Below are positions 1 through 47,559 of a DNA stretch of 47,559 nucleotides, one piece after another. Each line of letters opens with the position of its first letter. Positions within the stretch are counted from its first letter, which is position 1. Location of the stretch: contig JADLEQ010000073.1 of the NCBI GenBank assembly GCA_020846005.1, forward strand, positions 1 through 47,559, written 5' to 3'. The stretch is from Polyangiaceae bacterium. GTDB taxonomy: Bacteria; Myxococcota_A; Polyangia; Polyangiales; Polyangiaceae. The notes beneath the pieces were generated by a model. It had not been told where the DNA came from, searched no databases, and saw nothing but the letters and a program-made list of their open reading frames with translations. A program made the translations under genes and the position numbers.

Positions 1-1100
1 GCTTCGGCGGCATCGGCGGTATCGGCGGTATCGGCGGCATCGGCGGTATCGGCGGTATCGGCGGGATCGGCGGGATCGGGGGCATCGGCGGCATCGGCGG
101 CATCGGTGGCATTGGCGGCATCGCGGGGACCGGCGGCTCGTCCGGGTCGGGGGGCTCAGGTGGGATCGGTGGGATCGGTGGCATCGGTGGCATCGGTGGC
201 GTCGGCGGGGTCGGTGGCATCGGCGGCATCGGTGGCATCGGCGGCATCGGCGGCATCGGTGGCGTCGGCGGCATCGGTGGCATCGGCGGCATCGGCGGCA
301 TCGGCGGCATCGGCGGCATCGGCGGCATCGGCGGCATCGGCGGCATCGGCGGCATCGGCGGCATCGGTGGCGTCGGCGGGATCGGCGGCATCGGTGGCAT
401 CGGCGGGGTCGGTGGCAGCGGCGGCGGCGGCGGATCCGGCACCGGCGGATCCGGCGCGGGTGGCGCCGCGGGTTCAGCCGGGTCCGCGGGCGCGGGCGGC
501 GGCGGTGGCTCCGCTGGCGGTGGCGCCGCTGGCGGAGTCGGTGGACTCGCGGGTGCCGCGGGCGCCGCAGGCAGCGCGGGCGCGGCGGGTGCCGGCGCCA
601 GCGCGGGCGCGGCAGGCAGCGCGGGCGCGGCGGGTGCCGGCGCCAGCGCGGGCGCGGCAGGCAGCGCGGGCGCGGCAGGCAGCGCGGGCGCGGCAGGCAG
701 CGCGGGCGCGGCAGGTGCCGGCGCCAGCGCAGGCGCGGCCGGTAGCGCAGGCGCGGCCGGCACCTCAGGTGGCGGCGGGTCGGCTGGTAGCGCCGGGGCA
801 GGGGGCGGTTCGTCCGGCACCGGCGGCTCGGGCACCGGGGGCGGCTCGTCCGGCACCGGCGGCTCGGGCACCGGGGGCGGCTCGTCCGGCACCGGCGGCT
901 CGGGCACCGGGGGCGCGGCCGGCGCCGGCGCGACGGACGGCGGAGTGTCTGGCGGGCCCGCGACGGGCGGCAACGCTGGCGCGTCCGACGATGGTGGCTG
1001 CAGCTGCTCGCTGCCCGGCGGAGGCGGCCAGGGGACGCCCGCGGCGCTCCTCGCGGCGGCCGCCGCGTTGGCGCTGACGACCCGGCGCCGCCGGCGCTGA
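1..1100 (+). CDS. Gly-Gly-Ile repeat surface protein with MYXO-CTERM-like tail (5' end missing)
   Basis: The reading frame enters from the left edge (first full codon at base 3) and stops with TGA at 1098-1100, so only the last ~365 residues are seen. Residues 1-140 are almost pure Gly-Gly-Ile triplets with a few Val, Ser, Thr or Ala replacements. Next come Gly/Ala/Ser repeats of the GAAGSAG type, then three tandem copies of a 12-residue Ser-Ser-Gly-Thr-Gly-Gly unit. The C-terminus is CSCSLPGG, a linker, about 18 hydrophobic residues and five Arg. That layout matches the MYXO-CTERM sorting tail, which is processed by a rhombosortase-like system to anchor or release surface proteins. Gly-Gly-X repeats can form polyglycine-II helix bundles, so a rigid extracellular fibre or stalk is likely (inference). 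The N-terminal functional domain is outside the window. The coding assignment is firm because the other frames lack a meaningful C-terminus. Confidence 0.9.
   Translation, partial: FGGIGGIGGIGGIGGIGGIGGIGGIGGIGGIGGIGGIGGIAGTGGSSGSGGSGGIGGIGGIGGIGGVGGVGGIGGIGGIGGIGGIGGVGGIGGIGGIGGIGGIGGIGGIGGIGGIGGIGGIGGVGGIGGIGGIGGVGGSGGGGGSGTGGSGAGGAAGSAGSAGAGGGGGSAGGGAAGGVGGLAGAAGAAGSAGAAGAGASAGAAGSAGAAGAGASAGAAGSAGAAGSAGAAGSAGAAGAGASAGAAGSAGAAGTSGGGGSAGSAGAGGGSSGTGGSGTGGGSSGTGGSGTGGGSSGTGGSGTGGAAGAGATDGGVSGGPATGGNAGASDDGGCSCSLPGGGGQGTPAALLAAAAALALTTRRRRR
3..420 (+). repeat. 9-bp tandem repeat encoding Gly-Gly-Ile
   Basis: A 9-base unit, mainly GGCGGCATC with GGT/GGG wobble variants, is repeated about 45 times. 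One interruption near bases 123-160 encodes Ala-Gly-Thr-Gly-Gly-Ser. Because the unit is a multiple of three, copy changes would alter protein length without shifting frame. The wobble variation argues for selection on the peptide rather than very recent slippage. Confidence 0.9.
807..914 (+). repeat. Three tandem copies of a 36-bp coding repeat
   Basis: Three consecutive 36-base units at 807-842, 843-878 and 879-914 differ at only about one base. Each encodes the 12 residues GSSGTGGSGTGG. Such near identity suggests recent duplication by slippage or recombination inside the Gly-rich linker before the anchor. Confidence 0.85.
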
Positions 1101-1103
1101 GCG

Positions 1104-1134
1104 CGTCACCGGGCGGCGTCTCCGCCGCGTGACG
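1104..1134 (+). terminator. Hairpin after the Gly-rich protein gene
   Basis: Arms CGTCAC (1104-1109) and GTGACG (1129-1134) pair, and inside them CGGCG (1114-1118) pairs with CGCCG (1123-1127). The hairpin begins four bases past the stop codon. There is no T tract, so it may be a weak or factor-dependent terminator. In the rest of 1101-1432, the gap between this gene and the convergent smc, no gene or further element was seen. Confidence 0.35.
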
Positions 1135-1432
1135 GCACGGGCGGCTCGCGACGGCGGGCCGCCCACGGCCGCACACCGCGATCGTCGGCGAGCCGGCGCT
1201 GCTGCTCCCGGCCGGAGCGCGCGGCGGGCGGACGCTTCGTCGCACGTCTGCGCGGAGGCTCCCGGGCTAGGCGCGCCGGTGCGCGAGGTGCCCGACGACT
1301 CGTCCCGCGCCGGACCGGCCAGCGGGAGGCCGCGAGCCACGTCGACGCGCCTACGGGCGGTAGCGCTCGCGGCGCCCCGACCAGCAGGTGGCGCTCGCCG
1401 CTCGCCCGGCGGGTCGCCCCTCGTGCAGCCCG

Positions 1433-4400
1433 CTACGCGACCTGCTGGGCGGCGCCAGCCGAGTCCAGCTCTCGGCTCGGCAGCGCGCGCTCGCTGCGCG
1501 TCGAGGCCGCGTCGTTCACCTTCACGCTGACGATGCGCGACACCCCCGGCTCGCCCATCGTGACGCCGTAGAGCACGTCCACGCTCTGCATCGTCTTCCG
1601 GATGTGGGTGATCAGGATGAACTGCGAGCGGTCCGTCATCGCGCGGATCGCCTCGTTGTATCGGGCGACGTTGGCCTCGTCGAGGGGGGCGTCGACCTCG
1701 TCGAGCACGCAGAACGGCGACGGGCGATGCTGGAAGATCGCGAAGATGAGGGAGACCGCCGTGAGCGCCTTCTCGCCGCCGCTCATCAGCTCGATGCTCG
1801 CGAGGTTCTTGCCGGGCGGCTGTGCGATCACGTCGACGCCGGTCGTGAGGAGGTCGTCCGGGTTCGTGAGCCGCAGCTCCGCACGGCCGCCGCGGAACAT
1901 GCGCGAGAAGGTCGCCTTGAAGAGCTCGTTCACGCTCTGGAACGTCTCGCGGAAGCGCTTGCGCGACTCTCGGTCCATGTGCTTGATCGCGCGATCGAGA
2001 TCGTCGAGCGCCCGTTCGATGTCGACCTTCTGATCGTTCAGCTCGGTGAAGCGCCGCTCGGCGTCCTCGAACTCGGCCTGCGCGTCCAGGTTCACCGGCC
2101 CGATGCGGTCGATGAGCTGGGTGAGCTCCGAGACCCTCCGCTCGAGCTCGCTGTCCGGCGCCGGGCGCGCGTGGTAGTCGCCGATGACCCGCTTGAGTTC
2201 GAGGCCGCGGAACCGTGCGCGAACGTCCGCGACGAGGTGCTCCTCCTCGAGCGCCAGGCGCTGCTGCGCCATCTCGGCGCGGCGGAGTTGCTCGTCCGAG
2301 GCGGAGAGGCCCTCGCGCTGCTCGCGCAGCTCGCCCTCGTAAGCAGCCATCGCGTGGCGCGCCTGCTCGAGGAGCGCGCGAGCGTCGTTCAGCGCCCCGT
2401 GGGCGGCGGAGGCGATGGCCTCGGCCTCCACTCGGGCCTCTCGAGCGAGCAGCGCGAGCGCGGCGTTCTCGCCGTAGCTGATCGCCGCCTCGGTGCGCTC
2501 GGCGTCCAGACGCTCGAGGCGGTGCTCGACCTCCGCCAGCGTCTCGCCGAGGCGCTCGAGCGCCCGGCGCGTCGAGCCCACCTGCTCCCGCACCTGGGCC
2601 AGGCGCACCTTCCGCTCCGTGACGGTCGCCGCCTGGGCCTCCACCCGCGCGCGCCACTCCGTCGACGCGCGCTCGGACTCGCCGAGCGCCTCGCGGGCTC
2701 GCTCGAGGTGAGCGTGATGGTCATCGAGGCCACGGCGCTCCGCGCTCGCCGCCTCCGTGGAGTCGACGAGCGCGCGCTCCACGTCCCCGAGTTCGCCCGC
2801 GAGCGCCGCCGTGCGGGCGGCGACCCGCTCGAGGCCGTGTCGCGTGTTCGCGAGGTCCTTCTCTGCGGTGACGTGAGCGAGCGCGCGGGCGTGGGCGCCC
2901 TCGCGCGCACGATCCAACGCGGCGCCCGCGGCCGTGATCCGCGCGCGGAGCTCGGCGTGGTCCCGACTCGCCGCCTCGAGCGCCTGACCGAGCCGCTCGA
3001 CCTCGTGAGTGAGCGCGCGGATCTCCCGCTTCTGCTCGACCATCCCGGCCGCCACGTCGTCACCCGAGCCGCCCCGGAGTGCGCCGTCGGAGGTCGCTAC
3101 GGTGCCGTCGAGGGCGACGTACGTCCCGGCCGGTCCGCTCGCTGCCATCGCCGCGGCGCGGGCGGCGGTGTCGACGAGCACGGCGTCTCCCACGAGGGAG
3201 CGGACGAGCGCGTCGTCCTCGGGTGCGTGGTCGAGGCGGTCCATCAGCAGACCGAGGACGCCCTCGCCCTCCGGGGGACGCTTCGCCGGCCCGACCACGC
3301 GACGCGGCCGGAGCGGGACGACCGTCGCGCGTCCGCGCGACTGGCGCGCGAGCTCGTCGAGCAGCTCGAGCCCCGCGCGCGGATCGGCGACGACGACCGA
3401 CTCGAGCTGGCGACCGAGGAGCCCCGCGAGGGCGGCCGTCACCTCGGGCGGTGCTTCGAGCCGATCCGCGACGAGGCCCAGCACCGCCGGGTGCTTTCGC
3501 TCCAGCAGGGCGCGCGCCCCGGCGCCGACGCCCTCGAGCCGCCGATGCAGCTCCTCGAGCGCGCGCAAGCGGCTCCGCGCGAGCGACAGCTCGCTCTTCG
3601 CGGCGTCCGTCGCCTTCTCGCTCTCGAGCAGGCGCGGCCGGAGCGCCGCGAGCTCGTGCTCGAGCGCCTGCCGCTCCTCCTCGGTGACCCGCTTCCCTTC
3701 GGCGGCGGCCGCCGCCGTCTCGACGAGCGCGGCCTCCTTCGCGCCGAGTACCATCGACTCCGCCTGCAGGGCGTCGCGCTCCGAGCACAGGCGCTCGCGC
3801 CGCCTCTCCAGATCGGCGAGCCGCGCGCGCGCGGCCTCGAGCCGGGCCGTCGCGGCCGCCTCGGCGCGGGCAGCCTCGCCAGCCTCCGCGCGGAGCCGGC
3901 TCGTCGTCACGTCCGCCTCGGCGAGCCCGCCTCGCAGCGTCGCGAGCGCTTCGTCCTCGGAGGCCGCGTCCGCCGCGCGGGACGTCTCGTCCGCCTCCAG
4001 GGTGGCGAGGCGGTCGGCGATCTCGATCGCCTCGCCGCGGAGCCCCGCGGCGCGGCGATCGAGCGACTCCTTCTCCAGCGCGCCGAGCGTCAGGCGCTGC
4101 CCGAGGTCCGTGAGCCGGTCGCGCGCGCGGCCGATCTCGGCACCGAGGCTCGTCACCCGGTTGTCGGCGTCGAACGCGGCGCGCGACGCGGCGTCCGCGG
4201 CGTCCTCCAGCGCGCGCGCCTCGCCGCGGGCCGCCTCGAGCTGCGCTTCGCGCGCCTCCACCTCGCAGCGCAGGCGCCCCGACTCCGCCTCGGCCGCCTC
4301 GCGGGACTGGCGCTCGACGCGCCCCACGACGAGGATCTCGAGCAGGCGGTGCGAGGCGCGGTGCAGCACGAGATCCTCGAGCTCGCCCCGGTATTCCAGG

Positions 4401-5065
4401 AAGCGCTGGGCCTTGGCGACCTGACGCTTGAGCGCGGCGCGGTTCTTGTCGATCTCGGAGACGATGTCGCTCACCCGCAGCAGGTTCTGCCGGGTAAGCT
4501 CCATCTTCCGCTCGGCCTGCTTGCGGCGAGTCTTGTATTTGGTGATGCCGGCGGCCTCCTCGAGGAACAGGCGGCGATCCTCGGGGCGCGCGCTGACGAT
4601 TTGCCCGATGCGGCCCTGCTCCACGATGGAGTACGCCTTCGTGCCCACGCCGGTGCCGAGGAACAGCTCCGTCACGTCGCGGAGCCGCACCTGGGTCTTG
4701 TTGATCAGGTACTCGCTGGTGCCGTCACGATATAGGCGGCGGGTGACGGCGATCTCCGGGTAGTCGCGGACCTCCGCCGGCAGCTCGGCGGCGTCTTGCG
4801 GGTCCGTGTTGTCGAACGTGATCGTGACCTCCGCCAGGCCATGAGGGCCGCGGGTGTCGGAGCCGTTGAAGATCACATCCTCCATGGCGCGCCCGCGCAG
4901 GTGCTTCGCGCTCTGCTCGCCCATGCACCACCGGATGGCGTCGACGATGTTCGACTTGCCGCAGCCGTTGGGCCCCACGATGCCGATGACATCGTGATCG
5001 AACTGGATGACGGTTCGATCCACGAAGGACTTGAAGCCGGAGATCTCGAGCTTCTTGATGTGCAT
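1433..5065 (-). CDS. smc: Chromosome segregation ATPase SMC
   Basis: 1210 residues, the usual size of bacterial SMC, the coiled-coil ATPase that compacts and aligns sister chromosomes together with ScpA and ScpB (neither is in this window). The N-terminal head starts MHIKKLEISGFKSF and carries the Walker A motif GPNGCGKSN near residue 33. Long coiled coils rich in Glu, Arg and Ala flank a hinge domain at roughly residues 511-665. The C-terminal head has the ABC signature LMSGGEKAL near 1092 and Walker B FCVLDEVDAPLDEAN near 1117. The ATG at 5063-5065 gives the family-typical N-terminus. The gene is transcribed toward the Gly-rich protein gene and diverges from the FmdB-like gene. Confidence 0.97.
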   Translation of the reverse strand: MHIKKLEISGFKSFVDRTVIQFDHDVIGIVGPNGCGKSNIVDAIRWCMGEQSAKHLRGRAMEDVIFNGSDTRGPHGLAEVTITFDNTDPQDAAELPAEVRDYPEIAVTRRLYRDGTSEYLINKTQVRLRDVTELFLGTGVGTKAYSIVEQGRIGQIVSARPEDRRLFLEEAAGITKYKTRRKQAERKMELTRQNLLRVSDIVSEIDKNRAALKRQVAKAQRFLEYRGELEDLVLHRASHRLLEILVVGRVERQSREAAEAESGRLRCEVEAREAQLEAARGEARALEDAADAASRAAFDADNRVTSLGAEIGRARDRLTDLGQRLTLGALEKESLDRRAAGLRGEAIEIADRLATLEADETSRAADAASEDEALATLRGGLAEADVTTSRLRAEAGEAARAEAAATARLEAARARLADLERRRERLCSERDALQAESMVLGAKEAALVETAAAAAEGKRVTEEERQALEHELAALRPRLLESEKATDAAKSELSLARSRLRALEELHRRLEGVGAGARALLERKHPAVLGLVADRLEAPPEVTAALAGLLGRQLESVVVADPRAGLELLDELARQSRGRATVVPLRPRRVVGPAKRPPEGEGVLGLLMDRLDHAPEDDALVRSLVGDAVLVDTAARAAAMAASGPAGTYVALDGTVATSDGALRGGSGDDVAAGMVEQKREIRALTHEVERLGQALEAASRDHAELRARITAAGAALDRAREGAHARALAHVTAEKDLANTRHGLERVAARTAALAGELGDVERALVDSTEAASAERRGLDDHHAHLERAREALGESERASTEWRARVEAQAATVTERKVRLAQVREQVGSTRRALERLGETLAEVEHRLERLDAERTEAAISYGENAALALLAREARVEAEAIASAAHGALNDARALLEQARHAMAAYEGELREQREGLSASDEQLRRAEMAQQRLALEEEHLVADVRARFRGLELKRVIGDYHARPAPDSELERRVSELTQLIDRIGPVNLDAQAEFEDAERRFTELNDQKVDIERALDDLDRAIKHMDRESRKRFRETFQSVNELFKATFSRMFRGGRAELRLTNPDDLLTTGVDVIAQPPGKNLASIELMSGGEKALTAVSLIFAIFQHRPSPFCVLDEVDAPLDEANVARYNEAIRAMTDRSQFILITHIRKTMQSVDVLYGVTMGEPGVSRIVSVKVNDAASTRSERALPSRELDSAGAAQQVA

Positions 5066-5373
5066 CTGGTCGCGGCTCCCCGATCGGGTGTCGTCTAGCA
5101 GGCGCCAGTGCCCTTCTCGGGCCGGGTCCGCTCGACGGGCGGGCTCTGGCCGGGCGAGGAACGCCCGGTGGAGGCTTGCGCCGGGTTGCCGGCGGCTCGC
5201 GCTCCCTGGTACTCACGGTCGGCACGGTGGCATGACATGCAGCGTCACGCCTCGTGCTGCACGTTCGTACACTACTGAACGGGTGGCGTAAAGGAGAACC
5301 TGCACAGACGCGGGGATTCGGCTCGCTGGCCGGAACGTTGACACGACGGCGACGCCGACGCAAAACCCGCGAC
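5066..5373. other. Divergent intergenic region between smc and the FmdB-like gene
   Basis: This 308-base gap must hold the promoters for smc (leftward) and the zinc-ribbon gene (rightward). A rightward promoter candidate lies at 5338-5366. An AAGGAG motif near 5291-5296 has no start codon at a useful distance. No small gene could be supported. Confidence 0.5.
5338..5366 (+). promoter_or_regulatory. Candidate sigma-70 promoter, possibly leaderless
   Basis: A perfect -35 box TTGACA (5338-5343) is followed after exactly 17 bases by CAAAAC (5361-5366), which matches three of six bases of TATAAT. Transcription would start near 5373, right at the ATG at 5374. The next gene has no Shine-Dalgarno sequence, which fits a leaderless mRNA. 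The assignment rests on sequence match only. Confidence 0.4.
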
Positions 5374-5688
5374 ATGACCTACGAGTACGTCTGCACGGCC
5401 TGCGGTCACGCCTGGGAGGCGGAGCAGCGGATCAGCGAGGACCCGCTCCGGGACTGCCCGTCCTGTGGGGCCTCGGCCGCCAAGCGGCAGATCACCGGGG
5501 GTCAGGGGTTCATCCTGAAGGGCGGCGGCTGGTACTCGGACCTCTACTCGTCCGCCAGCCCGAAGAAGGCCGAGGCGACCACGCCCAACGCCGGAGGGTG
5601 CGGCGCGTGCCCGGCAGCGGGCAGCGACGGCGCCGGCGCGTGCAGCGACGCGAAGCCGTCCGGCTCGAAGCCGGTCGCGGCGGCCTGA
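5374..5688 (+). CDS. FmdB-family zinc ribbon regulatory protein
   Basis: 104 residues beginning MTYEYVCTACGHAWEAEQ. Two CxxC pairs (Cys7/Cys10 and Cys28/Cys31) build the single zinc ribbon of the FmdB/CxxC putative regulatory family. Family members are small, widespread and mostly of unproven function; some are linked to amide or formamide regulation. After the conserved core comes a Gly-rich linker (GGGWYSDLY) and a low-complexity tail with three more Cys. The ATG at 5374 was chosen over upstream starts because the family begins M-x-x-Y-x-Y-x-C and the upstream stretch is an Arg run. No Shine-Dalgarno sequence is visible. It precedes the aromatic-pathway genes by 82 bases but a functional link is not shown. 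Confidence 0.85.
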   Translation: MTYEYVCTACGHAWEAEQRISEDPLRDCPSCGASAAKRQITGGQGFILKGGGWYSDLYSSASPKKAEATTPNAGGCGACPAAGSDGAGACSDAKPSGSKPVAAA

Positions 5689-5770
5689 GCCGGCCGGGTG
5701 CGGCGGCGGGCAGGCGCCGGCCGATCGCGCGGACGACCCGACCGTCACCGTGACGTGGTACGGCAGCGTC

Positions 5771-6841
5771 ATGGAACGACGACGCGACGCGACGGAGCTC
5801 CGGGCGCGCCAGCGCGAGCTCGACCGGGAGATCCTCGCGCGGCTCGACGAGCGGGCGCAGCTCTCCACGGAGCTCCGCGCGCTGCTCGAGGCGCAACCCG
5901 CGTTCGACGAAGCCGGGGACCGGGTCGCCTCGAGCGATCTCGAGGCGGCGGCCTCTGGCGCCCTCCCGCGGTCGGCGGTGCGCGCGATCTTCAACGTGAT
6001 CCACGCGGAGATGCGCGCCCTCGAGCGCCCGGCCCGCGTGGCGTTCGTCGGGCCGGAGGAGAGCTTCGGTCACCAGGTCGCCCGTGACGCGTTCGGGTCG
6101 ACGGCGGGGCTGATCGAGGCCGAGACGGTCGGCGACGCGCTGGAGCTCGTGATCCGGGGCCGCGCCGAGTGCGCAGTGGTCCCGTTCGAGTCGTCGGTCG
6201 ACGGCCTGGTGCAGCCGACGATCACGGCTCTCTCGGCGAGCGAGCTGGTGATCGTCGCGGAGCGCGAAGCCCCCGGTCGATACGATCTGGTCTCACGCAC
6301 CGGCAACGCGCACGACATCGACAAGGTGTACGCGACCGCGGTCGCCCGGGCGGCGTGCTCCCGCGTGCTCGCGCGTGATTTCCCCCGGGCGACGCTGCTC
6401 GATGTCCGCTCGCCGCGCGTGGCGCTCGACCTGGCCCGAGAGGACCACGGGGCCGCCGCGCTGGTCCCGGAGCCGGCGGGTGCGTGCTCGGGGTTGGTCG
6501 CGGTGACGCGGAACGTGGGCGACGCGCCCGATCTCTCCGTCCGCTGGGCGGTCGTCTCGGCCCGGCCAGCGAGCCGCACGGGCAACGACGCGACCGCGGT
6601 GCTCTTCAGCGTGGACGACACGCCCGGCGCGCTCTTCGAAGTGTTGCGGCACTTCGCCGAGCGCGGGGTGAACCTGCGCCGCCTGCAGTCGCGCCCGGTC
6701 CGCGGCGAGTCGTGGGCCTACCTGTTCTACGTCGAGGTGAGCGGCCACACGACGGACCGCGGCGTCGTCACCGCGCTCGAGGCGATCCGCAAGGGCACGC
6801 GGTACCTGCGCGTCCTCGGCTCGTTTGCGCACCACGGCTAG
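5771..6841 (+). CDS. pheA: P-protein-like chorismate mutase/prephenate dehydratase/ACT, active sites diverged
   Basis: 356 residues with the order AroQ-type chorismate mutase (~5-90), prephenate dehydratase (~95-270) and ACT domain (~285-350). Known P-proteins turn chorismate into phenylpyruvate for phenylalanine and are inhibited by Phe through the ACT domain. The fold markers remain: GPEESFGH at the dehydratase start, VVPFESS, PGALFEVL in ACT. Many usual catalytic residues differ: TRF reads VRW, the SHPQ region reads ATAV, PIENS reads PFESS, the mutase Lys and Glu positions read Leu and Val, and ESRP reads QSRP. Activity is therefore doubtful. The ATG at 5771 is preferred; a GTG at 5750 would add seven residues. 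The context (hisC, aroA, cmk downstream) fits aromatic amino acid synthesis. The symbol reflects homology only. Confidence 0.8.
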   Translation: MERRRDATELRARQRELDREILARLDERAQLSTELRALLEAQPAFDEAGDRVASSDLEAAASGALPRSAVRAIFNVIHAEMRALERPARVAFVGPEESFGHQVARDAFGSTAGLIEAETVGDALELVIRGRAECAVVPFESSVDGLVQPTITALSASELVIVAEREAPGRYDLVSRTGNAHDIDKVYATAVARAACSRVLARDFPRATLLDVRSPRVALDLAREDHGAAALVPEPAGACSGLVAVTRNVGDAPDLSVRWAVVSARPASRTGNDATAVLFSVDDTPGALFEVLRHFAERGVNLRRLQSRPVRGESWAYLFYVEVSGHTTDRGVVTALEAIRKGTRYLRVLGSFAHHG

Positions 6842-6944
6842 TCGTCCCGCGAGCAGGCCTCGCGCCGCGTGCGGCGAGGGCTCGGTCGCGGCCCCCGCTC
6901 GCGTCGAGCTTGAGCGCCGCCCCGGCTCGGGGCACAACCCCCGC

Positions 6945-8021
6945 ATGAACGAGCTGGTCACGCCGTCGATCGAAGCGCTGCGCCCGTACGAACCGGGCAA
7001 GCCCGTCGAGGAGGTGACCCGCGAGCTGGGCCTCGTGGAGGTCGTGAAGCTGGCTTCGAACGAGAACCCGCTCGGCGCCGGGAGGCTCGCCCGCGAGGCG
7101 GTCGCGCGCGCGCTGGGGACGCTCCACCGGTACCCCGACGCCGCTGCGTTCCGGCTGCGCGAGCGCCTGGCGGCTCACCTCGGGGTGCCCCGCGCCGACA
7201 TCGTCCACGGGAACGGCTCGAACGAGCTGATCGAGTTGCTCGTGCGCACCTTCACGACGCCCGCGCACCACGTCGTGTTCGCGGAGCCGTCTTTCGTCGT
7301 CTACCGCATGGCCTGCCAGGCGCACGGCGTCTCGTTCACGGCGGTGCCGCTCCGTGATCACGTGCACGACCTCGAGGCGATGGCCGCCGCGGTGCGGCCC
7401 GAGACGCGCCTCGTCTTCGTCTGCTCGCCGAACAACCCGACGGGCACGATCGTCGATCCGGGCGCGCTCGAGCGCTTCCTGCGCGAGGTGCCGCCGAGCG
7501 TCATCGTCGTGCTCGACGAGGCGTACGTGGAGTACGTGGACGCGCCGGGCCACGCCGACGGCTGCCGGCTCCGCGACCTCAGGGAGCGCCTGGTGATCCT
7601 GCGGACCTTCTCGAAGATCCACGGCCTCGCGGCGCTCCGCGTCGGCTACGCGGTGGCTCCCGAGCGCCTCGCCGCGTACCTCGATCGGGTGCGGGCGCCG
7701 TTCAACGTCGGCACCCTCGGGCAGGTCGCCGCGGTCGCGGCGCTCGACGACGTGGAGCACGTCGAGCACAGCCGGGGGACGAACCGACGCGAGCGCGCCG
7801 CGCTCCACGCGAGGCTCCGCGACCTCGGCCTGGGGGTCGTGCCGAGCCAGGCGAATTTCGTGTTCGTCGATCTGCATCGTCCCGCGCGCGAGGTGTTCGA
7901 GGCGGCGCTCCAGCGTGGGGTGATCGTGCGCCCGCTGGCCGGCTCGTGGGCGCGCCTCACGGTGGGGATCCCGGCAGAGAACCAGCGGATGATGACGGTG
8001 CTGGCCGAGGTGCTCGCGTGA
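6945..8021 (+). CDS. hisC: Histidinol-phosphate/aromatic aminotransferase
   Basis: 358-residue class I/II PLP-dependent aminotransferase of the HisC family. It converts histidinol phosphate and 2-oxoglutarate, and many family members also transaminate phenylpyruvate or prephenate. Visible landmarks are KLASNENPLG near the N-terminus, HGNGSNELI, CSPNNPTGT, LDEAYVEY, the PLP-binding TFSKIHGLAALRVG (Lys about 224) and RAPFNVG. The ATG at 6945 gives the normal family N-terminus; the upstream in-frame extension is Arg/Pro-rich. No other his genes are here. Its place between the P-protein and aroA suggests an aromatic aminotransferase role (inference). It overlaps the next gene by GTGA. Confidence 0.93.
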   Translation: MNELVTPSIEALRPYEPGKPVEEVTRELGLVEVVKLASNENPLGAGRLAREAVARALGTLHRYPDAAAFRLRERLAAHLGVPRADIVHGNGSNELIELLVRTFTTPAHHVVFAEPSFVVYRMACQAHGVSFTAVPLRDHVHDLEAMAAAVRPETRLVFVCSPNNPTGTIVDPGALERFLREVPPSVIVVLDEAYVEYVDAPGHADGCRLRDLRERLVILRTFSKIHGLAALRVGYAVAPERLAAYLDRVRAPFNVGTLGQVAAVAALDDVEHVEHSRGTNRRERAALHARLRDLGLGVVPSQANFVFVDLHRPAREVFEAALQRGVIVRPLAGSWARLTVGIPAENQRMMTVLAEVLA

Positions 8022-9028
8022 CGACCCCCGCGTTCGGGCGGCGGAGCCTGCTCGCGCTCGGGGCGGGGGCCGCGCTCGGGTGCGGCTCGGCCCCCGAGAA
8101 GATCGTCTACGAGCCCGGTCGCGTCGACCTGCCCGCCGCGGCGCTCGACCGCGATCCCCTCGCGCTGCTCCCGTCGAAGGGCGTCGGGTACTTCCGGGTC
8201 GACTGCCGCGCGCTCTTCGCCTCCCGGTTCGGCGAGCGGCTGCTGGCGATCGTTCGCGGCCGCGCGCCGGTCCCCCCGAGCGCAGGGTTCGAGCCGGCGC
8301 GGGATCTCGAGACGATCCACGGGGGCGTGTTCGCGCTCGCGGGCGCGGATCTCGCGGCGGTGGCGACCGGGCGCTTCGAGCCCGCGAAGATCGAGAGCGC
8401 GGCGGACGGCGTACAACAGACGCCGTTCGGGGCGCCGGTCGTCCGGAGCCAGTACGCGGGCCGCGGCCTCTACACAGCGGCGAACGTCGGCTTCAGCGTG
8501 CTCACGCCACGCACGGTGCTGTTCGGGAACGAGACGGGCATCCGGCGCGCGCTCGACCGGGTCGCGATCGGGAAGCTGAGCCGGTCGGTGCCCCGATGGA
8601 TGGAGAAGCTCCTGGCGACCCAGGGCGCGCCGATCGTCGGCGGGATGGACCTCGCCGGGCACGACCTCACCGATGTGCTGTCCCAGGAGCTCGCGTTCCT
8701 GGACGGCGCCGAGGCCCTCCGGGCGCTGGTCGATCTCGAGCCCCCTGGGATCAACGTGGCCGGCTCCATCACCTACCCGGACGAGGCCGCCGCGGGCGCC
8801 GCGCTCGCGCGACTCCGCGCCAACTACGCGGCGCTCACCGGCCTGTCGATGTTCGCCGGGCTGGTCGGGCTCGAGAACCCGATCCGGCGGTTCTCGCCGG
8901 CGCCGCGCGGGCGAGAGATCACGTTCGAGATCGGGCTCGATGGGGACGCCTCCTCACGCATGCTCGACAAATTCGCGGATCGGCTGCTCGGTGCGCTCCC
9001 GCTCACGCCTGCCGGGTCCGCCCCGTGA
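8018..9028 (+). CDS. Secreted lipoprotein of unknown function (aromatic operon, copy 1)
   Basis: 336 residues. GTG at 8018 overlaps the hisC stop by four bases. The N-terminus FGRRSLLALGAGAALGC has paired Arg, a hydrophobic stretch and a lipobox Cys at residue 22, so it is a Sec or Tat lipoprotein. The mature part opens with LLPSKGVGYFRVDCRALF and alternates strand-rich segments; no catalytic motif was recognised. It resembles the lipoprotein at 11126-12073 in layout: a Leu-Leu-Pro start, an Arg-x-Asp strand, and a middle motif (VLTPRTVLFGN then a helix ending RALDRV against WLRSSDLVVVAT then VERAL). The two may be distant paralogs. It sits where tyrA lies in some proteobacteria, but it is not TyrA. 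It overlaps aroA by GTGA. Confidence 0.85.
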   Translation: MTTPAFGRRSLLALGAGAALGCGSAPEKIVYEPGRVDLPAAALDRDPLALLPSKGVGYFRVDCRALFASRFGERLLAIVRGRAPVPPSAGFEPARDLETIHGGVFALAGADLAAVATGRFEPAKIESAADGVQQTPFGAPVVRSQYAGRGLYTAANVGFSVLTPRTVLFGNETGIRRALDRVAIGKLSRSVPRWMEKLLATQGAPIVGGMDLAGHDLTDVLSQELAFLDGAEALRALVDLEPPGINVAGSITYPDEAAAGAALARLRANYAALTGLSMFAGLVGLENPIRRFSPAPRGREITFEIGLDGDASSRMLDKFADRLLGALPLTPAGSAP

Positions 9029-10377
9029 GCTCGTTCGCGGTACGGCCCGCGCGACGCCCGCTCACCGGGAGCGTCCCGGTGCCGAGCGACAAGAGCATCA
9101 GCCACCGGGCGCTCATCTTCGCCTCGCTGGCGGCGACGCCCTCGGAGCTCCGAGGCTTCTCGCGGGGCGGGGACAACGTCTCGACCCTCGAGGCCTTTCG
9201 CGCGCTCGGCGTGCGCTTCCATGACCTCGGGCCGGAGGCGGTGCGCGTGGAGCCGTGCGGCCTCGGCGGCCTCGCGGCCCCGAGCCACGACCTCGACTGC
9301 GGGAATTCGGGGACGACGATGCGCCTGCTCTCCGGCGTGCTCGCCGGGCAGCGGTTCGCGAGCCGGCTGGTCGGCGACGCGTCGCTCTCGCGGCGGCCGA
9401 TGCGGCGCATCGTCGAGCCGCTCACCGCGCGAGGGGCGCGCCTCCGCGGCGCGGCGCACCCGACGCGCGCGGGGGACGTGACCCCGCCTCTCGCGGTCGA
9501 GGGGTTGGCGCCGGGTTCGCGGCTCCGCGAGGCCTCGATCGAGCTCGCCGTGGCGAGCGCCCAGGTGAAGAGCTGCCTGCTGCTGTCCGGCCTGTTCGCC
9601 GAGGGGCCGACGACGGTGACCGAGCCGCTCCTCTCGCGGGACCACACCGAGCGGATGATGGACGCGCTCGGGCTCCCGATCCGAGCGGTCGGGACGGTGG
9701 TGCGGCTGGAGCCGCTCGCGTCCGGCGCCGAGCTTCCGGGGTTCGAGATCGACCTGCCGGGGGATCCATCTGCGGCGGCGTTCCTGCTCGTCGGCGCGGC
9801 CGTCGTCCCGGGCTCGCACGTGACCGCGCGTCGCTGCGGTCTCAACCCGACGCGCACCGGGATCCTCGACGTGCTCCGAGCGGCCGGCGCCCGGACGGGC
9901 ATCACGCCGCACGGCGACAGCCTCGGCGAGCCGGTCGGCGAGGTGAGCGCCTGGCACGGTGAGCTGCGCGGCACGAGCATCGCCGGGGAGCTGGCGCTGC
10001 GCGCGATCGACGAGATCCCCATCGCCTGCGTGCTCGCCGCTCGCGCGCGGGGGGTGACGGAGCTCGCGGATCTGGCCGAGCTGCGCGTCAAGGAGAGCGA
10101 TCGCCTCGCGGAGATGGCGGGCGTGCTGCGCGCGTTCGGCGTGGAGGTCGAGGAGCGCCCGGACGGCCTCCGCATCGAGGGCGTGCCGGACGCGCCGCTG
10201 CGCGCCGCACGCGTCGAGAGCCACGGCGACCACCGCGTGGCGATGAGCGCGGCCGTGCTCGCGCTGTGCGCGCAGGGCGAGTCCGTGATCGAGGACGTCG
10301 ACTGCGTCGCCACCAGCTTCCCGCGCTTCGCCGGCACGCTCCGGGCGCTCGGCGCAGAGGTCGAGGTGCGCCCGTGA
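9025..10377 (+). CDS. aroA: 3-phosphoshikimate 1-carboxyvinyltransferase (EPSP synthase)
   Basis: 450 residues; joins PEP to shikimate-3-phosphate in the shikimate pathway. Key motifs are PSDKSISHR (Lys23), NSGTTMRLLSG, GDASLSRRPM, SAQVKSCLLLSGL, SRDHTERMM, GDPSAAAF, NPTRTGILD, LRVKESDR and DHRVAMS. The RxHxE, GDxSxxA and NxTR combination is that of class II EPSP synthases. The PEP-site loop keeps Gly (NSGTT), unlike the Ala of the CP4 enzyme. GTG at 9025 overlaps the previous stop by GTGA, and the end overlaps cmk the same way. Confidence 0.97.
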   Translation: MSSFAVRPARRPLTGSVPVPSDKSISHRALIFASLAATPSELRGFSRGGDNVSTLEAFRALGVRFHDLGPEAVRVEPCGLGGLAAPSHDLDCGNSGTTMRLLSGVLAGQRFASRLVGDASLSRRPMRRIVEPLTARGARLRGAAHPTRAGDVTPPLAVEGLAPGSRLREASIELAVASAQVKSCLLLSGLFAEGPTTVTEPLLSRDHTERMMDALGLPIRAVGTVVRLEPLASGAELPGFEIDLPGDPSAAAFLLVGAAVVPGSHVTARRCGLNPTRTGILDVLRAAGARTGITPHGDSLGEPVGEVSAWHGELRGTSIAGELALRAIDEIPIACVLAARARGVTELADLAELRVKESDRLAEMAGVLRAFGVEVEERPDGLRIEGVPDAPLRAARVESHGDHRVAMSAAVLALCAQGESVIEDVDCVATSFPRFAGTLRALGAEVEVRP

Positions 10378-11093
10378 CGGGTAGGGCGCCCCGCCGCCCG
10401 GTGGTCGCGATCGACGGTCCGGCCGGCGCCGGCAAGACGACCGTCACGCGCCGGGTCGCCGCGGCGCTCGGCTACGTCCTCGTCGGCACCGGCGCGCTGT
10501 ACCGAGCGGTCGCCCTGGCGGCGGAGCGCGCCGGGATCCCGTGGACGGACGCGGCCGCCGTCGGGCGACTCGCGGCGACGATCGCGGAGCGCGGCGCGAT
10601 CGAGTTCGGCGCGCGGCCCGAGGGCGGCGAGCGCGTGCTCCTCGAGGGCGAGGATGTGTCGGCGGAGCTCCGGCGGGAGCGGATCGGCGAGGGCGCGAGC
10701 GTCGTCAGCGCGGTCCCCGCTGTGCGCGAGGCGCTCCTCGACCTCCAGCGGAGCGCCGGGCGGGGAGGGGGCGTGGTGCTCGAGGGGCGCGACATCGGGA
10801 CGGTGGTGTTCCCGGACGCAGAGGCGAAGATCTTCCTCACCGCGTCCGACGCGGTGAGGGCGCGGCGCCGCTGGCAGGAGCTCGCGGAGCGCGGTCAGGC
10901 GCCTCCGCTCGAGGCGGTCCTCCGCGACGTCGTCGAGCGCGATCGTCGGGACAGCACCCGCCCGGTCGCGCCGCTCCGGCAGGCGCCGGACGCGCTGCTC
11001 GTCGACAGCTCGGAGCTGTCGGTGGACGAAGTCGTCGCGCGCATCGTCGAGCACGTGCGGGGCGTCGAGCGTCGCTCGCGCGGCGAGCCGTGA
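10374..11093 (+). CDS. cmk: Cytidylate kinase
   Basis: 239 residues, typical for bacterial CMP/dCMP kinase, which phosphorylates CMP and dCMP with ATP. It shows the P-loop DGPAGAGKTT near residue 14, GTGALYRAVAL, EGRDIGTVVFPDAEAKIFL and an RRWQEL lid region. The aroA-cmk pair is common in bacteria; the usual third partner rpsA is absent and replaced by a lipoprotein gene. GTG at 10374 overlaps the aroA stop. The last codons lie in the first copy of a 36-bp tandem duplication. Confidence 0.95.
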   Translation: MTGRAPRRPVVAIDGPAGAGKTTVTRRVAAALGYVLVGTGALYRAVALAAERAGIPWTDAAAVGRLAATIAERGAIEFGARPEGGERVLLEGEDVSAELRRERIGEGASVVSAVPAVREALLDLQRSAGRGGGVVLEGRDIGTVVFPDAEAKIFLTASDAVRARRRWQELAERGQAPPLEAVLRDVVERDRRDSTRPVAPLRQAPDALLVDSSELSVDEVVARIVEHVRGVERRSRGEP

Positions 11094-11130
11094 CAGGGCG
11101 TCGAGCGCCGCCCGCGCCGCGAGCCGTGAC
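11060..11130 (+). repeat. 36-bp tandem duplication across the cmk/lipoprotein junction
   Basis: Copy 1 (11060-11094) and copy 2 (11096-11130) have a 36-base period and differ at three of 35 positions. Copy 1 holds the cmk stop within CCGTGAC; copy 2 holds the same CCGTGAC, now supplying the GTG at 11126. GTG at 11090 and GTG at 11126 are in the same frame because 36 is a multiple of three. The ancestral arrangement was probably a GTGA overlap like those of the neighbours. Confidence 0.85.
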
Positions 11131-12073
11131 GACTCGACGAGCGTGCGTCGCGGGGCTGCTCTCGCTCGCGGTGCCCGCCTGCGCGCGCGGGACGCGGCCG
11201 GTCGGCCCCGCCGACGCCCCCACGATCCGCCGCCCCGAGGAGCTCCTGCCCGCGGATCTCGATCTCGTGCTCCGCCTCGACCTCGAGCGGATCCGCGCCG
11301 CCATCGGCCCCGAGCGCTTCGCCGAGCTGGTCCGGGCCCACGCGACGCCCGCCGTCGTGGCGGCCGGCCGCGATCCGTTCGTCGACGCGGCCTTGGTCCA
11401 GGCGCGGACGGTGTGGCTCGCGGTGCGCCCGAACCGCAGGCTGGAGCTCGTCGACGGGGTCCTCGTCCTCGCCGGGACGTTCCGCGACCTCGATCCGCGC
11501 GAGGGCGGCGCGCGGCCCGCGTGGAGCGGCCCGGCGGATCGCGGAGGCGACGTGCGCGTGCACGAGCGGAGCGGGCCCGTCGCGCGCAGCGCGCCCGCGC
11601 GCGCATGGCTGCGCTCGAGCGACCTCGTCGTGGTCGCGACCGCCGCCGAGATCGACTCGGTGGAGCGAGCGCTCGAGGGCCGTGGGGGCGGGCCGCGGCT
11701 CGAGCCGCCTGCGCGCGGGGCGCTCTCGGTGGCGGCGCGCGTTCGCCCCTTCGTCGATCTCGTGCGTCGCTCGGCGCCGCTCGTCGGGCGGGCGTTGGAG
11801 GACGCGCGGGAACTCACCGGCTGGGCCGATCTCGACGCCGACGGGCTGGACGGCGAGTTCGAGCTCCGATGCTCCGGGCCGGCCGCGGCGGCGGCGCTCG
11901 CAGATCTGCTCACCGCGGCGCTGCCGCGGCTCGCCGAGGAGGAGAGCGCAGGCGCGCGGTTCCTGGAGGCGCTCCGCCCCCGGGCCGTCGCCGACCGCGT
12001 CGTGGTCTCGCTGGGCCTGGATCTGCGGGGGCTCGGCGCGTTGGCGGAGTGCCTGGCGGCAGGGCGCTGCTGA
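11126..12073 (+). CDS. Secreted lipoprotein of unknown function (aromatic operon, copy 2)
   Basis: 315 residues from GTG at 11126, or 327 from the in-frame GTG at 11090, which overlaps the cmk stop as GTGA. The 11126 start gives a normal lipoprotein signal: VTTRRACVAGLLSLAVPAC with lipobox Cys at residue 19. The mature protein begins RPEELLPADLDLVLRLDLERI. It continues with alternating strands and Arg/Ala-rich helices and has no recognised domain or catalytic motif. The overall pattern resembles the lipoprotein at 8018-9028, so they may be diverged paralogs flanking aroA-cmk. It ends 10 bases from the convergent gene at 12084. Function unknown; possibly a periplasmic sensor or scaffold (inference). 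Confidence 0.8.
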   Translation: MTTRRACVAGLLSLAVPACARGTRPVGPADAPTIRRPEELLPADLDLVLRLDLERIRAAIGPERFAELVRAHATPAVVAAGRDPFVDAALVQARTVWLAVRPNRRLELVDGVLVLAGTFRDLDPREGGARPAWSGPADRGGDVRVHERSGPVARSAPARAWLRSSDLVVVATAAEIDSVERALEGRGGGPRLEPPARGALSVAARVRPFVDLVRRSAPLVGRALEDARELTGWADLDADGLDGEFELRCSGPAAAAALADLLTAALPRLAEEESAGARFLEALRPRAVADRVVVSLGLDLRGLGALAECLAAGRC

Positions 12074-12083
12074 CGCGCCTGCG

Positions 12084-12929
12084 TCAGCCCACCTCGCGGT
12101 GGAGCGCAGCGAGGAACCGCCGGGCCGCCGCCAGCGACCCCGCCTCGGGCTCGAACCGCCAGGCCACGACGGCGCATCCGCTGGCGACCTCGACGCGGGG
12201 CACGTCGGTGTTGCACAGCTCGAGGAGCGGGGGGCGCGCAGCTCCGCACAGGTAGCGGCGAAGCGCATGCGCTTCGCCGTACATGAGGAAGCGCCCGTCG
12301 AGCTCCGGGTCCCCGATCTCGGCCTCTGCCGGGCGCCCCCGGACCCATCGGGCGAGATCGTCGAGGTAGCTCTGCGGCGCGAGGCTGAACGGCTCGACTG
12401 CCTCGGGGAGGGTCGTCGCGAGGAACGACTCCGACTCACCGTCGTCGTCCACGAAGGCGTTGCAGCCGTACGCATACGCCGCGCCGTCGATCCGGAACCG
12501 CGCCTCGTAGCAGTATGCCCCATGGCGGGCGTAGCGCACCTCGGCGGCCAGGGCGCGGGTAGCCCGCGCGAACGCAGCCCACGCGCGAGCTTGCAGCGCT
12601 GGGAAGCTCAGCGCCGAGATCCGGTCCCGGTCGAGCCAGCGGTCGAGGAGGGGCGCCTCCCCGACGGCCCGCAGGAGCGCTGCTTGGTCGCGGACGAGGT
12701 GCTCGACCGCCTCCGCGTCCTGCTCGACGCGCGCGGCGAGCTCGCGCGTCGGAGGCGCCGCCTCTGCCTCGGCGAGGGTCGCTTCGGCTCGGTACAGCGC
12801 GCTCGGATCGACCGCGAGGAACGGCAGCCACACCGGCAGCACCTCGGCCCGACTCCGATCGAGCCGCTCGCGGGCAGCCGCGATCCGCGTCGTCAGCGCC
12901 CCAGCGGCGTCACGGTACGCGCCGCCCAC
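12084..12929 (-). CDS. Conserved-looking hypothetical protein, last gene of the hisS operon
   Basis: 281 residues from GTG at 12929, four bases after the stop of the lipoprotein gene upstream. It has no signal peptide or membrane segment, so it is probably cytoplasmic. The N-terminal half is helical with Ala/Arg/Glu-rich segments. The C-terminal half has strand-like patches such as YCYEARFRIDGAAYAYGC and CAVVAWRFEPEAG. I do not recognise the family and see no nucleotide-binding or metal motif. Normal GC-rich codon use and tight spacing support a real gene co-expressed with hisS. Confidence 0.75.
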   Translation of the reverse strand: MGGAYRDAAGALTTRIAAARERLDRSRAEVLPVWLPFLAVDPSALYRAEATLAEAEAAPPTRELAARVEQDAEAVEHLVRDQAALLRAVGEAPLLDRWLDRDRISALSFPALQARAWAAFARATRALAAEVRYARHGAYCYEARFRIDGAAYAYGCNAFVDDDGESESFLATTLPEAVEPFSLAPQSYLDDLARWVRGRPAEAEIGDPELDGRFLMYGEAHALRRYLCGAARPPLLELCNTDVPRVEVASGCAVVAWRFEPEAGSLAAARRFLAALHREVG

Positions 12930-12933
12930 CCGG

Positions 12934-13437
12934 TCACTCCTGCCACACCTGCGCTGCCCACCGCCCGTGGCCGGCCATCACGCCGACCTCGAGGACGTAG
13001 TCGCCGCTCGCGTCGACGCACAGCAGCCCGGCGGGCGGCAGCACCGGGTAGGCGTCCGGCGAGGCGTCCGCCACCACGAGCTCTGGATCGGCGCCGTAGA
13101 GGGCCAGATCGAGATCGCGCACCTGGCGCTCACCGGTCGCGAAGACGCGGTAGCACGTGCCCGCCTCGAGCCGCACCCGGAAGCGCTGCGAGGGCTCGCC
13201 CTCGCGCTGCTCACCCACGATTGGATCCGCGGTCGGTCGGAGGCCGAGGCGCTCGCCGCACGCCTGCCCGAGGCGGTCCAGATCGAGCCGCGGGCTCCCG
13301 CTCCTGCGAAAACCCTCCGCGCAGTCGCGCCCGACGCCCCCGGTCTCGGCGCCGCGCCCGCCAGCCGGGGCGGGGGCTGGCGCGCAGGCTGTCGTGAACG
13401 CCGCGAGCCCGAGCGCCGCGCCGGCCGCGCTCCTCAC
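12934..13437 (-). CDS. Small secreted lipoprotein of unknown function
   Basis: 167 residues from GTG at 13437, which overlaps the previous stop as GTGA; a longer in-frame N-terminus is Arg-rich and unlikely. The signal VRSAAGAALGLAAFTTAC ends in a lipobox Cys at 18 and is followed by an Ala-Pro linker. The mature part carries four further Cys (about residues 39, 60, 94 and 132). Its second half is strand-rich: RFRVRLEAGTCYRVFATG, RDLDLALYGADPELV and SGDYVLEVGV. That pattern resembles the pre-peptidase/bacterial beta-sandwich fold common in secreted myxobacterial proteins (inference). Confidence 0.8.
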   Translation of the reverse strand: MRSAAGAALGLAAFTTACAPAPAPAGGRGAETGGVGRDCAEGFRRSGSPRLDLDRLGQACGERLGLRPTADPIVGEQREGEPSQRFRVRLEAGTCYRVFATGERQVRDLDLALYGADPELVVADASPDAYPVLPPAGLLCVDASGDYVLEVGVMAGHGRWAAQVWQE

Positions 13438-15161
13438 GGCGCCTCTTCGCCGCTCACGGTGATGGGGACCCAGAGCGTGCGCACCTGCACGTGGTCGCCG
13501 CGTCGCGTGTACCCCGCGAGGCCGTAGAGGACGTTCCACCAGTGGCCGTCCGGGGTCTCTCCGTAGGTGAAGAACGGGAACACGTGGATCTCCCAGTCGA
13601 GGCCGTTCTTGAGCTTCGACTCGTGATAGTACACGTTGCCCACGAGCTGCGACACCTCGTCCCGGTCGCTGAACCGCCAGTACACCGGGAAGCCGACCGT
13701 CGCGCGGCTCTCGCGGCCGACGAAATCCCAGAAGAACGGCGCCACCACCGTGTGCGACTGGTGGCCGCTCCGGCCGAGGTACACGATCGGGTGGATGTTC
13801 GTCTCCCAGCCGCGGAGGTCCGTCCGGTGCTGGATGAACGGGGTGACCCAGGTCGAGCGGCTCACGCCGTAGCGCTCGAACCGCCCCCAGAACGGGAAGA
13901 ACACCTGGCTCGACTCGCGGGGGCTCGTCCGCGAGTAGAGGAACGGGAAGAGCAGCTTCTGGTCCAGCCCGATCGTGGGATCACGGTAGTGCCAGTAGAG
14001 CGGCGTGATCATGTCGAGCTCCGTCCGGCCGCGGTATCGGGCGTACCCCCACGTGATGAAGGTGCTCTCGCCCTCGGCGCCCTTCGCCAGGAGGAACAGC
14101 GGGTTCACGTGGAGCCAGCTCTTCTCGTCGTACCCGTGGTGGAAGAACGGGAGCAGCGTCGTGTGGCGCTCCTGCTTCCCCCAGATGCTCCAGTAGAACG
14201 GGAGGAGGTGGAGGTACTCGCGCTGCTCGCTGTGCTGGCGCCACAGCGGCCCCCACACGTTCACCCAGGAGCGATCGCGGTCGTCGTACGAGTAGTAGTG
14301 GAGGAGGGGAGGGATCACCTCGTACTTCGAGGTCTCGTTCTGGCCGTAGAAGTAGAGCGGCGCCACGCCCAGATCGAGATCCTGCGCGGTGCGGGTGTCG
14401 CACGACTGCCCGCCTCGCCAGGAGCAGAACGCGGGGCCCACGAGATCGAAGCCGCCGCGCGCCGAGCTGCTCAGCACCGTGAGGAGCGGCGGGATCACCG
14501 TGTACCCGCCCACCTTGCGGCGGCCGGTGAAGTAGAGCGGCGCGAGCCAGTCGTCCGACTCCCCGGGCGCGCGGCGGTTCACGACTGGGCCGACGATGGT
14601 GGTTCGCGCGCCGAGCTTCAGGTCGCGCAGGTTCCAGACGAGGGGGAACAGGATGTCGTCGGCGCGGTCGGCGCTCCGGCGGTTGTAGTAGAGGCCACCA
14701 TAGAGCGACGCGCGATCCGGCTTCTGGGGCGCGCCGCGTGACGGCATCTTGCGCTCCCCCCAGACGGGGAACGCGAGCTTCAGCGAGTAGTCGCCGCTCC
14801 GCTCGGAGTACCAGAGCCCGTAGAAGCTTCGCTCCGTCTCCTTCGCGCGCCCGAGATCGAGCTCGAGCGAGGGCATCGCGTTGGTGCCGATGCGGCTCCG
14901 GAGCCTCGCCGGGACCCGGAGCGGGCTGCGGGGGAGCGACGGCTCGTTGCCCTCGGGGAGCGTGGTGTCTCCGCCTGCGGCGGGGCGAACGTCGGGGGTG
15001 CCCGGCGGCGGCTCACCTCCGCGTGGCGTCGCGGACGGCTGCGGCTTGGAGGGCGGCTCCGGCAGCGCGCCGCCAAACGGATCCTGCGCGCGCGCGCCCG
15101 CCGCGCCGAGCACGATCGCGAGCCCGAGGACGCGGGCGACGTGCGCCCCGGGGCGGCTCAC
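13434..15161 (-). CDS. Secreted aromatic-repeat beta-strand protein, possible outer-membrane protein
   Basis: 575 residues from GTG at 15161 (GTGA overlap with hisS). The signal peptide ARVLGLAIVLGAAGARA is followed by QDPFGG, a likely signal peptidase I site, then a Pro-rich linker to about residue 75. From there to the end, short beta segments recur about every 20 residues in the form hydrophobic-x-Pro-hydrophobic plus two or three Phe/Tyr/Trp: VAPLYFYG, VIPPLLHYYS, LLPFYWSIWG, MITPLYWHYRD, FFPFWGRF, VAPFFWDFVG, FPVYWRF. A Cys pair occurs in CSWRGGQSC. This suggests an outer-membrane barrel or a long beta-solenoid. No named family was recognised. Confidence 0.8.
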   Translation of the reverse strand: MSRPGAHVARVLGLAIVLGAAGARAQDPFGGALPEPPSKPQPSATPRGGEPPPGTPDVRPAAGGDTTLPEGNEPSLPRSPLRVPARLRSRIGTNAMPSLELDLGRAKETERSFYGLWYSERSGDYSLKLAFPVWGERKMPSRGAPQKPDRASLYGGLYYNRRSADRADDILFPLVWNLRDLKLGARTTIVGPVVNRRAPGESDDWLAPLYFTGRRKVGGYTVIPPLLTVLSSSARGGFDLVGPAFCSWRGGQSCDTRTAQDLDLGVAPLYFYGQNETSKYEVIPPLLHYYSYDDRDRSWVNVWGPLWRQHSEQREYLHLLPFYWSIWGKQERHTTLLPFFHHGYDEKSWLHVNPLFLLAKGAEGESTFITWGYARYRGRTELDMITPLYWHYRDPTIGLDQKLLFPFLYSRTSPRESSQVFFPFWGRFERYGVSRSTWVTPFIQHRTDLRGWETNIHPIVYLGRSGHQSHTVVAPFFWDFVGRESRATVGFPVYWRFSDRDEVSQLVGNVYYHESKLKNGLDWEIHVFPFFTYGETPDGHWWNVLYGLAGYTRRGDHVQVRTLWVPITVSGEEAP

Positions 15162-16435
15162 TCGGGGCTCCCGGGCGCTCCGGCGAGCCGCCGGCGGACG
15201 TCCTCGACCAACGCGCCGCGTGGCACGTCGGCGCGCTCGTGAGACGCGAGATCCTTCACCTGCACGACGCCGCGGTCGAGCTCGCCGTCGCCCAGCACGA
15301 GGCACAGGCGGCTGCCCAGCGAGTCCGCCCGCCGGAGCAGGCTCTTCAGCGAGCCCCCGCGGGTGTCGACCTCGACGACGGCGCCGCTCGCGCGGAGCTC
15401 ACGCGCCAGGCCGAGCGCCTCCCGCCGCGCGCGCGCCCCGAGGGGCGCGACGAAGCAGCGGGGCCGACCGGTCGGCGCCGGCGCACCCTCCGTGGCGAGG
15501 AGCAGCCGCTCGAGCCCGAGCGCGAACCCGATCGCGGGCACGGGGGGGCCGCCGAGCTCACCGATCATGGCGTCGTACCGACCGCCGCCGACGAGCGTGT
15601 TCTGCGCGCCGAGCCCGCCCGCCGACGAGCGCACCTCGAAGAGCGTGCGGGTGTAGTAGTCGAGCCCGCGGACGAGCGCGGGATCGACGACGTACGGGAC
15701 GCCGAGCGAGTCGAGCGACGCGAGGAGCTCGTCCCAGTGCGCGCGGTCGTCGCCCTCGAGGAGGTCGAGGAGGGACGGCGCGCCGGCGACGACGGCCTGG
15801 TCCGCCGGATCCTTGGAGTCGAGCACCCGGAGCGGGTTCGTGGCGAGGCGCCGCTGGCTGGTCTCCGAGAGCGCCGCGGCGCGAGGCGTGAGGTGGGCCA
15901 CGAGCGCGTCCCGGTAGCGCGCGCGGGTCTCCGGCCCGCCGAGCGAGCTCACGTGCAGCTCGAGCTCCGGGCAGCCCGCCTCACGCAGGAAGGTGAGCAC
16001 CAGCTCCATGAGCTCGGCGTCCACCCAGGGCCCCGGGTCCCCGTACACCTCGCACCCGGCCTGGTGGAACTGTCGCTGGCGACCGCGCTGCGGGCGCTCG
16101 GCGCGAAACATGGCGCCGAGGTAGTACCAGCGCGTGACGGGCTCACGCGCGTGGACCGCGTGCTCGACGAACGCCCTGGCCGCGCTCGCAGTCCCCTCGG
16201 GGCGGAGGGCGAGCGACTCGCCCTCGCGCTCGAGCACGAACATCTCCTTCTCGACGATGTCGGTGGCGTCCCCGATCGAGCGGACGAACAGCGCCGTCGG
16301 CTCGACCAGCGGCGTCCGCAGCTCGGAGAAGGCGTGCGCCTCGACCACCCGCCGGAACGTCGCCTCCAGGCGCTGCCACCGCCCGACCTGCTCGGGGAGG
16401 ATGTCGTGCATCCCCTGAACCTGTCGAAACTGCAT
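15158..16435 (-). CDS. hisS: Histidyl-tRNA synthetase
   Basis: 425 residues, class II aminoacyl-tRNA synthetase charging tRNA-His. It starts MQFRQVQGMHDILPEQ. Motif 2 is YLGAMFRAERPQRGRQRQFH, followed by QAGCEVYG. The histidine-binding motif is LVRGLDYYTRTLFEV, and motif 3 is AIGFALGLERLL. The C-terminal ~90 residues form the anticodon-binding domain (RCFVAPLG, GDGELDRGVVQVKDL). The ATG at 16435 fits the family start. It leads a four-gene minus-strand unit with envelope proteins of unknown function, and diverges from ruvX. Confidence 0.97.
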   Translation of the reverse strand: MQFRQVQGMHDILPEQVGRWQRLEATFRRVVEAHAFSELRTPLVEPTALFVRSIGDATDIVEKEMFVLEREGESLALRPEGTASAARAFVEHAVHAREPVTRWYYLGAMFRAERPQRGRQRQFHQAGCEVYGDPGPWVDAELMELVLTFLREAGCPELELHVSSLGGPETRARYRDALVAHLTPRAAALSETSQRRLATNPLRVLDSKDPADQAVVAGAPSLLDLLEGDDRAHWDELLASLDSLGVPYVVDPALVRGLDYYTRTLFEVRSSAGGLGAQNTLVGGGRYDAMIGELGGPPVPAIGFALGLERLLLATEGAPAPTGRPRCFVAPLGARARREALGLARELRASGAVVEVDTRGGSLKSLLRRADSLGSRLCLVLGDGELDRGVVQVKDLASHERADVPRGALVEDVRRRLAGAPGSPE

Positions 16436-16480
16436 CGGAAACGTGAAAGGAAGGCGCGCGGGGCGGGGGCGGGCCGAGGG

Positions 16481-16509
16481 CTTGTGCCAAGGGGAGGGCG
16501 GGCGGTCAA
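16481..16509 (-). promoter_or_regulatory. Candidate hisS promoter
   Basis: On the minus strand, TTGACC (16509-16504) is followed after 17 bases by CACAAG (16486-16481). This leaves a leader of about 40 nt before the hisS ATG. The match is five of six and three of six to the sigma-70 consensus. It lies in the 112-base divergent gap before ruvX. Confidence 0.35.
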
Positions 16510-16547
16510 GTGAGCGGCCTCCGGCCCACCCGTGCTACGCCTGCCGC

Positions 16548-16970
16548 GTGCGCGCGGCCGGCGTGGACCTCGGACGGGTGCGGATCGGCCTCGCGGTGGA
16601 GGACGAGCTCGGCCTGCTCGCCCATCCGCGGCCGCCGCTCGACGGCCGCGACGTGGCGCGCGCGGTGGCGACGCTGGCCGAGCGCGCGCGCGCGGAAGGG
16701 ATCGGGCGCTTCGTCGTCGGGCTCCCCGTGCGGCTCGACGGCCGCGAGGGACCGGAGGCGCGCCGCGCCCGGGCGTTCGCGCGGCGCCTCGAGGCGGCGA
16801 CGGCGCTGCCCGTGGAGCTGTGGGACGAGCGGCTGAGCAGCCGCCAGGCGAGCGCGCTGCTGCGGGAGGGCGGCGCGTCGGCACGGTCGTCGCGGGGGCG
16901 GGTCGACGGCGCCGCGGCCGCGCTGATCCTCCAGAGCTACCTCGACTCCCGGCGCGCGCGGGCCCAGTGA
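16548..16970 (+). CDS. ruvX: RuvX/YqgF Holliday-junction resolvase-like RNase H fold protein
   Basis: 140 residues from GTG at 16548, the normal size for the YqgF family. Members are implicated in Holliday-junction resolution and pre-16S rRNA 5'-end processing. Conserved acidic positions are visible: Asp in GVDLGRVRIGLAV near the start, VGLPVRLDG, Glu in WDERLSSRQA and the final Asp in VDGAAAALILQSYLD. The upstream in-frame stretch is Arg/Gly-rich, so the GTG giving VRAAGVDLG was chosen. It overlaps mltG by GTGA; the ruvX-mltG pair is a recurring bacterial neighbourhood. Confidence 0.93.
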   Translation: MRAAGVDLGRVRIGLAVEDELGLLAHPRPPLDGRDVARAVATLAERARAEGIGRFVVGLPVRLDGREGPEARRARAFARRLEAATALPVELWDERLSSRQASALLREGGASARSSRGRVDGAAAALILQSYLDSRRARAQ

Positions 16971-18115
16971 CGACCCGCCGCCGCGCCGCTCCGTCGCGCG
17001 CGCGCCGCGCCGAGCGCGGACGCGCCGCGCGGCCCACGCGGCGCGGCGCGCGAGGGGCCGCGCCTCTGTCTCGCCTGGCGCTGGCGTCGGGGGCCGCGGC
17101 GCTGTTGCTCGTCGCGAGCACTGGCGGGGGCCTGTGGGCGTGGGGCGAGGCCGGGGGTCGCGGTGGCACGACGCTCCGGCGCGTGCAGTGGCCGGGCGGC
17201 CTGGGGGCGGAGGCGAGCGCGGCGCGGCTGCGCGAGCTCGGGCTCGCGCGAGGCTGGGCGCTCGCCGCGTATCTGTGGCTGTTCGGAGACGCCGACGACT
17301 TCCTCCCCGGTGAGCACCTCGTCGCCGTCGACGCCTCGCCCGGCGAGGTCGCGCGGCAGCTCGCGCGCTCGCCGCGCCGCGCGCGCGCGACGGTGACCAT
17401 CCCCGAGGGGTGGAACCACCTCCAGATCGGCGCGCGCCTCGAGGAGCGCGGGGTGTGCGTCGCCGCGGCGTTCCGCGTCGCAGTCCGCGACCCCGCGTTG
17501 CGAACGGAGCTCCAGCTCGGCCCCGAGGGCGCGGAGGGCTGGCTCTTCCCGGCGACGTACGACCTGCACGTCAACACCGCGCCGCAGGACGTGGTCCGGC
17601 GCATGGTCGCCGAGACCCGCGCGCGGCTCGCGCAGGTGGCGGCCCGCCACCCTGGCGCGCTCGAGCGCCTGCGCGCGCAGCGGGGCCTCGACCTCGGCGC
17701 CGTGGTGACGCTGGCGTCGATCGTCGAGAAGGAGGCGCGCCTCGCCGAGGAGCGCCCCGTCATCGCCAGCGTCTACCTGAACCGCCTCTCCGATCCGACG
17801 TTCCGCCCGCTGGCGACGCTCGGGGCGGACCCCACGGCTGGGTACGGGTGCCTCGTCGAGCCCGAGCGGGCCCCGAGCTGCGCGGGCTACGCCGGCCGGG
17901 TGACCCCTGCGGTGGTCCGCGACCCCGCGAACCGATGGAACACCTACCGCCACCCGGGCCTGCCGCCGGGGCCCATCGCCAACCCCGGCGAGGCCAGCCT
18001 CGAGGCCGTGCTGGCGCCCGCGGCGACCGACTATCTCTTCTTCGTGCACGTCGGCGGGGGGCGGCACGCGTTCAGTCGGACGCTGGAGGAGCACGAGGCG
18101 CGCACCCGCCCCTGA
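16967..18115 (+). CDS. mltG: Endolytic murein transglycosylase
   Basis: 382 residues. An Arg-rich cytoplasmic N-terminus of about 38 residues precedes one membrane segment (LALASGAAALLLVASTGGG), then the periplasmic YceG-like domain. MltG cuts nascent glycan strands and sets their length. The catalytic Glu lies in LASIVEKEA. Other family landmarks are TIPEGWNHLQIG, EGWLFPATYDL, SVYLNRL, PLATLGADPTAGYG and WNTYRHPGLPPGPIANPG. GTG at 16967 overlaps the ruvX stop. Confidence 0.95.
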   Translation: MTTRRRAAPSRARRAERGRAARPTRRGARGAAPLSRLALASGAAALLLVASTGGGLWAWGEAGGRGGTTLRRVQWPGGLGAEASAARLRELGLARGWALAAYLWLFGDADDFLPGEHLVAVDASPGEVARQLARSPRRARATVTIPEGWNHLQIGARLEERGVCVAAAFRVAVRDPALRTELQLGPEGAEGWLFPATYDLHVNTAPQDVVRRMVAETRARLAQVAARHPGALERLRAQRGLDLGAVVTLASIVEKEARLAEERPVIASVYLNRLSDPTFRPLATLGADPTAGYGCLVEPERAPSCAGYAGRVTPAVVRDPANRWNTYRHPGLPPGPIANPGEASLEAVLAPAATDYLFFVHVGGGRHAFSRTLEEHEARTRP

Positions 18116-18156
18116 CCCTCCGGGGCCGCGGCGGGCTCGGCGGATACGCTGCCGCG

Positions 18157-18185
18157 TTGCAGCCGGAGGTGGGGTCGACTATCGG
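18157..18185 (+). promoter_or_regulatory. Weak candidate tkt promoter
   Basis: TTGCAG (18157-18162) and TATCGG (18180-18185) are 17 bases apart, putting the start site within a few bases of the tkt ATG at 18194. No Shine-Dalgarno sequence lies at a suitable distance, consistent with a leaderless mRNA. Each box matches only three of six consensus bases. Confidence 0.25.
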
Positions 18186-18193
18186 CCGCTCCC

Positions 18194-20167
18194 ATGACCG
18201 AGGGAACCTTCGACGGTGCGTTCGACGATGCGGTGAAGACGGTCCGCTTCCTCTCCGTGGACGGAGTCGAGGCGGCCAACAGCGGGCACCCGGGGACGCC
18301 GATGGCCCTCGCGGGGATCGCGGTGGAGATCTGGACGCGCCACCTCCGGTTCGTGCCCGAGCAGCCGGGTTGGCCGAACCGCGATCGGTTCGTGCTCTCG
18401 TGCGGGCACGCGTCGATGCTGGTGTACTCGCTCTTGCACCTCGCGGGGTTCGAGCTGCCGCTCGACGAGCTCAAGCGCTTCCGCCAGTGGGGCAGCAAGA
18501 CCCCGGGGCACCCCGAGGTGGGGCACACCGTCGGCGTCGAGACGACGACCGGGCCGCTGGGCCAGGGCGTCGGCAACGCGGTCGGCCTGGCGCTGGCGTC
18601 GCGAATGCTGGCGGCGCGAGCGGGCGGCGCCCCGCTGTTCGACTACCGCGTCTTCGCCATCTGCTCCGACGGCGATCTCATGGAGGGCGTCGCGAGCGAG
18701 GCGGCGAGCCTCGGAGGGCACCTCGGGCTCGACAACCTGGTGATGGTCTACGACGACAACCGCATCACCATCGACGGCACCACCGATCTCTCGTTCTCCG
18801 AGGACGTGGCGCAGCGGTTCGCGGCGTACGGCTGGAGCGTGAGCCGCGTGGACGGCCACGACCCGGCCGCGGTCCGCCAGGCGCTCGACGCCGCGGTCGC
18901 CGAGACGGGCAAGCCGAAGCTCCTGCTCGCGCGTACGCGGATCGGGATCGGGGCGCCCACGAAGGAGGGCACCTCGAAGGCGCACGGGGCGCCGCTCGGC
19001 AAGGCGGAGGTGGAGGCGACCAAGCTCGCGGCGGGCTGGCCGCTCGAGCCGTTCCACGTCGCGCCCCGGGCGCGGGAGCCGTTCCAGCGCCGGGCGGAGA
19101 CCTCGCGCGCGCTGTTCGAGGAGTGGAAGCGCGCCTACGAGGCGCTGGACGCCGACCGGAGGCGCACGGTCGATCAGCTGCTCGGGCGGCACGTCCCCGC
19201 GGACCTGCTCCAGCAGCTCATCGCGGTCGCGGCCCCGGCGAAGGAGGCGACGCGCTCGATCTCCGCGCGCCTGCAGCAGCGCGTCGCCGAGCTCGTGCCG
19301 TCGTTCGTCGGCGGGGCGGCGGATCTCGCCGAGAGCACGAAGACGCACATCAAGGGGGGAGGGGACGTGGCGCGGGGGAGCTACGCCGGGCGCAACCTGG
19401 CGTTCGGCATCCGCGAGCACGGCATGGGGTCGATCGTGAACGGCCTCGCGCTGTCCGGCGGCTTCGTGCCCTACGGCAGCACGTTCCTCATCTTCAGCGA
19501 CTACATGCGCCCGTCGGTGCGCCTGAGCGCGCTGATGGAGCGGCAGGTGCTCTTCGTGTACACGCACGACTCCGTCTTCGTCGGCGAGGACGGCCCCACC
19601 CACCAGCCGGTCGAGCACCTGTGGGCGCTTCGGCTGATCCCGAACCTCGACGTGGTGCGCCCCGCGGACGCGCTCGAGTGCGCCGCTGCGTGGGCGCACG
19701 CGCTGCGTCGCAAGGACGGGCCCACCGCCTTCGCGCTGTCGCGCCAGAACCTGCCGCCGCTGGCGCGCCCCGAGGGCTTCGACCCGGAGCGCATCGTCGA
19801 TGGCGCTTACGCGCTCTCGGGCCAGCCCGACGCGGAGCTCGTGCTCATCGCCACCGGGAGCGAGGTCGGGGTCGCGGTCGACGCGGCCCGCCTGCTCGGC
19901 GAGCAGGGGAAGACGGTACGGGTCGTCTCGATGCCGTGCTGGGACGCCTTCCAGCGCCTGCCGGCGGCGCGACGCGCCGAGATCCTCGGGACGGGGCGCC
20001 GCGTGAGCATCGAGGCGGGGGCGACCCTCGGGTGGCGGGCGCTCGTGGGCGAGGGAGGCCTCGCGATCGGGATCGATCGCTTCGGCGCCTCGGCGCCGGC
20101 TGAGCGCCTGGCGGAGGAGCTCGGGCTCACGGCGGCGAAGGTCGTCGAGCGCGTCCTCGCGAGCTGA
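18194..20167 (+). CDS. tkt: Transketolase
   Basis: 657 residues, full length. TPP- and Mg-dependent transfer of two-carbon units between sugar phosphates in the pentose phosphate pathway. The sequence shows FLSVDGVEAANSGHPGTPM, GPLGQGVGNAVGLA, the TPP motif SDGDLMEGVASEA to DDNRITIDG, FGIREHGMGSIVNGLA, STFLIFSDYMRPSVRL and THDSVFVGEDGPTHQPVEHL. The C-terminal regulatory domain ends SIEAGATLGWRALVG and FGASAPAERL. ATG at 18194 gives the normal N-terminus. Confidence 0.97.
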   Translation: MTEGTFDGAFDDAVKTVRFLSVDGVEAANSGHPGTPMALAGIAVEIWTRHLRFVPEQPGWPNRDRFVLSCGHASMLVYSLLHLAGFELPLDELKRFRQWGSKTPGHPEVGHTVGVETTTGPLGQGVGNAVGLALASRMLAARAGGAPLFDYRVFAICSDGDLMEGVASEAASLGGHLGLDNLVMVYDDNRITIDGTTDLSFSEDVAQRFAAYGWSVSRVDGHDPAAVRQALDAAVAETGKPKLLLARTRIGIGAPTKEGTSKAHGAPLGKAEVEATKLAAGWPLEPFHVAPRAREPFQRRAETSRALFEEWKRAYEALDADRRRTVDQLLGRHVPADLLQQLIAVAAPAKEATRSISARLQQRVAELVPSFVGGAADLAESTKTHIKGGGDVARGSYAGRNLAFGIREHGMGSIVNGLALSGGFVPYGSTFLIFSDYMRPSVRLSALMERQVLFVYTHDSVFVGEDGPTHQPVEHLWALRLIPNLDVVRPADALECAAAWAHALRRKDGPTAFALSRQNLPPLARPEGFDPERIVDGAYALSGQPDAELVLIATGSEVGVAVDAARLLGEQGKTVRVVSMPCWDAFQRLPAARRAEILGTGRRVSIEAGATLGWRALVGEGGLAIGIDRFGASAPAERLAEELGLTAAKVVERVLAS

Positions 20168-20237
20168 ACGGGCCGCCGAACCACGCGCCGCCACCTCGGC
20201 GATTGCCTTGGCCGCGACGCGGGCGCATCATCCGCCC

Positions 20238-21557
20238 ATGGCGCGGAGGAACGGCGACCTCTCTCGGACGATCTCCTTGGGTCTGGCGCTGGCGGCGGCG
20301 ATGCCCGCGTGCTCGGGGACCGGGTCGAGCTCGGGCGGCGGGGGCGGCGCGAGCGGCGGCAGCGCGGCGACGGGCGGCGCGAGCGGGGCCGCCGGCGCGA
20401 GCGCGGGCGGTGCGGGCTCGGGCGGTGCGGGCTCGGGCGGTGCGGGCTCGGGTGGGGGGAGCGCTGCCGGCGGAGCCGCGGGGGCGGCGGCGACGGGCGG
20501 CGGGGGAGCCGCGGGCGCTGGCGCGGCCGGCGGGGGCGCGGCCGCGCCGTCGGACGCCAGCATCCCGGACGTGGCCTTCCCGTACGACGGCGGCGGCGGC
20601 GGCGGCGGGCTGTCGCAGGACTCCGCGTGCGCGGCGACCAGCGTCGAGTCGAACCTCGAGCGCCAGCCTGCGGACATCGTGTTCGTCGTCGACAATTCCG
20701 GCTCGATGGGGACGGAGGCGGGGTTCGTCCAGGCGCAGATGAACGGCTTCTCGTCGCAGATCGCCGCGAGCGGGGTCGACTACCACGTGGTCCTGATCTC
20801 CAGCTACCCGGCCACCGGGAACGGCATCTGCATCGATCCTCCGCTCGGCGCCGTCGGCTGCCCGAACCAGGACACCAACCTCCCCCGCTTCCTCCACGTC
20901 GACCTCGAGGTGGGCAGCACGGATGGCCTCACCAAGCTCATCACCACTCACGGGCAGTGGTCGGCGATGATGCGCCCGAGCGCCACCAAGCACCTCGTCA
21001 TCGTCACGGACGATGACTCCGCGGTCGACGCCGCGGCCTTCGACGCGGCGTTTCGCGCGCTCGACGCCTCCTACGCGGGCTATCGCTTCCACGGCATCTA
21101 CGCCTTCGGCCAGAGCTTCGGTGACGATCCGTTCGGGTGCGGCGCGACGCAGTGCTGCTTCCAGTCGGCGAACGAGGGCACGGTCTACCGCTCGCTCGTC
21201 GCGATGACGGGCGGCGTGGAGGGGAACCTCTGCCAGCAGGACTTCGCGCCGGTGTTCTCCGCGCTGGCGACCTCCGTCATCACCGGGTCCCAGCTCTCGT
21301 GCGAGGTGCCGATGCCGACGCCGGAGGCGGGCGTCGTCGATCCGGACGAGGTGAAGCTCGAATTCGTCTCGGCCCCGGGCGCGCTCCCGCAGGAGCTCCC
21401 GCGCGTGGCCGACGCGACCGCATGCGCGGGCGGCGGCTGGTACTACGACACCCCGAGCACGCCGACGCGGCTGATCCTCTGCCCGGCGACGTGCACCGTC
21501 GCCAAGGCGGCGACCCAGCCCAGGCTGAACGTCCTCCTCGGCTGCTTGGGCTCGTGA
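20238..21557 (+). CDS. VWA-domain lipoprotein with Gly/Ala/Ser linker
   Basis: 439 residues from ATG at 20238. The signal LGLALAAAMPAC ends in a lipobox Cys. A linker of about 85 residues follows, almost only Gly, Ala and Ser, then ASIPDVAFPYDGG. The von Willebrand A domain begins ADIVFVVDNSGSMGTEAG with the MIDAS DxSxS (Asp about 152), and continues through HLVIVTDDDSAVD and YRFHGIYAFGQ. Cys pairs (CGATQCC, CEVP, CPATC) suggest disulphides. VWA domains bind protein ligands through a metal ion. Proteins of this layout are frequent in myxobacteria, usually of unknown role. No chaperone MoxR gene is adjacent. Confidence 0.88.
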   Translation: MARRNGDLSRTISLGLALAAAMPACSGTGSSSGGGGGASGGSAATGGASGAAGASAGGAGSGGAGSGGAGSGGGSAAGGAAGAAATGGGGAAGAGAAGGGAAAPSDASIPDVAFPYDGGGGGGGLSQDSACAATSVESNLERQPADIVFVVDNSGSMGTEAGFVQAQMNGFSSQIAASGVDYHVVLISSYPATGNGICIDPPLGAVGCPNQDTNLPRFLHVDLEVGSTDGLTKLITTHGQWSAMMRPSATKHLVIVTDDDSAVDAAAFDAAFRALDASYAGYRFHGIYAFGQSFGDDPFGCGATQCCFQSANEGTVYRSLVAMTGGVEGNLCQQDFAPVFSALATSVITGSQLSCEVPMPTPEAGVVDPDEVKLEFVSAPGALPQELPRVADATACAGGGWYYDTPSTPTRLILCPATCTVAKAATQPRLNVLLGCLGS

Positions 21558-21639
21558 CGGTGCGGCGCCCGCGTCCGGCCCCGCGACCCGAGAACTTGCT
21601 ACCCCACCCGGCCCCCGTGCCACTCTGAGAGGCGCCCGT

Positions 21640-22029
21640 ATGCCGCTCCCCACGATCCTCGTCCCCCACCCCCACGTGCACGTGGATGAGCACGTCCTCG
21701 GTGGGAGCCCCTACGTCGCGACCTCGCGGGTGCCCGTGCGGCGCATCTACGCGTTCTGGCAGCAGCGCGCGAGCGTCGAGACCATCATGAAGCGGTTCCC
21801 CCAGCTCACCCCCGCGCAGGTGTTCGACGCGATCGCCTTCGCGCTCGACAACGAGGAGGTGATGGACGCGGACCTCGCCCGCGAGCAGGACATCCTCGCG
21901 CGGGTGGGGCACGGGGGGCGCGCCGGGAGGGGGCCGTCGGAGCAGATTACGCTGCCGTTCGAGGGCGCCTCGCCGGTGCGCATCGGCCGTCGGGCCGGCG
22001 TCCGCTCCGGCCGTCGGGGCGTGCGTTGA
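21640..22029 (+). CDS. DUF433 family protein (antitoxin-like)
   Basis: 129 residues. The core VLGGSPYVATSRVPVRRIYAFWQQ followed by a helix and FPQLTPAQVFDAIAFALDNEE matches the DUF433 (VapB45-like) fold: a short beta hairpin and a helix-turn-helix. Family members often act as antitoxins beside a DUF5615/PIN-like toxin. No toxin gene is adjacent here, so it may be a solitary DNA-binding protein. The Arg/Gly-rich tail after residue ~95 is low complexity. A GAGAGG sequence (about 21626) precedes the ATG. Confidence 0.8.
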   Translation: MPLPTILVPHPHVHVDEHVLGGSPYVATSRVPVRRIYAFWQQRASVETIMKRFPQLTPAQVFDAIAFALDNEEVMDADLAREQDILARVGHGGRAGRGPSEQITLPFEGASPVRIGRRAGVRSGRRGVR

Positions 22030-22135
22030 ACCGGGAGCTTTCATGGGCGATCGGCGCCACGTGAGCCGATCTCCTCGGCTCGGGCGTCGGGTCGTGCAGC
22101 CGGGGCGTGTGCCCGCCGGCCTGAACATTTTTTCC

Positions 22136-22164
22136 TTTACAAGCGCGAAAATCGGAGCGAAAAG
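22136..22164 (+). promoter_or_regulatory. Candidate promoter of the Cys-rich lipoprotein gene
   Basis: TTTACA (22136-22141), 17 bases, then GAAAAG (22159-22164), preceded by an A/T run including six T that could act as an UP-like element. The local drop in GC content is the strongest sign. Confidence 0.4.
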
Positions 22165-22204
22165 CGCGCCGGGCCGCAAGGCTCATCCACCCAGTGAACT
22201 TTGG

Positions 22205-22222
22205 CCCCGCCTTCCGGCGGGG
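22205..22222 (+). promoter_or_regulatory. Stable hairpin in the leader
   Basis: CCCCGCC (22205-22211) pairs perfectly with GGCGGGG (22216-22222) around a TTCC loop. There is no T tract. A leader attenuator, an RNA-stability element or a terminator of an upstream transcript are all possible. Confidence 0.4.
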
Positions 22223-22347
22223 TCGTGAAGAAAGCAAGCAGAGACCGGCAGCTCCGGCCGCACACGCGGTGGGGTGGTCCAGCCGGTGAGTCGGTCAACG
22301 CCGGACCATGCGCCGGCACTTGGTGAAACGCCCGCTGAGCGGGCTCG

Positions 22348-22353
22348 AGGAGG
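22348..22353 (+). promoter_or_regulatory. Strong Shine-Dalgarno deciding the start of the Cys-rich gene
   Basis: AGGAGG lies five bases before ATG 22359, so this ATG rather than the upstream ATG at 22308 is the start. A 6-bp hairpin (22330-22335 with 22339-22344) sits four bases upstream of it. Confidence 0.8.
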
Positions 22354-22358
22354 AACTG

Positions 22359-23621
22359 ATGATCTCGAATCGTTGGCGGAAGATGCGGACCCCGGTGCTC
22401 GCGTCGATGATGGTCGGGGCCCCGCTGCTCGTGAACTGCGGTGGTTTGCCGGGTCTGCCCGGCGCTGGCTGCCCGGCGGATCTGAAGGACCCGTCGGCGA
22501 TCATGTCGGCGAACTTCGGGCTCGAGGCGGGCCTCGAGGGCAAGGTGAAGGCGGCGCTGGCTGCCGGCGCCGCGCTCGAGAAGCTCGCGGTCGAGGTCGA
22601 GGGCGACGTCGCGATGGCCTGCGGCAACCTGGCGAAGGACCTCGGCGCCGACGACGCAGCGATCACGCCGAAGGAGGAGGGCCCCGGCAAGAAGGCCGAG
22701 GCTGCCTGCCAGGCGGCGGTGAAGCTCATCGGTGAGTTCAAGGCGAAGGCCTCGGGCAAGATCGAGGTCAAGGTCGTCCCGCCGAAGTGCTCGGCGAGCA
22801 TGAACGCCATGGCGGAGTGCGCCGGGAGCTGCGACGCCAGCGTCAAGGGCGGCAAGGCCGAGGTGAAGTGCGAAGGCGGCGAGATCAGCGGCAAGTGCGG
22901 CGGCGAGTGCAAGGGCTCTTGCACGGTCGCGGCCGGCGCCGAGTGCAAGGGCACCTGCGGCGGCACCTGCGAGGGCTCGTGCGACGCAGAGTTCAGCGGC
23001 AAGTGCACCGGCAAGTGCGACGGCACCTGCGAGGGCGGCACCTCGAAGGACGGCAAGTGCGACGGCACCTGCAAGGGCAAGTGTGAAGCGGGCGGCAGCG
23101 GCAGCTGCGGCGGCACCTGCGGCGGCAAGTGCGACGCGAGCTGCGAGGTCAAGGGCCAGGCCAAGTGCGAGGGCTCTTGCTCCGGCGGCTGCAGCGTCGA
23201 GATCGAGGAGCCCAAGTGCTCGGGCACCGTCCAGCCGCCCGAGATGAGCGCGGAGTGCAAGGCCAACTGCGACGCACAGGTGAGCGGCAAGCTCGAGTGC
23301 ACGCCTGCCAGCGTGAAGATGAACATCGCGGGCGCGGCAGACGCGGCGGCGGCGGGCAAGCTCGTCGCGGCGGTGCAGAAGAACCTGCCGGCGTTGCTCA
23401 AGGTCACCCTCGGCATGAAGGCGAAGCTCGAGGGCGCGGTCGCCAACGTGAAGGCGACCATCGAGGGCGTGCAGGCGGCGGTCAAGGGCGGCGGCGCGGC
23501 CGCGCTCAAGGTCGCCGGCTGCTTCGTCGCGTCGATCCAGGCGCAGGCCCAGGCCAGCGTCTCGATCAACGTGAGCGTGAGCGCCAGCGCCAGCGCGAGC
23601 GGCGAGGCAGGCGCGGGCTGA
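22359..23621 (+). CDS. Cys-x3-Cys repeat secreted (lipo)protein
   Basis: 420 residues. The N-terminus MISNRWRKMRTPVLASMMVGAPLLVNC is a signal with a possible lipobox Cys, though Asn at -1 is unusual. Residues ~30-130 are helical and Lys/Ala-rich. The middle (~145-305) holds most of the 33 Cys, spaced mainly C-x3-C in strings such as KCGGECKGSC, ECKGTCGGTCEGSC and KCDGTCKGKC, with Gly, Lys, Thr, Asp and Glu between. The C-terminal ~110 residues are Ala/Val helices ending in an alternating Ser/Ala/Val tail. Codon choice is strongly biased (AAG, GGC, TGC), and a strong ribosome site and terminator suggest high expression. Metal binding or disulphide-linked fibre roles are possible; the family was not recognised. 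Confidence 0.88.
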   Translation: MISNRWRKMRTPVLASMMVGAPLLVNCGGLPGLPGAGCPADLKDPSAIMSANFGLEAGLEGKVKAALAAGAALEKLAVEVEGDVAMACGNLAKDLGADDAAITPKEEGPGKKAEAACQAAVKLIGEFKAKASGKIEVKVVPPKCSASMNAMAECAGSCDASVKGGKAEVKCEGGEISGKCGGECKGSCTVAAGAECKGTCGGTCEGSCDAEFSGKCTGKCDGTCEGGTSKDGKCDGTCKGKCEAGGSGSCGGTCGGKCDASCEVKGQAKCEGSCSGGCSVEIEEPKCSGTVQPPEMSAECKANCDAQVSGKLECTPASVKMNIAGAADAAAAGKLVAAVQKNLPALLKVTLGMKAKLEGAVANVKATIEGVQAAVKGGGAAALKVAGCFVASIQAQAQASVSINVSVSASASASGEAGAG

Positions 23622-23649
23622 GCCCGACGACCCCCTCGGCGTGAGCCAG

Positions 23650-23689
23650 CTGCGGCCCTGCACGGAGACGTGCGGGGCCGCAGGCTTTT
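23650..23689 (+). terminator. Intrinsic terminator of the Cys-rich protein gene
   Basis: Arms 23650-23664 and 23669-23683 form a 15-bp stem with one G:U pair and a GAGA loop, followed by GC and four T. This is the clearest intrinsic terminator in the window. The remaining bases to 23784 hold no gene that I can see. Confidence 0.85.
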
Positions 23690-23784
23690 GTGCGGCTGCT
23701 GGCCCGGGCGGAGCGCGCTCGTAGCGCCGGTCGGGCCGGTCCGCAGGCGCCGGCTCGGCGGCGCCGCCCGGCCTGCGCGGCCGC

Positions 23785-24759
23785 TCAGCGCGCCCGCGCG
23801 CGCAGCGCCGCGACGCGCGAGCACGCCTCGGCGCCGCGCGCGGCGAACGAGGCGTCGACCCTTGCGCGGGCGCGGAGCGCCTCCCGGGCGCGACCCGCGA
23901 GCGCCAGGTCGCTGCAGACGAGGAGCGCGTCACAGCCGGCCTCCACGGCGCGCACGGCGCTCTCCTCGACCTCCATCCGGTCGGCGAGCGCGCGCATCTC
24001 GAGATCGTCGGAGAACAGCACGCCGCGGAACCCGAGCTCGCCGCGGAGCAGCTCGCTCGCGATGCGGCGGCTGAGCGTGGCGGGGACACCGGGGTCGAGC
24101 GCGTCGTAGACGACGTGGGCGCTCATCAGCGACTCGAGCCCACGGCTCGCCGCCTCGCGGAACGGGAGCAGCTCCACCGCGTACAGCCGCGCCGCGTCGA
24201 GTTCGACCCGAGGCAGCGCGAGGTGGCTGTCCTCATGCGTGTCGCCATGCCCGGGGTAGTGCTTGCCGCACGCGAGCACGCCCGCCTCAGCGAGGCCCTC
24301 CGCCAGCGCCAGCGCCATCCGCGCGACGCGCTCGGGATCGCGCCCGAAGGAACGATCCCCGATGATCGGGTTCGCGGGGTTCGAGTCGACGTCGAGCACC
24401 GGCGCGAAGTCGAGGTTGAACCCTGCCGCGGCGACGGACTCGCCGATCGCGCGCCCCATCCGCCGGGCGACCTCGGGATCCCCCGTGTCGCCAACCTCCC
24501 GCATCGGTGGCGGTCGGAACGCGGGGGGCGGGAGGCGCACGACGCGCCCGCCCTCCTGATCGATCGCGAGCAACGGTGGCGGCCCGCTGGGCACGGCCGC
24601 GCGCGCCGCCGCGGCGAGCGCCTGCGCTGCCTCGAGCGTGGGCAGGTTGCGCTTGAACACGATCACCCCACCGAGCGCGCCCGCGCGGAGGTCCTCGGCG
24701 ACCGCGCTCGGCAGCTCCGTGCCCGGGAAGCCGACGACCAGCAGCGCGCCCGGATCCAT
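23785..24759 (-). CDS. nagZ: Beta-N-acetylhexosaminidase, glycoside hydrolase family 3
   Basis: 324 residues from ATG at 24759. GGGAGG nine bases upstream favours this over the ATG at 24768, which would abut the GGGAGG. NagZ removes GlcNAc from 1,6-anhydro-muropeptides during cell-wall recycling. Family motifs are LAIDQEGGRVVRL, the KHYPGHGDTHEDSH loop carrying the acid/base His, and the nucleophile Asp in FSDDLEM. No signal peptide is seen, as expected for a cytoplasmic enzyme. It is the last gene of the accD-to-nagZ minus-strand group, 61 bases after the permease. Confidence 0.93.
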   Translation of the reverse strand: MDPGALLVVGFPGTELPSAVAEDLRAGALGGVIVFKRNLPTLEAAQALAAAARAAVPSGPPPLLAIDQEGGRVVRLPPPAFRPPPMREVGDTGDPEVARRMGRAIGESVAAAGFNLDFAPVLDVDSNPANPIIGDRSFGRDPERVARMALALAEGLAEAGVLACGKHYPGHGDTHEDSHLALPRVELDAARLYAVELLPFREAASRGLESLMSAHVVYDALDPGVPATLSRRIASELLRGELGFRGVLFSDDLEMRALADRMEVEESAVRAVEAGCDALLVCSDLALAGRAREALRARARVDASFAARGAEACSRVAALRARAR

Positions 24760-24820
24760 GGCGCGCATCCTCCCAGAATCGCCGACCCAAAGGAAGCTCG
24801 CGGTGGAACCTCCGGGCGCG

Positions 24821-26205
24821 CTAGCGAGCCCCGCCGCCCAACAGGTGAGCGGGGTCGGTGCGCGCCGCGCGCAGCGCGGGGAGGAGCCCGCCCAGCACCG
24901 CGAACAGCACGGCGTAGCCTACCCCGAGCGCCACCAGCCAGGCGGGGAGCTCGAAGAAGGACTCCGGCTTGTAGGGGAAGTCGGGGAGATCGGTGCGGGC
25001 GCGCGCGTCCGCCAGCCGCGTCGCGACCCACGCCAGCGCGACCCCGGCGCCCCCACCGAGCAGGCCGACGGTGACCGCGAGCGCGAGCAGCCACGCCCGG
25101 ATGTCTCCCGCGCTCGCCCCGACGGCGCGGTAGAGCCCGATCTCGTGGCGGCGGTCGGCGACGAGCGCGCGGAACGTGTGGCCGATGTTGAGCGCGGCCA
25201 TGCCCAGGACGACGGACGCGACGAGGAACAGCAGCGCGAGCACGCCGCTCACCAGGACGCTCACGTCGCGGGCTCGCGTGTCCGCCGGGACGAGCCCGTG
25301 GCGACTCCCCGCGGCCAGCACCGCCGCGGTGTCCGCCGGCGAGGCGACCCGCACGACGACGCTCGACCAGCGCGTGGCGGCGGCTTCGCCCCCGTACTCG
25401 CGGTTCCAACGCTGCACGACCGCCAACGGCAGCGTGACCCCCAGGTCGATCGCCTTGCCGGAGACGCCGACGACCCGGATCCGCGCGCGGCGCGGCGCGC
25501 CCAGGCGCGCGACCCCGAGCATCGACGATCCCAGGGAGAGCTCGAACGGGACGCCCTCTGCCCGCGCGAGCAGCGTGCCGGCGACCGGCGGCAGGCCGTG
25601 CTGGGGCGCCACGGCGTGATCGAACACCTCGACTAGCTTACGGCTGACCAGGCCCGGCACCGGCGCCGAGCAGCGGCCGCCGGCGGAGCCGCTCGCGCGC
25701 TCGCAGTACTCGTCGCGGCCGCAGGCGGCGTCCTCGACGCACGGCTCGCCGGGGCGGGCGAGCGGATCCTGGAAGCGCTCACGGAGCTCGGGCTCGATGA
25801 GCGCTGGGTCCACGCCGTCGCCCACCATCTCATGGGAGATCAGCTCTCGACCGAGGAGCTCCTTTCCGCCGCGCGCGCTCGACGGGAACCTGAAGCGCAG
25901 CTTGCCGAAGACCTCCCGCGCCCCGGGCGTCGCGCCGAGCTCGGTCGCGACCGCCGGCAGGACTCCGTCGATCGGCGCCTCGCCGCCGAGCAGCGCGAGC
26001 AGCCCGGCCGAGGTGCGCGGCGGCTCGAGCTCGATCACGTCGAGCGGGAACACCTCGGACAGCAGCACCCGGCGCGCGCCGAGCCCGAGCGCGAGGAAGA
26101 ACACCAGCGCCGCGGTGCCGACGACGATGCCGGCGCCAGCGCTGGCGAGCGCACCTCGCGTCCGCGCGACATCCCGCCCGACCAGGGCCGCGAGCGCTCG
26201 CGGGC

Positions 26206-26209
<4 letters not shown>
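24821..26209 (-). CDS. MacB/LolC-type ABC transporter permease with Cys-rich insert
   Basis: 462 residues. Topology: one membrane helix near 22-42, a periplasmic domain of about 240 residues, then three helices near 300-325, 360-380 and 415-445 with the FtsX-like motif HEIGLYRAVGAS. This is the MacB/LolCE permease layout, acting on lipoproteins, peptides or envelope substrates. The periplasmic domain contains CVEDAACGRDEYC and a further Cys nine residues on, a small disulphide module not usual for MacB. GTG at 26209 overlaps the ATPase stop as GTGA. The substrate cannot be told. Confidence 0.88.
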
Positions 26210-26919
<710 letters not shown>

Positions 26920-26923
26920 CCGA

Positions 26924-28291
26924 TCACCCGCCCGTGTCGGCGCGCGCGGCGGCTTCCATCGTCGCGATCGCGCGATCGAGCGCCGCCGGCGACGGCCCCT
27001 CGACCATGAGCCGCAGCTTGGGCTCCGTGCCGCTCCAGCGGACGAGCACCCGGCCGTCCCTGCCGAGCTCGGCCTCGACCCGGGCGATCGCCGCGCCGAG
27101 CTCGGGCATCGTCTCGAGCGGGCGGCGCGACGCCAGCGTGAGGCTCTGGAGCCGCTGCGGCACCCGTTCCATCACCGTGGCGAGCTCGGAGAGGGGCCGC
27201 CCCTCGCGGACCACGATGGCGAGCACCTGGAGCGCGGCGACGATGCCGTCTCCCGTCCGCGCGTGCTCGAAGAAGACGAGGTGCCCGGACTGCTCCCCGC
27301 CGAACCCGTAGCCGCCGCGCCGCATCTCCTCGACGACGTATCGGTCGCCGACGGCGGTGCGCCGCACCTTGCCGCCGGCGCGCTCCACGGCGCGCTCGAG
27401 CCCCATGTTGCTCATCACCGTGGCGACCAGCGTCCGCTTCGGCAGGCGCCGCTGGGCGAGCAGGCGGGTGGCGCAGAGCGCCATCAGGGCGTCGCCGTCC
27501 ACCACGTCGCCGCGCTCGTCCACCACGATGACGCGATCGGCGTCGCCGTCGAGGGCGATCCCGAGCCGCGCCTTGCGCTTGCGCACCTCGTTCTGGACAT
27601 GCTCGGGGTGGAGCGCGCCGCAGTCGTCGTTGATGTTCTTGCCGTTGGGCCGCACGCCGAGGCTCACGACCTCGGCCCCCAGCTCCTCGAAGATACGCGG
27701 CGCGACCTTGTACGCGGCGCCGTGGGCGGCGTCGACGACGATCTTGACGCCGTCGAGCGCGAGCTCGCGTGGGAAGGTCGCCTTGGCGTACACGATGTAC
27801 CGCCCCGTCGCGTCCTCCAGGCGCTCGGCGCGGCCGACGCGCGCGCCCGAGAACCTCGGAGAGTCGAGCTCGGTGCCCGCGAGGAGCGACTCGATGGCGG
27901 CCTCCTCGGCGTCCGGCAGCTTGAAGCCGTCGGGGCCGAAGATCTTGATCCCGTTGTCCGCGTACGGGTTGTGGCTCGCGCTGATCACCACGCCCGCGTC
28001 GGCGCGCATCGACTCCGTGAGATTCGCGATCGCCGGGGTCGGCAGCGGGCCACAGAGGATCACGCGCCCCCCCATCGCGCAGACGCCGGCGGCGAGCGCT
28101 GTCTCGAGGAGGTAGCCGGACAGGCGGGTGTCCTTCCCGATCAACACCCGGGGCGGGCGCGCGCGCCCCCGCCGCGCGACGTGGGCGATGGCTCGCCCCA
28201 GGCGGAGTACCAGCTCAGGAGTCATCGGCTCCTCGTTGGCGCGGCCTCGGATGCCGTCGGTGCCGAACAGCTTGCGGGGAGGGCTCGTCAC
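26924..28291 (-). CDS. glmM: Phosphoglucosamine mutase
   Basis: 455 residues; interconverts glucosamine-6-phosphate and glucosamine-1-phosphate on the route to UDP-GlcNAc. The N-terminus is [13 protein letters not shown]. The phosphoserine loop is VISASHNPY (catalytic Ser about 106). The metal loop is ALDGDADR, the sugar loop GGEQSGH and the phosphate loop [13 protein letters not shown] at 28291 overlaps folC by GTGA. Pairing with folC and accD supports an envelope-precursor and growth operon. Confidence 0.97.
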
Positions 28292-29517
28292 GAGTCGGCG
28301 GCCGGATCGGTGGGGAGACCAAGGAGGTGGGCGCGCGCAGCGCCGACCAGGTACGTGGAGCCCGTCACCACGACCAAGCCGCGCTCGCCGACGATGGCGC
28401 GCGCGCGGGCGAGCGCCTCGGGGATCGAGCTGGCGACCTCGCCCGTGAAGGCCCGGGCCATCTCCTCCGGCGGGACGGCTCGCGCCACCGGCGGCGCGAC
28501 GAACACCCGGTGCGCGGCGGCGTGCTCGAGCCGATCGAGCATGGCGCGCCAGTTCTTGCCGCGCAGCGCGCCGAACACCAGCACCACGTCCCGCCTGGAC
28601 TCGATGCCTTCGAGGCTCGAGGGGTCGAGGATGTGCGAGAGGATGACGGCGCCGTCCGGGTTGTGGGCGCAGTCGAGCATCGTGAGGTCGAGCCCGTTTC
28701 GGTGGAGGAGCTCGTTCCGCCCCGGCCAGGTCGTGGCCTCGATCCCGGCCGCGAGCGCCTCCGGGGAGAGCCCGAGCTCGCGCCCGACGGTCGTCGCGAC
28801 CGCGAGGTTCGTCCCGAGCATCGAGATCCGGGGGTAAGCGAGGGACGCGCCCGGCGTGGGCTCGGCGCTCCCGAGCGGCACGATGCGCGCCCCGACCTCG
28901 GCGACCCGCGCCTCGAGGGCAGCCCGCGCGTCCGGATGGAGCTTGCCGTGCACCACCGCGGAGCCGGCCTTGATGATGGCGACCTTCTCCTCCGCGATCG
29001 CGCGCAACGTGTCACCGAGCTCCGCCTGGTGATCGAACGCGACGCGGGTGAGGACGGCTACACGGGGGGGAGGGATGACGTTGGTGGCGTCCAGGCGGCC
29101 GCCCAGGCCCACCTCGAGCACCGCGAGATCCACCCCGGCGTCCCGGAACGCGAGGAACGCCGCCAGCGTCGCAACCTCGAAGAAGGTGAGCGCCGGGTCG
29201 AGCGCGAGCACGCGCTCGAGGAGCGGGAGGAGGACCTCGTCCGGGATGGGCGCGCCGTCGACCTGGATCCGCTCGGCGAACCGCACCAGGTGCGGCGAGG
29301 TGTACACGCCGACCCGCCGCCCGCCGGCGCGGGCCATCGAGGCCACGAACGCGCACACCGAGCCCTTGCCGTTCGTGCCGGCGACGTGCACGGCCTCGAA
29401 CGCCCGCTCGGGGTGCCCGAGCGCCGCGCAGGCCGCTTCCATGCGCTCCAGGCCGAGCTGGCGCTCCGCGGGGATGCGCGCGTAGACGCGCTCGAGGACA
29501 CCGGCGAGCCCCCTCAC
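28288..29517 (-). CDS. folC: Dihydrofolate synthase/folylpolyglutamate synthase
   Basis: 409 residues from GTG at 29517, which overlaps the accD stop; the longer open frame upstream is antisense-like Arg/Pro sequence inside accD. FolC is a Mur-ligase-like ATPase adding glutamate to dihydropteroate and folates. Motifs are [15 protein letters not shown] (P-loop), [48 protein letters not shown] and GALRGKNW. The accD-folC order is conserved in many proteobacteria. Confidence 0.96.
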
Positions 29518-30365
29518 GGGGTGCCCCCGGGGGTGAGGAGCTCCACCAGGTGGGCGAGCGTCGCCTTGAGATTGGGGCGCGGGACGATGAGGTCCACCAT
29601 CCCGTGCTCGAGCAGGAAGTCCGAGCGCTGGAAGCCCTCGGGGAGCGTCGTGCGCAGGGTGCTCTCGATGACGCGGGGCCCCGCGAACCCGATGAGGGCG
29701 TTCGGCTCCGCCACGTTCACGTCCCCGAGCAGCGCCGTGCTCGCGGCGACGCCGCCGGTCGTCGGGTGGAGGAGCACGCTGAGGAACGGACGCCCCGCGT
29801 CCCGGAAGCGCCGGAGCGCGGCGACCGTCTTCGCCATCTGCATCAGGCTGAGGATCCCCTCCTGCATCCGGGCGCCGCCCGACGCGTGCAGGAGGATCAC
29901 GGCCATCCGCTCGGCGGCGGACCGCTCGAACAGCCTGGCGATCCGCTCTCCGACCACGCTCCCCATGCTGCCCCCCATGAACCCGAAGACGAAGCAACCG
30001 TACCCCACGGGGTGGCCGCCGATCCGCGCGCGCCCGATCTCGATGGCGTCCGTCCGCGAGGTCGTGCGCTGCGCGCGGGCGAGCCGCTCTCGGTAGGGCT
30101 TGCCGTCGTCGAACTCGAGCGGGTCGGTCGGCGCGATGTGCTCATCCCACCGCTCGAGCGCCGCCTCGTCGAGGAGCAGCTCCCGCCAGCGGTCGACGGG
30201 CAGGACGTGGTGCCACCCGCACGCGCCGCAGACGTTGAACGCCTCGGCGAGGCGCTCGCGCGTGACGACCGCGCCGCACCCCTCGCACTTGTGGAACACC
30301 CCCTGGCCGAGCGACCGCTTCTCCCCGGGCCGTGCCTGGGCTGGGGTCTTGTCGGGGAGGGTCAC
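29514..30365 (-). CDS. accD: Acetyl-CoA carboxylase carboxyltransferase subunit beta
   Basis: 283 residues. The N-terminal zinc ribbon has CEGCG and CGACG pairs, followed by the carboxyltransferase crotonase-like core: VGYGCFVFGFMGGSMGSVVGE, LHASGGARMQEG and LLHPTTGGVAAST. It carboxylates acetyl-CoA to malonyl-CoA together with AccA (not in the window). GTG at 30365 is the first gene of the minus-strand series accD-folC-glmM-ATPase-permease-nagZ, so its promoter should lie in the 161-base divergent gap to 30527. Confidence 0.96.
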   Translation of the reverse strand: MTLPDKTPAQARPGEKRSLGQGVFHKCEGCGAVVTRERLAEAFNVCGACGWHHVLPVDRWRELLLDEAALERWDEHIAPTDPLEFDDGKPYRERLARAQRTTSRTDAIEIGRARIGGHPVGYGCFVFGFMGGSMGSVVGERIARLFERSAAERMAVILLHASGGARMQEGILSLMQMAKTVAALRRFRDAGRPFLSVLLHPTTGGVAASTALLGDVNVAEPNALIGFAGPRVIESTLRTTLPEGFQRSDFLLEHGMVDLIVPRPNLKATLAHLVELLTPGGTP

Positions 30366-30526
30366 GGAAGCGGGGGAGCTCAGGGGCGTCTCGTCGGGCC
30401 GAGGACGCTCGGAGAGTGGAACAGGCGCGGCCGGCGATCAACGGGTCCCGCGCGGCCCTCCGCGCGCGCCTGCGCGCCGGGTGAGCCCTTGTCGACCGGG
30501 CCGAATCGCGTGAGCATCCCGTCCGG

Positions 30527-33139
30527 GTGACGACGCCGACGACCTCCCCCGAGTCGAACGACGGCCGGCACGGCCCGCTGGTCGGGCGCGAGGGCGTCCG
30601 CACGGCGCTGCGCGCAGCCCTGGGGCGCGCCCGAGAGCCCGGGGCGCGCGTGACCTGCCTCACCCTGCTCGGCCCGACCGGCAGCGGCAAGTCCTGCCTC
30701 CTGGACGAGGCCGCCGCCCAGGCGGAGGGGTTCACCGTGTACCGGGCGACAGCCCAAGGCAGCAGCCGCAGCCACGGGCTGGTGGCGCGCCTGCTGCGCG
30801 CGCGCTTCGAGCTGCCCGAGGGCCTGGACGAGGACGACGCGCGAGCGCGGATCCGGACGGCAGCGGCGCAGGTCCTCGGCGACCGGAAGGTGGAGGACGT
30901 CTGCTTCTTCCTGGGCCAGCTCGTCGACCTCCCGTTCCGCGGCAGCCCGCTCACCCGCGCGGTGGCCGACGATCCCGCGGAGGCGCGCGCCCTGCAGCGG
31001 GCGATCGTCAGGAGCTTCGTCGAGGCGGACGCCTCGCGCGCGCCGGTGCTCATCGTCGTCGACGACCTCGAACGCGCCGACGCCGACTCGCTCGATCTCC
31101 TCGGCGGCTTGCTCGAGGCCGCCGAGTCGCCGCTCGTCGTGTTGGCGGCTGCGCACCCGGATCTGGTGACGCGCCACCCGGAGTGGCTCGCCCGCGGCGA
31201 GGAGCGCCACGTCCGGTACGACGTCGGGCCGCTCAGCGCCGCCGCCGCGTCGCGCCTCGCCCAGGAGCTGCTGTCACCCTGCGTCGGCGGGCCGCCGCCG
31301 TCGCTCGTCGACGCGGCGGTCAACCTCGCGGGGGGCAACCCCGGGCTGCTCCGGCAGATGGTGCGGCTCTTCCATGACGCCGGCGTGCTCGAGCCCGCGG
31401 AGGAGGGCGCCGACGCGGGCTGGCAGGTTCACCTCGACCGCCTGGCGAGCGTGCGGCTCCCGCTCACCGTCGAGGACGCCATCGAGGCGCGCGTCGCCGC
31501 GCTGAGCGTCGACGATCGCCTGCTGCTCGAGCGGGCAGCGACCGTCGGGTCCGTGTTCTGGCTCGGGGTCGTGGTGTCCCTCGGCCGGGCGGCTCGGGCG
31601 GCGCCCGAGGTGTGGTCGCGCGCCGACGACGCCGATCGCGCCGAGATCCGCGATCGACTCTCCGGCCTCGTCGCGCGCGACTACGTGCTCGAGCTGCCGG
31701 ACTCCACGTTCTCCGGCGAGATCGAGTACGTGTTCAAGCACAACCTCGAGCGCGAGCGGCTCGCGCGCCTCCCGTCACCGCGAGATCAGCAGCACTGGCA
31801 CCAGGTGACGGCCGACTGGCTCGCCCAGCGCGCCAACGTTCGCTCCCAGGAAGAGACGAGCGCCATGCTCGCGTTTCACCTCGAGCGGGCTGAGGCCACG
31901 TCGCTGGCGGCGCTCGCCTGGCTGGACGCCGCCGCGGCCGCGCGTCGCGGGTTCGCGGCGCGCAAGGCGCACGAGCACTATGCCCGTGGCCTCGAGCTGC
32001 TCGGCACCGCCGACGCGGCCCGCGAGATCGCCGCGCTGCACGACCACGGCGACGTGCTCGTGATGCTGGGCCGCCCCGACGACGCGCGCGCCTGCTTCGT
32101 CAAGATGCTCGCGCTCGCCCATCGCCTCCAGCTCCCGTCGAAGGGGGGCGCCGCGCACAACCGCATCGGGCGCCTCCATCGCGACATCGGCAACTTGACG
32201 GAGGCGCGGCGGCACTTCGACGCCGCGCTCGAGCTGTTCGAGTCCGCGGGCGACGAGCGGGGCGTCGGCGCGTGCCACGACGACATCGGCAAGCTCCTCT
32301 GGCTGCGTGGCGAGTACGGAGACGCGCTCGAGCGCATGCTCCAGGCGCTCGACGTGCGGAAGAAGCTCGGCGACCGCCGATCCATCGCGCTCAGCCTCAA
32401 CAATATCGGCCTGGTGTGGCGCGACCACGGGCGCCCGGCGAAGGCGCGCGAGGCCTTCGAGGCGGCGCTGACGATCCGGCGCGAGATCGAGGACCCGATC
32501 GGCGTGGCCCAGAGCCTCGACGAGCTCGCACGCCTGCACTGCGACCAGGGGGAGCCGGAGCGTGCGCTCCCGCTCTTCCAAGAGGCGCTGGAGGTCGCGC
32601 GGGAGATCGGCGAGCGCAACCGCATCGCGGTGATCCTCACGGATCTGGGGGACACCCATCGGCGCCTCGGGCGCACGGAGGAGGCGCTGCGGATCCTCGG
32701 CCAGGCGGAGGAGCTGTGCGACGAGCTCGGGGACAAGCTCCAGCTCGCGGAGGCGAAGCGCTGCCTCGCGGAGGCGCACCTGCGCGCGGGGAGCCTCCGG
32801 CCCGCGCGGGAAGCGATCAAGCACGCGGTCGACCTCTTCGGGCAGGTGCGGAGCCGCCCCCACCTGGCGATCGCGCTGCGCACCCTCGGTGAGATCACCG
32901 GAGCTGGCGCGTGGGGGCAGGAGCACACGGTGAAGGCGGTGGACTACTTCATGCGCTCGATCGCCATCAGCAAGGACATCGGCAACGAGCTCGAGATCGC
33001 GCGCAGCTACCGCGCGTTCGCGGACTTCGTGCGGGGTTCGTCGCAGTACCAGGCCAACCAGGAGATCCAGCACGAGGCCGACAAACTGGCGACCATGGCC
33101 ACCGAGATCTTCGAGCGCTACAGCGCTGCGCGCGACTGA
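30527..33139 (+). CDS. STAND-like AAA ATPase with C-terminal TPR repeats
   Basis: 870 residues from GTG at 30527. The N-terminus HGPLVGREGVRTALRAALG leads to Walker A LLGPTGSGKS (Lys55) and Walker B APVLIVVDDLERADADSLDLL, as in AfsR/MalT-type signal ATPases. GGNPGLLRQ marks the usual NPLL region. A winged-helix-like region lies at about 310-420. From about 450 to 860 there are eight or more TPR units, for example GDVLVMLGRPDDARACFVKML and IGLVWRDHGRPAKAREAFEAAL. No HTH, kinase or cyclase output domain is attached, so output probably goes through a partner protein. The RavA-like ATPase starts five bases downstream. Confidence 0.88.
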   Translation: MTTPTTSPESNDGRHGPLVGREGVRTALRAALGRAREPGARVTCLTLLGPTGSGKSCLLDEAAAQAEGFTVYRATAQGSSRSHGLVARLLRARFELPEGLDEDDARARIRTAAAQVLGDRKVEDVCFFLGQLVDLPFRGSPLTRAVADDPAEARALQRAIVRSFVEADASRAPVLIVVDDLERADADSLDLLGGLLEAAESPLVVLAAAHPDLVTRHPEWLARGEERHVRYDVGPLSAAAASRLAQELLSPCVGGPPPSLVDAAVNLAGGNPGLLRQMVRLFHDAGVLEPAEEGADAGWQVHLDRLASVRLPLTVEDAIEARVAALSVDDRLLLERAATVGSVFWLGVVVSLGRAARAAPEVWSRADDADRAEIRDRLSGLVARDYVLELPDSTFSGEIEYVFKHNLERERLARLPSPRDQQHWHQVTADWLAQRANVRSQEETSAMLAFHLERAEATSLAALAWLDAAAAARRGFAARKAHEHYARGLELLGTADAAREIAALHDHGDVLVMLGRPDDARACFVKMLALAHRLQLPSKGGAAHNRIGRLHRDIGNLTEARRHFDAALELFESAGDERGVGACHDDIGKLLWLRGEYGDALERMLQALDVRKKLGDRRSIALSLNNIGLVWRDHGRPAKAREAFEAALTIRREIEDPIGVAQSLDELARLHCDQGEPERALPLFQEALEVAREIGERNRIAVILTDLGDTHRRLGRTEEALRILGQAEELCDELGDKLQLAEAKRCLAEAHLRAGSLRPAREAIKHAVDLFGQVRSRPHLAIALRTLGEITGAGAWGQEHTVKAVDYFMRSIAISKDIGNELEIARSYRAFADFVRGSSQYQANQEIQHEADKLATMATEIFERYSAARD

Positions 33140-33144
33140 GCCCG

Positions 33145-34305
33145 GTGTCCAGCCTCACCCAGCGTCTTGGCGAGGTCGCTCGCACCCTCGACCAGCGGTT
33201 CGTCGGCAGGAGCGAGGCGGTTCGCCTGCTGCTCATCTCACTGGTCGCCCGTGAGCACGCGGTGCTCATCGGGCCGCCGGGCACGGCGAAGAGCGCGCTG
33301 GTCCGCACGCTGGCGGAGCTCGTCGACGCGCGGTACTTCGAGTACCTCCTCACGCGCTTCACCGAGCCGAACGAGGTCTTTGGGCCGGTGGATCTCGAGG
33401 CGTTTCGCCGCGGCGAATACCGGCGGCGCACGGCGGGGATGCTCCCGGAGGCGGAGGTGGTCTTCCTGGACGAGGTCTTCAAGAGCAACAGCGCGATCCT
33501 GAACTCGCTGCTCTCGCTCCTCAACGAGCGCCGCTACACCTCGGGGGGGGTGGTCCTCGAGTGCCCGCTCATCAGCGTCTTCGGCGCGAGCAATGAGGTG
33601 CCGTCCGATGACACGCTCGGCGCGCTGTTCGATCGGTTTCTCCTCCGGATCCGAACGGAGTCGCTGGACGCCTACCACTTTGCGGAGCTGCTCGACCGCG
33701 GCGTGGCCGAGGAGGTCCGCCGGCTCCGCCGCGAGCCCGTCCGTCCGCTCGTCACCGGGGCAGAGCTCGGGACGCTGATGCAGCGCGTCGGCGCCGGCCT
33801 CGAGCTCTCGAGCGCGCTGCTCTCGACCTACAAGGGGCTCGTGTTCCAGCTCCGCGCGGAGGGGATCTCCTTCAGCGACCGCCGGGCCGTGAAGACGTTG
33901 AAGCTCCTCGCGGCCTCCGCGCTCGTGGACGGCCGCGAGCGCGCGGACGAGGGCGATCTGTTCGTCCTCGAGCACGTGTGGAGCTCGGAGGAGCAAATCC
34001 CGCTCCTGCGGGCGCTGGTGCGTCCCATCGTCGAGGCCTTCCACACCGAGCATCCGGGTCGACGGCGCGTGGGCGCCCTCGGGATGGGGCTGGACGCCAT
34101 GGCCGCCGAGATCGAGCGGATCCGGCAGGTGCTGACCGGCGCCACGGCCCCGAGCGATCTCCAGCTCTTCGCGCAGCTCAAGGCGCTCGGCGAGCTGCGG
34201 ATCGCGCTCTCGACGCAGCAGGATCCACAAGCGCGCGCGCTCGAGCAGCGCGTGGCGCAGCTCCTCGACGCGTCGCTCCGCGGCGGCCGCTTCGCCCAGC
34301 CGTGA
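33145..34305 (+). CDS. RavA-like MoxR family AAA+ ATPase
   Basis: 386 residues from GTG at 33145. It has FVGRSEAVRLLLISLVAREH, Walker A IGPPGTAKSALVR, Walker B EAEVVFLDEVFKSNSAILN, SLLNERRY, FGASNEVP (sensor 1) and LFDRFLLRI. These match the RavA branch of MoxR chaperone ATPases, which work with a VWA partner (ViaA) to remodel membrane or redox proteins. It is shorter than E. coli RavA (~500). No ViaA gene follows; the next gene is convergent, 12 bases away. Co-transcription with the STAND/TPR gene is very likely. Confidence 0.9.
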   Translation: MSSLTQRLGEVARTLDQRFVGRSEAVRLLLISLVAREHAVLIGPPGTAKSALVRTLAELVDARYFEYLLTRFTEPNEVFGPVDLEAFRRGEYRRRTAGMLPEAEVVFLDEVFKSNSAILNSLLSLLNERRYTSGGVVLECPLISVFGASNEVPSDDTLGALFDRFLLRIRTESLDAYHFAELLDRGVAEEVRRLRREPVRPLVTGAELGTLMQRVGAGLELSSALLSTYKGLVFQLRAEGISFSDRRAVKTLKLLAASALVDGRERADEGDLFVLEHVWSSEEQIPLLRALVRPIVEAFHTEHPGRRRVGALGMGLDAMAAEIERIRQVLTGATAPSDLQLFAQLKALGELRIALSTQQDPQARALEQRVAQLLDASLRGGRFAQP

Positions 34306-34317
34306 GCGCCCGGCGCC

Positions 34318-35114
34318 TCAGGCGTCGCAGCGCTCCACGAACTCGCGGAGCTCCTCCGCCACCGCGGCGCGCTCCACGTCGCGGGTGAGGATATGCCGTG
34401 AGCGGGGGAAGATCCGCACGCGGACGTCCGGGGACCCAGCGAGGCGCGCGATCTCGGCGGCGTTAGCGACGGGACACACGCGATCGCGTGCGCCGTGCAG
34501 CACGAGCAACGGCGCCCGGATCCCAGGGAGGCGCGACCGCGCGCGCGGCCCGGCAGCTCGCACGCTGATCGCGGCGTGCACCGGCTGGGTCTCGTAGGTG
34601 GTGTGGGTGCGCCTCGCCTCGGGATCGCCGAGGTCCGCGCCGGCCTTGGGGACCGCGAAGTCCGGCAAGCGGAGCCGATCGACCGCGGCGAGCGCGAGCG
34701 AGGGGAAGGGCGCAGCCAGCCGCGTCGCCGCGGCGAGGAGCGCGACCCCCGCTACCCGGTCGGGACGGGACGCCGCGAGGTGGATCGCGAGCAGCGCGCC
34801 CATGGAGAGCCCGACGACGACCGCGCGCTCGCGCTCGGGCGCCACCTCGTCGAGCGCGAGCTCCGCGGCGCTCGCCCAGTCGGCCCAGCGTGTGCGGGCG
34901 AGCTCCGTCGCGTGGGTGCCATGCCCGGGGAGCAGCGGCGCGAAGGCGCGCCGCCCGACCGCGCGCGCGGCCGACACTGCGATCTCGACCTCGAGGGGCG
35001 TCCCCCCGAACCCGTGCAGCGCGAGGACGCCCGGCGCGAGCCCGGGCGCGCGCCGGGGGCTCGGGTCGCCGGGCCCGACCAGCGCGCCGCGTGGGTGCGC
35101 GCCGCTCTGGCGGC

Positions 35115-35118
<4 letters not shown>
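34318..35118 (-). CDS. Alpha/beta hydrolase, carboxylesterase/monoacylglycerol lipase type
   Basis: 266 residues from GTG at 35118 (GTGA overlap with the regulator gene). The fold signs are VLALHGFGGTPLEVE (oxyanion region), LLPGHGTHATE, the nucleophile elbow VVGLSMGALLA, the Asp strand LLVLHGARDRVCP and the catalytic His in PRSRHILTRDVE. This pattern resembles Est30-like carboxylesterases that cleave short to medium acyl esters. The substrate is unknown. Being co-translated with an NtrC-type regulator, it may belong to a stress or envelope lipid response (inference). Confidence 0.88.
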
Positions 35119-36563
<1,445 letters not shown>

Positions 36564-36630
36564 GGCGCCCCGCAGGATAGCTCCCCTCGGGGCGCCGCCA
36601 CCAGGGGCACCCCCTCCGCCCGGCCCCGCC

Positions 36631-37437
36631 TCAACCGCCGGCCGGCGGGGCGCCCATCCGTGCGAGGTAGCGCCGCGCGGGGAGGACGAACGCGCTCTCC
36701 GGGTGCTCGCGGAGCACCCGATCGAAGGCGCGTCGTGCGCGGCGTGGCTGCTTCATCATCAGGTGCGTCTCGCCGAGCAGCACGAGCGCTTCCGCGTCGA
36801 GGCCGGAGCCGGGGAACTCTTGGAGGCAGTACTCGATGCGCCGCAGGGCGGCCGGGAACTGGCCGCGATCGCGGTAGAAGCGCGCCACGTAGAGCTCGTG
36901 CCGGGCGAGTACGCCCGTCACCACCTCGAGCATGTAGACGAGCTCGCGCTCGTGCTCGTACCCGGGGAAGCCCTCGAGGAAGGCGCGCAGCGAGGCGTAG
37001 GCGTCCTGCACCGTGCCGAGATCGCGCTCCTCGAGCGGCGGCAGAAGCAGCGTCGGCTCGCTCTCGAGGAAGAGCGCCTTCGCGACGCGATACTTCGCGT
37101 ACGGGACCTCGGCGTCGTTCGGATAATCCGCGACGAACGCCTTGTAGGCGCTGATCGCCTCGGGGTACTTCTGCTGGCGGAACTCCGCGTCCGCGATGCG
37201 CAGATCGGCGAGGCGCGCCCAGCGGCTGTAGCCGTACTTGCGCTTCACCTCCTGGAAGAGCGTGATCGCCGTCTCCCAGTCGCGGTCGAAGTACGCGTCG
37301 AGCGCCTCGTCGTACGCGCGCCGGGCGTTCTCCGAGTACTCGAGCGCGCCGCCCGGCGGGGGGCCGGCGTGGCAGCCGACCGCGACGGGCGCGACCGCGA
37401 GCGCGATCCGAAGGGCGGCCGAGCGGAGGAGTCTCAC
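36631..37437 (-). CDS. bamD: BamD-like TPR lipoprotein of the outer-membrane assembly machinery
   Basis: 268 residues from GTG at 37437. The signal RLLRSAALRIALAVAPVAVGC ends in a lipobox Cys at 22. TPR-like helical pairs follow: ARRAYDEALDAYFDRDWETA, YPEAISAYKAFVADYPND, VPYAKYRVAKALFLE and YLQEFPGSGLDAEALVLLGE-type repeats (with Cys for Leu). The VPYAKYRVA segment and size match BamD/YfiO, the essential lipoprotein linking BamA partners. The gap to the downstream regulator gene is 67 bases. It diverges from greA. Confidence 0.85.
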   Translation of the reverse strand: MRLLRSAALRIALAVAPVAVGCHAGPPPGGALEYSENARRAYDEALDAYFDRDWETAITLFQEVKRKYGYSRWARLADLRIADAEFRQQKYPEAISAYKAFVADYPNDAEVPYAKYRVAKALFLESEPTLLLPPLEERDLGTVQDAYASLRAFLEGFPGYEHERELVYMLEVVTGVLARHELYVARFYRDRGQFPAALRRIEYCLQEFPGSGLDAEALVLLGETHLMMKQPRRARRAFDRVLREHPESAFVLPARRYLARMGAPPAGG

Positions 37438-37748
37438 GGGGCGCTTGCGTACCCGAGCGGGGAGGGGAGAGCAACGCGCTGCCGCCAGCCGCCGCGCGCC
37501 GCGGAGGGCGTGGAGGGCCGGGGCGGCCGGGGCCGGTTGCCAGGGTCGGAGATTCGGGGCATAGCTAGCCGCGCGCGGAACCCGGCCGGGACGGCGAGTC
37601 CGGCGGAGTCGCCACGCACACAGGCGCCGCCGGAGCCCCCTGCGTGCGCCGTCGAGTCCCCGGCGCCTCCGCCCCGCCCGCTGACCGGCCGACGGCGGTG
37701 GAGGGCCGCGGCCCGGCCCATGCCCCCCACGATGCTACGAGGCCCCCG
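37438..37748. other. Divergent intergenic region between bamD-like gene and greA
   Basis: This 311-base gap contains a rightward promoter candidate at 37537-37565. The rest is GC-rich with no supported small gene or clear RNA structure. Confidence 0.45.
37537..37565 (+). promoter_or_regulatory. Candidate greA operon promoter
   Basis: TTGCCA (37537-37542, five of six to consensus), 17 bases, CATAGC (37560-37565, three of six). It would give a greA leader of about 175 nt and drive greA-sulfatase, with yfgM and bamB further downstream. Confidence 0.35.
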
Positions 37749-38225
37749 ATGAGCGTCGAGAAGGTACCGATGACCCCGCAGGGCGCACAGAAGCTGCGCG
37801 AAGAGCTCGTCCGCCTGCGCGAGGAGCGCCCGAAGATCTCCCGCGAGATCGGCGTCGCCCGGGAGCACGGCGATCTCTCCGAGAACGCCGAGTACCACGC
37901 CGCCAAGGAGCGTCAGGGGATGGTCGAGGCGCGCATCAAGGACCTCGAGGACAAGCTCGCCCGCGCAGAGATCATCGATCCGGCCAGCCTGAGCGGCGAC
38001 AAGGTGCGCTTCGGCGCGACGGTGCAGCTGTTGAACTGCGACACCGAGGAGGAGGTCAGCTACCAGATCGTCGGCGCGGACGAGGCCGATCTGAACCGCG
38101 GCACCATTTCGATCTCCTCGCCGCTGGCGCGCGCGTTGATCGGACGCGAGCCGGGCGACGAGGTCGCCGTCACGCTGCCCGGCGGCAAGCGACGCTACGA
38201 GGTGGTGGCCGTCGAGTTTCGGTGA
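37749..38225 (+). CDS. greA: Transcription elongation factor GreA
   Basis: 158 residues, the standard GreA length. The N-terminal coiled coil begins [18 protein letters not shown] and carries the acidic tip [15 protein letters not shown], which enters the RNA polymerase secondary channel and stimulates transcript cleavage. The C-terminal FKBP-like domain includes [36 protein letters not shown] and [11 protein letters not shown] at 37749 matches the family start. It overlaps the membrane sulfatase gene by GTGA, an unusual partner. Confidence 0.97.
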
Positions 38226-41200
38226 GCACGTCCGGTTCCTCGTCGGGTCCGGCTCCGCCCGGAGCGCCGTGGGTCAGCGTCGCCGCCGACGTGGTCGGGG
38301 GGATCGCCGCGGCCTGGCTCCTCGCGGCGCTCGAGATCGCCGTCGTCGGCCTCGAGATCGCGCCCTGCCTCGCCAGCTCCGAGGAGGGCTCCATCGCGCT
38401 CGCCGCGCTCGCGCCGATCCTGATCGCGGGGGCCGGCTCGCTCGGTGCGGCAGGAGGGCTGCTGGTCGCGCTCGCGCGCCGGGCCGAGCGTCACCGGCCG
38501 TCCGCCGCCTTCGCGGCCGTCTGGGTGGGCGCGGCGGCGGCTGCCGTCGCGTGGGGCGTCGGCTCGGGGCGCCACCTGGCGGCGCCCGGCGCCCGAGAAG
38601 GCTTCTCGCTGGGCGTCGGAGCGCTGGTGGGCGGCGGTTTCGCCGCGGGCGCTCGGCGCCTCGGGCGGGAGCTGCGAGAGCGTCCCGAGCGCGTCGCGAT
38701 CGCGGCCGCGATCGCCGTCGGGCTCGTCCAGCTCGCGAACCGGTTCGTGCTGGTCCGGCTCTACCCGGCGTTCCACCAGGGGTTGGCGGCGTCGGCGTGC
38801 GTCGGCGCAGCGTTCGTGGCGCCGGCGTTCGTGGCGCCGGCGTTCGTGGCGCCGGCGAACCTGGGGAGCCGTCTCCGCGCGTGGGCCGGGGCCGCGGCGC
38901 TGGCGATGGCGATCGCCGCTGCGCTGATCCCGCGCTCGGCGCGCGGGCTCGCGGGCTTCGACAACGTCCGCTTCCTGCTCCTCGACGCGGCGCCGCTCGG
39001 GGGCGAGGCGGTGCGGCTCGCCGCCGCGATCGCGCCGCCCCCCCCGCTCGAGCCGGCCCAGTGCGACCCCGGCAGCGCGTGCGCGCCGATCGAAGGGCGA
39101 CCGAGGACGCTCGACTGGTCGGAGCGCGACCTGCTCGTGGTCACCATCGACGCGCTGCGCGCCGACCACCTCGGCGCGTACGGCGACGCGCGCGGCCTGA
39201 CGCCCGCCCTGGACGACCTCGCGCGGACCGGCGTGAGGTTCGAGCGCGCGTACGCCGCCACGCCCCACACGTCGTACTCGGTCGTGTCGCTGATGACGGG
39301 CAAGTACATGCGACCGCTGCTCCTGCAGGGCGCCGGTGAGGACAGCGACACGTGGGCCGGCCTCCTCCGGGCGTACGGGCGGAGGACGGCCGCGTTCTAC
39401 CCGCCCGCGGTCTTCTTCATCGACGCCGAGCGCTTCGAGCCGTTCCAGCGCCGACAGCTCGACTTCGAGTACGCGAAGGTGGAGTTCGCCGAGGGGGCGC
39501 AGCGGGTCCAGCAGGTCCAGGCGTACCTCGAGGCGCAGCCTCGCGAGCAGCGGCTGTTCGTCTGGGTGCACCTGTTCGCGCCGCACGAGCCCTACGTGCG
39601 GCACGAGCGCTTCGATCACGGCGAGGACGACCGGGGCCGCTACGCCTCGGAGGTGGCCTTCGCCGACGAGACGACGGGCGCCCTCGTCCGGGCGATGCGA
39701 GCGGTGCGCCCCGAGGCGGTCGTGCTGGTCACCGCCGATCACGGCGAGGAGCTGGGCGACCATGGAGGGCGCTATCACGGCACCACCGTCTATGAGGAGC
39801 AGGTGCGGGTCCCGCTGCTGGTGAGCGCACCGGGCGCCCTCGCGCCCCGCGTGCTGCGCGCGCCCGTTCAGACGATCGATCTGCTCCCGACGGTGCTCGC
39901 GGCCGTGGGCGTGCCGCGCCCGCCTCGGATCCGGGGGCGCGACCTCGGCGGGCTCCTCACCGGCGCCGACGCCGACGACCCCGCGGGCGGCTTCGCGTTC
40001 GCGGAGACGGACGAACAGACGATGCTGGCCGAGGGCCCCTGGCGCCTCGTCTGCGCGCGGCGGCTCGGCGCGTGCCGGCTGTTCGACCTCGCGGCGGACG
40101 CGGCCCAGACGCGCGATCTCGCGGCGGCCGAGCCCATGCGCCTGGAGACGCTACGGCGGAGGAGCCGTGAGCTCGGCGCCTCGCACGGTCGCTACGAGTC
40201 GACCGGGCTGCGCGCGGAGGGCAAGGGGTGGCCAGCGCCGATCCTGCGTGGGCTGTCTGGCGACGGAGACGCCGCCGAGGAGATCGCGCCGCTGCTCGAC
40301 GACGCCGATCGGGAGATCCGGCGCAAGGCGGCCGAGCTCGGCTTCCGGCTCCGGCGGGCCGAGCTGGCGCCCGCGCTCCGCCTGGCCCTGGTCCGCGACG
40401 AGGACGCCACAGTGCGCGGGTGGGCGGCGCTCGCGCTGACGCGGCTCGGCGAGGGGGCGCCGCTCGTCGTCGAGCTGCTCGCGAGCGAGGACATCGCGTG
40501 GCGGCGACTCGCCGCCCTCGCGCTCGCCGAGGCGGGGGATCCTCGCGGCGAGGAGACGCTGCTCGCCTGGTGGCGAGACACCGCTGCGCGCGATTTCGAC
40601 CGCTCCCGGGAGCTCATCGCCGCGTTCGGGAGGATCCGATCGCGCGCGGCCGTGGGCGAGCTGCTCGACGCGCTCGGCGACCTCCGGCTCCGCCCGCACC
40701 TGGCGGCGGCGCTCGCCGCGATCGACGAGCCGGTGGCGCGGCCCGCGCTCGTGCGCGCGCTCGCCACCGAGCGCTACCACGGGACCCGGCGCGCGCTGGC
40801 CGAGGCGGTCGTGGCGCTCGGTGGCGGGCCGGAGCTCGCCGGGCCGCTCGCATACTTCCTGGGTGTGCCCGATCCGCTCCCGGGAGGGCTCGAGCTGGCG
40901 GAGCGCGCCCGGATCGTCGATCGCATCGGCGGCCCCGACACCGCGACGCTGGCGCGCCTCGCGCGCTCGACCGGCGAGCCCCAGTCGGCTCGGGTGATCG
41001 TCCCGAAGGGGTCCCAGGCGCGCCCCGGCGTGTGGCTGTGGATCCGCGGGCGGAACGCCCGCGCCGAGCCCAGCGCGGTTCGGATCGGGGTCGGCGAGCC
41101 GCTGCCCGGCGAGGCGGGGCGCTGGTCCCGGTCGCGAGTCCACGAGGTGCCGGTGCCGCCCGGAGCCTTCGAGCTGCGGGCGGCGGTCCCGCCGGATCTC

Positions 41201-41389
41201 GGCGTCCGCTCAGGCCGCCCGGCGACCCTGCGCGTCGCGACGGGGCAGGGGGTGACCCTCACCTCGCTCGCCGTGCTGCCGGAGGAGCCCGAGCTCCCGC
41301 CCCCGCCGCCGTCGCCCTGGCGCCCGGGCGACGCCGCACCGGCCGCCTCCGCGGCGCCGCCGCCCGGGCGCGCCGGGGCAGGGGAGTGA
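38222..41389 (+). CDS. Membrane-anchored sulfatase/phosphatase-superfamily protein fused to HEAT repeats
   Basis: 1055 residues from GTG at 38222. About six or seven hydrophobic helices occupy residues 18-240. A sulfatase-like domain (~300-640) follows, with the metal site [16 protein letters not shown] and [18 protein letters not shown]. The nucleophile region reads [16 protein letters not shown]; the CxPSR formylglycine motif of true sulfatases is missing and a Thr or Ser is in its place. Thus a phosphotransferase or hydrolase of the alkaline phosphatase superfamily is more likely than an arylsulfatase. Residues ~680-930 form HEAT-like repeats ([34 protein letters not shown]). A C-terminal beta region and Pro/Ala tail complete it. 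Substrate unknown. Confidence 0.87.
38810..38854 (+). repeat. Three perfect 15-bp tandem repeats in the sulfatase gene
   Basis: Units at 38810-38824, 38825-38839 and 38840-38854 are identical and encode three Ala-Phe-Val-Ala-Pro blocks in the membrane region. Perfect identity marks a recent in-frame slippage event. Confidence 0.9.
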
Positions 41390-41453
41390 GGGCGCCCAGC
41401 CCAGGGCACGACTCGCTCGCCCTGGAGAGCGGCGTGCACTAGGGTTCGCCGCC

Positions 41454-42803
41454 GTGTCCGAGGACGACCCCGAGAAGCGCTCCAAGCGAGCCGAGCGACG
41501 CAAGCAGCGAGCGGAGGCCGACGCGCCGCCCGCAGGCGAGGTGCACGACGAGTCGGACGGCGCCGAGCGCCCCGACGACGACTCCGAGCCGGATCCCGCG
41601 GGGGACGAGGCGTCGGCGGAGGGCGGCTCACCCGAGGAGGAGCCCGCGCCCCGCCCACGCAACCGCCGGGAACGCCGCGCGGCGAAGGCGCGCGGCGAGG
41701 AGGAGCTCGACGCCGAGGAGGAGCGGCTCGCGCGCGACCGAAACCGGCGGATGCGGCAGCAGCGCTCGAAGGAGCGCCAGCGGGAGCGCACCGCCGCGGT
41801 GGCCGCCGGCCTCGACGCGAGCGAGATGGTGGACGACGCCTTCACGCGATTCACTGCCGCTTCCGGCAAGTTCCTCCGGCAGAACGCGACGGCGCTCCAG
41901 TGGGCCGCGCTGCTGGCGGTCGCGGGCGGGCTCGGGTGGACGATCTGGTCCTGGCGCGCCGATCGCGTCGCGGAGGCGACCACGCTCGACCTCACCAAGG
42001 GCCTCGCGGCCGACACCGACGCCACGATCCGAGCGCGCGTCGAGCGGGCGCAGGCTGCGACGGACTACGGCTTCCAGGTCGAAGAGGTATACCCTGTACC
42101 GCCGTTCCCGGACGAGACGGCGCGCCTCCAGGCGGCCGAGGCCGGGTACCGCGCGACGACCGCGGGCTCGGGCCCAGCGGCCGTCGTGGCGAAGCTCGGG
42201 CTCGCCGGGGTGCTCTACGACCAGGGGAAGTGGGACGAGGCCAAGAGCACCTACGAGGCGGTCAAGGCGACCGACCTGGCGCGGCGGGACGTGGACGTGC
42301 GGGCGCGCTGCATCGAGGGGATCGCCTTCGCCCTGGAGGCGAAGGGCGACGCCGACGCGGCCGAGAAGGTGTTCCGTGAGCTGGAGGCGCTCGAGGTGCC
42401 CCAGTTCACCCTCCTCGGGCTCTACCACCGCGCCCGGCTCACGGTCGCGCGCGGACAGACGGACGCCGCGAAGGCGCTGATCCAGCAGGCGAAGGAGAAG
42501 CTCGACCAGACGAAGGACGCCGCCGTCCCCACGGCCTACCTGCAGCGCCAGCTCCAGGAGCTCGAGGCGGTCGTCGACCCTGCGGTCGGGGCCGCGCTCG
42601 CAGCCGGGATGGGTGAGCTCACGCCGGAGACCCTCGCCAAGCTCGAGCAGATCGAGAAGCAGGTGAAGGAGGACCCGACCAAGCTCCAGGAGCTGCTCCG
42701 GTCGTTGGGCAAGCTCGAGGTGCCCCGGGATCTGAACTCGCCGCCTCCGGCACCGGCGCCGGTACCCCCCGCGCCGATCCCTGCGCCGGTGCCGTCGCCG
42801 TGA
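41454..42803 (+). CDS. YfgM-like TPR membrane protein
   Basis: 449 residues from GTG at 41454. A charged, disordered N-terminus of about 140 residues (Glu/Arg/Asp-rich) precedes one membrane helix, ALQWAALLAVAGGLGWTIWSW. The C-terminal part is TPR-like: AAVVAKLGLAGVLYDQGKWDEAKSTYE, then repeats, coiled segments and a Pro/Ala tail. E. coli YfgM is a SecYEG-associated chaperone encoded just before bamB, and the same order is seen here. The long acidic/basic N-terminus is an addition. It overlaps the next gene by GTGA. Confidence 0.8.
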   Translation: MSEDDPEKRSKRAERRKQRAEADAPPAGEVHDESDGAERPDDDSEPDPAGDEASAEGGSPEEEPAPRPRNRRERRAAKARGEEELDAEEERLARDRNRRMRQQRSKERQRERTAAVAAGLDASEMVDDAFTRFTAASGKFLRQNATALQWAALLAVAGGLGWTIWSWRADRVAEATTLDLTKGLAADTDATIRARVERAQAATDYGFQVEEVYPVPPFPDETARLQAAEAGYRATTAGSGPAAVVAKLGLAGVLYDQGKWDEAKSTYEAVKATDLARRDVDVRARCIEGIAFALEAKGDADAAEKVFRELEALEVPQFTLLGLYHRARLTVARGQTDAAKALIQQAKEKLDQTKDAAVPTAYLQRQLQELEAVVDPAVGAALAAGMGELTPETLAKLEQIEKQVKEDPTKLQELLRSLGKLEVPRDLNSPPPAPAPVPPAPIPAPVPSP

Positions 42804-44053
42804 CGCCGCTCGGGGGTCGCCCGTCGCCCCGCGCGTCGGCGCTGCTCGGCCTGGCGGGGATCGCCGCCGCGTGCAGCTCCATCCGCGGCGCGAACCCCGA
42901 GCTCCCCACGTGGGTGCACCGGCCGTCCGGGGCGCTCGCGGTCATCTTCTCGCGCCCGGTCGTCGCCGAGTCGCGCCGCGTCGGCGAGCCGTGGGAGCTC
43001 GGCCGCCCGGAGCTCGACACCCAGGGGCGCAGGGTATTCGTCGGATCGAGCGATCGCGGGCTCTACGCGCTGCGGGCCCAGGACGGGCAGCCGCTCTGGC
43101 GCTTCGAGACGCTCTCGTTCGTGCAGTCGGCGCCCCTCTACGACCCGACCGAGGACGTCGTCTACTTCGGCTCCAACGACGGCGCGCTCTACAAGGTGCG
43201 CGCGCTGGATGGCGAGCTGCTCTGGCGCTTCGCGACGAACGCCGAGATCGCGCGCCGGCCGGTGCTCGAGGGCGGCACGCTCTACGTCGCGAACGCGAAC
43301 GACACCGTGCTCGCGCTCGACGCCCGGACGGGCGCGCAGCGCTGGGTGCAGCACCAGGCGCCGGCCCAGGGCATGGAGATCGCGGGCCACTCCGGGGTGG
43401 CCGTGTGGCGGGGCGCTGTCTACGCGGCGTTCAGCGCGGGGACGGTCGCCGCCTTCGATGCCGTGACCGGCGACGAGCGGTGGCCGCCGGTCGATCTCGC
43501 CGCCGAGGCCGAGGCGCAGCTCGGCGAGGTGCCCGCCTACCTGGACGTGGACACGACGCCGGTGCCCGACGCGGCGCCGAGCGGCCCCGTCGTCTACGTG
43601 GCGGCGTACGTCGGCGGCGTGCACGCGCTCGACGCCGACGGCGGCAACCCCGTCTGGGCGAACCCGGCCGTGGCCGGCGCGACGGGCCTCACGCTCTACA
43701 CCGAGCCCGCGCACACCGGCCGCGACGGCGCCCCGCGGGAGCCGACGCGGCTGCTGCTGGTCGCTTCGGGGACGAGCGGGCTCTGGGCGCTCGACCCGGA
43801 GACGGGAGCGGAGATCTGGCGCCGCCCGGTGCCCGCGGGGGGGCTCACGGCGCCCGTCCCGTGGCAGGGCGCGCTGCTCGTCTCGTCGAGCACGCTCGGC
43901 CTGTTCCTGGTCTCGCCGCGCGAGGGCGCGGTCATCGACGGCCTCCACACCGGCGACGGCGTCAGTATGGTGCCCGCGGTCCACGGCCGGCGCGCGTTCG
44001 TCACGACGAACGGCGGCCGGCTGCTGAGCCTCTACGTCGCGCCGCCTCGCTGA
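42800..44053 (+). CDS. bamB: BamB-like PQQ-repeat beta-propeller lipoprotein
   Basis: 417 residues from GTG at 42800. The signal ALLGLAGIAAAC ends in a lipobox Cys. Repeated propeller blades follow with the PQQ-repeat ending, such as VFVGSSDRGLYALRAQDGQ, VYFGSNDGALYKVRALDG, LYVANANDTVLALDARTG and VYAAFSAGTVAAFDAVTG. BamB is an outer-membrane assembly lipoprotein in the BAM complex. The yfgM-like neighbour upstream and a bamD-like gene nearby support this. Other PQQ propellers lack this context. It converges on the MBL gene across the dif-like region. Confidence 0.85.
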   Translation: MTPLGGRPSPRASALLGLAGIAAACSSIRGANPELPTWVHRPSGALAVIFSRPVVAESRRVGEPWELGRPELDTQGRRVFVGSSDRGLYALRAQDGQPLWRFETLSFVQSAPLYDPTEDVVYFGSNDGALYKVRALDGELLWRFATNAEIARRPVLEGGTLYVANANDTVLALDARTGAQRWVQHQAPAQGMEIAGHSGVAVWRGAVYAAFSAGTVAAFDAVTGDERWPPVDLAAEAEAQLGEVPAYLDVDTTPVPDAAPSGPVVYVAAYVGGVHALDADGGNPVWANPAVAGATGLTLYTEPAHTGRDGAPREPTRLLLVASGTSGLWALDPETGAEIWRRPVPAGGLTAPVPWQGALLVSSSTLGLFLVSPREGAVIDGLHTGDGVSMVPAVHGRRAFVTTNGGRLLSLYVAPPR

Positions 44054-44067
44054 GCGCTGCGAGCGGC

Positions 44068-44100
44068 GCCGGGCCACGTCCGGGGCCCTCGCGACCCGGC
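44068..44100 (+). terminator. Hairpin after bamB-like gene
   Basis: GCCGGG (44068-44073) pairs with CCCGGC (44095-44100), with further GGCC pairing possible inside. It begins 15 bases after the stop and ends seven bases before the dif-like site. No T tract. Confidence 0.35.
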
Positions 44101-44106
44101 CTGATG

Positions 44107-44134
44107 AGTTGACATAATGTTTCTTATGCGATCC
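44107..44134 (-). other. dif: dif-like XerC/XerD recombination site
   Basis: Read on the minus strand, an 11-base arm GGATCGCATAA, a 6-base centre GAAACA and an 11-base arm TTATGTCAACT line up with E. coli dif without gaps: 20 of 28 bases are identical and half of the eight mismatches are in the variable central region. CATAA and TTATG form the expected inner inverted repeats. The spot is an AT-rich island in the gap between two convergent genes. Nothing mobile flanks it, so a chromosome dimer-resolution site is the simplest reading. A TTGACA on the plus strand is part of the arm. Confidence 0.8.
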
Positions 44135-44166
44135 GCTGCGGCGAAACGGGTTCTCCGCTGGGGCCT

Positions 44167-44188
44167 GGCGGCGCGCCCCGGCGCCGCC
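44167..44188 (-). terminator. Hairpin after the MBL phosphodiesterase gene
   Basis: GGCGGCGC (44167-44174) pairs with GCGCCGCC (44181-44188) around a six-base loop, directly past the stop codon on the minus strand. No T tract. Confidence 0.4.
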
Positions 44189-44189
44189 C

Positions 44190-44966
44190 TCACACGCGCC
44201 GGGTGTCGAGTTGCTCGTTCAGGCCGAGGACCGAGAGGTTCACGCCCTTGAGCCGCGCGCACTCTTGCTCGACCTCGCTCTGGAACACCGGCTTGATGTG
44301 GTAGAGCAGCGTCGGGAGATCTCGGGGCCGGCCGTACTTCAGCAGGTCCCTGTGGAGCGTCCGCGGCGTATGGTGGCCGCTGATCGTGGCGAGCTTCTGC
44401 TCCCGGTTTGGGAAGCTCACCTCCATGAGGAGCGCCTTGAGGTTCTTCTCGGCGCGGAGCAGCTCCCAGAAGGCGTCCGTGGGGCCGGTGTCGCCGCTGT
44501 ATGCGATGGTGGCGTCGGGCCCCGCGATGATGAAGCCGGCGGAGTCGATGGTGTGATTCACCGCCACGGACTGGACGGCGTAGCCAGCCACGTCGACGCG
44601 CTTGCCGTGCTTCAGCTCGACGAAGCGAATCGTCGGGCGGCTCTTGTTCGGGATGACGGAAAAATCCGGCCACAGCTTGTTGTTGAAGAAGTGCTTCTTC
44701 AGCACCTGGATGGTCGGCCGCGTGGCGGCGACGACGAGCGGCTCGCAGTCGGCCTGGCAGCGGTTATCGGCGATCGTCGCGAGATCCCGGACGTGATCGA
44801 GGTGCGCGTGGCTCACCAGGCACGCCTGAAGCCGGAACTGCGCCTCGAGCTCCAGCCCGCTGGTCAGCGACCCGGCGTCGATGGCCATGCGCTCGTCGAC
44901 CACGAAGGCGCTCGTCCGGTGACGCGGCGTCTCGCCGCCGTGGCAGCCGACGACCCTCAGCTCCAC
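44190..44966 (-). CDS. Metallo-beta-lactamase fold protein, class II cyclic-nucleotide phosphodiesterase type
   Basis: 258 residues from GTG at 44966. Metal ligands are visible in CLVSHAHLDHVRDL (HxHxDH), in VNHTIDSAGFII and in IAYSGDTGPTDAFWE, with a late His in SGHHTP. The HAHLDH motif and spacing resemble class II cAMP phosphodiesterases (yeast PDE1, bacterial CpdP). Usual class II enzymes have Gly or Ser after HxHLDHxx; here the residue is Asp. A general MBL hydrolase is therefore possible. No signal peptide. It lies downstream of groEL on the same strand with a 234-base gap. Confidence 0.8.
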   Translation of the reverse strand: MELRVVGCHGGETPRHRTSAFVVDERMAIDAGSLTSGLELEAQFRLQACLVSHAHLDHVRDLATIADNRCQADCEPLVVAATRPTIQVLKKHFFNNKLWPDFSVIPNKSRPTIRFVELKHGKRVDVAGYAVQSVAVNHTIDSAGFIIAGPDATIAYSGDTGPTDAFWELLRAEKNLKALLMEVSFPNREQKLATISGHHTPRTLHRDLLKYGRPRDLPTLLYHIKPVFQSEVEQECARLKGVNLSVLGLNEQLDTRRV

Positions 44967-45013
44967 CGCGGCCGACGCTCCCGCCGTCGTGCAGGTGCGC
45001 CCTGATCGGACGA

Positions 45014-45048
45014 CGGGCGCTGGTTCATCCTGAACAGTCTAGCGCCCG
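45014..45048. promoter_or_regulatory. Nested inverted repeat upstream of the MBL gene
   Basis: CGGGCGCT (45014-45021) pairs with AGCGCCCG (45041-45048); inside, GTTCA and TGAAC pair around TCC. It may be an operator or an RNA hairpin at the end of the groEL transcript. The rest of 44967-45200 shows nothing clear. Confidence 0.35.
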
Positions 45049-45200
45049 GCGGTCCCGGCGGTCAAAGCCGCGGCAGGCCCGCGGTGCATGCGCTCCGCAC
45101 CGAGCGGGCCCTTCGAGGCCACACGCGGCCCGAAGCGCCCCATCCGACGACCCCGGAGCCGCCCCGCGAGCGCCGGCAGGCTACGCGGGGCTCACGGGGC

Positions 45201-46868
<1,668 letters not shown>

Positions 46869-46922
46869 GGGATCCTCCTGCGGCAGCGCGCCAGGCTGAG
46901 GCGCGCGGAAATTCTGCCGCGC

Positions 46923-46951
46923 CTCTTATGTACGCCGAGGGTCCAGGTCAA
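46923..46951 (-). promoter_or_regulatory. Candidate groEL promoter
   Basis: On the minus strand, TTGACC (46951-46946), 17 bases, TAAGAG (46928-46923), leaving about a 45-nt leader before the AGGAGG and ATG. CATAAG two bases earlier is an alternative -10. Confidence 0.35.
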
Positions 46952-47080
46952 GGGCGGCGGTTGGCACTTGCGTGGCGCACCGGCCTCGGCTATGCGTTCG
47001 CACCCCGGTTTCTCCCAAGCCGGGCAAGGAGCCGCGGCGCGTGCCCGCCGGCTCACGGATGACAACCCTCCCGAGCTCAC

Positions 47081-47151
47081 TGGGGAATCGTCTAAAGGCA
47101 GGACTACGGATTCTGGTTCCGTGTATCTAGGTTCGAATCCTAGTTCCCCAG
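47081..47151 (+). tRNA. tRNA-Gln (anticodon CTG)
   Basis: The acceptor arms TGGGGAA (47081-47087) and TTCCCCA (47144-47150) pair; the discriminator is G47151. The anticodon stem ACGGA/TCCGT encloses the loop TTCTGGT with anticodon CTG at 47113-47115. The T arm is CTAGG, TTCGAAT, CCTAG. CCA is not encoded. It reads Gln CAG codons. Confidence 0.95.
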
Positions 47152-47180
47152 CAGCGGCCCGCGCACCAGAGCGGGCCCCC

Positions 47181-47252
47181 GGCCCCATCGTCTAGCGGTT
47201 AGGACATCGGCCTCTCACGCCGGTAACGCGGGTTCGATTCCCGCTGGGGTCG
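47181..47252 (+). tRNA. tRNA-Glu (anticodon CTC)
   Basis: Acceptor arms GGCCCCA (47181-47187) and TGGGGTC (47245-47251) pair with one G:U; discriminator G47252. The anticodon stem TCGGC/GCCGG holds the loop CTCTCAC, anticodon CTC at 47214-47216. The T arm is GCGGG, TTCGATT, CCCGC. CCA is not encoded. It lies 29 bases after tRNA-Gln and is probably co-transcribed. Confidence 0.95.
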
Positions 47253-47270
47253 CCGTCTGGCCTGTGCTTG

Positions 47271-47323
47271 CCCCTCGCGCCTGGGTGTCCCCCCTCGCGG
47301 GGGGACCGCCCAGGCGAGAGGGG
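47271..47323 (+). terminator. Large GC hairpin downstream of the tRNA pair
   Basis: The inner stem TCCCCCC (47288-47294) pairs with GGGGGGA (47299-47305), then CGCCTGGG (47278-47285) with CCCAGGCG (47309-47316), then CCCCT (47271-47275) with AGGGG (47319-47323), with small bulges. It starts 18 bases past tRNA-Glu and could end the tRNA transcript, although no T tract follows. Confidence 0.5.
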
Positions 47324-47331
47324 CTGCGCCA

Positions 47332-47407
47332 GGGGGCGCCCCCGATTGCTTGTGGCGCACGGGGGCCCAGCCCCCGTGCGAGCGCGGGGGGCCCCATCCC
47401 CCCGCGC
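47332..47407. repeat. Cluster of three further perfect inverted repeats
   Basis: A palindrome GGGGGCGCCCCC lies at 47332-47343. A 10-bp stem follows, 47356-47365 with 47371-47380 (loop CCCAG), then another 10-bp stem, 47382-47391 with 47398-47407 (loop CCCCAT). The remaining bases 47408-47559 hold no gene or element that I can recognise. Confidence 0.7.
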
Positions 47408-47559
47408 CAGACGCCGGCTCCCCTCACCCAGCGACGTGGTGCGTCGGTCGTCGACGGGGGGCGGCGATCGCCGTCGCATCCGCACTCGCCGACGACCGCT
47501 CTCGCTGCGCGATTCGCTGATGCGGCGGGGCGGGCGCTGCCGCGGCAGGGGGGCGGCGA

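Follow-up and report, generated by a model that had tools for sequence, protein, structure and literature searches.

The dif site is where a cell breaks and reseals its circular chromosome so that fused sister chromosomes are separated, and an AT-rich sequence of 28 bp in a 47,559-nucleotide stretch of DNA from a Polyangiaceae bacterium (hereafter the window) raises the question of whether it is such a site. The first-pass annotation had proposed as much for an 11-6-11 arrangement at 44107-44134 on the minus strand, and exactly that sequence, GGATCGCATAA-GAAACA-TTATGTCAACT, was recovered there. Comparative evidence makes it almost certain that the sequence is the chromosomal dif, of the XerCD type, of this bacterium.

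The site matches E. coli dif at 20 of 28 bases, as originally counted, with four of the eight mismatches inside the central hexamer. The next-best match to E. coli dif in the window scores 17 and falls at the same place on the opposite strand, and 17 was also the maximum reached in 200 simulated windows (first-order Markov, same dinucleotide make-up). The site was also correctly described as AT-rich, since 18 of its 28 bases are A or T (36% GC) in a window of 74% GC and only 0.03% of the window's 28-mers reach that composition, and as intergenic, lying between a bamB-like gene and a convergent metallo-hydrolase gene (Table 1).

Table 1. Features of the dif locus and the KOPS octamers of the window
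Feature	Position	Strand	Remarks
dif site, 28 bp, GGATCGCATAAGAAACATTATGTCAACT	44107..44134	-	Predicted from its single copy, family-conserved arms and KOPS convergence
XerC-type arm GGATCGCATAA	44124..44134	-	Alignment to E. coli and family sites; by homology
Central hexamer GAAACA	44118..44123	-	Most variable part across family sites
XerD-type arm TTATGTCAACT	44107..44117	-	Alignment to E. coli and family sites; by homology
TPR-type gene	41454..42803	+	Upstream of bamB-like gene; order also often conserved
bamB-like beta-propeller gene	42800..44053	+	Conserved neighbour of dif in the family
Metallo-beta-lactamase-fold hydrolase gene	44190..44966	-	Convergent with bamB-like gene
groEL	45201..46868	-	Often next in order on the hydrolase side of dif
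14 KOPS octamers GGGNAGGG	796..41383	+	All on the left side of dif and directed at it; start positions 796, 10379, 10762, 12405, 14306, 16491, 19356, 28276, 29067, 30354, 34703, 37459, 41243 and 41376
Sole KOPS octamer right of dif	45859..45866	-	Points towards dif

A chromosomal dif was expected to be unique, and the 28-mer does occur once in the source genome (5.70 Mb in 119 contigs, a draft estimated as 99% complete), even with three mismatches allowed. A better dif match elsewhere in the genome, which the first-pass annotation had named as grounds for doubt, was looked for there and none was found. We then scanned 108 Polyangiaceae genomes with a family pattern of 18 arm bases, allowing up to two mismatches. 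The pattern was present in 98 genomes, 80 of which carried exactly one copy, while the reversed control pattern matched in 2 genomes of the same set. Conserved arms around a variable hexamer are what is expected of dif. A similar pattern run on named genomes matched many Polyangiaceae (Sorangium, Polyangium, Labilithrix and others), plus some members of other phyla. Contigs found in both collections assign the scanned family to Polyangiaceae.

The gene beside the site is conserved as well. Thirty-five loci had a readable bamB-like gene together with a single site, and in every one of them the site follows the 3' end of that gene, although at least two pairs of these loci are the same contig obtained through two collections and the bamB similarity is weak at L193 and L004, so that the independent strong cases number about 30. 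The order of the TPR gene, the hydrolase and groEL is also often kept around dif in relatives. Searching by neighbourhood, we sought bamB in nine of the ten family genomes that were negative for the arm pattern and found it in four (G001, G011, G013 and G032). In G001, which belongs to the window's genus, AACGCCGATAAGATAGATTATGTCAACT stands 56 bp after bamB, a diverged dif predicted by its neighbourhood, and G032 has a degenerate site; no dif-like site lay within reach of bamB in G011 or G013. With a conserved neighbour gene, diverged dif sites can be located by synteny. Because a 2009 survey of proteobacteria saw "no apparent specific genetic environment" for dif (PMC2731167), anchoring by bamB at the level of the family is a small new fact. 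An Rfam search of the window returned only two tRNAs, whose genes (47081-47252, plus strand) are close to the end of the contig, 3 kb away from dif.

The suggestion that the window spans the replication terminus gains support from the polarity of KOPS, which converges on dif here and in eleven relatives. All 15 KOPS octamers of the window point towards the site (left 14+/0-, right 0+/1-), with no minus-strand copy to its left; that this genome offers a single right-arm KOPS reflects the end of the contig 3.4 kb beyond dif. Across ten relatives, taking 20 kb on each side, the counts were +44/-6 on the left and +7/-58 on the right, so that 102 of 115 octamers point towards dif (Fisher p = 1.5e-17). 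The one-contig Polyangiaceae genome G033 (11.39 Mb), in samples totalling 0.8 Mb, gave +100/-25 on the left and +17/-116 on the right, and GGGCAGGG had the most consistent bias in both arms among all octamers. When 400 kb around its dif was scanned, the changepoint in KOPS polarity fell between -3372 and +506 bp of the site. Another octamer, GAGCAGGG, was considered as an alternative orienting motif and was dropped, as it had no consistent replichore bias.

The distance from dnaA could be read in five one- or two-contig relatives, the window's own genome being a draft of 119 contigs, and dif lies 34-54% of the way round. In G033, where dnaA starts at base 58, dif is located at 6,190,900, or 54% round; the corresponding values are about 42% in G021, 40% in G108, 41% in G096 and 34% in G111. 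Cumulative GC skew in the window peaks at 44,811, 0.7 kb from dif, with merely 2.7 kb of sequence beyond the peak. Around the dif of G033, the only closed relative sampled for skew, the GC skew is noisy and lacks a clear switch, its best changepoint falling away from dif, and the AT skew changes sign only coarsely. KOPS polarity is a sharper marker of the terminus than GC skew, which is weak or noisy in Polyangiaceae. Together these results provide a well-supported dif and a terminus marker for a family whose large chromosomes show poor GC skew.

The genome also encodes the proteins that such a site would need. Its XerD-like protein has 293 aa and its XerC-like protein 331 aa. Both have the catalytic R, HxxR, H and Y on sequence inspection, and each scores higher with its own equivalog model than with that of its partner, just under the strict NCBIfam cut-offs. 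A single FtsK gamma domain was also detected (96 bits; cut-off 30.6). Besides XerC and XerD, the same genome has a third, distinct tyrosine recombinase of 399 aa (G000:C119:30343-30837, L053).

In E. coli and Vibrio, FtsK is guided by KOPS and activates XerD first, with XerC acting second (reviewed in PMC5357621), and it is from these species that we infer binding, the order of cleavage and dimer resolution here. By analogy, FtsK would be loaded in an oriented manner by KOPS from both arms during division and would translocate DNA until both dif sites of a chromosome dimer are brought together. Each 11-bp arm would be bound by one recombinase, XerC or XerD; XerD, activated by the gamma domain of FtsK, would carry out the first strand exchange and XerC the second, and the dimer would be converted into two monomers.

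The resemblance to the XerCD-dif-FtsK(KOPS) system of E. coli and Vibrio cholerae extends from the 11-6-11 layout, the 20 of 28 identity and near-identical inner arms to the convergence of GGGNAGGG on dif and the presence of genes for XerC, XerD and FtsK gamma. The outer arm bases and the hexamer differ, however, as do the 74% GC content of the window and its weak GC skew. Because KOPS polarity is of the E. coli type, dimer resolution by XerCD and FtsK should be directly testable in cultivable Sorangium and Polyangium. Closer in phylogeny are the dif sites predicted for Myxococcus xanthus (AGGTCCGATAACATGCGTTATGTAAACT) and Anaeromyxobacter (ACGTCCGATAATATGGATTATGGTAACT) by Carnoy and Roten in 2009 (PMC2731167), which belong to the same phylum and have an XerD arm ending in AACT, as in the window; the M. 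xanthus dif matches at 19 of 28 bases at the window site. Their XerC arm reads TCCGATAA, whereas it is TCGCATAA in the window and GCCGATAA in G001 of the same genus. The first-pass annotation knew of no generally used, experimentally defined dif for this group. That statement stands in that no experimental test was found in the literature searched, but it needs the qualification that dif had already been predicted in myxobacteria, and the class of site is accordingly not new for the phylum.

Could the site instead belong to a mobile element, either as a scar left where an Xer-exploiting element (IMEX) attached or as a plasmid-type Xer site? Extra dif-like copies do occur in a few relatives (G017, G025, G028 and G082), but this genome has one copy and no second copy flanking an element, both neighbours are chromosomal in a gene order common to the family, and KOPS converge on the site, all of which leaves such an origin very improbable.

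Just as improbable is that an ancestral dif has become inactive in the window's lineage, a reading suggested by its inversion with respect to its neighbours. The XerC arm faces bamB in 31 of the 35 loci, but the window and three further loci (L018, L120 and L004) have the XerD arm on that side, while G001 (L287) keeps the common orientation. Since both neighbours of the window's site are in place, the flipped segment must lie within the 136 bp between them, and since G001 keeps the common orientation the flip would be recent in the window's lineage, unless it is an assembly error. Both arms are nevertheless intact, KOPS still converge on the site, and the inverted state is shared with those three loci; moreover, the KOPS layout is symmetric about dif, so that inversion would not be expected to cause loss of function. 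The inversion of dif relative to its neighbours in this genome, but not in a member of its own genus, is, with the conserved gene neighbour, the second of two small new facts. We consider it conceivable, though rather doubtful, that the dif of Polyangiaceae is anchored by one gene yet flips in place as a short site, either through traffic of Xer-using elements or through recombination between inverted dif sites.

The first-pass annotation had also placed a hairpin at the end of each convergent gene, a claim that gained no support: both 3' flanks can fold, yet not beyond what dinucleotide shuffles give, and nothing terminator-like was detected. An AT-rich imperfect palindrome arisen by chance, or a terminator common to both genes, would suit the position of the 28-mer between convergent genes and the ability of its inner arms to pair, but this reading is extremely improbable given those folding results and simulated windows that never matched its score, and it is refuted by arms kept in 98 of 108 genomes around a variable centre and by the KOPS results.

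The chromosomal dif of the window's genome, being single, is not a dif module, but multiplied dif-like sites were observed in several relatives. Polyangiaceae bacterium PW6.metabat2.153 (JAPYTK01; G082), with a genome of 6 Mb and recognised by identical site positions on contig 352, has about 157 of them (70 forward, 87 reverse; e.g., L115, L126, L140, L171 and L242-L252), where the reversed control pattern matched none, showing how far such sites can spread in Polyangiaceae. They are part of a repeat, ~92 bp long, that has a hairpin at its 3' end (DNA fold z -2.2), mostly with one or two predicted genes, in either orientation, between neighbouring sites. The chromosomal dif of G082 beside bamB is ATTGCGCATAAGATATATTATGTTAACT; the repeats have equal arms, with GAGACA against GATATA at the centre. 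The common arms would allow XerCD to bind, and the different centre would make exchange with the real dif less favourable. Genes set apart by multiple Xer-type sites recall, on a larger scale, the dif modules of Acinetobacter plasmids (pdif; PMC6449649, PMC11705084), and the repeats are possibly cassettes of a similar kind, but a dispersed repeat that includes dif by coincidence is an equally possible reading. An Rfam search of the repeats gave no match. An integron integrase was considered as the source of the extra copies and rejected: one is present in G084 and a fragment in G028, but none exceeded the cut-off in G082, so that it does not explain the sites there. A tyrosine recombinase on contig C329 of G082 overlaps other reading frames and masked bases.

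Elsewhere in the family, contig G017:C258 has a pair of dif-like sites whose XerD arm is degenerate (L099 and L100; also L101); they are in direct orientation, 21.3 kb apart, and have identical flanks. Between them lie MacB-type exporters, an RND pump and a cation-efflux gene, and the segment is a possible Xer-using element. The multi-copy repeats of G028 (L102-L106) and G025 (L107-L109) are short, about 115-130 bp, and include a dif-like site; their flanks diverge at the repeat ends.
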